64,000 bases of DNA. Origin: Schizophyllum amplum. Its lineage: Eukaryota > Basidiomycota > Agaricomycetes > Agaricales > Schizophyllaceae. Where the stretch lies: positions 1-64,000 of the forward strand of contig VDMD01000010.1 of assembly GCA_007026445.1 (NCBI GenBank), in the 5' to 3' direction. The notes beneath the pieces are model-generated. The model was not told the DNA's origin. It ran no database searches and saw only the letters and a list, made by a program, of their open reading frames with translations. Positions 1 through 64,000 of this stretch are shown here, in pieces. Made by a program: the position numbers and the translations under genes. Positions within the stretch are counted from its first letter, which is position 1, and the number at the start of each line of letters is the position of its first letter.

Positions 1-2210
1 GGCCGAACGCCTGCCTCGACGACAAGGAAGAAAGGCAGCAGTGTTACATAATGTCACCATCATCACACGCGCGTAACGCACGATGACATCACGTCTGGCC
101 AATCAATGTACGTAACGTCCCTGTATTCCCGGCGAAAGCCGTCCACTAACTAGATCCCCCAGCCACCGGCGAACTTGACAACACTGTTCTCGTTCGACCG
201 ACCCTTGTTACCGTTGCACTGCGTAGTGAGAAAAACGCGAGGGACCAAAGATCGGATGGCAGTTGGATGGCGGTCATACTTACGAGCATTGCTCACGCAA
301 ATGCCGAAATGCCGAGATGTTGACTGTTGCACAATGCGTGATACTGAATTCTCTAAGTTGCCTCGTCGGCAGCCTAGCAGGATCTAGTAAAGTGCAGATA
401 GCATCTAGGCTCTGACCTCAATGATATCACCCCTCAATCCTGCATAAGTCGCGCAGAACGTCGATGAAGACGCTGTCGACGTTTCGTGTACGCAAAGTAG
501 ATGACAAGTTGCCGGAATGCCGCGCTCGGCGTCCGACTCGGCGCGGAATTTTGGACACGTCACGAAAAAATGAGAGCCTCGTAGCATCTACAGTTCGGCG
601 AGTATGCAGTTCATTTTTTGCAGAAGTACGCGCACTGCTAGTCACTACAGTACTATCGAATTTGAACGGAAGCAGCAACCTGTCGCCCGCAGGATCGGTG
701 ATTGATCCAAAAAATCCGGCGATCACACCGGTTAGATGCGGCCCAAAAAATGCACCCAAAATCCTTGGGGGCGGCGATGATAAAACGGTGGATTAGTTCC
801 TAACCCACCAACAGAGCATTGAAGCCAGTGAGCTCTATCAATCAAGTACTTACACGATGCTCCGAGCTGCAACGAAAAGCGCTCTCATCGAGATGCGGGG
901 ACCGAGAGACCCATTAGAACCGAGGGATGAGAGGATCGAGACGTGAGCCAACGAGAGCGAGGCGCTCCCCATAATCGCATACCACGAGACGCAAAGGCCG
1001 TCGGATGATCAAGATTGTGATGATGAGTATGCGGGAAGAATGCGATGAGGAGGAAATGTATAGTGAGTAGCGACTGTCCTGCATGCCAGGCCCCCATTCG
1101 CTCAACGCGTTATCCGCCGTCTCAACGCTGCGCTTCATGCACTCGCCGGGAGGTCGGCACGCCAAGTGCTCGAGTGACGATGTTATCGTAATTGGCATAC
1201 TTGTTCGATGTACTATTCTGCTGCACTCTACGCTCCCGGACAGCCAACAGTAATCAAGGAACATGCATGAACCTGTCGCAGAAGAACATAAGGACATGGG
1301 ACCCGCTCGAGGTTCGATCGCGCTCGGCGCTTGCCGACGGGACCGGGATCGAACAAAGGTTTCCCAAAGCGGCGGTTCGACTTTGACGGCCATGTCGATT
1401 TCGACTACGCCATGTCCGAGAGCGAAAGACGCTCCGGAGCAACACGTTTCACGTGCTTCTACACACCCTTGGTGGAGTGCATATCGCTGTGTTCTCGGTC
1501 GCGCGAGCTCTATTATTGCGTAGCACCCTCTGCAATCGTTAGTCGCTCTCGCCAGCGGACAGGCGGCGGAGCACGAACGAGCGACTCTACCCATCCTCGA
1601 CACACACCCCACATCTCATGACCACCAGTACCCTTCCCACCCTTGCCTCTGCCCCGCGTTCTCGGCATTCGCATTGCGCTCCAATGCACCCCTTGCCTCG
1701 CCCTCCGTCTTCCGACCCTAGCGCGCAGTCTTCCGTCGCCGATCACTTTCGGAGATATCATTTGTTATGTCGGAAGCCCGGAAGTTCCGGGTTAAGCGCA
1801 GGCGGTGGCCTCGGAAGAGAAGCAGCACTTACGACCTGGAATGACGAGGAGCAAGTCCCTTCGCATTGCAGCAGCCAAGGCCGCGTCGTCTGCGGGCTCC
1901 AAGGCCGACGCCCCTGAGGGGCAGAAATGTATATAAGACACGGTGAGTCGGCGGACTTTTCCAGTTCCCTCACCTCCCTCATTCTCTCACTCACTCCCTC
2001 ATCCACTCGTCCTCCATCGTCTACCCATCCCCTCTTCGGCACCTTTCAATTTTCATTACCATCGACCCTCACCGTCTCCTTTGATTAGCCGTCTTGGATT
2101 TCTTGCCCCTCGATGGCACTCGCGTTGTGCATGCTCAAAGTGTGCACTCACTCATTCTCAATTCTCAACTTTGCTGACTCGACCTTTCTAGATCTGCTAC
2201 CGCGACCAGT
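1..2210. other. No gene supported
   Basis: No reading frame here shows a recognisable domain or a convincing start and splice pattern. The longest frames (for example 914-1612 on the minus strand and 464-796 on the plus strand) are broken-looking, composition-driven and lack motifs. The pyrimidine-rich stretch at about 1960-2100 just before the ATG at 2211 would suit a fungal promoter or 5' UTR of the following transcription unit. Confidence 0.4.
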
Positions 2211-3087
2211 ATGCCTCTAGGTAAGCTACTTTTGCTTTCGATTCTTGCCTCTACTGATCAGTCCGCTCTTTGCAGTCCTTGCATTCCTTTCGACATCGTT
2301 TCGACGACAGTGAGTGTCCTCACTCACTCATGCATTTGACCTTGTCTGACTTTCATCACTATCCAGCTACTTATACTCCTTCGAGCTTTGGTGCAGCGGT
2401 CAGTGGCATCACTGTAGCGCTGTACCTATGCTCTCAAACGTTCACAATCTGTGAGTAACTCATTCGATATTGCTGCTTTCACTGACTCGATCGTAAGCCC
2501 AGCGCGGTCATCGCAACCCGTCATTTGGACATTGACCATCCCGTAAGTCTCAACGCGCCTTGATCGCCGCTCTAACATTGACTTACAGGGTTGCTACAGG
2601 TTCAGGGCAAGTGAGTCCGACAAGACGTTGTCGAGCTCGACGTCGTCGCTGACTGATACCCTCCCAGTTTACTGTTCACGACGGCGAGCCTACTCTAGTC
2701 GCCGCCGCCGACATGCACGACGCTGGAGCAGTCGGCACTCGACGCAGCTCGCATTGACATTTGGTGCGTACTCGGTGCTACAGCGAAGCGCATACTGACA
2801 CCGTCGTCTTCAACAGCCTCTACCTCCCGACCTCAGGCATGGCACACGGCGCCCACAGCGTCCCACACGGCGCCCACAACGCCCAACAAGACAGCAATGA
2901 CGTCGGCGACGAATCTCGCCGACACGTCCAGACCGCTGTCAAGTTCGAAGCCGGTCTGTCACTTCCTCCCTCGCCAACGACGAGCTCGCCGTCCATCCCG
3001 TCCTCGTCGTCGTCGCCGCCGTCGTCGCCGCAGCAGTCGCCGTCGCCGTCCACACGCTCCATGCCGGCAGCGGAGATGAGGCGGTGA
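2211..3087 (+). CDS. Multi-exon gene or gene remnant, product unknown
   Basis: The unit starts with ATG at 2211 and is followed by a regular ladder of short introns: 2221-2275, 2310-2366, 2451-2502, 2543-2588, 2611-2667 and 2764-2816, each with a GTRNGY donor, a CTGAC or CTAAC-like branch site and an AG acceptor. The exon at 2367-2450 can be read as a hydrophobic segment (TYTPSSFGAAVSGITVAL...) resembling the first membrane helix of fungal multi-pass proteins. However, joining from ATG 2211 by phase gives a different frame that also stays open, into an Arg-rich C-terminus ending near 3079. Two or three frames remain possible over 2817-3087, one of them Ser/Pro-rich and ending at 3087. I cannot choose the true frame. 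The splice pattern is the strong evidence; the product is unknown and the locus may be decayed. Confidence 0.35.
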
Positions 3088-3479
3088 TGGCGGCGGTGGA
3101 TCGCCCTTTGTCTCTGACCACCACCATGCACGACGACGCACCTCGTCCCCGACGCGCTCGTCGACGCACTCGACGTCCTCACCGACGTGGACGGCGTCAT
3201 GTGCAGGATGCTCAACACCAACGGTGGCGAAAAGCGCGAACGAACGCGATCGGCGCGACGCGACTCTGATAGGCGCCGGACGTGGCAGCGCGACGGGGAC
3301 GCTCTCATCGCCACCTACGACGAGATCGACGATGTTGTTACGACATTCAGGTGCGTTTGTGCCGTTCCCCGCAACGAGCACGTACTTACACGATCCAGGT
3401 GCGTTGAACGCAGCGCCACGCCGCGCATGTCGCCGACGAAGCGTTCGCCGACGTCGCGCTACTTCTCCGCATCCCCCAC
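3088..3479 (+). other. Exon-like block before the module array
   Basis: A frame over about 3130-3350 reads as a plausible acidic segment (LVPDALVDALDVLTDVDG...) and ends at a donor (CAG/GTGCGT, 3350) with AG acceptors at about 3408 and 3425. It cannot be connected cleanly to the preceding exons, because an overlapping hydrophobic Val/Ala frame at about 2950-3130 lies one base out of register. This suggests a frameshift or an unrecognised intron. It may belong to the same transcription unit as the array that follows. Confidence 0.2.
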
Positions 3480-6169
3480 GCACCCCACACGATGACTGTA
3501 GCCGTGATTCCGCCGGAGGCCAGCCCGCCATCGCCCTGTGGGGAATCATATGCGAGGTGAGTACGTTCTCTCCTCACCGACCCCTTGCACCTGCACCCCC
3601 GAATGCCCATGCTGACGACGTTCCAGACGACGGTGTACACAACCTCGAACCGCTGCAGGCGTGCGCGCGAGTGCCCTGCGGGGGAATTTATGCATGCAAG
3701 GATTTTTCGGTGAGTTTCCTTCGCCCTCTCATAACTTATAACGACGACACTGACCTTCGAGACCCAGGGCGCTCATCCAAGATGTCGAGGATGCTCTAGA
3801 ACGATCCCCCGACCGCCGGAGGCATGCGTGCGACTACGACGCACCTGTATATTGCAAGGTAAGCGGTATTTCGCCTGTCCTGTTGACCTCCCACTCGCCC
3901 CCGGAGACCGTACCACAATTCGGTACTGACGATATTCCAGATATACTTATTCAGAAGGCCCGAGCCGCCGGAGGCATGCGCTGTCGCCCTGCGGCGAGAG
4001 CGTTTGGGAGGTAAGCGCCCCTTGACCGTCCGTCCGACCCCTCACCCACCCCCTCAATGCTGCTATCGAGGAGCGTACTGATGTTTATAGCGGCCCTATG
4101 CGCGGCCTCCGAGCCGCCGGAGGCGAGCGTGCTGTTGCCCTGCGGGGAATGTGAGACGGCGATTTTCGAAGGTACGCCCACACCGCCTTGGTCGAGACAC
4201 CGCTGACATACGTGCATAGACCCTCGGATTTATGGCTGCGGGGTGCAGGTACGACCCCTATGTACCGCTTGCAACTTCGTCGGCGTGCCCCCCGTCGCAG
4301 AAGGGGGGAATAACTGTTGAATTCCGTGAGAGGTATGTTTTCGGCCCGTGTTCGTTGAAATTGCGATCGCTAACGTGCACCAAGCCCAGGCCTTCTTCGA
4401 CGGGGAGTGTGCATAGGACATGTACGTACTCCCTGAGGTGTTGGGGGCGTGCGCCCTGCCCGTTGTCGGGGAAACTACCGGCGATCTCTACTCGACGTAA
4501 GCCGCCTGTCCTGCTCGTCGAAATTCCGTTTGTTTACGTGCACCAACCCCAGGCCTTTACTGCTCGGGTACACATACAAGACCTCTATGTACCCCCCTCA
4601 GGTGTCACGGATGCCCCCCTCGCTGATCGTCGGGGGAATTATCGACGATTGGCTTACAAGGTAAGCCCCCTCCCCCTGACTTTCGAAACTGCGGTCGTGA
4701 ACGTGCACCAAACCTAGGATGTTTTCGATCGGGCATGTACATAGGGCCGGTACGTATTCCCATAGGCGTCGGGGGCGTCCGCCCTGCTCGTCGTCGGGGG
4801 AATTATGGACGATTCGGATTCAAGGTAAGCCCCCTTCCCCGATTGTCGGAATTCTGATCATTAACGTGCACCAACCCTAGGTCTTTTTCGCTGGGGGGTC
4901 TATATAAGACCTCTATTCACCTGCCCGAAGCGTCGCGGCTGCCCCCTCGCTGCTCGTCGGGGGGCATCTTGACCCTGTGAACGAAGGTATGCCCCGCCTC
5001 CTTGTCAATTCGATTTCCGCTGATAAACGTGCACCGACCCCAGGTTCTTTTTGCTGGGGGATGTCTATGCGACCTCTACTTACCCCCCTCAGGCGTCGCG
5101 GATATCCCCCTCGCTGATCGTCGGGGGCATTATCGACGATTTGTATGCAAGGTAAGCCCCCTCCCTGATTTTTGAAATTGCGGTCGTTAACGTGCACCAA
5201 CCCAAGGCCTTTTTCCATGGAGGCTTCATATACGACCTCTATGTACCCCCTGAGGCGTCGCGGGCGTCCCCGCCGCCGCTCGTCGGGGGGCATCTTGACC
5301 CTGCGAACGAAGGTATGCCCCGCCCCCTTGTCGGTTCATTTTCCACTGATAAACGTGCACCGACCCTAGGTTCTTTTTGCTGAGGGATGTCTTTACGACT
5401 TGTACGTACCCCCTAAGGCGTTGGGGGCGCCCGCCCTGCTTGACGTCGTGGGGATTATCGACGATTTGTAACAAGGTAAGCCCCCTCCCTGATTTTCGAA
5501 ATCGCGCTCGTTGACGTGCACCAAACCTAGGATGTTTTCGATGGGCGATGTACATATTGCCCGTACATATCCCCACAGGCGTCGGGGGCGCCCGCCCTGC
5601 TCGTCGCCGGGGGAGTTATTGACGATTTGTATTCGAGGTAAGCCCCCTCCCACTGATTATCGAATTTCTGACCATTGATGTGCACCCACCCCAGGCCTTT
5701 TTCCATGCAGGCTTCATATACGACCTCTATGTACCCCCTGAGGTCTCGCGGGCGCCCCCGTCGCCGCTCGTCGGGGGTATTTTGACCCTGTGAACGAAGG
5801 TATGCCCCGCCCCCTTGTCAGTTCGATTTCCGCTAACAAACGTGCACCGACCCTAGGTTATTCCTACTGGGGGATGTCTATACGACCTGTACGTCCCTCC
5901 TGAGGCGTTGGAGAAGTGCGCCCTGCTCGATGCGGGGTGACATATCGTGGGTCTCGCGAAAGGTACGCCCCCTCCCATTGTTAGCCGAGGTTTCTGCTCA
6001 CAGACGTGCATTAACCCTAGGCCTTTTTCGTCGGGGAATGCATATACGACCTCCCCTTACTCTCTGAGACGTCGCGGGCGTGCGCCCTGCTAAACGTTGG
6101 GGGAATTATTGTCAAAGGTATGTCTCCCTCCCCTTGATTAGTGACTGTGTTACTGATATCTGCCCCCAG
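3480..6169 (+). repeat. Tandem array of about 17 exon-intron modules
   Basis: Every module consists of an exon-like block and an intron-like block. Degenerate early blocks: about 3480-3556, 3627-3709, 3768-3858, 3941-4010, 4091-4171, 4220-4332. Regular later blocks: 4390-4496, 4553-4660, 4718-4824, 4881-4986, 5044-5151, 5207-5312, 5370-5475, 5531-5637, 5695-5799, 5857-5962, 6021-6117. From 4497 the blocks between them are 52-58 nt, start GTAAGC, GTATGC or GTACGC, carry an AACGTGCACC-type motif near the 3' end and finish in CCTAG or CCCAG; the period is 161-165 bp. The early exons share CCGCCGGAGGC...CCCTGCGGGGAAT, readable as PPEAS...PCGE; the later ones read YDLYVPPEAS...LLVGGI. Exon lengths (105-108 nt in most) are not all multiples of three and several blocks hold stops, so one continuous reading frame is not preserved. 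It could be a repeat-built gene, a spliced non-coding RNA or a decayed array. Confidence 0.8.
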
Positions 6170-7869
6170 CGTCTATACTTTTGTCTGTATATGTAGATAC
6201 ATGCTACACGTTTGTATAGAGCTCAGAACCTCCCCCTCGCCTCGGTACACGCGGACGAAGGGCGGGGGATGTCTCGCCGAAACAAAACAAAACAAAAATG
6301 TCGCACTGTTTTTCTTGCACGGCTCAAGGTACGCGCGTTCGCACCACATACATCTTTTGTACCACTTCCCTTCCCCCCTCCTCCCCTCCCCACACCCTGG
6401 CAGCTCGTCCGATACCGAGAGCGCACTGCTCTGAGTACTCACCGCACTGGGCATTCGCAGTGCGGCTCTCGGCGACGATGGCTGCCTTCTCCCTTGGTCG
6501 CCTTTCCCCCCTCGTTGCCTTTCCCCCCTCCGTCGCCTTTCCCCCGTCGTCGCCTTTCCCCCCTCGTCGCCTTTCCCCCCTCCGTCGCCTTCCCCCTTCG
6601 CCCCCTACTATTACCCCCACTTCATTGTACACTGACGCTTGTGTTTACAGGAACGTCGTGCGTGGCTCCCGAGATGTGGCATGGCCCCTCGAGATGCGTC
6701 GTGCCTCCCCGACGAGCGGCGGCCCGCTCTCGACGAGCGGCGCATGTCCTCGCCGGCGAGCGGCGCCTCCCTTTGAGGCGCGGTGCCCCCCTCTCGACGT
6801 GCGGCGCCCCCCTTCGAGGCGCGGCGCTTGTCCTCCTCGACGAGCGTCGTCCCTCCTCCCCGACGAGCGGCGTTTGTCCTCCCCGACGGGCGTCGTCCCT
6901 CCTGCCCGACGAGCGTCCCCCCTCCCTCGTCCCCCTTGTGTTGAGCGGCGCGTTGCATGGTTAGTCAAGCCTGGCAAACCGGACGTTGCTGTTTGATGCG
7001 GGAGACGGCGGGGTGAGGGAGGTGTGCGCGGAGGGAGACGGTGCGAGGAGGGGCGGGCGAGTTGGGGGGCGGGCGTGCGCGATGTGTGAGGGAGGTGTTC
7101 GCCCTCCCTCCCCTTACATTTCGTATAATCGAGGTACGAATACGTTGATTTTTCATTCCCTCCCCTCCCCCTCCTTCGCTTGGTTGTAAACTGATAGATT
7201 CGATTATTAGTTTACACCTTAGATAGGGGAGGGCGAGGCAGACGGAGACGGGGACGAGGGCGAGGGAGCGAGATACTCGCAGGAGAGGGGGGGAGGAACG
7301 GACGAGGTGGAGCAGGGGAAGGAGTTAGGAGGCGGGCATATACGTGGGAAGGGCAAGGGGGTAGTTAGACAGATCGTCTGTACGGATATGTAAGTACACC
7401 ATAGTCTAAGTATGTAGTAGAATAGTCAATAAATAAATGTGTTGTCGAGCACCAACGCAAGCCCACGAGTAGCGCCGCAGCCGTGAGCGAGTTCAAGTCG
7501 TTCGAGACAGATTGAATTAGGACCGCCGCATATATGCACGCACAGTCTACGGCACAGATCACCATAGTATTGTAGCTGTTCAAGTACATCGAGAACAATA
7601 CGTAGACTACGTATATCACTGCCATTCGTCAAAGACGAGTGCGGCGTGCGAGACGGGGAGGGGGGGAGGGAGACGGGGACGAGGAGGGAAAGGGAGGAGA
7701 TGGAGGCGACGGGCGAGAGCAGAGACGCGTCGTGTGTGCGCGACTACGGTCGGACGATCAGACGCTCCGTGCGGTTGTGCACACAGCGATTGCTTGATGA
7801 AGGTCTTGAACAAGAAAACAAGCACCGGGTCGTGTAAATCAGAACTTGCACGTGCGCGACGTGCATGCA
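6170..7869. other. Low-complexity DNA, no gene supported
   Basis: After the last module acceptor (6169) the sequence becomes compositionally simple. Positions 6478-6610 repeat a CCCCTCGTCGCCTTTCC-type unit, 6700-6930 repeat a CGACGAGCGGCG-type unit, and 7200-7330 and 7640-7720 are G- and A-rich. Open frames of up to 250 codons here are products of this composition. Donor- and acceptor-like sites at 6330 and 6650 could extend the upstream transcription unit, but I see no conserved protein. Confidence 0.5.
6478..6610. repeat. Pyrimidine-rich minisatellite
   Basis: About seven imperfect copies of a 17-19 bp unit, CGCCTTTCCCCCCTCGTCG and variants, lie head to tail. It resembles the polypyrimidine tracts of the 22-35 kb region in composition but not in unit. 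Confidence 0.7.
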
Positions 7870-7877
7870 GTTGAATT
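7870..7877. repeat. 8-bp target site duplication, left
   Basis: GTTGAATT immediately precedes the left terminal inverted repeat and is repeated exactly at 11267-11274 after the right one. Eight base pairs is the diagnostic length for hAT transposons, and a perfect match implies a recent insertion. Confidence 0.95.
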
Positions 7878-7893
7878 CAGTGTTCGCCCGAAG
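7878..7893 (+). repeat. hAT left terminal inverted repeat
   Basis: CAGTGTTCGCCCGAAG begins with the CAGNG signature of hAT ends and matches the reverse complement of 11251-11266 at all 16 positions. Confidence 0.95.
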
Positions 7894-8094
7894 CCCTAAG
7901 GCCTTCAAAGATTGAAGACCTTCAGGACCCCTTCAGGAAGGCTTCAAGTAACGCGGCCACCTGAAGCCCAATTTGAAGCCCTTCAACGGTCACGTGCTAT
8001 GCTTGTCGGCATCGGCCGGGCGCCGGCGGGACGCGTCTTATACTTTCACTTTTGTACTGTTACTGAGCCCCGTACACCCACAACTCGACATTCC

Positions 8095-11000
8095 ATGGCT
8101 GTGAAAGACTACTTCCTCTATCATGGCATGAAAAATTCCACCCAACACCACACGTACTGCCTAGCATGTCTTGCATTCCATAGGAATAAAATCTCGAAGG
8201 ACAACAAGGAGCGAGGGGACCCCATACCCGCGGAAGCTTTGGATGTTGCAGAGAAGCTACGCCTAGAGGAAGAACTAGACATTGCTGGTGTGTCATAATA
8301 TCTCAAGCTGAATGAGGAGAATCCTGACCTATGTATCAAGCTCGTGATGCTATGGTTGCGAATGAGACCCGAACGCGCGGTGTAGTGACAGCGCATATCG
8401 CGCACCTCATTGGCGGTGGACCAGGAAACACGATCTCGGAGTGTAAACACGCGAGCAACGAAGTCAAGCAAGTGGCGCGTGCTGAGCGTCAGGCCTTGAA
8501 GGATCGCAAGGACGCCAGCAAGACGGAGGCGACACCCGGCGCTAATGCGGCGGCGACTCTGAAGCGCCAAGCTTCCAAAACCGGTGGGACCCCAGACACT
8601 GCGACGAAGAAGGCGAAGACGGGACAGACGAAGCTGAAAACGTACACCCCGGCCGAGATGCCATTCAGCCCAGCAGAGGCGGAGGCTTTGAGGGCGAAAG
8701 CCTTGCGTGTGACCGTCAAACTGAACCTTCCGTTCTCCATTTGGGACGACGTAGAGCTCCTCGAGTTCATTGGTATGTTGCGCGCGCAGGCGCCCGCCAT
8801 CATGCCCTCTGCCAAAGTGATGAGCACGACGATGCTCAAGAATGCTGCCGAGGTTGTGGACAAGGATATGAAGGACAAGCTAGCGGAGCGTGAGGTTGGA
8901 CTCAGGTGCGCGTGGCGCTACTTTGTACTACACGGAAGGTTATGCTCACAGATGTCGTCAGCACGGATGGTTGGAAGTCGAGAACAAAGGCCGCACTAAG
9001 CGCCGTCTGCCTGAATGTAGACTCCAAGGTAGCATCTGCGCATGTCACACGTAATCGGGGCTGATTCTCATACCAGGTTCACACACTCAAGCTGATCGAC
9101 ACGACGTCTATGAACAAGGACGGTCCTGCGCAATGCAAGCAGTTCGAAGACATGATTGATGATGCGGAGGAAGTTTATAAGTGTCAAGTTCTGTACTTCG
9201 TGACCGACGGCGACGGCGGGAGTAGCAAAGGTCGCAAACTTCTGGTGAAGAATCGTCCGTATATGTTGGCGCCGACATGCTGGGGACACCAGGTACGCAT
9301 GCGTGGTCCACGCGCTGACCGTCTTTACGTGGGATTCGAAGCTAATCTTCGTGCACAGGGTCAACTGATGCTCGGCGATTACTTCAGAGTAAACGACTAC
9401 GCTGCGGAGATCTCCGAGACGGCGACAGGACTCATCGGTTGGATCAACAATCACGGCAAGGTTCGAATGCTATTCAACAAGGCCCAGGCGGAATGCGCGC
9501 GCCACGACGCTACACAAAAGACACCGGTGCTGGCCTTTCTCGTGGCCAACATTACTCGCTGGACCACGCACGTTGTAGCGTTCATGCGACTCCTCGACCT
9601 CAAGAAGGCGCTCCAGGTAGCCGTCATGCTATCGCGCGCGGCCATCATCGAGGCACAGGTCGGTGCTGCAAAGTATGCGGAGAAAGACCGTCTTGAGCTT
9701 GAGGCGAATGAATGGTGCAACACCATCGCTGACCCCGGATATTGGAATGGTCTTGAGGATGTCCTCGGCGACCTCGAAGCGATCTGCTACGGCATCAACA
9801 TCAATCAGCAAGACTCCGTCAGTGCTAACAAGGTTCTCCTCATGATTGCAGGCATCTACCTACAATTTGAGGCACACCCGGAACGCGCTGTCTCTTTTCG
9901 AATGACCGAGCGGCTCGAGAAGCGCTGGGCAGACTGTGACCAGCCGCTCTTTCTTCTGGCGCTGATTCTCGACCCTTTCGACGGGCTGACGCGCTTCGGC
10001 GACAATGCGGGACTCGACCATCTGACTATTAATGCGATGGCGACGCAGGTACGTTCTCCTCCTTTCATATTGCCTTCACTGACTCGTCTTCAGCTGTGGC
10101 GTCGCATGCGTGACCGCCCGGACAATGCAGACTCTGCCGAGACGCGGCTGAGCAAGGAGACCGAGCTCTCGGCCGCCTTGCTCAGATACCTTGCGGGTAC
10201 GGGCTCTTTTGCATCCTGGGAAACGAACCGGGAGGTTTTCGAACAGACTCATGTATGTCCATTGTTTTATTTTGTTTATCCGTTCCTGTACATAGTACTC
10301 ACCGTCAATTTAACACAATTTACAGGGGAGGGATCCTCTCATGGCGTGGACAGCGTTCACAAGAAGGGATACGCAGGAGCTTGCTCGCTTTGCGAAGACG
10401 ATCTACTCCGTCGTCGTCAACACTGCAGGCTGCGAGCGAACCTTTTCGCGACTGAAGATCATCCAATCACCGCATCGCAGCCGTATCGGTACCGAGAAGA
10501 TGGAGCAGATGATGAAGGTGCGTAACTCAGTTGATTTTCTAGGTTCACAATTCATATGCTCTTTCCAGGTCAGCTCGCAGATCACGGCCGAGAACGTGGC
10601 ACGCGGTGTTGTGAAGGCGCGCACAAAGCGTAAGAACCACAAGGGGACGCAGGCCCTCTTAGAGGTTCCACGTTACCGCGACGTTTTGGAGGACCAGAAC
10701 GACGAGGAGGAGAGCGAGCGGGGACGCCTACTCGTGAATACACGCGCTGGATGGCGGACGGAGATGGCCAAGTGGGTTGCAGCTGCTCGTGCTGCAGAGG
10801 AAGACGAATTTGCGGCGTCGCTCGAGGACAGCGTCGACGAGATGCCCACTCAGCCTATAGAGGTACCAGCGCGCCTCGTGGCTCAACAGCCCGCCGCCAG
10901 ACGCATCGCGCCATTTCCGAAGAAGACGCTCAAAGAGCTCTTCAGTGGTCTGCCTCCCGTTCGGACCGTTAGGCTCATTGTGAGAGGAGATACGAGGGAG

Positions 11001-11117
11001 CAGGAGCTTATGCATGCACTGGCAGTCAGTCAGCGTGCTTCTGACGGTGGGGATGGTGATGTAGGGGACAGCGAGGAATGCGCGGCGGTCGAAAACGGTA
11101 CAGGCGACTCGCTGTAG
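8095..11117 (+). CDS. hAT-family transposase with BED-type zinc finger
   Basis: Cuts and re-inserts the surrounding element through an RNase H-like DDE nuclease. Splicing 8095-8287, 8341-8905, 8962-9028, 9077-9292, 9359-10048, 10094-10252, 10326-10517 and 10569-11117 keeps phase throughout and gives 876 aa. ATG 8095 opens directly into a BED-finger-like segment (VKDYFLYHG...HHTYCLACLAFH). Landmarks follow in order: STDGW with the first catalytic Asp, VTDGD...GRKLL with the second, the CWGHQGQLMLGD segment matching the hAT CxxH motif, and near the C-terminus NTAGCERTFSRLK, the hAT dimerisation region. The acceptor at 8961 rather than 8951 is chosen because only it restores the TDGW frame. No stop or frameshift is seen, so the gene looks functional. 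The tail is acidic and low in complexity. Exon limits are inferred from phase and motif. Confidence 0.92.
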
Positions 11118-11250
11118 GGCCCTGTGGGCGTGGCAACAATTGATGTCGTATTATTGTGGCTATTTATAAATTAAGCCCTTAAGCCCTTAAGCCCTAAGCC
11201 TTCAATTAAGCCTATAAGCCTTCAAAACTCACGGACCCCGTTTTTAAGCC

Positions 11251-11266
11251 CTTCGGGCGAACACTG
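11251..11266 (-). repeat. hAT right terminal inverted repeat
   Basis: CTTCGGGCGAACACTG is the exact reverse complement of the left end at 7878-7893. Confidence 0.95.
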
Positions 11267-11274
11267 GTTGAATT
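11267..11274. repeat. 8-bp target site duplication, right
   Basis: GTTGAATT, identical to 7870-7877, directly follows the right inverted repeat. Confidence 0.95.
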
Positions 11275-11386
11275 TGCTGATAAGATCGATTAAAATTCGT
11301 CCGGACCGCGACGAACAAGTTCAAGTTCATCTGAATTTCCGTATTGCGTGTGCCCAGAGAGAAGTCCCGGCGTTCAAGAACTTATC

Positions 11387-13352
11387 ATGGCCGACGTCGT
11401 TGCTCCCCCCGCACCGACAGAGGCGAAGATTCTGACTCCCGCCGAGAAGGAGGAAGTCATGCAGAAGGCAGCCAAGCAGGGTGCGTGCGCTGTCTCTCCT
11501 CTAGTCCCTTTCACTGACCTTGCCCAGTATCCTTCTACTTTGCGGATGCCAACTTGCCGTACGACAAGTGAGTGCAGACAGCTAGCTTTCATGGTCCATA
11601 CCCATACCTCGTCCCCCTTAGGTTCATGTGGTCCCTCTACAACAAAACCCCCGAACACTGGGTCCCCCTCTCCACGATCACCTCCTTCAAGCGCATGCGC
11701 GAGTATGTCGCGGCACTGGGCGGAATCCCCGGCGTCGCAGACGCCGTCCGCCAACACGCCCCCGAGTTAAAGCTCAACGACGCAGGCGACCAGGTCACGC
11801 GCGCCGCGGGCCCACCCAAGCAGGAGGACAACAGCGTCATGGGAAGGAGCGTATACGCCGTGCGTGAACCCGTCCCATGCAGTCGTCCCTCAGCTGATAG
11901 TTAGCACAGAAAGGCTTCGGGGAACCGACACCGACGCTGCAGCGCGAACTGGAGGAGTACTTCCAGCAGTATGGCCCGACGAACGTCGTGCGCATGCGGA
12001 GGGACGATCGGAAAAAGTTCAAGGTGCGCTCTAGCTCACACTGTACACGCATCAACTAACCCTATCCCAGGGCTCCGTCTTTGCCGAGTTCAAGGAGCCC
12101 GCGTCCGTGGACAAGTTCCTCAACGCGGACCCGAAGCCGACCTGGAAGGGCGCCGAGCTCCTCATCATGTCAAAGTGGGCCTACCTCCCCTCACCACTCT
12201 CGAAGACCATGTTAACCCCGCCCTAGACAGGCCTACTGCGATATGAAGATCAAGGAAAAGGGCATCGACCCCTCGAAGGCGTACAACTTCAACGCCTTCA
12301 ACAAGGACGGCGGCAACCGCGACCGCCGACCAAAGGAGAAGGACGCGAACGCGATGGACGAGGACGCCGTGGTCGGCCGGGACATCTACCTCGAGTTCAT
12401 GTCCCAGCGGCTCGCGATCAAACGTGACGCCGCGGGCGAGGGCTGCGTGGACGCGGCGCAGCTGGAGTATGGGGACAAGCAGCGCGGCTCGACGCTCAAG
12501 TTCTCCGGCGTGGGGGGCGATATGGGGCCGTGGTCGGCGGTGAAGGTGCGCGTCCTGCTCGACCTCTGAATCGTACTGATAGAGGATACAGGATCCCATC
12601 CGCGAAGCCTTCGCGCGCGCGCCTTACATCAAGTTCACGCGCGAGGAGGACAGCGGGCTCGTCGGCTTCAGCGCGCCGCTCTCTGAGGAGGATATCGAGA
12701 AAGTCAAGACCCTCCTCCCTAAAATGAATGACAAGCCGGTTACCTGGGAACGTGCGGGAGGTGCGTAGCCTGTCCTCAATCTACCTACCTCCCACATCTC
12801 GCTCTCTGATATCCTTTGCCATTTACTCCCTGGCTACTTCCACCCACTACTCACTAACATCACACCACAATTAACTATCCCACTCACAATCCCACAGAGG
12901 AGGAAGAAAAAGCGTTCCTCATCGAGCGCGTCCAAGCCGCCGCCAAAAGCGCACTCGCCTCCGCAGCCGGACGGGGACGCAGCGACAGGGATAGCGGGCG
13001 CGGGCGTGGAGGAGGACGCGGAGGACGGGGACGCGGTCGGGGACGCGGGGAGGGTCGGGGTCGGGGACGAGGAGGCCGCGGGGCCCGCGGGGGCCGTGGG
13101 GGCGGCGCGCGCGACGTGCAGATGGCTTCTCCGGGAGGCTCGCCGAAGAATGGGGATGGGGACGCAGCGATGAAGAGCGGGGACGCGACGATGAAGAGCG
13201 AGGACGCAGCAGCGGGCGAGAAGCGCAAGCGCGCCGTGGAGCCCGATGGAGGGCCGCATGTCGGGCAGCGCGGGGACGAGACGCGCGCGCCGCCGATGGT
13301 GGCAGCGAGCAGTACGAGCAGCAACAAGAAGGCGCGAACGGATGGGGAGTAG
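11387..13352 (+). CDS. La ribonucleoprotein (La motif, RRM, xRRM-like region)
   Basis: La binds the 3' oligo-U tails of new RNA polymerase III transcripts in the nucleus and protects tRNA and other precursors. Exons 11387-11480, 11528-11567, 11622-11859, 11910-12023, 12071-12174, 12227-12545, 12592-12760 and 12898-13352 join in phase to 510 aa. The La motif begins around residue 31 with SFYFADANLPYDKFMW and runs to the STITSFKRMREY helix. An RRM follows (KGFGEPTPT... to ...LLIMSK). A second RRM-like fold lies at about residues 265-350. The C-terminus is a long RGG/RG-rich stretch followed by an acidic and lysine-rich tail with basic clusters (KRKR, NKKAR), fitting nuclear RNA binding. No defect is seen. 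The start is the first ATG in good context; the hAT insertion ends about 120 bp upstream. Confidence 0.93.
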
Positions 13353-14476
13353 TAATCTATTGCATCCATACGTATCATCCAGTACGATTCTGAGATATAT
13401 CTGCCGCCTGTGTATAGCAACAAAATGTATACTACTTGGTCATGTACGTTGATCAGAGGATAGTCCTCAGCATATCAGGATTCAGGACACCCAGGTTCAG
13501 GTTGAACTTGTTACTTGACAAAATGATCATGCACGGCACACTCGGCCCGACGATCCGGTGCTTGTTCATGACCTTCATGAGGCTCCATCGTACAAATGCC
13601 GTCTGCACTATCGCACAGAGCCTCCGAATCTACGTCGTCTATGGCGTCTCTACTAGCGTCCGACGGCCACGTTGAATGACCAGAAATCGCCCGAGCGCGT
13701 TCATGGAGAACCAGGCCACGGTACTTCCATGGTCATGATGATACTCTAAGTAGATCTGGCCGTAGCCGGGCACTGTTCTTTCACGACGAGTGACGCTGCG
13801 ACCTCGGCGCCAGTGATCTTCGGCATACTAGCTCGAACTCGAAGATAGCTCGAAGAAGAAGCATCGGAGCGCTGTAACGTCGATCTGCCAGCTATCTGAA
13901 TCCATGTGTGGCCCATTGACAGGGCACCTTCTTCGTCGCTCGTGTGCGCCACGCCCTTTCGTCCCCGTACAGCCGGCATTGACGCTGTACCGTATTGGAC
14001 CATACAGAACTCGACGACGCGCGTCCCCCAAACGTAGGTCTTAGGTCGGTGCCGACCTCGCGATAGCAGCAGGCTCATCATCAAGGCGCCCACAAAGGAA
14101 CATGTGAGTTGTCGTTCCATACATCTTGGGGTGACTCACGACTGCAGTCCCCCACGCAGAAGCTATGTGCTTACCGCACGCACGATGTTTACAGCTGGCC
14201 GCGCTCGGAAACCTTAACAAGCGCCTGGCCTCTCATGAGGCGCAGACGCGGAAGCCTCATGTGGTTCGTATTCCTTGTCCAAATACGGAGGCCCTCGTGC
14301 TGACCCCTTCCTCGAAACAGGACGGACATGGGCCTGAACGCTTCAGCCTCAAGGACAGATGCATGTCGCCGGGCTGAACACGCGTAGCACCAAAGAATCG
14401 CGCAGCGGCGGTCGATAGGCGCCGACAAGTGTTGCTATAAGGCAGGCGTCTCAGTCAAGGATCCCCCACAGTCACC
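13353..14476. other. Intergenic, no gene supported
   Basis: This holds the La 3' region and the promoter of the next gene. A TATA-like CTATAAGG lies about 40 bp before ATG 14477. Frames of about 60-125 codons on both strands show no motif. Confidence 0.4.
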
Positions 14477-16614
14477 ATGTCTAACCCTTCCGCGTCCTCG
14501 TACGGTACGCCGCGCATGCGCCAGCCGTCCTCTGCTGTCTCTTCGAGTGCGTCGATGCCCTCGGAAAACGGGCAGATCGCGTCGGCTAGGCTTCGTCACA
14601 GCCGGCCGTCGGATGACCGTTCGCAGACCGTCGCTCATGACACGACCGGCCCTCAACACGCTGATCGCCGTCCTTCGAGGCTGTTTTCTAGCGGCGTTGT
14701 CGATCATTCTCATACCGCTGCTTTGAAGCGGCTCGAAATCCAGCTTCACGACGTCACTACTGCTTTCGCAACCTCAGACATCAACCACAGTGCCAACATC
14801 ATGCAGACCATGGGGAAGCTCGGAGACATCATACGAACATATGGCCGCGACAACCAGTGCGCCGACCCCCTCTTCACTGATGTTTCGCTGATACATAGGC
14901 GAGCAGCATCGCAGGCAACATGGGAAAAGTTATTGACTACATGGAGTTTCTGAGCGGTGCGGAGAGAGCAGCGCGCGCGCTCCTTCATGGCCTTGAAGAT
15001 CTATCGGTACCACCGAACAATATGACTGAAGGTATGTCTCGTAGACCTCCCTACTCGAACACTGCTGACGGTGACAGGTGCACCTACTACCTCGCCCTCT
15101 CGTTCGCAAGCCATGGCATCCGAAGCCATTCCTCCCCATGTTCCGTCCGCGCGTCAGCCTGCAAGTGGGTTACGGATTGTCCGAGCGCCAACCAGACATG
15201 CTGACCATGTTTTACAGAGACGGCCGACCACCAACGGAACGTACCGGAAACGCCTAGCGTGAATTCTAGCAGGGCAGAGAGCGCCTCACGAGCGAAGCCT
15301 ACCAAGTCGTGTACGTTTTGCTACTATCATCACTATGGGTACCTGACGGCTGCACAGCGTCATGGCCGGCAACAACCGCCGCCTCCGTGATCCCTCCTTT
15401 GCTTGCTACATTCACCGACTTGGCTGTCACGGGCCAAGTACTGCGCAGAGAACAGGAGGCTCCTGATGATCCCAGCTCAAGGAGCGCCGCAGTACGCATA
15501 GAGCGTGCGAAGGTTATTGACAGTCTGATCGATACGACTGCGTACAATACAGGTGAGCACCAACAACCTACTTGGTGCACCTGTTGTGCTGATTGGATTC
15601 ATGAAGACCTCTCCAAAGACGACGATCTTCTGCAGCTGTGCAAGGACCTTGAGCAGTGCTCGGACGTGGCGCTGTCAAATCTTCTGGTTGTAGGCACGGT
15701 GCGTCTGCCTATTGATATTGGTCGATGTGTCTTGTCTGATGATCACCCGCGAATGGTACGTAGAACCTGTATGAGTCCTCCGACGTTTTTGATATATTCC
15801 ATTCTACCGTCTGTCGACACGCGGACGTACTCTACGAGGTCGTGGCTGCGGCGGCCACTATTGCAAGCGCTGTCGCGCAGAATATGGACAGCAGTACAGC
15901 CGCAGTCGTACTAGGCAGTGTAGGAGGAGCATTGAAGGCCGGAGCCGATCTGCTAGCAAGAACGACGGTCGGGCCCAGTGCGTTTTCCGTTGCCATTCCT
16001 TTGTACGGCGTGCTTATCACTCCTTAGGTCCGACAAACACGCTCAGCGCAGTAGCCAATGCTCTTCATACCATCGATGACCTCGTATATGCTGCAGAACT
16101 CATGCTTCTATCGTACATCGAGCTACAGAGCATTGTAAGGATAATCCTTGCTCTGCGTCAAGAGGGGAATGCCTTTTGCCCGAAGGACAAGGCCCGAATC
16201 GCTCAATTCTTTTACTCTTTCGGGCGGCATGTGAGCTAAATTCTTTCACGCGCTGTTGCCGCACTCTAATTTGCAACACGCCTTCACGCCCAGTTCGACA
16301 CCGCGACAGGTAACAGCATCGAGTTGGTGAGTGAGGAGGAGAGGCGCAAGTTGGAGAATACTCGCAAGATCCATCGTGGAGCGGTCGCTGGCGCATATCA
16401 GGTATTCCAAGGCCTCGTGAAGCTGACTGTGGTACTCGCTGATCGTTTCATCAGGCGACCAATGCGAGGGACCCGCATCAAGGGTCAGGTTTGCCAATGT
16501 ACCATCGGGATGGACAAGTCGCGACGTCGGGCGACCTTCGCCACCGTTAATGAGTGTCTGCTTATATTTATTTGTCGCTTCTCCCGCTGCTCTGATTTTA
16601 CGACCTGCTGCTGA
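14477..16614 (+). CDS. Unrecognised protein, helix-rich C-terminal half
   Basis: Nine exons can be joined in phase: 14477-14856, 14907-15031, 15078-15164, 15218-15310, 15358-15552, 15607-15698, 15839-15977, 16028-16230 and 16294-16614, giving about 544 aa. All junctions carry GT-AG introns of 46-63 nt except one of 140 nt, which might hide a small exon. The first ~220 residues are Ser/Pro-rich and probably disordered. The rest alternates Ala/Leu-rich helices (TIASAVAQNMDSSTAAVVLG..., then SAVANALHTIDDLVYAAELM...) and ends in a basic, Cys-containing tail. I do not recognise a family. It sits head-to-tail with 17187-17915, which has a similar helical pattern, so the two may be distant paralogues. 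Function unknown. Confidence 0.7.
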
Positions 16615-17186
16615 ACGCATTCCTATGAGGCTGTGTTATGTCTTCGCATGTTTTTCGTATTGTCATCAGTCTACGTGTTCCCTGCATGATGCACCTACTA
16701 CGCGGATCGATTCTTTGTCTGTGCAATCTTGATCAGAGTTTGAGCTACGTGGAAGACTACTACATTACAGTCGTTTGCAGAAAAGTTGGCAGTCCCGTGC
16801 GCGCGGTTTTTCCGAGCCACGCGACGCTGAAGGCCAATCGAAAGCGTCGTTGCGCCCTCGGACTCATCCAGACGACGGCCCTGGCGACGCGATTGGCTGA
16901 CGCGCTGCATCAACGACGCACGCGCGCGAAATCTGAAGGCACGGGACTGCCAACTTTTCTGCAAACGACTGTACTAGAGCGTGGTGCTGTGGTTGCCCGT
17001 CGGAACAAGCCGAGATGCTGTGCGCGGGAAGGCGGACACGTGCGTTCCTCGCGCTACGCATCTGTCCTGAACACCCAACTTAAGCATTGCCTGCTCTCCA
17101 ACCATGAATCCCATAGAACCCCTGGACATTGAGGCAGGCCGTCCATATGATAAATACCTGATCTGACAAAGCTCCCTTCATAGACG
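16615..17186. other. Intergenic, possible 5' exon of the next gene
   Basis: No domain is visible. An ATG at 17103 opens a 19-codon frame, but no donor in a compatible phase joins it to the frame starting at 17187, so it is not included there. The remaining frames are shadows. Confidence 0.35.
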
Positions 17187-17915
17187 ATGTTCCCAGAATT
17201 TGGCCAAGTCAAACTGTTGTCAGAAGCGGCTCACACCACCAGCCAGCACTACTTCTCTCTCGTCCTCCTCGTATGGGAGGCGTGCGAGCGCCGCGACCTC
17301 CCGGACTACGTGCAGAGTGCGACTTACTCCGTCGGAAATTATCTAATACTCGCCGGAAGCGCCATCAAAGCATTCAGCCAGGTTTTTCTCGCTGCCCAAA
17401 ATGGGATTAGATGCTCCGACGAAGTCCTTGATTACACACTCCTTGGCCTGAACTCGGCTTCTAACGCTCTCGACTACTCCTTCGACATTCTTTGCAAATC
17501 CAGTGGGAATGTCTTGGCATCTCTTTCGGCGCTAGAGCACGACGCACTCGCCGCCCTATCCTACCCGCCCGTGATGCACTATGCAATCGTCCACATCATC
17601 GGTGCCCAGTGGACGGACAGGCAGTACGCCCTGGCAAAGCTAGCTCGCTTTGTCGAGCGTGTCGAGCAGGATGTAGATCGTATCGTGTCGCTCGCCGTTG
17701 AGCTCAGGCTCGCGATACGAGGGTTGTGCGAACGGTTCAGCGTCTCGAAGCTGCGCGAGATACGCACTCTGGGGAAGGAGCGTGCTCAAGTGTCCGAACT
17801 GCTTGCCCGGACCGCCCATTTCGTCTCACAATGGGAGGAAATTATATCATTCCGAGGGAGGCACATCCTGAGATTCAACACCTCTATATTGATGGTACAG
17901 TGCCTTCTGCTCTGA
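17187..17915 (+). CDS. Unrecognised helical protein
   Basis: A 242-codon frame without internal stop begins at ATG 17187. It is dominated by amphipathic helices with small and hydrophobic residues (SVGNYLILAGSAIKAFSQVF, SASNALDYSFDIL, DVDRIVSLAVELRLAIRGL). A GTACAG donor at about 17896 with an AG acceptor at about 17945 could replace the last six residues by KSANHRRPE with a stop near 17975. No signal peptide or known motif is seen. The ~570 bp gap to the previous gene, the common orientation and the helical pattern suggest a tandem pair, but the sequence similarity I can see by eye is weak. Confidence 0.6.
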   Translation: MFPEFGQVKLLSEAAHTTSQHYFSLVLLVWEACERRDLPDYVQSATYSVGNYLILAGSAIKAFSQVFLAAQNGIRCSDEVLDYTLLGLNSASNALDYSFDILCKSSGNVLASLSALEHDALAALSYPPVMHYAIVHIIGAQWTDRQYALAKLARFVERVEQDVDRIVSLAVELRLAIRGLCERFSVSKLREIRTLGKERAQVSELLARTAHFVSQWEEIISFRGRHILRFNTSILMVQCLLL

Positions 17916-18942
17916 GTAGACAGTTGTGTGCTCACGACTCGTCAGAAATCCGCTAACCACAGGAGGCCGGAATGAGTGGCCTGGCTGTCGGTGTATAGTA
18001 TGGACATCGCTGCAAGGTCGTCCAAATGCGACCGCGCGTCATTTGCATTTCATGTCAATCTTTTCTAGCCTGGAGCTTGGAAGAGTTTGTACTTTATTTC
18101 CGCCATAAGCATCTTTCTTGCCATCTTGCATAGAAGATCGCATACATGGTGTCAGTGGTGCAAAAAGCTACCTTACGTACACATGCTATCCCATGTCTTT
18201 GCAACGTCGCCCGCGTAAAATGATAGTTCAAGAACGTGTGCATGTTACGTCGTGCACGTTAAGAGTCAAACGCTGAACAACGAGCGCGAGCACTAGTGGC
18301 AGGTCGACTAAATCAAGACAACAAGTTGAAACAACACCAAACGCTGGTACAACGCATTGTATGTTGTCGTTTGCCCCGCCATCGTCTTCGACGACACATT
18401 GACAAGTACGGCAAATGCCGCATCGGCATTCGCCGGTTGCGTTCTTGACAAATCCTTGACGCGTGTTTGACGTTGTATCCCGATGATTGATACCTCCTGT
18501 TCGGCAGCGATGGACTACAAACAAGGACAAGCTTCTGTGATAGTATCCGGCACTGAGTGCAGCAGAAGCGCCTTATCAATGTCATCCGACATCACAACGC
18601 AAGGGACAATGCATGTCTTGTTTAGGACTCGGCACCATGCGGTCGTCCGGCTCTATGACCCGTGTTTGTGACCATGCATGGGCCTTGGGTTTATGACCCG
18701 CAGACGTATATAAGTAAGCACCACCCTCTGCTTCAGCAGTCATTGTTCCCCGCATCGCCCCCCAGCGCCTAACAAGGAACAAGCACCATACCTAACCCCT
18801 CCGGCCCGGACGAACAAAGCTAACGCTCCATCTCAGAACAACGCTATTGTTCCTTATTCCATTGACAACATCGCCTCGTGCTCTCTGCCACCCACCTCTT
18901 GTTCTCTCCTACAACCTGTAACCTCAACCCTCGACGACCGTG
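17916..18942. other. Intergenic region with promoter of next gene
   Basis: Contains the 3' region of the preceding gene and a promoter with a TATATAAG box at 18707. A minus-strand frame at 18228-18530 is Cys-rich (CRCGICRTCQC) but has no signal peptide or neighbour support. Confidence 0.4.
18707..18714 (+). promoter_or_regulatory. TATA box upstream of 18943
   Basis: TATATAAG lies about 230 bp upstream of ATG 18943 and is followed by a pyrimidine-rich leader, the usual arrangement in basidiomycete promoters. Confidence 0.45.
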
Positions 18943-20397
18943 ATGTCTACCAACGAAGGAGCCTTCTTCATGAACGACGCTGGGCGCCGCTGCAGCCGTC
19001 GCATCCGCGCTGCCGCGGAGCGCCCTGCTGCTCCCGTTGCTCCGGCTCCTCCGGCTCGCTCTGCGCCACGCTCTCGCGTCCCAGTTGCTACTCGTGGACG
19101 TGCGCAGACTACTACTCGCGGACGCGGCGGAGCTCGTGGCGGCGGCCGGGCCGCTCATCCTCGCGCCACGAATGGCGCAGAGAGCGGCTCCAAGCGCAAG
19201 CGCCCCGTCGACGACGCCGACGATGATGACTCAGACGAGGAGAACGACGAAGAAGATAAGCGCCCGAAGAAGCGCCGAGGCAAGCAGCGGGCGGCTAAGG
19301 AGGATGTACCGAAGAAGCGCAAGCGTGATGAAGATGATGAGGACCAGGACGAAGACGATAAGAAGAGCAAGAAGAAGAAGATCGGCGGCAAGAACGAGGA
19401 GAAGACGAAGAAGGAGACGAATGAAAAAGGCAAGAAGACCAACACGAAGAAGAACGACGATCAGAAGAAGAACAACAAGCGCCAGACTCGTAAGCGCGAG
19501 GCACGCGGTTCGTACCTCCTTCATTTGGCATCACACTCGCTAACGGATACTTTCAGATGACTCCGACGACAAGGATGAGAGCGCAATGAGGATGCGCCCC
19601 GCATCGAAACCGCTCGCCTCTTTCACCCGCGCCACGCCCGATCCCCTCCCGGAGCAGGTCTACCAGCCCGAGGCCATATTTTTCGGCCCCGACGGTAACC
19701 TCCTCCCGCCCCTCGGTAGCCGATCTCGCAGCCTCCGCCGGCACGAAACCGCCATGCAGCACATCCCGTCTGACACCACGACTCCCTCCGTACCCGTCCC
19801 TCCCATCTCCACAACCGCCACCCCACACAAGCGTTCGCACTGGCCCAATAGGGATGGAGAGCGCCGGCACAAGATCCCCCTTCCCTCGCAGACCCAGCCA
19901 AATTGGCACGTCGAGGGAAACCGCGCGCAGAGCCCGAACGGAACGCGCTACCGCTGGTACGAGCGCGAGCTGACGAACTACGTCCCCCTCGCAACATGGC
20001 GTACTTGCTGTCCGCCGCCAAGCGCGAAGCCGATGCGTCGCGGCCGGTGACGTACAGGATCGTCGACGAGGGCGCGGAGGCGCGCAGGAGCGGGCTGGAA
20101 CCTTCTGTTATGCGCAGGAGGCCGCTGCATCGGCAGGAGGTGCTGTGGGAGTTTGGGTGGGTGCGCGAGTCGCCGCTGACGCAAGCTGGGCCGAGCGCGG
20201 TGTGGTGCCATGATGGGGGAGAGGAGGATCGGGGTGAAGGCAGCTCGAGCAGCGTCAGACAGAGCGAAGTGACGTCGAGCGATGGCCTGGTAGGTGACGA
20301 GGAAGCAAGCGTCGTGGAGGAGCTCGAAGAGGCTGATGAGGCCGACCTCGAAGAGGAGGTGACTTATGTCGGCAAGGGCAAGGGCCGAGCAGACTGA
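18943..20397 (+). CDS. Charged nuclear-type protein with probable frameshift
   Basis: Exon 1 runs 18943-19507 and exon 2 starts at 19557 (donor GTTCGT), which is the only join that avoids a stop and yields DDSDDKDE. The N-terminal ~190 residues contain an RGG/Arg-rich stretch followed by alternating acidic and Lys/Arg blocks (KRKR, KKRKR, KKKK), typical of intrinsically disordered nuclear proteins. The exon 2 frame continues through GTRYRWYERELTNYVPLA and stops at 20050. From about 19995 a second frame (NMAYLLSAAKREADAS...) stays open to 20397, with Trp-containing and acidic segments. No intron explains the switch. A one-base indel near 19990-20010 is likely, either real or an assembly error. 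Function not recognised. Confidence 0.55.
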
Positions 20398-21132
20398 GGA
20401 GATGGTTCCGATTGTTCCCCAGTATCTTATTCATCAATTATCCTCCTTCTAATCTGTTTGCTTCACATTTCCGAATGTACAGGCGCACTACTTATCTTAT
20501 ACTTACTTCTAATAACTTCTACCTTGCGGGGGCACTATTACAGCGCGCCTTCTCCTACATTGTCTTACTTACTTTTCTGCACATCCTTATCTGTTTCAAT
20601 TATAACATAGAGAAGGTCGCTGCACTGCGCGCCTCACCTTCACTGAACGTGTCGAGGACCTGGGGAACCTCGAGTGTCGGCGTGTTGCCTGCATTGGGGC
20701 ACCGTAAAATCCTGCGACGTCCCTACACTGAGCAGTAATCCTCGTCTGTCTTTCAAATCGGCGCAAACTTATGCTGCCTTTCAAGAACACTCCCAACCTT
20801 TGAGAACCTTTTAGTGAGCTGGAAGCTTTCGCCCTTCCCCGCTATCAGCCTCTGACCATCCATGTAACGTATATGTACTTACCTCTCAAATGTTCTGGGT
20901 CAATTTGGCTGTGTGCATGGCACGTAGAGTAAGCATTTCTGGCAAGGGGTGCAATGGGAGCCCAAGTTTGAATCCAAACTCAACTTCGAGTCACGCCACG
21001 GTCACTTGACCGCGTCACCGGGTCTAAATTGTAATGACGTCACGGGCTTTTGCGCGGAAGTATCGCAGGCGTTGGGGAAAACAGCTTGTCTTGAACCGCC
21101 ATCTGGTCCTGGACGCCCACAAATTGGCACAA
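20398..21132. other. Intergenic region and promoter of SLM1 copy 1
   Basis: The first part is AT-richer 3' flanking sequence. Similarity to the sequence upstream of the other SLM1 copies begins only at about 21003 (CACTTGACCG), which marks the left edge of the duplicated block. A TGACGTCA palindrome lies at 21035. Confidence 0.5.
21035..21042. promoter_or_regulatory. CRE-like palindrome, SLM1 copy 1
   Basis: TGACGTCA lies about 90 bp before the ATG and is kept in all three copies (also 32591 and 44955). It is the consensus site for CREB/ATF-type bZIP factors; binding here is inferred. Confidence 0.5.
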
Positions 21133-23389
21133 ATGAACGACGGAGCCTCTATATCTCGCGCGACGTCGATATCCCGCACGAGCAAGGCGGGCTCGACGCT
21201 CTCGCGCAATGCGTCGCTCATCAAGAAGAATGTCGCCCCGCATGATTTGCAGCCCTCCGACGTCCTCGTCGACCGCTTTGTCGCCTGGAAAGCTATAGTG
21301 AAGCAGCTTATCGCATATTTTGAGGTGCGTGACACGTATACGCGTTGGCACGCCAATAACCGAGTTCGTAGGGCGTCGCGGACATCGAGAACAACACCGC
21401 GAAGGAGTTGACGAAGCTCGGTGCGGTTATTCAAGTCCCCTTTCGCGCGGGAAACCAGTTCCTCGGCGAGGGAGGTCTGCAGGACACGTACTACGCGATA
21501 CGCGACAAAACGCGCACCATCGCCGATCATCACGCCAACCTCGGCCGGACGATTGATAGTTCTATTGTCCAGCACTTGCAGAAGCTGCGTGTCGAGATCA
21601 AGGCCCATGTCAAGGTGAGTGCATGCGCTCGGGCTGCTCATTCAAGCCCACAATTTTGCAGAACATCCAGAACGACACAGGTAAGCTCGCAACGAGCGTG
21701 GCGAAGGAGCGCGAGCTCTCCACCCGCTACATCGCAGAGCTTGGTGCGAGCATCACCGCGTTCAAAAACACCCCCATGAGCGTCACCTCCAAGACGGATC
21801 CGTACGTCGCCAACTCGGCCGTCCAGCGACAGCTTCACAAGCAGGTGGGTGCACACGAATTTGCATCAAACACAAACACTTACAACTCGCAGGTCCACGA
21901 AGAAAACTTGCTCCAAAAGTCCATCATCATCATCCAGCAAAACTCGGCCCACTTCGAAGAAGGCATCGTCCGCGCCATCCAATCCGCCTGGCAGACCTAC
22001 TCGGAGTGGCAGTCGCGCGCGTCCGCCGCTATCCAGGAAGTCCACGTCGCCCTCGCCGCCCAAATGGCCTCGCTCGCCGCCGACCGCGAATGGATCGCGT
22101 TCAGCGCCCGCTCCGACCACCTGCTCGATCCCGACACCCCGCTCCGCAAACCGGACCACGTCGTCTACCCGCTCATGGACGACCCAAGCGTCCTGCCCGT
22201 GCACACCGGCCTCCTCGAGCGCAAGAAGCGCTTCATGCGCAACTACCGCGAGGCGTACTACGTCCTCACCCCCGCCGGCTTCCTGCACGAGTACGCGAGC
22301 TCGGACCCCAATGCGCCCGGTGGGCAGGCACCGACGTTCAGCGTCTTTTTGCCGGCGTGCACGCTGGGCCCGCCTGCGCCACCGACCAGTCGTTCGCACA
22401 AGTTCCACCTGGAGGCGACTGCGGAGGGCACGGGAGCGGGCCTCACGAGCAAGGCGGGCAGCATTCGGCACGGCAGCGGCCACGCGTCGACCTTCCGCTG
22501 CCGGTCGAGGGAGGAGATGGTGGAGTGGTGGGGAAGCGAGCAGATGGGGCGGTCGGGCCCGGTGGCGGCTGCCGTGCGCTCGGTGGGATACAACTCGGAG
22601 GATGAGGGGGGAGAGGATGGGGAGGGGGGAGCGATGACGGGGGCAGTTGGGGATAGCGTCGCGAGCGAATGGAGCGTGGCGGATGGAGGGAGCGCAACGG
22701 CGATGGAGCGCGGCGGGTGGAGGGGGCAGCGCGGCGGGTGGAGGTGGCGCAACGGCGGTGGAGCGCGGAGGGTGGAAGGGGCAGCGCGGAAGGTGGAGGG
22801 GGCAGCGCGGAAGGTGGAAGGGGCGCACCGGCGACGAAACGGCAAAGGTAGGATGAGGGGGGAGGGAGTTGATCCTCCTCCCTCTCTCCCTTCCTCTCTT
22901 CCTCCCTCTCTCCCTTCCTCCCTTCGCCCTTCCTCCCTTCCTCCCTTCTCCTCCCCTTCCTCCTTCCCTCCTCCATCCCCTTCTCGCTCCTCCCTCCCTC
23001 CCTTTGTTTATCTCCCTCCCTTTCTTCGCCCCCCTCCCTCCCTTTCTTCGCCCCCCTCCCTCCCTTTCTTCGCCCCCCTCCCTTCCTTTTCTCGCCCCCT
23101 CCCTTCCTTTTCTCGCCCCCTTCCCTCCCCTCTCCCTTCGCCCCCCTCCCCCCTCCCTTCCTTTTTTCGTCCCCCCACCCCTCCCTCGCTATCCTTCTCG
23201 CCTCCTCCTCCCTCCTCCTCCCTTTCCCCTCCCCCCTCCTCCTTTCATCTAACTTTTATATGCAGTGTCGAGCACGAGGGACTAGAAGGATACCGACCGC
23301 GGCGGGGCGAGGGAACGATGAGGCGGCGACTTTGGCGAGGGAACGATAAGGGGGGCGGGAGGTCCGAGGCGACGGCGAGGGAACGATGA
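21133..23389 (+). CDS. SLM1-like F-BAR/PH protein, copy 1, C-terminally altered
   Basis: Slm1-type proteins bind PI(4,5)P2 at plasma-membrane eisosomes and relay TORC2 signals. Exons 21133-21324, 21372-21614, 21662-21844 and 21893 onward join in phase. Residues ~35-280 form the coiled F-BAR-like region (SDVLVDRFVAWK..., IIIIQQNSAHFEEGIVRAIQ). A PH domain starts near residue 305 (PVHTGLLERKKRFMRNYREAYYVL). Compared with copy 3, the segment after EMVEWW is shortened to GSEQM, removing the NDVRMLCARYLVA part of the PH C-terminal helix, and SLSRR is missing before GSGHA. Beyond NSEDE the frame enters purine-rich repeats and a polypyrimidine block with splice signals (22848-23265), so the C-terminus is not homologous to copy 3. 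It may be transcribed but is probably impaired in lipid binding. Confidence 0.8.
22684..22847 (+). repeat. Purine-rich minisatellite
   Basis: Imperfect tandem copies of a ~20 bp unit, GCGCGGCGGGTGGAGGGGGC and variants, directly follow the SLM1-homologous part of copy 1. Copy 2 has a different, shorter G-rich sequence at the same place (34160-34290). Confidence 0.7.
22848..23265 (+). other. Polypyrimidine block with intron signals
   Basis: A GTAGGA donor-like site at 22848 is followed by about 390 nt made almost only of C and T (CCTCCCTCCCTT-type), then CATCTAAC and an ATGCAG acceptor at 23265. It would be a 418-nt intron, far longer than others in the window. The counterpart in unit 2 is 34290-34732 with donor GTACGA and the same acceptor context. 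Confidence 0.5.
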
Positions 23390-24010
23390 GGGGGGCGACT
23401 TTGGCGAGGGAACGATAAGGGGGGCGGGAGGTCCGAGGCGAGGGTGGAGGCTGGAGGCGAGGGCGGGCCAGATGGGGGGACGAGAGTGCGGCGTGTGCAA
23501 CACACCTGTCCTCTCGCTCGCACCCCTTCTCCGCCCGTCGTGCTTTTCACGATGCAGGTGAGGGGGGATGCCGCGGCGGGAGGGAAGGGCGCGGCGGGAA
23601 GGAAGGGCGCGGCGGGAAGGAAGGGCGCGGCGGGAAGGAAGGGCGTGGCGGGAGGCAGGTCGCGGTGGGAGGCAGGTCGCGGCGGGAGGGAGATCGCAGT
23701 CGGCTCCCTTCGCGCTCTGAAGTGAGAGCTAGTCTATGTATTACAGTACGATGTAGAGTGGTTAGCAGTACGATGTACAGTGGTTACAGTACGATGTAGA
23801 GTAGTTACTCATGCTGAATATGATGGTTTTTGTGCACGATCTGGGGTGATTACGGGAGCGGGGAGGGGCGGTGAGTGAGCGAGGCGAGGGTTGAGTGAGA
23901 GGGAGGGGGCGTGAGTGAGCAGGAGGGGGCGTGAGTGAGCAGGAGGGGGCGTGAGTGAGAGGGGGAAGCGTTGAGTGAGCGGGGGAGGGGGAGGCGTTGG
24001 GGGGTGAATG
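23266..24010. repeat. Successive minisatellites of unit 1
   Basis: Three tracts follow one another: about two copies of a ~73 bp GAGGGAACGATGAGG-containing unit (23310-23450), about five copies of GGCGCGGCGGGAAGGAAGG (23570-23690) and about six copies of GTGAGTGAGCAGGAGGGGGC (23868-24000). Related but differently sized tracts lie at 34745-34900, 34940-35020 and 35168-35360 in unit 2. Confidence 0.75.
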
Positions 24011-25400
24011 AGAGACTTGGAGGCGAGAAGGACTTTGGAGGGCTGTGATAAGGATTATATGGGGGAATAGGTGCTGTGGACTGACTGTGCACGCGCGAAG
24101 TGAAGGAAGGGCGAAGGCGAGAAGATTAAGAACGAAGGTGATGGGAGTAAGAACGACGAAGGAGTGACAGAGCAAAAAGCGAAGGCGAGGGAGATGAGTG
24201 ACAGCAAGAAGCGAAGGCGACGAGGGTTATGTATCAGGAAGGCGAGGAGAGTAAGCAGCGATAACGAAGCGAGGAAGGCGACGAGAGCAAGAGAAGTCAA
24301 AGACGAAGAGAGCGAGCAAGGAAGGGCGGAGAGGATAAGCAAACTTGAGAGCGAGCGAGGAAGGCGGTGAGCATGAGCGAACGACGGTGATGAAGGCAGA
24401 GTGGAGTGCATATGGTCGATACAGAGTTGCTGGATGAGGGAGGCTGCGAGTGCATTCCAAACACGAGAGGCAAGTCAAGTAAAAGGGGAGTCGAGCGGGA
24501 GGGAGGGGGGTGAGTTGGACTAGAGAACATAAAGTCGGGTCATAAACAAGTACGCGGCGCGAACCCATCGTGAACGACGGGGACTCAGGCAACGTCGGGG
24601 GCTCGGGAAACGCAGTTGGTGGCAAAAACTTGTTGTATTCATTTATCTACGAGGTACAAGGTTACTACCATACATAGACCGCGTCTGAGCATGCTAGCGA
24701 GCCGTTCGCAAGGTCTGACCCGTCGTCGACAGCGTCGGTTCGGGAGCGTTAGTCGGCCTTGTCGAGGACGCGCGCGAGTCTACCGCGCGCAAGGCGGGCT
24801 CAACGGCAGCCAGGGCATAGCTTCCCCTCACAGTCTGCAGTTTGGGGAATCTGAAAACAAGACAATCAGTGGGTCCTCGCAGCAGCGAGAACGAAAAGCG
24901 CCCTAGAGCAGCCCCAGAGTGACCCCGACAGGTTCCAGAGTGCCGGTTAGCTGGATCAGAGGTCATGTGTAAGGGAACGTATCAACAAAATCGGGAGGTG
25001 GCGCAGTTGAGGTACGAAATAACCCGAAATTCCGCCAAGGTAACAGAGATTCGAACGGAGGGCGGCGGGGGAGCGGGCTGGGAAACTGGTAGAGGTAATG
25101 GTGCGAAGCGACGCAGGTGTAAGTATATTGTAAAAAGAAGGCAAGCATACTAGTTGGGAACGAACGATAAGTCATCTGGGGGGAGGGAAAAAGCGCACGA
25201 TAATTCTTTGACGTGTTCCAGAAAATATGACACTCACCTGAAAGCGGCAAGGCCGCTGGGCAACCCGCGTCGGGTACGCCTCTCTCCGGGTCGCATATCG
25301 CATTCACGGTCGAGACCGTCACACTAACGGACGACAAGGGCCCCGTCAACAACTACAAGCAGTCATTAACAATATCAAGCGGTGCCGACATGAAAACACA
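24011..25400 (-). other. Duplicated spacer with minus-strand exon-like pieces
   Basis: Corresponds to 35361-36690. On the minus strand, exon-like segments with GTGAGT donors and CAG acceptors are visible: about 25245-25330 reads VTVSTVNAICDPERG..., and 24705-24966 reads as an Arg/Ser/Ala-rich frame beginning MTSDPANR. Both are kept in unit 2 (36535-36605 and 36003-36278). No start-to-stop model or domain can be defined; possibly remnants of a gene. Confidence 0.3.
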
Positions 25401-25645
25401 CCACAAATGAAGTGCGCGGCGGCGCTGCGCGCCGCCCGCCGCGCCCCAAGCCCATCCTGCTCCTCGTCGAAAACGTCGCAGCGGGTCCCGAGACTTCCCG
25501 CGCGAATATTTGCCGATTCGAGTTCATTTTGCATCGTTTTTTGAGGTTCGGTTTCTCGCCAGAAACCCCTCCGCTTGGACCGGAAAATGGGGCTATCGGG
25601 GAGCGAGGTGGACCTCTGTGGGCGCGTTGGGAGGCATTTGCCATG
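25401..25645 (-). repeat. GC-palindrome module (RAARSAA type), reverse orientation
   Basis: Read on the minus strand this carries a GTCCAAGCGG motif, a Met-Asn-Glu start region, RAGSLGTR and then GLGARRAARSAAAH over a CGGCGGCGCTGCGCGCCGCC palindrome. The same order occurs on the plus strand at 30111-30700. Its unit 2 copy is at 36688-36931. Confidence 0.65.
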
Positions 25646-28600
25646 GCGACGCCGTGCGGCGAGGTCGAACGGCGCGGGCGACCGAGGTTGTAGGTGCGTA
25701 TGTACGATATGGCGAGCTATTATATAGTTAGCACAAGCAACAGCACGCGTCAGTGGTCAAGCACTTACCATCCCTGTCATTTTCTCGAAGGACGAAGGAT
25801 CCCCCAGTCACGCGTGCGTTGAGAGTTCGAGCTACGGGCATGGACCCACAAGTACATCACGTGATCCAATGTTGAAGTTGCGAAGGCGGGCGGGCTAACT
25901 GCAGAACCGCAGCGGCGTTAGACCTTCAACACGTGCGATAATAAACAGATCTACTCACCGGAGAGGCCCGCTCTCGGAACTCGCCGTGAAGTTGTGGATC
26001 CGAGTATGGGCGACGGAGGGGATATTCGTTGTTGGTGGCTTGGGACCGGGCGGCATGTTAAGGCTGTCTCTGTGAGAGCGTCAGACCACGTTCGGTGTGC
26101 CGCTGCGCAAATACGCACAGGGACGAGCGAGATCGGTGGTAGACGGGGTGTCGAGAATGGCACTCGCCCGGCGAGAACGTCCTGCAAGGTCTACCGCACA
26201 CGCAGAGACCGATCACGGCAGTGAGCGGGATGGTGCTGGACCTCGTCACCCGCAGCGCAAGTGAACGAGGACGTCTGCAAAGACGATGAGCATAGGGAAT
26301 CATGAGGGCAGGGCGCGACGTCGACGTCACCGCCGTCGTCGTGCGCGTCGATTCACAAGCTGATCAACGTACCTCGACGATCTCGTACTCCCGCTCACAC
26401 ACCCCGCCCTCGCCGGCATCACCGACGTCGAGAGGTCCAAGGCGACGGTCCTCGAGGCGCCCGTCGAGAGATCCGTCGGGGAGTCAATGCACTCGTCATC
26501 GCACGAGCTCGCTGTTGCGATGACAACCCAGGCCAGTGGGCCTTCGAGGTCGCCGTCAATGGCGCCGTCGGCATTGCGGGACGAGTCGCCGGCGTCCGTC
26601 GTGGGATTCGGCGACGTCCGCCGCGGTCGCCGGGCGTTCAAGGAAGGCCGGGGAACGTCGACGGGCGTCGGTCGTGGTGGTAGGAGACAAGCTGCGGACG
26701 TGTCAGTGATCGGTAAACGAAATGAATAGAAAACTTACTGAATGGGCCCCGACCGAACACTTAGACTTGCATGGTGCGGTCTGCAAAAGTGGTCAGCGGA
26801 ATATGCGAGCATAATGAGCACGAGTCAGCATACCTGACAAGCTAGGTGTTTGCAAAGTTGATGTGCGAGAGTGCAGCTAGAGCGAGTTGATCAGCAAATG
26901 TCGAGACCATGAAAATACGACGCCCAACGCACCAGAGAAAGGCTGGTGTTAACGAACTGCGTATCGGAAGGTAACTGAAAATATGCCTGGAATGACGTGG
27001 TCAGCGAGTGCGAGAGCAGACGAAAACAAAGGAAATCATACCGAAATCAAATCGACATGAGTTGCAGGAGACAGCGAGCGAGGGCAAAGAGGAAGCGCAA
27101 GGAAGACGGCGGACGAGTGGTGGGAAGGGAAGAAGGCGTTGAAAGCCTGCTGAATACTGGCCATAGGTGTCGCCTTTTATACAGCGCGAGACGGCTGTCC
27201 AGCCGGTCGCGCGCGTCCCCTCGCTACGAGTCCCATTCTAATCCGCAGCGTACACGTCAGAGATGTGACAGCCACACCCCGACAAGCCGCCGCGAATCTG
27301 GGGCCAAGATTCGGGCGCTCGAGAGCGGAAGATTGGGCGCTCCTGCAGTGGTTACTCGTCAACGATCTCCTGGGTCGCACGTCAGCCCGCTCGCAACGCC
27401 ATTCATGCGGACATACCGCTGCGGTCAGGAACGGCCGTGCGTGGAGTTGCGGACGGAAGGTTGGAAGTTCTGGAGGTCGGCCTTTGGGTGACGCGCCACA
27501 GCATCTCCCGGTCGCTTTGTGCTGTCCTCGTCGCCGGCAGCGTTGGATAGAGAGCTGCAATGCATCCCATGGTCAGGTTCGAGTGACCTGGTGACGCGTG
27601 ACAAAGCCCGCGAGCTCGCAACAAGGCGCTGAAAAACTCGACTGCTCGTTGAACGAGAGATCAGTCGTTGCTCCTTTGGGAAGTCCTTGAACTGTCCCAA
27701 AGGCAGCGCGCTGCTGGCGCGCGTCGCCCGCCTCGTCGACCGCTTCCCTCGCTGGAGCAAAATCAAATAATATTATAATGGAATGAATGGCGCGTCGCCC
27801 CGGCGTTTTCAGGTGGAATGAGGGGCATATGCGTGCTGTGAGTGAAGTGGAATAGCCCAGGGCATGAGCCAGCGCAGCGCGGTCGCCGTCGACCCCCATC
27901 ACGTTTCCATCATCGCAACTGAATGGATGGGCGCTCAGGTCCGCGTCGGTGACAGCAGAATTCCACCGGTCGCCGGTGGAAGATGCGGATGGGCGGGTAG
28001 GTCGTTCTGGTTCGTGGTGTCATTGCGACCGCGCACGGCGTGCGGCGCGCGGCGTGTCGTCATCCACGTGCTGACGCGGCGTTCAGAAATAGGGACCGTT
28101 TCAGAGGTGTCGGCAGGCGGAAGATTGGGGGCGCGGCGGGGTAGGTGAGGAGGGGGAAGGGGTCGTTCATTGCGAGGCAACAAGGTCTCTGGGAGGCGTC
28201 CGGCCTCCTAGGCGTTGAGGGACGGGTCGATACACGAGAACTTGACACGTGGCGGGTCAGCGCAAGCTCGGACGAAGACGCTATGGGCGCACCAAAAACG
28301 ACGCCACATAATAAAAACGCCCTTGTGCGCGATACAGAGCTAGGTCGGGGCGGCGGATGGAAAATCCAACAGCGGTAACGTGTTCGAGTAGACTGCGCGG
28401 ATCGAATTTGTCTCAGGAATATATTAAGGTTGGGTGACCACTTACGGAGGGAAAGACGTCGAGTTCTACATGCAAAGTAGCTCGACCTTCCAGAACGATA
28501 AGGAAGGTGTCTTATCTCGCCCATCGGCACTTGGTGGACGTGTTGTGAGCGAGCAGAAGGTTGTCCTCGACGGTGTCTGACCCATCGCAGGTGCCAAGGG

Positions 28601-29539
28601 AGCGGCGGGCGGCCTCCGAGAGGTCTCGCCGTGCATTTGCGCGCCACCGGGAGGCGTTGAGGGAATATCAGAGGATCGGTGAAGCGCCCAGCGTTCGAAG
28701 TTCAGAGATAAGCGTTTATGACTATGAGGAAGTAGAATTCGGTGTTGCTGGGACGAAGGAAGGATGCGATGAGCGGGAAGCGAAGTCGAAGCGTTGGACA
28801 AGGCGTGCGAAAGCGCATCGGACCGACCACCCGCGTCGCGTGCGCGTTCGATTTCGATTTTGGACAAGTTCCTCTCGACCGCCACTGGCCCTCATAAACC
28901 GCTCACTCGCGCCTCAGGCTCCGAGGCGGACGTATATGAACAAAAGCACTTCTTGGGAGCCGCCAATACGGCGCTTATCCCGCGTTGTGCTCACTCCCAA
29001 CACCCCAGCCGCACCCGCCGTGCCGTTTGCAGACCCGTTTCGAGAGCTCATCGCACCGGGCATTCACGGTATTGCAGATGGCCCGGCGAGCGCGGCTCAG
29101 GTGTTGGGAGGGGGCTCGACGTGGGAACTCGCGCTCGTCCCAAATAAGTGCCTATCGTATACATGCAGGTGAGAATGGAACAGCGTGGGCATGTCGCCGT
29201 CATAACGCTCTCTCGGCTCAGGTCTGCCTGGGAGTCCCACGCACATGTCTCACGTACGCAGTCAACGAAGTCCGGCCGAGTTCCCAAAGCAGCAAGATCC
29301 AGATATGCTCAGTGGCGTGATCGGTCGCCGCGTCGGGATGTTTGTATGGGCGTTGCCTTTTGATACGGCGCAGCGCGACGGCCATATATACCGGCCTGGC
29401 CGTTGGTTGTAAATTTTTCCATGCCGTCGTTTTCCCCACCGACGCTCCGCCGCCCGCCGCCACTCGACCGGCTCTCTTTTCGTTGAACTCGGTGAGTCGA
29501 GCTCGCTGTCGTCGATGTGAGATGACTAACGGTCTCCAG
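25646..29539. other. Duplicated spacer with decayed coding-like pieces
   Basis: Corresponds to 36932-41881. Coding-like stretches include 26390-26640 (a DDLVLPLTHPALAGITDVE frame and an overlapping VNALVIARARCC frame), 26997-27491 (basic, Ser-rich) and 28880-29172 (PFADPFRELIAPGIHGIADG). They are conserved between units but carry indels and compete between frames, so no gene model is supported. A GCGCGCTGCTGGCGCGC palindrome lies at 27703. Confidence 0.3.
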
Positions 29540-30050
29540 GAGCGACGCGTCTGCTCCACTGCTGCGCCAGAAACGCCATCCCCGTCCTTCTCGCACTGGT
29601 CGACGCGCTTAGGTCGACTGTCAACGACCCACTCGCCACGCTTTCGCAAGCGACGGCGCGCCAAATTCGTCGCTACGCCAGAAACGCCATCTCCGTCCTT
29701 CTCGCACTCGACGTCTCACGTCGTATGCTATGGTGAGGTTTTTCCATACGTTCCGCTGCCGGGGCTTTCATTGACTCCTTCCTCAGCCTCCCGTACCGTA
29801 CACCTCCACTGGCGGGAATCTCAGGCTTGTCGTGCCCTCGCGCTGGAGTGTCGGGGATGGCGCTGCGCGCCGCCGAGTACTTCTTCGCACTCGGGGAATT
29901 GGTATGTCTTGATTTCAGCTCAGGTCGTACCGCTGCTGATGACGCCCTAGATCACTCGGACCGAGTCGCGCGTTGACCAACTCCCTCGCCAACCGCGCGG
30001 GCGACGCCGTAGCGCTTCCTCGACCATCTACACCCCACCCTGGCCCCTCT
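29540..30050 (+). pseudogene. Three-exon gene fragment with ARNAI...LLAL repeat, unit 1
   Basis: Exons 29540-29732, 29787-29901 and 29951-30050 join in phase and stay open. The first contains an internal duplication, ARNAIPVLLALVDAL and ARNAISVLLALDVS, separated by a helical segment. The second ends GVSGMALRAAEYFFALGEL. The exon before it (about 29421-29489) offers no ATG in the required frame, and downstream the frame stops at about 30172 in this copy but stays open in unit 2. Family unknown. Treated as a fragment because no complete start-to-stop model exists. Confidence 0.45.
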
Positions 30051-30730
30051 GTAAGCCCATTTGTCGGTCTAAGCGGGGGCGATTCTGACCGACTTTCCAG
30101 TTCATTCTGATGCGAAATGGACGTCAAATGTCCCGGGACCCGCGCGGGAATTATAGCGAACGATTTCGGGTTTTGGTGGCCGGGGCGAGCGGCGCGCAGC
30201 GCCGCTGAGCGAGGCCGGCCTGCGTCGGAGCTTCTTAGGCGCGTTCTGCGTCGTCCCGCGCGCTCTGTAAGTCCTTTTCCCGGTCCAAGCGGGGCTCATT
30301 CTGACCCAGTTTCCAGGTCGTTTTTTATTCGAAATGGAGGTCAAATGTTCTGGACCCGCGCGGGAATTCTAGAGGACCATTGCGAGTGTTTGGGGCCGGG
30401 GCGAGCGGCGCGCAGCGCCGCGTCACCTTTCGAATACCCCGCACGCACCTCGCAGCGCCTGGAGTATTTCCCCGACATGCTCAACATAGCCTCCGCGCGG
30501 TTTTCTTGCCGTCGGTACGCCCATTTGTCGGTCTAAGCGGGGGCGATTCTGACCGAGTTTCCAGGTTGCTTTGGATGCGAAATGGAGGTCAAATGTCCTG
30601 GGACCCGCGCGGGAATTCTAGAGGACCATTGCGAGTGTTTGGGGCCGGGGCGAGCGGCGCGGAGCGCCGCTGATCGTTCTTCGTACCTGCGGTTTCCCTT
30701 CGCATCGCGCGTCGGTCTGTACCCTTCTGA
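30051..30730 (+). repeat. Three GC-palindrome modules with intron signals, unit 1
   Basis: Each module has a GTAAGYCC- or GTACGCCC-type donor (30051, 30269, 30515), a GTCTAAGCGGGG segment, ATTCTGACC (branch-like) and a TTCCAG acceptor, then an exon-like block with TGCGAAATGG, GGGACCCGCGCGGGAATT and GGGCGAGCGGCGCGCAGCGCCGC. The block reads CPGTRAGI...GPGRAARSAA. The modules are 220-250 bp apart. Unit 2 has three at 42393-43020. Confidence 0.75.
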
Positions 30731-30732
30731 CG

Positions 30733-31720
30733 AGTTCGTGAAGCAATGTATCGCGGTCCGCCGAGCAAGGGTGGGCGTCTTGGAGTACGCCGGGGGACGC
30801 CTGTCGAGAACTCCGGGAATCCCGGGATGCTTACGAACAAGCGGCGACCACGCCGAGGACGCTCACGAGCATGACGGACACACCCACGAAGCCACACGCA
30901 GGACGCTGCCCTCCCTGGCGGTGAGGCAATGTATCGGCGTCCGCCGATTGCCTCTCTCGTCCTCAGTAACCTCTCGTCCTCAGTAACCTCTCGTACTCCG
31001 TCGCGGCTCTGGGTTGGTTGACTCACGGCTCGACTGCCTCGTACGCTGCACGGGAGGCCGACTAACTCGGGAAGCCATGTATCGACGTCCGGCGAGCGAG
31101 GTCGATCAATTCGTGCAGCAACGTATCGCTGTCCGGCGAGCGAGGTCGACTGACTCATGAGGCAATGTATCGCGGTCCGGCGAGCAGGACGGCGACAACT
31201 CGACGACGCTTGCCGAGGGTCCGACTAACTTGCGTGTCGACATCCGGCGAGCGGGGCCGACTCACTCGGGAAGCAACGTATCGACGTCCGTCGAGCGAGG
31301 TCGACCGACTTGTGAAGCAATGTATCGCCGTCCGGCGAGCAGGCCCTTGCGACGACGACGAGTTGGACGGCGATTACTCGGCGACGATTTCGACCTCGAC
31401 TTGACGAGCAGGCGAGTATACCGGCTCAACGGAGTGCGAGGACTCGAACGACTAAGACTCGAGGACCGACGACGACGACTCGACGACTCGACGACGACGA
31501 TACGACTCGGACACCCCTTGAAGCGATGGATCGGCGTCCGCCGATCTGGTTCGCGCTCATCCGGATGCCGCTGAGGTAAGGAGTCGTTTGGGTGCGGACT
31601 CGGCCTCTGGCTGCGACCGACTGGGGCCCTCGCTCTCGCCGACTGCACACCGTCATCGAGACGGCAGTGGCTGAAGTCGCGAGGCAATGGATCGGGTCCG
31701 GCGAGCGAGGTAAGTGAGTC
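30733..31720 (+). repeat. 45-bp (15-codon) dispersed-tandem repeat, unit 1
   Basis: About ten copies of GAAGCAATGTATCGCCGTCC-GGCGAGCGAGGTCGACCGACTCGTG, at 30740, 30920, 31068, 31113, 31158, 31230, 31272, 31314, 31520 and 31680, some adjacent and some separated by 100-200 bp. Translated in one frame the unit gives VKQCIAVRRA. The counterpart is 43078-44115. Confidence 0.75.
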
Positions 31721-32686
31721 TTGCTGACTTGTGCTGTGACGTTGGGGGTGGCGATAGATGTCGGCGCGCTCCGAATCGCGGTGGTTGATTTGCCAGGCGA
31801 GAGCGAGTTTGTGGCACAGTTTGGACATTGTAGTTGTATGTATGCGTAGCTACAGAGTAAAGTATCTTTGTAGATGAAATACAATTGGCTTTTCGAACAC
31901 TCGTGCTCAATCCTCGTACTCAGTCAATGTTGGTCCTGCACTGGTGGTGACTTGTGCAGTGTTCCGAGCTGTCAGAGGATGTGTTCCGGCAGCAACGATC
32001 ATAAAACGAGGGAGTCACAGAGGGAGGAGAAATAATGGGCTGGGGAGAGATTGTGGCAAGGCAAGAGAGGGAGGAAAGGGAGGGCTTTGAAGACAGACAT
32101 GAAGACTTGTATATATGTCATGGCTCACATATAATAAAGCCAAGAGGATAGCAGGAGAGGGCATGCCATAAGTTGTAGTCTGAGGGCCCGGCGGTATAGG
32201 TAACGGGTGCCGTAAAGTGACATGTCGAGATGTCTGGCGAGGAGGGCAAGGATGAGGGAGTAGGTGGTGAGCAAGGACACTGTCAGATTAGCTGAAGAAA
32301 CAGAATGTGCTTGGGAATGTGTCTAGAATACAGTAGTAATTATCCGAAGGCGGTCAGTCCTTCCCGCCGCGAACTCGACATTGCCGAAAAGAAGAAGTAG
32401 CAGAAACACGCCAAACAGCACACATCGCTGTCACGCCGCCCAATCCGGGTGTAAGTGGGTGACAGGCGAGTGACGCGTTCGCGACGCCAGGGCAGGCGGC
32501 GATGCGGCACCCGATGCTGTCGGGCGCTGGCCATGCAGGTGCAGTCGACGCGCCGCCACAATGCCATAGCCACTTGACCGTGTCTCGTAATGACGTCACG
32601 GGCGTTTCCGCGGAAGTCTCGCGGTCGTCGGGCGTCGCCAATATCTTGTCTTGAACCGTCATCTGGACACTCACAAGTCCGACAAA
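31721..32686. other. Spacer end and promoter of SLM1 copy 2
   Basis: From about 31930 the sequence is nearly identical to 44290-44960 (offset 12,362), including a CATATATGTCATGGCTCACATATAAT-like stretch at about 32110. Minus-strand frames at 32340-32674 show no domain. This segment is absent upstream of copy 1. Confidence 0.5.
32591..32598. promoter_or_regulatory. CRE-like palindrome, SLM1 copy 2
   Basis: TGACGTCA, about 90 bp upstream of ATG 32687, in the same context as at 21035 and 44955. Confidence 0.5.
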
Positions 32687-34937
32687 ATGAACGACGGGGC
32701 CTCTATATCTCGTGCGACGTCAATATCCCGCACGAGCAAGGCGGGCTCGACGCTCTCGCGCAATGCGTCGCTCATCAAGAAGAACGTCGCCCCGCACGAC
32801 CTGCAGCCCTCCGACGTCCTCGTCGACCGCTTCGTCGCCTGGAAGGCTATAGTGAAGCAGCTTATCGCATATTTTGAGGTGCGTGACCAGCTACATGCTT
32901 GATCCCGCTCACCGAATCCGCAGGGCGTCGCGGACATCGAGAACAACACCGCGAAGGAGTTGACGAAGCTCGGTGCGGTTATTCAAGTCCCCTTTCGCGC
33001 GGGAAACCAGTTCCTCGGCGAGGGAGGTCTGCAGGACACGTACTACGCGATACGCGACAAGACGCGCACCATCGCCGACCATCACGCCAACCTCGGCCGT
33101 ACAATCGACAGCTCCATTGTCCAGCACTTGCAGAAGCTGCGTGTCGAGATCAAGGCCCATGTCAAGGTCAGTGCGTGCGTTGTACTGCTCACTCCCATCT
33201 CACCCCCCGCAGAACATCCAGAATGACACCGGAAAACTCGCAACGAGCGTGGCGAAGGAGCGCGAGCTCTCCACCCGCTACATCGCAGAGCTCGGTGCGA
33301 GCATCACAGCGTTCAAAAACACCCCCATGAGCGTCACGTCCAAGACGGATCCGTACGTCGCCAACTCGGCCGTCCAGCGACAGCTTCACAAGCAGGTGGG
33401 TGCACACGAATTTGCATCAAACACAAACACTTACAACTCGCAGGTCCACGAAGAAAACTTGCTCCAAAAGTCCATCATCATCATCCAGCAAAATTCGGCG
33501 CACTTCGAAGAAGGCATCGTCCGCGCCATCCAATCCGCCTGGCAGACCTACTCGGAGTGGCAGTCGCGCGCGTCCGCCGCTATCCAAGAAGTCCACGTCG
33601 CCCTCGCCGCCCAAATGGCCTCGCTCGCCGCCGACCGCGAATGGATCGCGTTCAGCGCCCGCTCCGACCACCTGCTCGACCCCGACACCCCGCTCCGCAA
33701 ACCGGACCACGTCGTCTACCCGCTCATGGACGACCCAAGCGTCCTGCCCGTGCACACCGGCCTCCTCGAGCGCAAGAAGCGCTTCATGCGCAACTACCGC
33801 CAGGCGTACTACGTCCTCACCCCCGCCGGCTTCCTGCACGAGTACGCGAGCTCGGACCCCAATGCGCCCGGCGGGCACGCGCCGACGTTCAGCGTCTTTT
33901 TGCCGGCGTGCACGCTTGGGCCGCCTGCGCCGCCGACAAGTCGCTCGCACAAGTTCCACCTCGAGGCGACCGCAGAGGGCGGGGGAGCGGGACTGACGAG
34001 CAAGGCGGGCAGCATTCGGCACGGCAGCGGCCACGCGTCGACCTTTCGCTTCCGGTCGAGGGAGGAGATGGTGGAGTGGTGGGGAAGCGAGCAGATGGGG
34101 CGGTCGGGCCCGGTGGCGGCTGCCGTGCGCTCGGTGGGGTACAACTCGGAGGACGAGGGCGAAGAGGAGGGGGATGGAACGACGACGAGGGGAGCTGGGG
34201 CGTGGGGGGGGTGGCGGTTGACGAGTCGCGAGGGAGGCGAAGGGTACCGGGTGGAGGGGGCGCGAGGGAACGGTGACGCGACGACAACGGTACGATGGGG
34301 GAGGCGAGGGGGGAGGAAGTTGGTCCTCCTCCCTCCTCCTCCTCCTCCTTCGCTTTCCTCCTCCCCCCCCTTCTCCCTTCCTCCCTTCTCCCTTCTCCCT
34401 TCCTCCCTTCTCCTCCCCTTCCTTCTCGCTCCTTCCTCCCTCCTCCTTCCCTCCTCCATCCCCTTCTCGCTCCTCCCTCCCTCCTTTGTTTATCTCCCTC
34501 ATCCCTCGCATCCCCTCCCTTCCTTCTTCGCCCCCACCCTCCCTTTCTTCGCCCCCCTCCTCTCCCTTCGCCCCCCTCCCTCCCTTCCTTTTTTCGTCCC
34601 CCCACCCCTCCCTCCCCTCTCCCTTCGCCCCCTCCCTTCCTTCTTCGCCCCCACCCCTCCCTCGCTATCCTTCTCGCCTCCTCCTCCCTTTCCCCTCCTT
34701 CCCTCCTCCTTCCCTCTCACTTTTGTATGCAGTGTCGAGCACGAGGGACTAGAAGGATACCGACCGCGGCGGGGCGAGGGAACGATGAGGCGGCGACTTT
34801 GGCGAGGGAACGATAAGGGGGGCGGGAGGTCCGAGGCGACGGCGAGGGAGGGAGAGGCGACGGCGAGGGAGGGAGAGGGAGGCGAGGTGAGCGGGAGGCT
34901 CTCACGCCTTCCTCGCCCGTCGCGCTTTTCAAGATGA
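32687..34937 (+). CDS. SLM1-like F-BAR/PH protein, copy 2, C-terminally altered
   Basis: Exons 32687-32878, 32924-33166, 33213-33395 and 33444 onward are the same lengths as in copy 1 and join in phase; the encoded F-BAR-like and PH regions differ from copy 1 at only a few residues (for example REAYY to RQAYY). It shares with copy 1 the shortened EMVEWWGSEQM junction and lacks SLSRR, so these deletions predate the duplication of the block. After NSEDEGEEEGDG it enters simple sequence and a 443-nt pyrimidine block (34290-34732); unspliced, the frame ends at 34937. The C-terminus is unrelated to copy 3. Confidence 0.8.
34290..34732 (+). other. Polypyrimidine block with intron signals, unit 2
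   Basis: GTACGA donor-like site, about 400 nt of CTCC/TTCC repeats, then TTTTGTATGCAG before the same TGTCGAGCACGAGG exon-like sequence that follows the block in unit 1. Internal repeat numbers differ between the two copies, showing rapid turnover. Confidence 0.5.
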
Positions 34938-36690
34938 AGGGGGGGAGGTCTTGGCGGGGGCGGGAGGGCGCGGCGGGGGCGGGAGGGCGTGGCGGGAGGG
35001 AGGGCGCGACGAGGTGAAGCCACGGCCGACGCCTTCGCGCTGTAATTGGGAGCTAGTCTACGTATTACAGTACGATGTAGAGTGGTTACAGTACGATGTA
35101 GAGTAGTTACTCATGCTGAATATGATGGTTTTTGTGCACGATCTGGGGTGATTACGGGAGCGGAGGGGGAATTGAGTGAGCGAGGGGGACGTGAGTGAGC
35201 GATAGGAGGCGCGAGTGAGCAGGAGGAGGCGCGAGTGAGCAGGAGGGGGCGTGAGTGAGCAGGAGGGGGCGTGAGTGAGAGGGGGAGGCGTTGAGTGAGA
35301 GGGAGGGGGCGTGAGTGAGAGGGGGGGGGCGTGAGTGAGAGGGGGAGGCGTTGAGTGGAAGGCGAGAAGGGCTTTGGAGGGTTGTGATAAGGATTATATG
35401 GGGGAATAGGTGCTGTGGACTGTGCACGCGCGAAGTGAAGGATGGGCGAAGGCGAGGGGAGTACGAACGAAGGTGACGGGAGTAAGAACGACAAATGAGT
35501 GACAGAGTAAAAAGCGAAGGCGAGGGAGATGAGTGACAGAGCAAGAAACGCAGGCGAGGAGGATATTATACGAAGGCGACGAGAGCAAGAGAAGTCAAAG
35601 ACGAAGTGAGCGAGCAAGGAAGGGCGGAGAGGATAAGCAAAGAGAGCGAGCGAGGAAGGCGGTGAGCATGAGCGAACGACGGTGATGAAGGCAGAGTGGA
35701 GTGCATATGGTCGATACAGAGTTGCTGGATGAGGGAGGCCGCGAGTGCATTCCAAACACGAGAGGCAAGTCAAGTAACAGGGGAGTCGAGCGGGAGGGAG
35801 GGGGTTGAGTCGGACTAGAGAACATAAAGTCGGGTCATGAACAAGTATGCGGCGCGAACCCATCGTGAACGACGGGGACTCGGGAAACGTCGGGGGCTCG
35901 GGAAACGCAGTTGGTGGCAAAAACTTGTTGTATTCATTTATCTACGAGGTACAAGGTTACTACTACCCAGCTACTACCATACATAGACCGCGTCTGAGCA
36001 TGCTAGCGAGCCGTTCGCAAGGTCTGACCCGTCGTCGACAGCGTCGGTTCGGGAGCGTTAGTCGGCCTTGTCGAGGACGCGCGCGAGTCTACCGCGCGCA
36101 AGGCGGGCTCAACGGCAGCCAGGGCATAGCTTCCCCTCACCGTCTGCGGTTTGGGGGATCTGAAAACACGACAATTAGTGGGCCTTCGCAGCAGCGAGAA
36201 CGAAAAGCGCCCTAGAGCAGCCCTAGAGTAACCCCGACAGGCCGTTCCAGAGTCCCGGTTAGCTGGATCAGAGGTCATGTGTAAGGGAACGTATCAACAA
36301 AATCGGGAGGTGGCGCAGTTGAGGTACGAAATAACCCGAAATCCCGCAAAGGAAACATAAATTCGAACGAAGGGGCGGTGGGGGAGCGAAGCAACGAAGG
36401 TGTAAGTACATTGTAAAAGGAAGGTAAGCATAGTAGTTGGGGACGAACGACAAGTCATCTGGGGGGAGGGAAAATGCGCACGATAATTCTTTGACGTGTT
36501 CCAGAAAATATGACACTCACCTGAAAGCGGCAAGGCCGCTGGGCAACCCGCGTCGGGTACGCCTCTCTCCGGGTCGCATATCGCATTCACGGTCGAGACT
36601 GTCACATGTCTGACGGACGACAAGGGCCTCGTCAACAACTACAAGCAGTCATCATCAATATCAAGCGGTGCTGACATAAAAACTCACCAC
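34733..36690. other. Duplicated spacer of unit 2, first part
   Basis: Counterpart of 23266-25400: G-rich minisatellites (35168-35360 with GTGAGTGAGAGGGGGAGGCG-type units) and then the minus-strand exon-like pieces at 36003-36278 and 36535-36605. No gene model supported. Confidence 0.4.
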
Positions 36691-36931
36691 AAATGAAGTG
36701 CGCGGCGGCGCTGCGCGCCGCCCGCCGCGCCCCAAGCCCATCCTGCTCCTCGTCGAAAACGTCGCAGCGGGTCCCGAGACTTCCCGCGCGAATATTTGCC
36801 GATTCAAGTTCATTTTGCATCGTTTTTTGAGGTTCGGTTTCTCGCCAAAAATCCCTCCGCTTGGACCGGTAAATGGGGCTATCGGGGAGCGAGGTGGACC
36901 TCTGTGGGCGCGCTGGGAGGTAGTTGTCATG
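36691..36931 (-). repeat. GC-palindrome module, reverse orientation, unit 2
   Basis: Near-identical to 25405-25645, including the minus-strand RAGSLGTR...GARRAARSAA reading and the CGGCGGCGCTGCGCGCCGCC palindrome. Confidence 0.65.
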
Positions 36932-37559
36932 GCGACGCCGTGCGGCGAGGTCGAACGGCGCGGGCGACCGAGGTTGTAGGTGCGTATGTACGATATAGCG
37001 AGCTATTATTTAGTTAGCACAAGCAACAGCACGCATCAGTGGTCAAGCACTTACCATCACTGTCATTTTCTCGAAGGACGAAGGATCCCCCAGTCACGCG
37101 TGCGTTGAGAGTTCGAGCCACGGGCATGGACCCACAAGTACATCACGTGATCCGATGTTGAAGTCGCGAAGGGCGGCTGGTTGGACAATCGCGGCGACGT
37201 CAGGCCTTCGAGACGCGCAGTAATAAACGAGTGTACTCACCAGAGAAGACTGCTCGTGGAACTCGCCGTGGCGTTGTGGGTCCGAGTATGGGCGGCGCAG
37301 GATATATTCGTTGTTGGTGGTTTGGAATCGGGCGGCATGTAATGACTGTCTCTGCGAAGGCGTTAGACCACGTTCGGCATGCCGCTGCAAAAACACGCAC
37401 GGTGACGAGGGACCTCGGCGGCAGACGGGGTGTCGAGATAATAGGACGCGCGCGCAGGTACAATGAAACCCGCCCAGCGAGAACGTCCTGCAAGGTCTAC
37501 CGCACACGCAGAGACCGATCACGGCGGTGAGCGGGACGGTGCTGGTCCCTGGACCTCGT

Positions 37560-39590
37560 CGCCCGCAGCGCATGTGAACGAGGACGTCTGCAAAGACGAT
37601 GAGCACAGGTATGTCATGAGGGCAAAGCGCGATGTCGACGTCGCCGCCGCCGTCGTGCGCGTCCGGTTACAAGCAGGTCAACGTACCTTGACGATCTCGT
37701 CATCCCGCTCACACATCCAGCCCTCGCCGACATCGCCGACGTCGAGAGGTCCCAGGTGACGGTCCTCGACGTCCCGGCGCCCGTCGAGAGATCCGTCGGG
37801 AGTCAATGCGCTCGCCATCGCACGAGCCCGCTGTTGCCATGACAACCCAGACCAGCGGGGCTTCGACCTCGCCGTCGATGGCGCCGTCGGCATTGCGAGA
37901 CGAGGCGCCGGCGTCCCTCGTGGAACTGGGCGACGTCCGCCGCGGTCGCCGGGTGTTCCAGGAAGGCTGCGGCAACGTTGACGGGCGTCGGTCATGGTGG
38001 TAGGAGACAAGCTGCGGACGTGTCAGTGATCGGTAAACGAAATGAATAGAAAACTTACTGAATGGGCCCCGACCGAACACTTAGACTTGCATGGTGCGGT
38101 CTGCAAGAGTGGTCGGCGGAATATGCGAGCGTAATAAGCACGAGTCAGCATGCCTGACAAGCTAGGTGTTTGCAAAGTTGATGTGCGAGAGTACAGCTAG
38201 AGCGAGTTGATCAGCAAATGTCGAGACAATGAAAATACGACGCCCAACGCACCAGAGAAAGGCTGATGTTAACGAACTGCGTATAGGAAGGTAACTGAAA
38301 ATATGCCTGGAATGACGTGGTCAGCGAGTGCGAGAGCAGACGAAAACAAAGGAAATCATACCAAAATCAAATCGACATGAGTTGCAGGCAATGGCGAGCG
38401 AGGGAAGAGGCAAAGCGAAAGGAAGACGGCGGACGAGTGATGGGAAGGGAAGAAGGCGTTGAAAGCCTGCTGAATACTGGCCATAGGTGTCGCCTTTTAT
38501 ACAGCGCGAGACGGCTGTCCAGCCGGTCGCGCGCGTCCCCTCGCTACGAGTCGTGAGCGGTCACGGCGGTGCAGGGGATATCGCGGGAGTGCCTGACATG
38601 CAGCGCATGTCAACGAGAACGTCTGCAAAGGCGATGAGCATAGGAACATTCGAAGACGTGGCGCGACGTCGACGCCGTCGCCATCGTCGTGCGCGTCGGG
38701 TCACAAGTACATCGACGACCTTGACAATCTCGTGCTCCCGCTCACACATACAGCCCTCGCCCACATCGCCGACGTCGAGAGGTCCCAGGTGACGCTCCTC
38801 AACGTCCCGGCGCCCGTCGAGAGATCCGCCGGGGGGTCGACGCGCACGAGCCCGCTGTTGCGATGACAACCCAGGCCAGTGGGCCTTCGAGGTCGCTGTC
38901 AATGGCGCCGTCGGCATTGCGGGACGAGTCGCCGGCGTCCGTCGTGGGATTCGGCGACGTCCGCCGCGGTCGCCGGGCGTTCAAGGAAGGCCGGGGAACG
39001 TCGACGGGCGTCGGTCGTGGTGGTAGGAGACAAGCTGCGGACGTGTCAGTGATCGGTAAACGAAATGAATAGAAAACTTACTGAATGGGCCCGACCGAAC
39101 ACTTTGACTTGCATGGTGCGGTCTGCAAAAGTGGTCAGCGAAATATGCAAGCTTAATGAACACGAGTCAGCATACCTGACAAGCTAGGTGTTTGCAAAGT
39201 TGATGTGCGAGAGTGCAGCTAGAGCGAGTTGATCAGCACATGTCGAGACAATGAGAATACGACGCCCAACGCACCAGAGAAAGGCTGGTGTTAACGAACT
39301 GCGTATCGGAAGGTAACTGAAAATATGCCTGGAATGACGTGGTCAGCGAGTGCGAGAGCAGACGAAAACAAAGGAAATCATACCGAAATCAAATCGACAT
39401 GAGTTGCAGGAGACAGCGAGCGAGGGCAAAACAGAAGCGCAAGGAAGACGGCGGACGAGTGGTGGGAAGGGAAGAAGGCGTTGAAAGCCTGCTGAATACT
39501 GGCCATAGGTGTCGCCTTTTATACAGCGCGAGACGGCTGTCCAGCCGGTCGCGCGCGTCCCCTCGCTACGAGTCTCATTCTAATCCGCAG
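37560..39590. repeat. Internal ~1,022-bp tandem duplication in unit 2
   Basis: Positions 37985-38550 recur at 39007-39572 with a constant offset of 1,022 bp, for example the AAACGAAATGAATAGAAAAC segment at 38036 and 39058; weaker similarity extends leftward to about 37620 and 38665. Unit 1 has a single copy (26300-27232). The right-hand copy continues into sequence matching unit 1, so the left-hand copy is the extra one. Confidence 0.85.
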
Positions 39591-41881
39591 CGTACACGTC
39601 AGAGATGTGACAGCCACACCCCGACAAGCCGCCGCAAATCTGGGGCCAAGATTCGGGCGCTCGAGAGCGGAAGATTGGGCGCTCCTGCAGTGGTTACTCG
39701 TCAACGCTCTCCTGGGTCGCACGTCAGCCCGCTCGCAACGCCATTCATGCAAACATACCGCTGCGGTCAGGAACGGCCGTGCGTGGAGTCGCGGACGGAA
39801 CGTTGGAAGTTCTGGAGGTCGGCCTTTGGGTGACGCGCCACAGCGTCTCCCGGGCGTTTTGTGCTGTCCTCGTCGCCGGCAGCGCTGGAAAGAGAGCTGG
39901 AATGCATCCCAGGGTGAGGTCCGAGTGACCTGGTGACGCGTGACAAAGCCCGCGAGCTCGCGACAAGGCGCTGAAAAACTCGACTGCTCGTTGAACGAGA
40001 GATCAGTCGTTGCTCCTTTGGGAAGTCCTTGAACTGTCCCAAAGGCAGCGCGCTGCTGGCGCGCGTCGCCCGCCTCCTCGACCGCTTCCCTCGCTGGAGC
40101 AAAAACAAATAATATTATAATGGAATGAATGGCGCGTCGCCCCGGCGTTTTCAGGTGGAATGAGGGGCATATGCGTACTGTGAGTGAAGTGGAATAGCCC
40201 AGGGCATGAGCCAGCGCAGCGCGGTCGCCGTCGACCCCATCACGTTGCCATCATCGCAACTGAATGGATGGGCGCTCAGGTCCGCGTCGGTGACAGCAGA
40301 ATTCCACCGGTCGCCGGTGGAAGATGCGGATGGGCGGGTAGGTCGTTCTGGTTCGCGGTGTCATTGCGACCGCGCACTGCGTGCGGCGCGCGGCGTGTCG
40401 TCATCCACGTGCTGACGCGGCGTTCAGAAATAGGGACCGTTTCAGAGGTGTCGGCAGGCGGAAGATTGGGGGCGCGGCGGGGTAGGTGAGGAGGGGGAAG
40501 GGGTCGTTCATTGCGAGGCAAAAAGGTCTCTGGGAGGCGTCCGGCGTCCTAGGCGTTGAAGTACGGCTCGATACACGAGAACTTGACACGTGGTGGGTCA
40601 GCGCAAGCTCGGACGAAGACGCTATGGGCGCACCAAAAACGACGCCACATAATAAAAACGCCCTTGTGCGCAATACAGAGCAAGCTCGGGGCCGCGAATG
40701 GGAAATTCGATAGCGGGAACATGTTCGAGTAGACTGCGCGGATCGAATTTGTCTCAGGAATATTTTAAGGTTGGGTGACCACTTACGGAGGGAAAGACGT
40801 CGAGTTCTACATGCAAAGTAGCTCGACCTTCCAGAACGATAAGGAAGGTGTCTTATCTCGCCCATCGGCACTTGGTGAGCGTGTTGTGAGTGAGAAGAAG
40901 GTTGTCCTCGACGGTGTCTGACCCATCGCAGGTGCTAGTACGGCGGCGGACGGCCTCCGAGAGGTCTCGCCGTGCATTTGCGCGCCACCGGGAGGCGTTG
41001 AGGGAATATTAGAGGATCGGCGAGGGGCCCGGCGTTCGTAGTGCAGAGATAAGTCTTTCTGAGTATGAGGAAGTAGAATTCGGTGTTGCTGGGAGGAAGG
41101 AAGAATGCGATGAGCGGGAAGCGAAGTCGAAGCGTTGGACAAGGCGTGCGAAAGCTCATCGGACCGACCACCCGCGTCGCGTGCGCCGTCGATTTCGATT
41201 TTGGACAAGTCCCTCTCGACCACCACTGGCCCTCATAAACCGCTCACTCGCGCCTCAGGCTCCGAGGCGGACATATATGAACAAAAGTACTTCTTGGGAG
41301 CCGCCAATACGGCGCTTATCCCGCGTTGTGCTCACTCCCAACACCCCAGCCGCACCCGCCGTGCCGTTTGCAGACCCGTTTCGAGAGCTCATCGCACCGG
41401 GCATTCACGGTATTGCAGATGGCCCGGCGAGCGCGGCTCAGGTGTTGGGAGGGGGCTCGACGTGGGAACTCGCGCTCGTCCCAAATAAGTGCCTATCGTA
41501 TACATGCAGGTGAGAATGGAACAGCGTGGGCATGTCGCCGTCATAACGCTCTCTCGGCTCAGGTCTGCCTGCGAGTCCCACGCACATGTCTCACGTACGC
41601 AGTCAACGAAGTCCGGCCGAGTTCCCAAAGCAGCAAGATCCAGATATGCTCAGTGGCGTGATCGGTCGCCGCGTCGGGATGTTTGTATGGGCGTTGCCTT
41701 TTGATGCGGCGCAGCGCGACGGCCATATATACCGGCCTGGCCGTTGGTTGTAAATTTTCCCCATGCCGTCGTTTTCCCCACCGACGCTCCGCCGCCCGCC
41801 GCCACTCGACCGCCTCTCTTTTCGTTGAACACGGTGAGTCGAGCTCGCTCTCGTCGATGTGAGATGACTAACGGTCTCCAG
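39591..41881. other. Duplicated spacer of unit 2, last part
   Basis: Counterpart of 27250-29539, with the same coding-like pieces (41300-41513 matches 28960-29172) and the GCGCGCTGCTGGCGCGC palindrome at 40048. Frames are again interrupted; no gene supported. Confidence 0.4.
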
Positions 41882-42392
41882 GAGCGACGCGTCTGCTCCA
41901 CTGCTGCGCCAGAAACGCCATCCCCGTCCTTCTCGCACTGGTCGACGCGCTTAGGTCGACTGTCAACGACCCACTCGTCACGCTTTCGCAAGCGACGGCG
42001 CGCCAAATTCGTCGCTACGCCAGAAACGCCATCTCCGTCCTTCTCGCACTCGACGTCTCACGTCGTATGCTATGGTGAGTTTTTTCCATACGTTCTGCTG
42101 CCGGGGCTTTCATTGACTCCTTCCTCAGCCTCCCGTACCGTACACCTCCACTGGCGGGAATCTCAGGCTTGTCGTGCCCTCGCGCTGGAGTGTCGGGGAT
42201 GGCGCTGCGCGCCGCCGAGTACTTCTTCGCACTCGGGGAATTGGTATGTCTTGATTTCAGCTCAGGCCGTACCGCTGCTGATGACGCCCTAGATCACTCG
42301 GGCCGAGTTGCGCGTTGACCAACTCCCTCGCCAACCGCGCGGGCGACGCCGTAGCGCTTCCTCGACCATCTACACCCCACCCTGGCCCCTCT
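41882..42392 (+). pseudogene. Three-exon gene fragment with ARNAI...LLAL repeat, unit 2
   Basis: Exons 41882-42074, 42129-42243 and 42293-42392 have exactly the lengths of the unit 1 copy (193, 115 and 100 nt) and the same phases. Differences are few. Across the next intron-like block this copy keeps an open frame through CPGTRAGI...GRAARSAA to about 43017, so the GC-palindrome modules may once have been its downstream exons. The start is not identifiable. Confidence 0.45.
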
Positions 42393-43020
42393 GTAAGCCC
42401 ATTTGTCGGTCTAAGCGGGGGCGATTCTGACCGACTTTCCAGGTTGCTTTGGATGCGAAATGGACGTCAAATGTCCCGGGACCCGCGCGGGAATTATAGC
42501 GAACGATTTCGGGTTTTGGAGGCCGGGGCGAGCGGCGCGCAGCGCCGCTGAGCGAGGCCGGCCTGCGTCGGAGCTTCTTAGGCGCGTTCTGCGTCGTCCC
42601 GCGCGCTCTGTAAGTCCATTTCCCTTTCCAAGCGGGGCCCATTCTGACCAAGGTTCCAGGTCTTTTTTTATTCGAAACGGACGTCCAATGTCTCGAAACC
42701 CGCGCGGGAATTCTAGAGGACCATTGCGAGTGTTTGGGGCCGGGGCGAGCGGCGCGGAGCGCCGCGTCACCTTTCAAATACCCCCCACGCACCTCGCAGC
42801 GCCTGGAGTACTTCCCTGGCATGCTCGACATGGCCTCCGCGCGGTTTTCTTGCCGTCGGTACGCCCGTTTGTTGGTCTAAGCGGGGGCGATTCTGACCGA
42901 GTGTGCAGGTTGCTTTGGATGCGAAATGGAGGTCGATTGTCCTGGGACCCGCGCGGGAATTCTAGCGGACGGTTTCGGGTTTCTGGGGCCGGGGCGAGCG
43001 GCGCGGAGCGCCGCTGATCG
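42393..43020 (+). repeat. Three GC-palindrome modules with intron signals, unit 2
   Basis: Same architecture as 30051-30730, with donors at 42393, 42610 and about 42857 and TTCCAG/GTGCAG acceptors. The three exon-like blocks each read CPGTRAGI or a variant followed by GPGRAARSAA. Confidence 0.75.
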
Positions 43021-43077
43021 TTCTTCGTACCTGCGGTTTCCCTTCGCATCGCGCGTCGGTCTGTACCCTTCTGACGA

Positions 43078-44115
43078 GTTCGTGAAGCAATGTATCGTGG
43101 TCCGCCGAGCAAGGGTGGGCGTCTTGGAGTACGCCGGGGACGCTGTCGAAGACGCCGGGGACGCTGTCGAGAACTCCGGGAACCCCGGGACGCTTACGAA
43201 CAAGCTGCGACCACGCCGATGACGCTCACGAGCATGACGGACACACCCATGAGCATGACGGACACACCCACGAAGCCACACGCAGGACGCTGCCCTCCTT
43301 GGCGGTGAGGCAATGTATCGGCGTCCGCCGATCGCCCCCTCGTATCGGCGCCCGTCGATCGCCCCTCTCGTCCTCAGTAACCTCTCGTACTCCGTCGCGG
43401 CTCTGGGTTGGTTGACTTACGGCTCGACTGCTTCGTACGCTGCACGGGAGGCCGACTAACTCGCGAAGCCATGTATCGACGTCCGGCGAGCGAGGTCGAT
43501 CAATTCGTGCAGCAACGTATCGCCGTCCGGCGAGCGAGGTCGACCGACTCGTGAGGCAATGTATCACGGTCCGGCGAGCAGGACGGCGACAACTCGACGA
43601 CGCTTGCCAAGGGTCCGACTAACTTGCGTGTCGACATCCGGCGAGCGGGGCCGACTCACTCGGGAAGCAACGTATCGACGTCCGGCGAGCGAGGTCGACC
43701 GACTCGTGAAGCAATGTATCGCCGTCCGGCGAGCAGGCCCTTGCGACGACGACGAGTTGGACGGCGATTACTCGGCGACGATTTCGACCTCGACTTGACG
43801 AGCAGGGCGAGTATACGGCTCGATGACGGCGAGGACTTCAACGACAAGGACTCGAGGACGACGACTTCTGGACGAGTACGACTCGGATATCCCCCACCGA
43901 ACTCGTGAAGCGATGGATCGGCGTCCGCCGATCTGTGTTCGCGCTCATCCGGATGCCGCTGAGGTAAGGAGTGTTGTTTGGGTGCGGACTCGGCCTCTGG
44001 CTGCGACCGACTGGGTGCCTCGGTCTCGCCCACCGTCCTCCGCGAGCTGCCTGCTACACTGGGAGAAGCGGCTGAAGTCGTGAGGCAATGGATCGACGTC
44101 CCGCGAGCGAGGTGG
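43078..44115 (+). repeat. 45-bp (15-codon) dispersed-tandem repeat, unit 2
   Basis: Counterpart of 30733-31720. Copies lie at about 43083, 43308, 43465, 43510, 43552, 43628, 43667, 43709, 43908 and 44078. A 26-bp GACGCTGTCGAAGACGCCGGGG-type duplication at 43140-43165 and a CACCCATGAGCATGACGGA duplication at 43240 are specific to this copy. Confidence 0.75.
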
Positions 44116-45027
44116 GTGAGTGTTGCTGACTTGTGCTGTTGACGTTGGGGGGTGTGCGGCAGGTGATTTGGCAGGCGAGAGCGAGTTTGTGGTACGGTTT
44201 GGATAACTTGGTCGTATGTATGCGTAGCTACAAAGTACAATAATGAAATACAATGGGGTTTTCGAACGACTCGCGCATGCCGTTCTCGTAATGTCGTTCC
44301 TGCACTGGTGGTGACTTGTGCGGTGTTCCGAGCTGTCAGAGTATGTGTTCCGGCAGCAACGATCATAAAACGAGGGAGTCACAGAGGGAGGAGAAATAAT
44401 GGGCTGGGGAGAGATTGTGGCAAGGCAAGAGAGGGAGGAAAGGGAGGGCTTTGAAGACAGACATGAAGACTTGTATATATGTCATGGCTCACATATAATA
44501 AAGCCAAGAGGATAGCAGGAGAGGGCATGCCATAAGTTGTAGTCTGAGGGCCCGGCGGTATAGGTAACGGGTGCCGTAAAGTGACATGTCGAGATGTCTG
44601 GCGAGGAGGGCAAGGATGAGGGAGTAGGTGGTGAGCAAGGACACTGTCAGATTAGCTGAAGAAACAGAATGTGCTTGGGAATGTGTCTAGAATACAGTAG
44701 TAATTATCCGAAGGCGGTCAGTCCTTCCCGCCGCGAACTCGACATTGCCGAAAAGAAGAAGTAGCAGAAACACGCCAAACAGCACACATCGCTGTCACGC
44801 CGCCCAATCCGGGTGTAAGTGGGTGACAGGCGAGTGACGCGTTCGCGACGCCAGGGCAGGCGGCGATGCGGCACCCGATGCTGTCGGGCGCTGGCCATGC
44901 AGGTGCAGTCGACGCGCCGCCACAATGCCATAGCCACTTGACCGTGTCTCGTAATGACGTCACGGGCGTTTGCGCGGAAGTCTCGCGGGCGTTGGGGAAA
45001 CAGCTTGTCTTGAACCGCCATCTCGCC
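44116..45027. other. Spacer end and promoter of SLM1 copy 3
   Basis: Nearly identical to 31720-32686 up to about 44960, then diverging slightly before the ATG. Contains the third TGACGTCA at 44955-44962. No gene supported. Confidence 0.5.
44955..44962. promoter_or_regulatory. CRE-like palindrome, SLM1 copy 3
   Basis: TGACGTCA, about 70 bp upstream of ATG 45028, in the same GTAATGACGTCACGGGC context as the other two copies. Confidence 0.5.
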
Positions 45028-46937
45028 ATGAACGACGGAGCCTCCATCTCGCGCGACGTCGATATCCCGCACGAGCAAGGCGGGCTCGACGCTCTCGCGC
45101 AATGCGTCGCTCATCAAGAAGAACGTCGCCCCGCACGACCTGCAGCCCTCCGACGTCCTCGTCGACCGCTTCGTCGCCTGGAAGGCTATAGTGAAGCAGC
45201 TTATCGCATATTTTGAGGTGCGTGACCAGCTACATGCTTGATCCCGCTCACCGAATCCGCAGGGCGTCGCGGACATCGAGAACAACACCGCGAAGGAGTT
45301 GACGAAGCTCGGTGCGGTTATTCAAGTCCCCTTTCGCGCGGGAAACCAGTTCCTCGGCGAGGGAGGTCTGCAGGACACGTACTACGCGATACGCGACAAG
45401 ACGCGCACCATCGCCGACCATCACGCCAACCTCGGCCGTACAATCGACAGCTCCATTGTCCAGCACTTGCAGAAGCTGCGTGTCGAGATCAAGGCCCATG
45501 TCAAGGTCAGTGCGTGCGTTGTACTGCTCACTCCCATCTCACCCCCCGCAGAACATCCAGAATGACACCGGAAAACTCGCAACGAGCGTGGCGAAGGAGC
45601 GCGAGCTCTCCACCCGCTACATCGCAGAGCTCGGTGCGAGCATCACAGCGTTCAAAAACACCCCCATGAGCGTCACGTCCAAGACGGATCCGTACGTCGC
45701 CAACTCGGCCGTCCAGCGACAGCTTCACAAGCAGGTGGGTGCACACGAATTTGCATCAAACACAAACACTTACAACTCGCAGGTCCACGAAGAAAACTTG
45801 CTCCAAAAGTCCATCATCATCATCCAGCAAAATTCGGCGCACTTCGAAGAAGGCATCGTCCGCGCCATCCAATCCGCCTGGCAGACCTACTCGGAGTGGC
45901 AGTCGCGCGCGTCCGCCGCTATCCAAGAAGTCCACGTCGCCCTCGCCGCCCAAATGGCCTCGCTCGCCGCCGACCGCGAATGGATCGCGTTCAGCGCCCG
46001 CTCCGACCACCTGCTCGACCCCGACACCCCGCTCCGCAAACCGGACCACGTCGTCTACCCGCTCATGGACGACCCAAGCGTCCTGCCCGTGCACACCGGC
46101 CTCCTCGAGCGCAAGAAGCGCTTCATGCGCAACTACCGCCAGGCGTACTACGTCCTCACCCCGCGGCTTCCTGCACGAGTACGCGAGCTCGGACCCCAAT
46201 GCGCCCGGCGGGCACGCGCCGACGTTCAGCGTCTTTTTGCCGGCGTGCACGCTTGGGCCGCCTGCGCCGCCGACAAGTCGCTCGCACAAGTTCCACCTCG
46301 AGGCGACCGCAGAGGGCGGGGGAGCGGGACTGACGAGCAAGGCGGGCAGCATTCGGCAGAGCCTGAGCAGGCGTGGTAGCGGGCACGCGTGGACCTTCCG
46401 CTGCCGATCGAGGGAGGAGATGATGGAGTGGTGGAACGACGTCCGAATGTTGTGCGCGCGTTACCTTGTCGCGAGCGAGCAGATGGAACGATCGGGCCCA
46501 GTCGCTGCCGCCGTGCGCTCGGTGGGTTATAACTCAGAGGACGAGGAAGAAGAGGAGGAGCTGGATGAGGACGGGGTGAACAGCAGCTTGAGCGACGATG
46601 AGGAGAACTTGGAATATGCGGACGCGGACGGTGATGTGGCAGGTAGTCCACCCAGCTATGCGCATCCATTGCACGAGTACCCGGTGCGTCGCTCGCGGCC
46701 GGCTTCGGTTTCTGAACGCGCGGGCTGACGAGTCACGGGCAGGCGGAGAAGAAGGGCGTGTCGTTACACGACGATGGGCCGGTGGCGGACGGGGTGTCGC
46801 GCCGGCCCAGCAAACGGCAGCTGGAGAAGGCTCCGGAAGGTCGCACGCCGCATAGTCAGGATGAGCCTGAATCTGACGCGGTTGAGGCGAAGCAGGGACC
46901 GGGCCCTGTGGAAAGCAGATTTACGGAGGATTTGTGA
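45028..46937 (+). pseudogene. SLM1-like gene, copy 3, full length but two 2-nt frameshifts
   Basis: Exons 45028-45217, 45263-45505, 45552-45734, 45783-46683 and 46743-46937. The C-terminal half looks ancestral: EMMEWWNDVRMLCARYLVASEQM completes the PH helix, an acidic linker follows, and a last exon (AEKKGVSLHDDG...) ends with TGA at 46935-46937. Exon 1 is 190 nt where copies 1 and 2 have 192, because TCTATATCTCG is TCCATCTCG here; this shifts the frame after MNDGASISR. In exon 4, CACCCCCGCCGGC is CACCCCGCGGC at about 46160, a second 2-nt loss inside the PH domain. The exon is 901 nt, and 903 would keep phase. Either a recent pseudogene or consensus errors in a repeated region. Confidence 0.75.
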
Positions 46938-47734
46938 ATGGAGATCGTACTCTGGCGTACTGCATGATTCGAACGAGATTGGTATCACTTGTTATTGGGA
47001 CTGCTGTCTAATTGCATGTACAATAGGCATTAACTGAAGGTCGTATGCGTGTGTTTAGACTTATGGACGCGCTTTTCGGACATCGGGCCGGATATCCATC
47101 GTAGACTGGCACTGGCAGAGTCCGCTTTCTCCAAGCTTTCTCAGTCCTGCCACCATTACTTCGGCCACTTAATGATCTAGTGAGTCGCGCCTCTCTCATC
47201 AGTGAAGCCGCGGCCCTGAACTGGGTCAGTATGTGATTGCATGTCGAGAATTTGTCGAGCTCATCGCCTAGCTCTCGATACCTGGTAATAGAGGAAGGTC
47301 ACAAAACTGAAAGTACAAGCAGATCTGAGTCGATCCAGCAATCCCGCTGTTATCGTCTTCTTCATCCCAGCAGATGTAAGAGACAGAAGCTTAGCACAGC
47401 GACGTCGTAAGCGACCTCATTTTGCCATTCAAGTCCATGACTGAGAACCAGCGTGAACGGCGTGCCTCAAAGTATGCAGGCGGTCTTTGCATTCATGGAG
47501 CATATGAGTGGAGTCACACAGCATTCAAGAGCGGCATCTCTTCGTAGTCTGACCCGTGCCAATTGGATCAAGAGGCTTCACAAAGGGAAAGCCACAGACA
47601 TGCACCGATCGGACTTTGTGTACCTTTGTTTCATTGTCAAAGACGATTGACCGCCATATAAAGCGCCGGCGCTCGCGTTGAAGGCGTCTTTCTCAGACCG
47701 CAAACTACCCACTTTTGCTGCTGTCTCTTGCATC
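46938..47734. other. Intergenic, promoter of next gene
   Basis: No coding feature supported. A CATATAAAG TATA-like box lies at about 47655, 80 bp before the next ATG. Confidence 0.45.
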
Positions 47735-48406
47735 ATGAATCGTCTACCGGTGCGTCTGTCATTTCTTGACTCGTCATGCATTTCTGACGTGCTTTGCTCA
47801 CCATCGTAGACTCTTTCCAGCGACGAGGCCCGCCTCCCGCCTCTACCTAGCTGCGTTGCCCAGTCCGCGAACGGGTGGCACTGTGGCTGGCTTGTGGATG
47901 AGGCGTGGATCACCACCTTTTTGCACCAACGAGCGTCGCGCCGCCTATCTGCACCTACGCTACGCGCGCGTCTCGAGACCGCGGCTGCGTACCTCAGCAT
48001 GGCCGCCGACTGCGACGTACGTGCCGTATTTGTCGCGACAAAGTCTCCCATGGACGAGGAGGGGTCACCCGAGCACGAGACAAAGCGATCGCCGACTGGG
48101 GAGCCATTCCTCGCGTTGTGCAGCACGCAGCCGGCGCTGACTTTCTTGCGGCGTCCGACGAGTGACCAGCTGGATGAGCTGTGCGGGGTGCTTGGCGACG
48201 AGCTCAGGGCGGAGCTGCGATGGGAAGAGGGCGTATCCGAGGAAGAGGAGACTGCGAAAGTCTTTGGGCATTTGTTGACATCGTCCAGTGGGTCTGAGAT
48301 GTCGGAGAAGGAGAAGCCACGGCGGTGGGCGAGTGTGCGACGGAAGCTTGCGCTCCCGCGCCGAAGCACGGATACGAGCGTGAGCCTCGAGAGTCGGGCG
48401 GAATAA
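47735..48406 (+). CDS. Unrecognised 203-aa protein
   Basis: A 15-nt first exon (47735-47749, MNRLP) joins exon 2 (47810-48406) across a GTGCGT-TAG intron in phase. The alternative ATGs inside exon 2 would discard a conserved-looking start (TLSSDEARLPPLPSC). The protein is acidic in the middle (VSEEEETAKVF) and ends in a basic, Ser-rich tail with RRKLALPRRS. Residues ~30-75 resemble a small helical domain with WHCGWLVDEAWITTF. No known domain, signal peptide or membrane segment is seen. A TATA-like box lies 80 bp upstream. Confidence 0.65.
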
Positions 48407-48529
48407 ACGGATCGACAAGCTGTCTACATGTTTCTTGTACTTGTACTGCATATGTGTTCCCCATTTTGTTTATCTAGTCAAATGTATCATCAACTGTGTA
48501 CTTTTTTACGCCGCTATACATCAAAGCAC

Positions 48530-49375
48530 CTAATCCCCCCGCAGCCACCTATCTACCTCTTCATGTATACAATGCAGCTTGCCACTCCATACGTGGTTCG
48601 CCCAGTCCACAACGACCTGCTTGAGCACACCTCTGCGATTTTTCCCAGACAAAATCCCCTCCCACAGCCCATAGAAGGGTCCACGTTCGCTGCCACCCGT
48701 CAGCGTCAGCACGCCCTCCACTGGCGACTCCTCGCCGGGACAACCCTCCCAGCCCTCGCCCTGCACAAGCGCCTCGAGCGCGCGGAAGTAGCCGCCGGTC
48801 ATGAAGATGCCAATGCAGGGAGCCAGCTCGACGGGGTAGGAGATGAGGATCATCGTAGCGCGCAGGGCGAAAGTTGGGGCAGGGCGGGGGACGGACGGCG
48901 GCGGCGAAGGTGGCACCGGCAGAGTAGCCCTGGTGGGTGGCAGGTCTGCATCAACAAGCAGATCAGCGAGAGATTGGGAAGAGGTGAAGCTCACGCAGAT
49001 GAAGAGCTCCGCCTCCCATACAGTCGGCGGTGAATTGGGAGAGAGATTCGTTAAGTAGGCGCTGTGTCCGATGTCCGATCAATATGTGGCACTCTTACAC
49101 TCTCCCACAACTCACCGTGCGCCCATCCACACGCCAAGGTCACTCTACTCGTTACCGCCTCCACTGTTACCCGCCGTACCGCGCGCGTTCCACGTCACGA
49201 CACGCATGCGGCGCGTCTCGACAAGGTAGTGGGCGAGCGTGCACACGACGGGGTCGTCGTAAGTTCCGCCGAGGCGCCCGTGAGCGATGAGCGCGAGGCC
49301 GCGCGGGACTTCACCTTCCGGTTGCTCTACGCGAGTCTCGAGCGCTACCATATCCTTGGATGATCCTTGACCCAT
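48530..49375 (-). pseudogene. Alpha/beta-hydrolase-like gene with stop and frameshift
   Basis: Read on the minus strand from ATG 49375, three exons (49375-49116, 49061-48995, 48929-48530) join by good GTGAGT and GTGAGC introns. The first gives a typical hydrolase N-terminus (GLALIAHGRLGGTYDDPVV..., then VTWNARGTAGNSGGG). Across the second intron WEAELFIC joins GYSAGA, the nucleophile elbow with its Ser. Two defects are visible. A TAG at 49147-49145 lies in frame in exon 1 just after GGGNE. In exon 3 the GYSAG frame must shift by one base to reach MILISYPVELAPCIGIF and the C-terminal GKLHCIHEEVDRWL; the exon is 400 nt, one base out of phase. Most likely a recent pseudogene; sequencing error is the alternative. 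Confidence 0.6.
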
Positions 49376-49731
49376 CGCACAAAACCATAGGGTCTGGGGA
49401 ACGGAGTAAGATCTGGAGGAGACAGTCAATGGGCAAGCGCCTGTCTTATATACATACGGGCCGGCCTCGCTTCGATATGGATACAAGCTTTGCGCATGAT
49501 CGGCTGTAGTCTGCCGAAGACCTGGCCGGCCTTCTATTAGGACGGTTGAGACCCGGATCTGGTGTGTCCGTGAATAGGCTAACGCGAGGACTGTTGCAAC
49601 TTGAACAAGCACCTGTCGAACATTAATGACGATAGGTGTTGTCGCCGATACTTGGACACGCGCTCAAACACCACGCACTCAAGTGAGACAGCCTGTGTAT
49701 ATCATGCTTTACAAGGGTGCAGGTCTTCAGC

Positions 49732-52128
49732 TCACGCCTTGACGTAAGTCACCTCTGCGTCTGAAGTATCGCCGTCCTGAGCTCCAGGAGGACCTCTATA
49801 GTGGAAACGGCCACCTGCAGAGCATGATCAGTGAGATCCACAGCTATGCTTCTATCCACTCACTGATCATATACCACGCTGCGCTGATCACTGCGAATCC
49901 AACGAACACGACGGATGCATAATCTGTCGATAAATGGTCAGCATATGATGTTCACCCTCACGCCCAACTCACTCATCGTCGACTTGTCCACCGGAAGCGC
50001 CGCCGGCATGGAGAACAGCACCATCTCCAGCGCGACCCAAAGCACCGCCATGACATTGACGAACCAGCCCCAGCGTCCAAGAGGATAAGGAGCACCGGCT
50101 ACACCCTTCCTCCCACCTGCGAGCAGCACGATGACCGGGATTGCATAGCTCGCGCCGAGGCACATGACCTCCACGCCGACGAAAGCGTTGAACGCTGCAC
50201 TGGATCCGAGGTAGAGCAGGCCCAGCAGCGCCTCCACGGCGATGCAGAGGAGGAAGGCGTTCAGGGGCAGCTCGGAGAACCGTGAGTCGACTTTGGCGAA
50301 GGTGCTGTAGAAGGGGATGGCCTTGTCGCGAGCGAAGGACCAGGTGGCGCGCGAGGCGGCGCAGTTGATGGATATGGCGCAAAAGATGCCCACGCCGAAG
50401 ACTGGGAACAGCAAAAGTTTTTGTCAGCCTCGAACACGGTGCAGAGGTTGCTCTTACTGATGAACCACTGCAGAACTCCTTAGTTCAGTCATGAGTTGGA
50501 GCGTAGGACGATAGCCTCACCATCCCAAAACCGCCGCCATTGGATCCCATTATCATGGTATACATGACAGCGATGGGCTGGCCGGATGCCACTGGGAGCG
50601 AGTAGTTGTAAGCTCGCATATCCCAGAACATTGATGCACGTACCATCCAGTAACACGCCGGTGTCCGGTAGCGTGAAGGTGATGGGTAGGTAGAAGACGA
50701 TGCCCATCAAGCATCCGATGGGAACAGACCAAACTATTGCCCGCGGCAGGTTAATAGAAGGATTATGTACCTCCTCAGCCATGCTAGTTGCTATCGTCCG
50801 ATGAGCCTCGGTCAACATGGCTCCGTGAGACACATACTCATGCCTATGGCCGAGTATGTATAGCCAGCCTAGAAAGAGATGTACGTCAGTACGGTATTGA
50901 CATTGACCAGTCCACTTACTGGAAAGAGGCCGATGAAGAAGGCCCAGCCTGGCGCCCACCCAGAGAATGACGTGTCGAAGTGCGTGAACGCGAATTCCGC
51001 AGAGTGCCGTCCTGCCTTCGCCTCCACGGACAGACATACTAGCATGACTGAAAGACGCATCAGTAGATCTGAGGTAAGAGAAGATACTGGGACGCACCCA
51101 CAAGGCCTACGGCGATCCAATATGCGGAGAGAATCTGGCGTAAAACTCAGATGAGAATGGTCGGCCTGACGAGCTTACGCACGTCGATCATAGGCAGATA
51201 CCGGTTGCCGAAGATGCAGAAAATGCTCGTTATAATAAGCACCCCCAGAAATATAAGGTCTGCGTCTTTGAATGAGACACCTGGAAGTCGCGTAATGGAG
51301 TACGTACAGGTTTGCCACGCAGTTGCTTCCCATTCAGGGTGGTAGATGTTGATTCCCGCGACGAGAAGCTGGGCCGTTCCCTTAGGGTGACAACATGAAT
51401 ATCGCGAGGAGTACGATGTTGGCAAATACACGCACAAAAGTCACGCTGAGGCTGACCATCCAGTCTCCCGTCACGGTCAGCCATCCCGTGATGTATGATA
51501 TGAGGAGCCGGTGCCGAGGTGGCGCCAGACGGTAGCACCAGTAGTACGCGCCCGCAGAGGTCGGGTATTTGGACGCGATCTCTCCCAGGGAAAGCGCGAC
51601 GAAGAGGGAGAGGATAGATACAAGAATCAACCTGAGCGCATTCGGGATCAGTGGCGGAGCCAAACACGAGTGCGCAAGACGTACCCCCAGAACATGGACG
51701 CAGGCCCTCCGGATACAAGAGACGTCGCGAGGGGGACACCAAGTCCATAAGCTGTGGGTCATTACAGTCATGTGCGGATGGCAGGCAGGATAGAGACGTA
51801 CGGACTGCCATGATCGCTTCACGACTTGGATCAGGATAATTCACGACGTTGACGCCTTCGAATACGTGGAGGCTCACCCAGAGTCACTGTCGAGGCGTCA
51901 ATATGCGATATGAGAAGCGAGCGGCGGACGCACTGAATAGGATGTGAGGCAGCCCGCGCGACTGTCACCTCCCTCAATACAACCGCGCACACCTCACGGT
52001 GCAACTTCTGCACTCACCCGCGCTAGCTCCTGCTCGTACCCAAGCTTCTTAAGGTCATCGACCGCGCGCACGTCCGCGATCACGAGCGAGCTCTTGCCGC
52101 CGGGCTCGCCTTCCTTGTCCATGCTCAT
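49732..52128 (-). CDS. Amino-acid/GABA/choline permease, APC superfamily
   Basis: Twelve-helix plasma-membrane transporter of the fungal GABA-permease type. From ATG 52128 the N-terminal cytosolic segment (DLKKLGYEQELA) is followed by several exons. Clear family signatures are IMAVPYGLGVPLATS...SGGPASMFWG in helix 1, GEIASKYPTSAGAYYWCYRLAPP, the long MAEEVHNPSINLPRAIVWS, and near the end CAASRATWSFARDKAIPF and SLGRWG-like PLGRWGW. The last exons encode SGRFHYRGPP and stop at 49732. The GTACGT-ACAG join from 51802 to 51751 restores VPYGL. The stretch 51825-52017 between the first exon and helix 1 has no phase-consistent solution that I can find: one frame hits a TGA just before a VSLHVFE segment. 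It may hold micro-exons or a lesion. Short exons are typical of this family in agaricomycetes. Confidence 0.85.
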
Positions 52129-52719
52129 CGTCGCAGCGTAAAGAGAAGGCAGAGAAGATGAACGGCGAAGAAGAGAGAAGGCAGCCAAGGGTGATAAACT
52201 CGCTAATAGTACGGCGACAGCGGAACCGGACAGCCGACGGGCTCACGAGATCCACTGCATCGAGTGTAGGCTGCGAAGATAGGGCTTTCTTTGAAGTAAA
52301 CTTCAGAGCGCTGCGTCTGTTCGCGAGATAGAAGCCTCCGCGGCGAGTGCCTCGTGTCAATGGAGACGAGTGAATAGGGCGCGCCGTACGTTCATTGCTG
52401 GATACGTAAGCGTTGTGCCTACACGGACTCGAAGTAGATAAGAACTCAAAAGCGGATAAGAGACTTGCAAGGAAACTTGGGCGACGCCAAACGTTGGCCG
52501 ATGATATTGGATGATGGTAACGGACAATGAAGATTTCCACGTAATATGTTGATATTCCCATATTTCCCACGGTATACATCCACCTCAGCCTGTAAGTAAC
52601 ACTTAATGTTGAGGAGAAACCCAGTTCCACACGAATCCCAGTGAAAGTAAATAAATATGAAGGGTATATGGGCGAGAGAACCTCTACGCAGGTCAGGACG
52701 TTGCACGCTCAGCGCGCGT
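52129..52719. other. Intergenic between two minus-strand genes
   Basis: Holds the permease promoter and the 3' region of the DPBB gene. No coding feature supported. Confidence 0.45.
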
Positions 52720-53169
52720 CTACTCAAAATCCCAGGACACCTGAATAAGACCGGCGTCTTGGTTGGCCAGCTTTGTAAAGGCGCCTGGCGACAGGTCGAT
52801 GTGGTAGCCTTCGCAGCTCGGGCATAGGTCGACGACAGTGGCGTCTACCCAGCGGTTGCCGTCTGTAGAGGATGTCAGTCGTCGCTGATGAGCTGCGGCG
52901 AGCCCACTTACACCAGATGCCGATGTGCTGCCAGCAGTGGGCGCCGTTTTGCCATACGCTGTACGGCAAGGCAACGACCGGGTCACTGTTCTTGCTGTAC
53001 GCGCCGCACGCGCCGCGGTTGCCGGTCTCTGTATAGTACCAGGTGGCTGCAAAGAGGATGAGGGGTGATGTGAGAGAAGAGCATAACAAGTCTGCTCACC
53101 GGCACCGTTGTACGCGTTGACTGCGCTCGCGGCGCTCAAAGCGGCGAGAAGGGGCGTGAAGACAGGCAT
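52720..53169 (-). CDS. Small secreted DPBB (expansin/barwin-like) protein
   Basis: Three exons (53169-53100, 53046-52912, 52862-52720) give 115 aa. Residues 1-19 form a signal peptide (MPVFTPLLAALSAASAVNA), and the mature part is a single double-psi beta-barrel: ATWYYTETGNRGACGAYS with the family's GACG turn, VALPYSVW, a Cys after GAH, then VVDLCPSCEGYHIDLSPGAF and a terminal VSWDF. DPBB proteins of this size act extracellularly, loosening cell walls or binding polysaccharide without hydrolysis. The first donor leaves one base (G), completing the Ala codon before TWYY; the second donor (GTAAGT) gives a Tyr-Gly-Asn join. No defect seen. Confidence 0.88.
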   Translation of the reverse strand: MPVFTPLLAALSAASAVNAYNGAGEQTCYALLSHHPSSSLQPPGTIQRPATAARAARTARTVTRSLPCRTAYGKTAPTAGSTSASGVSGLAAAHQRRLTSSTDGNRWVDATVVDLCPSCEGYHIDLSPGAFTKLANQDAGLIQVSWDFE

Positions 53170-55270
53170 AGTGGGTGCGAGGTAGGTGAATATGAGCTGG
53201 GTGGATATGCGGTGGTTATGAGGCAGGCGCATTCGGGCGCTGCGGCGCTCGGGTGTCGCGAGGGGAGAACTGGAAGAGGCTTGCTGAGGAACCAACAGCA
53301 CGGCGAGCCCTCCTTATATTGTGGAGGCTTCGTAAGTGAGGCTGCGTCTAGCCGTACATCAGCTAAGCTTGGACGTACGTGAAAGGAACTGAATCCAGCG
53401 TGAGGGAAGCTTGGCCGAATGAGAGGGACGTATTCCCGCCCTGGCGGCGCGGCGGCGATGAAGTCGGGCATACGAGAAACGAGTCAGGAGGTCATGTGGA
53501 ACATGTTGCGGGAGAGGATTTAGCGCCGAGCGAGGGGACCACGGACAAGATATAGACTAGGATTGTTGCCTCAGGCTATGGTCGTCAAACATGGATCTAA
53601 GCGTCAAACGTTTTCAAAGGATTAGGGCACAAAAAAGTATACGAACGAGACGTAGCTTTATATGCACAAAGCTTCATGGTTGGCACATGTGTATGAAAGG
53701 CCTCGTCAACCAGCCGTTCAATTCTCGGGAAGTGAAGGACAGGCTCACAGCAACATAATCCTTTGCCCACCATATGGATGTGACAAAACACGCAGCGGAT
53801 TTGACACCACTTTAGATGTCGGATAGTAGGACGAGCCGCATGATAGGGTGGACGCGCCATAAGGTGTTAGAACATGCCGTCGGTAGGTAGGGCAAGTCGC
53901 CATCGGTTAGACAGACACGCCGCCGGATAGATGGCTACGTTGCAGACTAAGCACAGCGTATGTGAGCTACGGAGTAGCGCCGAGGACCGTGTAGGGCTAC
54001 AGAGCCCCCAGAAAAGCTGCAGATTCCTTGGAAAGACTATGAAGGCCATTGAGGTGTCAGCCGCGCGAGCCGCGGACTTCGCCGTTAGCGGTCTGAGTCG
54101 GTCGTAGTCAAAAGCATGCGTCGAGTAAGCTCATAGCAAAGGTCTCTTAATGGCCGAGGAGCGGTCAAGAAAGCAGGCTGAGGATGCGTTCTCGGTGTTG
54201 AACGTTGACGCGTTGACGAGGCAGATGAAGGTTGGATGCAAGTCGTGCGAGTGACGTTCACGTGAGGTCCACGTGCACATGTAGTCCCTTAGGCATTCGC
54301 CGAAGTTCTTCCGCGTCCGCTTCCACTTGAAAGTTGAACTCAGATTTTGGACTAATGCGCCACTTCAGCGCGCTGCTGGCGCGCTGAATTCTGAGGTCCG
54401 AGGCCCATATCATAGTTTACTGATGCTCAAGTACTCCGCAGCAACATGTGGGTGCCCGTCTACAGCCCGTCTACTCCGTCGAGCGTGTTCTGCGCAGGCC
54501 AGAGTGGCCCTGGAGTGGCCAGTGCCTGGAGAAAGCTGAGGGAAGTACCTGGGAAGTACCATCGATGATCGGACGCTCCTCAGTAGTGCAGTGAGCGGGC
54601 TATCGGCGTCCCAACTTGTTAGCTCGAACTCCAGCCTCAATTCAGTCCGCAAGTTCAGCGGCCTTTCCGGAAAGCTCGCGTGGCGCTCAAGCGGCTTTGG
54701 ACTGTATCTGCGCGTTGCTGAGTCAGCGCATTGAACAGAAGACTGGGCGCTGCAGGGGCGCTGGCCGGGTCATGCTGAAGTCTCTCAGAGCGCGCGGAAC
54801 GTGGTCCGACACCGACGTTGATTGATTCGCTTTATCATACCCAAATGTTCGCATCATTTGCCGATCGCGCTTTCATGTGGCCTCCAGGACTCCGTCTCCT
54901 GCGCGAATACTTCAGCGAGTGGGTCCCAACTGGCTCCCAACACGCCTTCGACGCAGTATCTCAGGTTGCCCTGAAGCTATCTCGCAGGACAGGGTCTCAA
55001 ATGAACATCTAACTTTCGCTGAACTGGCGCAGAACGACGTCACCGGCATGGCGCGTATTGTCGCGAAACACTCGACCGCCAGGACACCGTACGGCCGTCG
55101 AAATTCAGCACTTTCCAGCGTCACAGATATACCTACAACGGATCTTTGAAACGTCTTCAATGCAAGTATAAGAAGACCATGCATGTTTTTCAGTCGCCAT
55201 TCGCTCCTCGATCCAGTGCGCATCCTCGGTCAGTCCGACATCGCCAAGCCACCTTCAGGTCTCGCATACC
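53170..55270. other. Long intergenic region, no gene supported
   Basis: Two divergent promoters lie at its edges. A GC palindrome, CAGCGCGCTGCTGGCGCGCTG at 54367-54387, resembles the palindromes of the 25-43 kb modules. Frames of 60-110 codons on both strands carry no motif. Confidence 0.45.
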
Positions 55271-56182
55271 ATGGCCGTCGTCAACCTGCTCTTCGCTCTT
55301 TCGGTAGCCCTCACGACCGCTGCCCTCCCCTCCCCCTCCCCCGCACCCGTCGACGCCCGCGACCTCATCTCCATCCCCGACGCCCTGACCACGGCGCCGT
55401 GGTATGGAGCTCCGGAGAACAACTTCTCCTGCTCCTCCACCACCCACCCCAACCCCGTGGTCTTGCTGCACGGCCTCTCCGCCGATGACCAGGTCGACCT
55501 CAACCTCCTGCAGATCTACCTCAACAAGCTTGACTTCTGCACGTTCTCGCTCACCTACGGTGCCCACACTCTGGCTCCCTGGATCGGTGGCCTCAAGCCG
55601 CTCGCAGACTCGGCCGTCGAGATTGCCGATTTCGTGCGCGAGGTCCTGGACAAGACCGGCGCCAGCAAGGTGGACCTCGTCGGCCACTCCGAGGGCGGTG
55701 TGCAGGCCTTGTACGTTCCGCGGTCGCAGCCGGGTATCAGCGACGTTGTCGAGCACCTCGTAGCGCTGGGCCCGGCCATGCACGGCGCCGAGTACTATGG
55801 CTTCACGGACCTCTGGTACATCGGCGGGAATGTGACACGGGACGCGGTCGCGCTCGTACTGAAGACGGTGGGGTGCGCGGGCTGCGATGACCTCGCGGTG
55901 GGCGGAGAGACGACGAAGGAGTTGAACGACGGCAACCCCGTGGTGCAGCCGGGTAACAAGGCGACGATCATCATGTCGACCAACGACAAGCTCGTGCCTC
56001 CCGAGAAGAGCATCGTCGATGAGGAGGGCGTGCGCAATATCCTCGTGCAGGATACGTGCCCGGAAGACCAGTTGGGCCATGCGGGTCTAGCATGGGACAC
56101 GGGAGTATGGGGTCTGATTGTGAACGCCTTGACGGAGGATTACGATGCGCCGGTGACCTGCGATACCGGACTGACGTTCTGA
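55271..56182 (+). CDS. Secreted lipase/esterase, lipase class 2 type
   Basis: Intronless, 303 aa. The signal peptide covers about residues 1-18 (NLLFALSVALTTAALP). The alpha/beta-hydrolase core has VVLLHGLSADDQVDLNLL near residue 64 forming the oxyanion strand, the nucleophile elbow VGHSEGG with Ser140, a probable acid at Asp239 in MSTNDKLVPP and a probable base at His270 in QLGHAGL. Six or more cysteines, including CAGC, suggest disulphides, in line with secretion. The overall order matches bacterial and fungal lipase class 2 proteins that hydrolyse triglycerides or short-chain esters. The start is the ATG directly before the signal peptide. No lesion seen; lack of introns is unusual beside its neighbours. 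Confidence 0.9.
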   Translation: MAVVNLLFALSVALTTAALPSPSPAPVDARDLISIPDALTTAPWYGAPENNFSCSSTTHPNPVVLLHGLSADDQVDLNLLQIYLNKLDFCTFSLTYGAHTLAPWIGGLKPLADSAVEIADFVREVLDKTGASKVDLVGHSEGGVQALYVPRSQPGISDVVEHLVALGPAMHGAEYYGFTDLWYIGGNVTRDAVALVLKTVGCAGCDDLAVGGETTKELNDGNPVVQPGNKATIIMSTNDKLVPPEKSIVDEEGVRNILVQDTCPEDQLGHAGLAWDTGVWGLIVNALTEDYDAPVTCDTGLTF

Positions 56183-56649
56183 GACTCCTTAGGAGCGTAA
56201 AAGCTATCTAAGTTATCTATACCTACTACCTTGCAGAGGTTACACTCCTTATTTAATACCAACGCTCTTTGCATGAATGAGAGATTACTTATGTACCGCA
56301 AACCGACCGAAAGCCCGCCTTTGAAAGCGCCCATGCTTTGCACAGTCTGCGACTCCGCAGGCTCGACTCGGGCCTATATGTAGTCTCATTGCACTAAACT
56401 CTTGTTTACAATTGAAGCTCGCCAGTCAGCGACAATGCAACGTGCTCTGCGGCACAGAAAGGGTGTACATGTCAAAGACGTATGACTTCATCTACGATTG
56501 CACGGCGGTTGCATGAGAGCGAGATTCGAGGGAAAGACATCCTATGCTACATATACATTCTCTCTTGATCTTGTACGCTGGCTGGTACCGCTACATATCT
56601 GAGCGATGCCACGGCGCAACAGCGCACATAAGTAGGATAGCACTCGTTA
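56183..56649. other. Intergenic between convergent genes
   Basis: 3' ends of the lipase and of the small minus-strand gene. Nothing coding supported; plus-strand frames here overlap the minus-strand gene. Confidence 0.45.
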
Positions 56650-57011
56650 TCACTTGCGGTTCAACTCCGCCTGACGCGCACGAAGCTCGTCGCGACCCTA
56701 ACAAGTCATGTTCAGAAGCGGACATTTGTGGAACAACAACGGCTTACCTTTGGCTCTGGCATGTTGTTGCGGATGTGCGGGGGTGGCACATATGGGTCGC
56801 GCGCATGCAAGGCTCCCTGGATGGGGTTACTCCTCAGACCGCCTCCCTGATGCGGAGGGTTGAGGTCCGCGGGATCGTTGCTCTTCTGCGTCGAGTGTCA
56901 GTCAACTTGTCCAATTCATGATGTAGATAATGGAAGACGCACGGCAGGATGAGGAAGGATATTGAAGGTCTGCTCCTTCTCGCCTTGGTTCTTGCTGGAC
57001 TTATCAAACAT
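56650..57011 (-). CDS. Small 84-aa protein, three exons
   Basis: Exons 57011-56943 (69 nt), 56885-56748 (138 nt) and 56697-56650 (48 nt) are each a multiple of three and join at phase 0 with GTGCGT-CAG and GTAAGC-TAG introns. The product starts MFDKSSKNQGEKEQTFN, continues with LNPPHQGGGLRSNPIQGALH and ARDPYVPPPHI, and ends in a basic helix GRDELRARQAELNRK. Too short per exon to appear as a long open frame. No domain recognised; the composition (Pro, Gly, Asn) suggests a disordered protein, probably cytosolic or nuclear. The clean splice signals and closed model make a real gene likely. Confidence 0.75.
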
Positions 57012-57924
57012 GGTGAAGGGTGTGGATGAGGGGAAAGTGCAGGCTGCGCTTTTATGACCCAGGCTCTTATACGGTGGCAGCAAATGCGCTGACAGAGGAT
57101 GACGCCCGGTACACTGCCATACAGGGGTCGAGAGGAGCCTCGCTCGCTCGTGATGTCATGTTGAGAATGAACGGCGCTCCGGACCGATCAGGTGACCGTG
57201 GGCGAATCAGATACTTAGATTCGCAGACGATAACACGTTTTCCGTTCACCGCTCACTTGCTTTCGACCACCATCTCGTTGCCCACTGTCCTCGCTATATC
57301 CTACTCTAGACTTCTCACCTGCCTTTACTCTTACTCAATACTCAATGTTCATCACTGTCGTACACTCCGCCGTGCCTGTGCGCTTGCCATTCGTTGGGGC
57401 TGTTCCCTCGGTGCGGATGAACTCGAGCGGAACGGACGACCGCTAGGCCTTCCCAGTCTCCGAGCTCAGTATCGGGAGCATCTTCTAGCATCCACGCATC
57501 CCCTAGGGTGCATGATCATGCAGCACAACTATCAGGAATTTCCCCCGAAGCCCTTCTTCATATGCGGTTCGGGCGCCTATAGGTATGCCATGACGGTCTA
57601 GACCTGCATTTCTTGTGGGCTCTCCCCACTTCAATGCTCACAAGGCGCGGGTTATAGCTGTTATCTATCCATCTATGCGGTTTCCAACTCCGCGAAATTG
57701 GCGTCCGTTGCACTGGGCCAAGGCTCTCCGCGTCCCCCATCCCGCGGCGCCAAAAGCCATCCCGGCGTGTCTTCGTTATGCTTCGTTGGGATTTTGCTCC
57801 GAGCTTGTCCTCGAGGCGGCGGCCCCCGTCAGGATGGGTTACTCGAGGCGTGGCAGGCTCCTCGAGGCAGTATAATCAACGATTTCGAAGGAACAAGGGA
57901 CACCCTCAATCGAGGTTGTAACCC
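57012..57924. other. Intergenic, no gene supported
   Basis: Promoter side of the 57011 gene and the 3' side of the next. Plus-strand frames at 57020-57601 and 57615-57875 show no motif or splice logic. Confidence 0.4.
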
Positions 57925-58618
57925 TTATGCCTCGTTGCTTGGCCCATCTTGCATGTCGATGCCGAGGGCGCCCTGCAAGAACTCTAAAGGTAGAATCACG
58001 CCGCCGCCTCCGGGCTTCAAACGCGACGACGGCGCGAACGACATGAGGCGCCCTATGTTGATTGGTCTTACAACGCCCCCGCAGCGCTCCGTTTGCGTGG
58101 CCAGACGGCCCAGTCGCCGGATGCGTGCTATCTGGTCCTCAGACACGTTCATGGTCATCAACTTCCTCGTGTACTTGGTGATACGGACGCGTCCTTGGTC
58201 CGACTCCGACCGCGCCACCTCCGATTGAAGGTGAGCATCTGACCGTGCCAATGTTGCGCCTTGCATGCATTGACTGATACTACAGGAGGATGACGAGGGA
58301 TTGCAGAGATCTACCATGGAGTTATCCTGCGTGAGTTCCGCGTAAGATGAACGCGAAGCCTTGGCGAAGCCCTTCTAAACACACTGTGGGGATCCGCGAT
58401 ACGCAGGTATCGGGCTGGTCGGTTGCGCTGGGCGCTGCCTTCCGGTTTCTTATGTCGCGATCGCGTCCCGGCTCCAGTCGCATCGACTTCTCCAGGTCTT
58501 CTCCCTGCTCGATCTATATTGCGCTGATGTACAGAAAGCGCCATCGATAAAACGGGATGCCCTTTTTCAGAACAACGATACGGCGTCTGCCGGCGGCGCT
58601 GACGCGTTTGACTGCCAT
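57925..58618 (-). pseudogene. Unknown gene, probably decayed
   Basis: On the minus strand a frame from ATG 58618 reads MAVKRVSAAGRRRIVVLKKG and IPFYRWRFLYISAI, then meets TAG, then stays open in the same frame for ~60 codons (EKSMRLEPGRDRDIRNRKAA..., GLRQGFAFILRGTHAG) before a TAA. The last exon (about 58218-57925) reads ITKYTRKLMTMNVSEDQIA, IRRLGRLATQTERCGG, then LPLEFLQGALGIDMQDGPSN and stops. The protein-like character on either side of the TAG suggests a once-functional gene with one or more stops, or an intron I have not resolved. Family not recognised. Confidence 0.4.
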
Positions 58619-60373
58619 TGTTGACGCCTCTGATGCCTCGTTGCCGCCCAGGGCACACTAGAGTGGGTTTACCGGTACCCAGCTGACGCATCTTCGGTGC
58701 GAGCAGGGTTTAGGGCAAGATATAGGAGGTGAGTCCCATGTCTTTGCCGGGGCTTTGGGTTGACAAGATCGCATGAAGGGCACGGACACGCAGTATGGAC
58801 CAGACGGGAAAGGGCGGCACAGACCGACGGCCCGCGATGCGTGGGGAAGACTCAGAAATATAGGCTATCGGTGTCCTCGACCGGTGGTGGCCAATCCTCA
58901 GCCCCCTCCGCGAACGGTGCGGTCGCAGACCAGACCTTTGCGTCGACTGCAACAGGACGGCCGTCGCTTTTTCCCCAGCAGGAGCGAAGCTATCGCCGAA
59001 GTCGGTCCTGTGGCTGAGGTCAAGTTCGCGCGCTACCTGCGCCTGTTGTGATTGGCCTCCGAGGGTACCCCGTGATGCTTACACCATCCACAGCTCCAGC
59101 ATTTTTGTCTTCGTTCTTCTTCGCGTGACTGGGACAACCATCTGCAGACTACGTGAAGACATGGAGGAATGGGCCGCCTGGTCCGGTCAGCATCTTCTCG
59201 CGCGTCTGCTGTGCGACGGTCATGATGTGCCGACGTATATCGTGCGGGTCGAGCATGGGAAATGCATGGGCGTGTTTGTCATTTTGTTGGGGGCGCGACG
59301 GCGGACGCCGCCAAACGTATCCTCTGCGTCGCTCGCACGTAATGGGAAGAGGCGAGGGAGCGCAATTGTATGTAAATCCCCTTTGTATTATCGGGGGAAT
59401 ACTGCTGAGTGCCACCAGGGAATAGCGCCCGCGGCGCGCGGAGGGCCATCTTTACGCTCTCCATCGGCAAAGCAACATGTACGTGCGCGTTGTGAAATCG
59501 AACCTGGGTTATTATGGCGCTCGGAGCCAGTAATGGATCAGAACTGTGCACCCTCGTGCGCTTCTCTTCGCAGATACACCTGCGAGCCCGGGGAGCGCGA
59601 AGTCGGGGGCGGCGCGCTAGGGGAGTCACATGCGCCGCATTCTCTTGAGCAGCGGACGTGCGTGGGGGCGCTACTGTGGTCTGTGATGTGAGGTATGGGG
59701 CGGGTAAAGTGCGTGCGCTTGCCGTCGTCGACCCGCCAGTGACCCATTGGTGCGGCGGACGCTTCGCGGGGGGCAGTGTATCAGAGAAGACGGGGCCCGC
59801 CTTCCGCGATGCCCGCGTAGCATGTGGGTGGCTGCTCTCGCTGCGGGGGGCGTCTTTAGGGCAGGCACCTCAGAGGCGTGTCTTACCGATGCCGATGCGG
59901 CAGCGCGCTCCGACGTTGCTTCAATGATGGACTTTCTGGACGGACGCGCGGGTCGCGGGTCGCGGGTCGGTACATAATGCGCTTGCGTCTGGTACGCGTC
60001 GCGGACGCGTCTGGGGCGCGTAGGGACTGCCTTCTGGCTCTGACGATGTGGGATAGAGAAATAGGCTGTGAATAGAATTAATTACTGGTTCATGTTCGAC
60101 TTCAGGGACCGGAGATGGAGGAAATATTGGAAATTTAGGGTGCAGCGTGTCGGGGTGCAGCTGCCGGTTTAGGAAGGAGCTCCGTCAATTGTAATTCGTG
60201 GTATTTCCGCAACTTGTCTTTAACCGTCTTGACCTTCTCTTTATCGCTCGAGCTATCCCCCTTGTTTGCCCAGCACGCTGTTCGCAGGCCCTGTTAAATG
60301 CCCAACATCATCAATCTCAAGTTCAAGGCGCGCCCTTCTTTCCCCCATGCCGTTCCGATTGATAACGAGCGCC
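58619..60373. other. Intergenic, no gene supported
   Basis: Several frames exceed 80 codons (for example 59161-59691 plus) but lack domains, splice consistency and promoter context. The last 300 bp form the promoter and leader of the GATA gene. An ATG at 60298 opens a short frame (MPNIINLKFKARPSFPH) that resembles an N-terminus for it but is out of frame. Confidence 0.4.
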
Positions 60374-63173
60374 ATGCAGGGAAATAAATCCTTCGTCGCG
60401 TTCAGCAACCTCAATGACACCGAGAGCCTGACGAAGACGTGGAAGGTACGCCCTAGGTCGCTGTTACACGCGGCAGGGCGCTTATCTTATATGCGCCCAC
60501 AGGTCTGCACCAAGGTCGCCAGCTTCCTCGAGCAGGGCCAGCGCCTCGAGAACCTCAGCTGGCGGCTCTGGCACCTCCAGAACTTGATGGTGGACACCGA
60601 CAACGCCAAGTCGAAGCGGGACTTCAAGAAGCTCAGCAAGCACATGGGCGACAAGCTCGACCGCGAGAAGGGCAGGTGCGTGAACTATCCCCCGCCGCGC
60701 GAACCCTGCGCCCTGACACGATCCATAGGTCCATCGAGGAGCTCGAGGCGCCCGACTTTAGGCGGAACCCATCGTCCGACCTCATCCGCCAGCGCGCGGT
60801 CGAGAAGGAGCGCAACCGCGAGGCGAGCCAGAACACACAGCCGGGCGCGATCAACCGCATGCAATTCACCTTCAGCGTCGAGCAGCCCTCCCCCGCCTCC
60901 AACGCGCCCGTCCCCAAGCCCGACTTCAAGCCCTCGTCCGAGTTCGCCAAGCGCCCCCGCGCCCCGCGCCCAAATGTCGACGACATGGTCGTCGAGGATG
61001 AAAGCAAGCCGCAGCAGGCCCGCTCCAGCCCCCAGGCCTCGTATGATCACAACCACCAAGCGTCGCTCCACTTTCCCTCCGTCTTCTCCAACGACTTCGG
61101 CCCCTCTGCTCTCCTCTACTCCGCGCCCTCCGTCTCGAATCGCATGACCTACGGCGAAGGTGTCGCGCAACAGTACAACGAGTTCAGCATCCCTCGTCCT
61201 ACGATCGAGCTCCCCCTCGACGATCTCCTCAACACCGTCGACGCCGCCGATAGTCCTGGCGACTGGAGGCGCTACGGCGCTGCGGACTCTGATCAGCACC
61301 AGACGCACCAGGACATCAGGATGTCCGACATGCAACAGCAAAACCAGGCTCAGCAGTCCGCCACGTACAACAAGTCTACTTCCCCGGCCTCCTCCTCCGC
61401 GTCTGCCACCTCTTCTTCCTCTGCCGGCCACACGAGCGACTCCGACAGCAGCAGCGACTCGGAGGACGACTCCAGCGACCCTGGCCTGAGCAATCAGCTC
61501 CGTCAGGCTGCGCCAATGTCCCACCACATGCCGGAGCCCGTGCCACAGACCGTCGCGCCGTCGAAGGTGAACTCGATGTTCACCGACCGCGCGAGCACGC
61601 CCATCGCGCGCCCGAGTCTCTTGGTCAACACCAAGTCGGGTTCGACTTCGTCGCGTGCGCCTGGTCCCTCCGCCACGGTCACGAACATGTCCGCCGCGTC
61701 GCTCCGCAGTGCCAACAACAACACCGCACCGGGCGGCGTCAAGGCGGAGTGCTCGAACTGCGGCGCCACGCATACGCCTCTATGGCGCCGTGGGCTCAAC
61801 GACGAGCTCAACTGCAATGCATGTGGATTGTATTGCAAGTTGGTGAGTTTTCCATTTCTCTCTAAGTCTTGTACACGTAGCTAAACATCCTATAGCACAA
61901 GCGCCCACGCCCCAAGAGCATGCGCAACAACAATGACGGCGGGCGCAACAACAGCCAGCCTCGTCAAGAGGTCGCCGACGTGATGGGTAACCCAGCTGCT
62001 CTGCCTCGCGCTAACTACGGATCTCACGCGCCGCCAGCGCAATGCTACAATTGCCACACGACGGCAACACCGCTTTGGCGCAAGGATGACGAGGGCAAGA
62101 CCGTCTGCAATGCGTACGTGACCCTTCATTTCGCTTCTTTTTGTTGCTCACTGCTCCACCCTAGGTGTGGTCTCTACTACAAATTGCACGGCACGTCCCG
62201 GCCGATTTCGATGAAGTCAGATATCATCCGCAAGCGCTCCCGTCATGAGGCCGCCCGCGCGGCGGCGGCAGGGCGCGCGAACGGGTTCGGCGAGACCCCA
62301 TCGGCGAGTCCCGGCGTCAGCCGCCGAGCGTCGCCGTCGCGGGATGCTTCGCCCGTGCTCGCGCCGGATTCGACGACGGTGCAGCAGCAGACGTACGAGT
62401 ACGTGCAGGCGCCGCAGCAGCAGCAGGACGAGCAGCAGCAGCAACAGCAACAGCACCAGTCGTACGCGCAGCCGATGTCCGCGCAGAATGGCAACAACAA
62501 CACGTCGTCGGAGCTGATGAACGCGCTTGGGCAGGACAACAACGGACAGGAGCAGCAGTACCAGACGACGTTCCAGAACAGCTTCCCCGGTCCGTACAAT
62601 CCTGACCACCTGACGCTGCAGTACCCGAGCGAGAACCCGCTGCCGTTTACATCCGCGGATGTGTCCGACTACGACCTCACGACGAGCCCGCGCACGAGCA
62701 AGCGGCGGCGCATGAGCGTCGACTCCGCGTCCGAGCCGCCGTCCTCCGCGGTCTCATACGGCTCGTACAACGACGGGTACTCCTCGGGCGCGGCGTCGGG
62801 CATGAGCAGCGGTGTGACGAGCTCGAATCACTCGCAGCGGTCTTCCATGTCCGACTTCCCCTTCTCGTCCTTCCCCTCGTACAACTGGAACACGGGGCCC
62901 ATCATGCGCAACCAGAACAGCAACGCGTACTGGCACCCGCCTATGCTCCCTCAGCAGAACGAGTACCACCAGCCGGCGGAGAACCCGATGGACCTGTTCC
63001 ACCCGCCGATGCTCCCGCAGCACGAGGAGGACCTGTTCTCGGCGTACCTGCACCCGCCGATGGCGATCCCGGATGACCAATCGTCGCAGATGGGCCAGCA
63101 GATCCATCCGCCGATGATCTGGCCGGACTACTCTCACGACCATGGCTACGACAACTCTATGCACGCGTACTAA
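60374..63173 (+). CDS. Two-finger GATA transcription factor with DUF1752-like domain
   Basis: DNA-binding regulator of the AreA/Nit2/Gaf1-like class, acting in the nucleus on GATA sites, usually for nitrogen use. Exons 60374-60445, 60503-60675, 60729-61842, 61896-62113 and 62165-63173 join in phase to 861 aa. The N-terminal region [13 protein letters not shown]...[20 protein letters not shown] matches DUF1752. Zinc finger 1 (about residues 423-453) is CSNC-17-CNAC with TPLWRRG; finger 2 (about 502-530) is CYNC-17-CNAC with TPLWRKD, each split by an intron at its C-terminal end. No Cys-rich linker lies between the fingers, which argues against the siderophore-repressor type. Ser-rich, poly-Gln and repeated HPPM motifs fill the rest. 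The ATG at 60374 is the only in-frame one, but a likely true N-terminus at 60298 is out of frame. Confidence 0.9.
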
Positions 63174-64000
63174 ACGCCATTATGCCCGCCCCCTCTATGT
63201 TATATGCCGCCATGTAGATATCTCGTGTACGACCGCGCATGACTCGGACATGGTTTCCCGCAGGTGTTGTTCTCGCCCTCGTCGCCGTGTTATCGTCCGC
63301 TGTCGCCGCGCCGTCGCTCATCGCTGTATCTGTTGTTGTACTTATGCTCTCGAAGAACGCTCACATCATGTGCTCCGTCACCGGCATTCCACATTGCATA
63401 TTCTCCCTCCTTCTCATCCATCGACTGTACTTACCATCCCTTTCTCCTTCTTTCCATTCTCCCCTCGCTTCCTTCCCCTTGACGACCTTTTTATTCTTTA
63501 AAGATGCCGGGACCTGCTCTTCGCTCCGCTATGCCCGCTGCTTATTCCCTCTTGTATACCACTCACGCCCTTTTTGACCGCTCACATCCATCTGTCCTCA
63601 TATACGTACTCGACATCCTTCCTGTTGTACATAACTATGCGAAGGTTTGCGCTTCCAAACCCAGAATACGACTTGTTGTATCAACGCGCGTGTTGGTAAG
63701 TCACTAGTCAAGATTCCTGCATGGATACTTCGGCTGATGATGCGCAGATCTGCAGCTGGTCTAGGAGCAGCGACCGTTTTGTGGGGCAAGAAGTCCGGCC
63801 ATTTGTTTGCTTGTGTTGACACGTGTGGGTCCTTATTGGATGTCGGACCGTCACACCGGGTTGTGGACCGTTAAAGTCGACCGTCTACAAGGGGTGGTCG
63901 ATCAGGAAATCGGGTACAGAGATGTGCTCGCGTGCGCGCTCCACGCCGGGCGCTCGGCACGACGGCAAAATCGGCACGCGTGCGGGGTTGTGACGCTGCT
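63174..64000. other. 3' flank, no gene supported
   Basis: Pyrimidine-rich 3' region of the GATA gene, then unassigned DNA to the window end. Frames here show hydrophobic shadows of CT-rich DNA (63239-63577) but no motif. Confidence 0.4.

Follow-up and report, generated by a model that had tools for sequence, protein, structure and literature searches.

A tandem exon-intron array within a multi-copy gene family of Schizophyllum amplum: conserved splice signals and mixed exon phases

The gene and its exon-intron array

The window analysed here is a stretch of 64,000 nucleotides from Schizophyllum amplum (contig VDMD01000010.1, positions 1 to 64,000). Near its start lies a tandem array of exon-intron modules, called locus C2a when it is compared with related loci. 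Sequence reading together with a scan of the borders placed 17 intron-like GT..AG blocks between 3557 and 6169, and modules of the same kind recur at nine other loci, so the 17-module array reported in the initial annotation is real and not due to chance. By its matches elsewhere in the genome, the array belongs to a longer gene family that goes beyond the stretch first noted. The features are collected in Table 1.

Table 1. Features of the array gene and of its downstream hairpin in the window
Feature	Position	Strand	Remarks
Putative promoter region	1660..1960	+	TATA box TATATAAG at 1930-1937, then CT-rich leader
5' part of the gene	1960..3556	+	Short exons and introns; lift-over to C38; borders in BD626DRAFT_577554
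5' introns (n = 8)	2140-2191, 2221-2275, 2310-2366, 2451-2502, 2543-2588, 2611-2667, 2764-2816 (or to 2836), 3351-3398	+	Short introns
Irregular leading modules	3557..4219	+	Exons with PPEA/PPEAS readings
Regular tandem exon-intron array	4220..6169	+	Exons mostly 105-108 nt, introns 52-58 nt
Array introns 1-5	3557-3626, 3710-3767, 3859-3940, 4011-4090, 4172-4219	+	GT..AG borders
Array introns 6-11	4333-4389, 4497-4552, 4661-4717, 4825-4880, 4987-5043, 5152-5206	+	GT..AG borders
Array introns 12-17	5313-5369, 5476-5530, 5638-5694, 5800-5856, 5963-6020, 6118-6169	+	GT..AG borders
3' region past the last intron	6170..6400	+	Window 6170-6520 matches C38 (82%) and C54 (75%)
Conserved stem-loop	6415..6472	+	Apical motif GAGNACTCANNGCACNGGGNNTTC; z -4.61 for 6395-6490; covariation; copies

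Upstream of the array, window positions 1660-2310 match contig C38 at 97% and contigs C235 and C233 at 76-79%, and the TATA box is present in all three. GT and AG are preserved in 13 of the 14 introns (2140 to 4389) that were lifted over to C38, and several of the 5' intron borders are also used by the public gene model BD626DRAFT_577554.

Concerning the array itself, the exons of the spliced chain measure 83, 91, 70, 81, 113, 107, 108, 107, 106, 108, 106, 106, 107, 105, 106, and 97 nt. The first four belong to irregular modules, where the introns measure 70, 58, 82, 80, and 48 nt and the donor spacing is 149-161. A period of 161-165, exons of 105-108 nt, and introns of 52-58 nt had been described for the whole array; this holds in the regular part and fails in the irregular first modules. 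In fact, the period is limited to approximately 4172 to 5962, the exons of 105-108 nt run from 4390 on (with one of 113 nt before and one of 97 nt at the end), and the array introns span 48-82 nt. In the regular array, the introns end with a motif close to AACGTGCACCRACCCYAG. Donor, AAC branch-like site, and acceptor had likewise been ascribed to every unit. GT..AG was found in all 17 introns, but AAC occupies the branch register in only 7 of them, the rest having GAC, GAT, TAC, or the CTGAC/CTGAT type. The acceptors are CAG or TAG in 16 of the 17 introns and AAG in one (5206).

Tandem Repeats Finder detected a period of 163 at 4863-5908 (score 596) and a stronger one of 326 at 4764-5531 (score 1003). 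The higher score of the longer period indicates that a multi-unit repeat is present and that blocks of units were also copied.

Other elements were observed in the window. A hAT-like transposon at 7878-11266, with the ends CAGTGTTCGCCCG and CGGGCGAACACTG, is flanked by an 8-bp target duplication, GTTGAATT (7870-7877 and 11267-11274), and is missing from the matching place in C38. Moreover, the sequence located before the gene in C38 (C38:2-949) corresponds to window 11815-12770, after the gene, with 95% identity. This swap of gene-flanking sequence between the window and C38 suggests past tandem copies of the gene. Two open reading frames with GATA zinc fingers, perhaps a single gene, are located at 60676-63173. 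On the minus strand, 25200-27200 and 36886-39592 contain another TATA-like site and several short intron-like blocks; this stretch was matched on C303, C223, C270, C260, and C190, with a hairpin copy approximately 1.7-3 kb away on the opposite strand.

The array family and the downstream hairpin

DNA searches of the species' own genome (49.65 Mb in 309 contigs) revealed further arrays of this kind on C2 (C2b, at 104 kb, in addition to C2a), C38, C54, C281, C235, C233, C201, C240, C255, and C280. C233 was not counted because a comparison of 1,700 bases showed no difference between it and C235; ten array loci, including the window, are therefore considered. A profile of the module gave 106 matches, distributed among C201 (17), C2b (16), the window (13), C281 (12), C38 (11), C235 (11), C54 (10), C240 (7), C255 (7), and C280 (2). 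The 18-base intron-end motif, with one mismatch at most, appeared at 40 places genome-wide, 39 of them within array-family loci, versus 0 for the reversed-pattern control; the remaining place is on C248, a contig that, like C298, also matches the promoter. C149 and C9 carry pieces of the 5' part. In each listed locus, all the array matches lie on one strand. Besides the array, C2a, C38, and C235 have the promoter and 5' parts in common, and C2a, C38, and C54 a 3' region. The number of units is unequal between close paralogues, and stretches are inserted or missing among paralogues. When C2:102258-102786 and C201:289808-290499 were compared, a C201 stretch with intron-like blocks, flanked by parts common to both loci, was seen to be replaced by unrelated sequence in C2b, the arrays of both loci being approximately 97% alike.

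Two members of the family are already present in public annotation as hypothetical proteins of S. amplum, BD626DRAFT_577554 and BD626DRAFT_579512, which are related sequence read with differing exon borders and carry no precomputed Pfam domain. BD626DRAFT_577554 matches C38 exon by exon and skips an 84-nt exon and C38 6013-7420, that is, most of the C38 array. The search for relatives outside S. amplum was done at the protein level (E<=10), among sequences with shared exact words and similar length, one of the searches scoring the best 7997 candidates; only these two S. amplum models were returned. No Pfam family reached its cut-off. Literature searches in an open-access library listed no publication that, going by its title and the beginning of its abstract, deals with a fungal array of this type. 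Auriculariopsis ampla is a synonym of S. amplum, and a paper on its genome reportedly exists. The A. ampla transcriptome is one of those examined in PMC8893723.

In introner elements, the intron alone is the mobile repeated unit and is found in unrelated exons; here the exons repeat together with the introns, and the intron-end motif was found in the array family and at the single C248 place. The family is not simply subtelomeric: C240 begins with (TTAGGG)n, 22 kb away from its array, but other arrays are far inside their contigs (e.g. C255 at 286 kb). By-eye inspection of the C2b and C201 ends showed no clear target-site duplication of the kind that would flank copies of a transposable element.

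A hairpin with a 15-bp stem is located 245 bases past the last array intron, possibly within the array transcript. It is found downstream of the array and on the same strand as the gene in six of the ten loci (C2a, C38, C54, C281, C235, and C240), and the covariance model found none at E<=0.05 in the searched stretches of C201, C2b, C255, and C280. This model, built from five array loci, detected 16 places in 186 kb (21 matches, five of them being the opposite strand of the same palindromes), although 8 of the 16 are in sequence chosen for matching the element. The apical pattern, with three mismatches at most, was found at 209 places genome-wide versus 5 for the reversed pattern, and at none in viral_contigs.

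The stems of the hairpin covary. Among 15 copies, 84.6% of cells pair and two-sided changes affect 12 of the 23 pairs, values that none of 500 shuffles reached; sliding the structure lowered the pairing to 31-44%. Pairing is less complete in part of the outer stem, where as many as 6 of the 15 copies lack a given pair. Two G-U pairs are kept wherever the letters are present (15/15 and 14/14 copies), which points to RNA on the given strand of the hairpin. The possibility of a coding motif, considered since the frames of the core read alike, was set aside: the most frequent frame is interrupted by a stop in 2 of 6 copies, and the stems covary.

Hairpin copies with long stems were also observed at window 29000-29105 and 41340-41450, in duplicated units approximately 12.3 kb apart. 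The first one folds at -67.8 kcal/mol (z -5.59 for 29000-29110). A search with 28950-29180 gave at least 45 matches (five being the opposite strand of the same palindromes, with 40 of 58 candidates scored), and several series spaced 10-12 kb are found among the matches listed.

Regarding other RNA families, no Rfam family reached its gathering score anywhere in the window; a search of 1900-7000 at E<=1 gave a single match (E 0.74), far below its cut-off and outside the array. Conserved RNA structure in the module exons was also discarded, as the consensus fold is empty and the hairpins of some units do not recur; this counts against the RNA reading favoured below. The mean folding z over 43 exons was -0.58 (31 below zero), with -0.17 for the antisense and -0.06 for the introns.

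Splice signals and reading frame

Both module borders could be placed in 77 of the 106 matches; six failed (four without acceptor and two without start), and the rest are partial alignments. The donor GT is present in 83 of the 84 matches whose alignment spans it, the exception being a match on C255. After reducing the set to 54 non-redundant modules (less than 80% alike), with a mean pairwise identity of 58%, the GT and AG columns were 100% conserved, although the acceptor lies at the edge of the local alignment and its value is biased upwards. On the other hand, the canonical acceptor is missing at the expected place in four matches, and this counts against the reading favoured below.

Recent paralogues were compared through 24 homologous exon pairs (8 from C2a-C38, 12 from C2b-C201, and 4 from C240-C281). 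Two C2b-C201 pairs with C201 insertions of 57 and 36 nt were left out, as well as other modules without a clean counterpart. The initial annotation had proposed comparing the divergence of exon and intron blocks. The outcome is that the bodies of both change alike, with 89/2499 changes in exons and 31/750 in intron middles (p = 0.44), the figures by set being 52/849 vs 11/245 (C2a-C38), 18/1235 vs 14/384 (C2b-C201), and 19/415 vs 6/121 (C240-C281). Donors showed 0/139 changes and branch-acceptors 8/478, so that the splice signals as a whole (8/617) are approximately three-fold less diverged than the rest (120/3249, p = 0.0013). By these signals, splicing appears to be preserved across the modules of the array.

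Concerning the reading frame, its drift, which had been suggested from the window, was confirmed in the family. The exon length modulo 3 is evenly distributed (27/24/26 of 77 modules), and the full chains of C2a, C38, C201, and C2b present stops in all three frames. Hence, one frame does not run through the array as would be expected of a repeat-protein gene; stop-free runs are short and cover four exons of C281 and two of C54. In the 24 pairs, the changes by codon position were 32/29/28, and only 2 of 13 exon indels were a multiple of 3 (4 of 15, near chance, with the two omitted pairs). Nevertheless, the 57- and 36-nt insertions of those pairs are both multiples of 3, and this counts against a non-coding reading. 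Conservation of the module columns was also alike by codon position (0.70/0.66/0.70). A test for conservative changes over 43 exons gave -0.03 in the module frame versus 0.11 and 0.16 in the other sense frames, with noisy controls (-0.46 to 0.71); in the window's own exons, the module frame was the highest of the sense frames (0.33, 0.27, 0.14). From these data, no reading frame was found to be kept in the array exons, and no codon-level constraint is detectable.

Other features could be the trace of a coding past. In the module frame, which reads YDLYVPPEAS, 43 non-redundant exons have 19 stops in 1473 codons versus 37/1468 and 41/1451 in the other frames, and 27 of these exons are open versus 19 and 14. 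Five of 14 module runs (three in C201, one in C2b, and one in C281) contain an open reading frame beyond dinucleotide shuffles at p<=0.05. The full-chain values are 256/547 codons in C2b (p 0.017) and 253/576 in C201 (p 0.027), two loci that are approximately 97% alike and therefore not independent; in C281, 138/138 codons are open over four exons (p 0.023). The other chains are ordinary, with 128/425 in C2a (p 0.49), 116/214 in C235 (p 0.16), 166/351 in C38 (p 0.07), and 71/212 in another part of C281 (p 0.95). The spliced transcript of the window has a stretch of 533 codons with one stop across 13 junctions, which 0 of 500 shuffles reached, with p 0.022 when exon phases were jittered. In the 5' half, the exons change less than the introns between C2a and C38 (78/1435 vs 72/706), though most of the exon indels there (10 of 14) break the frame. 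The stop depletion, the long open reading frames, and the conservation of the 5' exons leave room for an ancestral or residual coding role.

Some sequencing error is suggested by the single-base indels that separate C2a from C38 in substitution-free stretches (e.g. 2032-2130). The C2b-C201 comparison shows only five indels of one or two bases in approximately 2.5 kb, and errors of this kind are therefore an unlikely source of the mixed exon phases in these two loci.

Interpretation of the array

Since the splice signals resist change and the bodies of exons and introns change alike, the simplest reading is that selection acts on the removal of the introns and not on the code of the exons. The initial annotation had offered selection on splicing with a drifting phase, or else a very recent expansion. 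The first proposal agrees with the lower divergence of the signals, the likeness of the bodies, and the mixed phases. The second one is partly right, as the period of 326 and the differing unit numbers of close paralogues fit with it, but expansion alone is insufficient because GT persists although the mean identity of the modules is only 58%.

On balance, the array is somewhat likely to be the body of a multi-copy, TATA-promoted S. amplum gene whose product is a long RNA with many introns to remove and essentially no coding role. Unequal exchange would have multiplied the module of exon plus intron, one unit or a block of units at a time, and selection would keep donor, branch, and acceptor of each module functional for splicing rather than its frame or codon content. 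RNA polymerase II would transcribe the locus, and all introns would be removed from the transcript. Splicing could be kept as transcripts with retained introns may be poorly expressed or fed to RNAi, as has been reviewed for Cryptococcus.

Some known systems are close to this proposal. In Cryptococcus, the presence of introns raises expression, probably via export, and RNAi takes up the transcripts whose splicing is inefficient (PMC5851062). The short introns of a basidiomycete are a point in common with this Cryptococcus and SCANR system, efficient splicing there promoting expression and avoiding RNAi; however, the cases in the passages considered are ordinary protein genes and transposons without module arrays. 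A tandem, non-coding architecture exists in mammals: SNHG14, the host gene of SNORD116 and SNORD115, is a non-coding transcript of tandem exon-intron modules with 29 and 48 tandem introns (PMC11608373). Both cases have head-to-tail modules with kept splice sites (here deduced from the DNA), but SNHG14 carries a snoRNA per intron, whereas the array introns of 48-82 nt have no Rfam match at threshold. Hence, the earlier remark that no family of this structure had been described was too strong, both for SNHG14, despite its snoRNA-bearing introns, and for the two S. amplum models. The latter belong to the same family but are annotated as proteins, with exon choices that differ from each other.

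A less probable, though serious, explanation is a fast-evolving or decaying repeat-protein gene, in which each exon once encoded a repeat of approximately 35 residues (GGxxYDLYVPPEASRAxxLLVVGGIIDDLY) and the frames are now lost in many copies. The scarcity of stops in the module frame, the long spliced reading frames of C2b, C201, and C281, the 533-codon stretch of the window, and the two public protein models all speak for it. Nevertheless, it does not account for the absence of a third-position excess, the frame-breaking nature of 11 of the 13 indels, the missing conservative-substitution signal over all exons, the equal conservation of codon positions, the ordinary array reading frame of the window (128/425 codons), or the lack of a Pfam family at cut-off.

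The array could also be a bank of alternative exons, one or few of them joined per transcript, as in BD626DRAFT_577554, where the upstream exons are joined to two late modules only. This is very improbable, because with exon lengths of mixed phase most choices would shift the downstream frame, and the exons of that model may have been picked by ab initio prediction so as to avoid stops. Equally improbable is a plain tandem satellite with splice-like borders arisen by accident: its tandem structure with a multi-unit period and the stretches inserted or missing among paralogues would be expected, but no site of the unit should then be more conserved than the others, and the splice signals are. 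The promoter and 5' parts common to C2a, C38, and C235, the 3' region common to C2a, C38, and C54, and the single orientation of the array matches within each listed locus also speak against a satellite.

The non-coding RNA gene proposed above can be taken further, with much more doubt, to a class of RNA genes made of repeats whose selected product would be splicing itself. The modules would multiply, the exons drift, and the introns stay removable, and the 3' side would carry a member of an undescribed structured RNA family of approximately 200 copies, possibly as the acting or bound part. The hairpin would, if transcribed, count as a new family of structured RNA in mushrooms. If this view is right, these loci would amount to a natural experiment on splicing signals selected without a protein to protect, in approximately ten copies within one genome, and the question of what splicing is for, besides open reading frames, could be tested in a mushroom with existing developmental transcriptomes.
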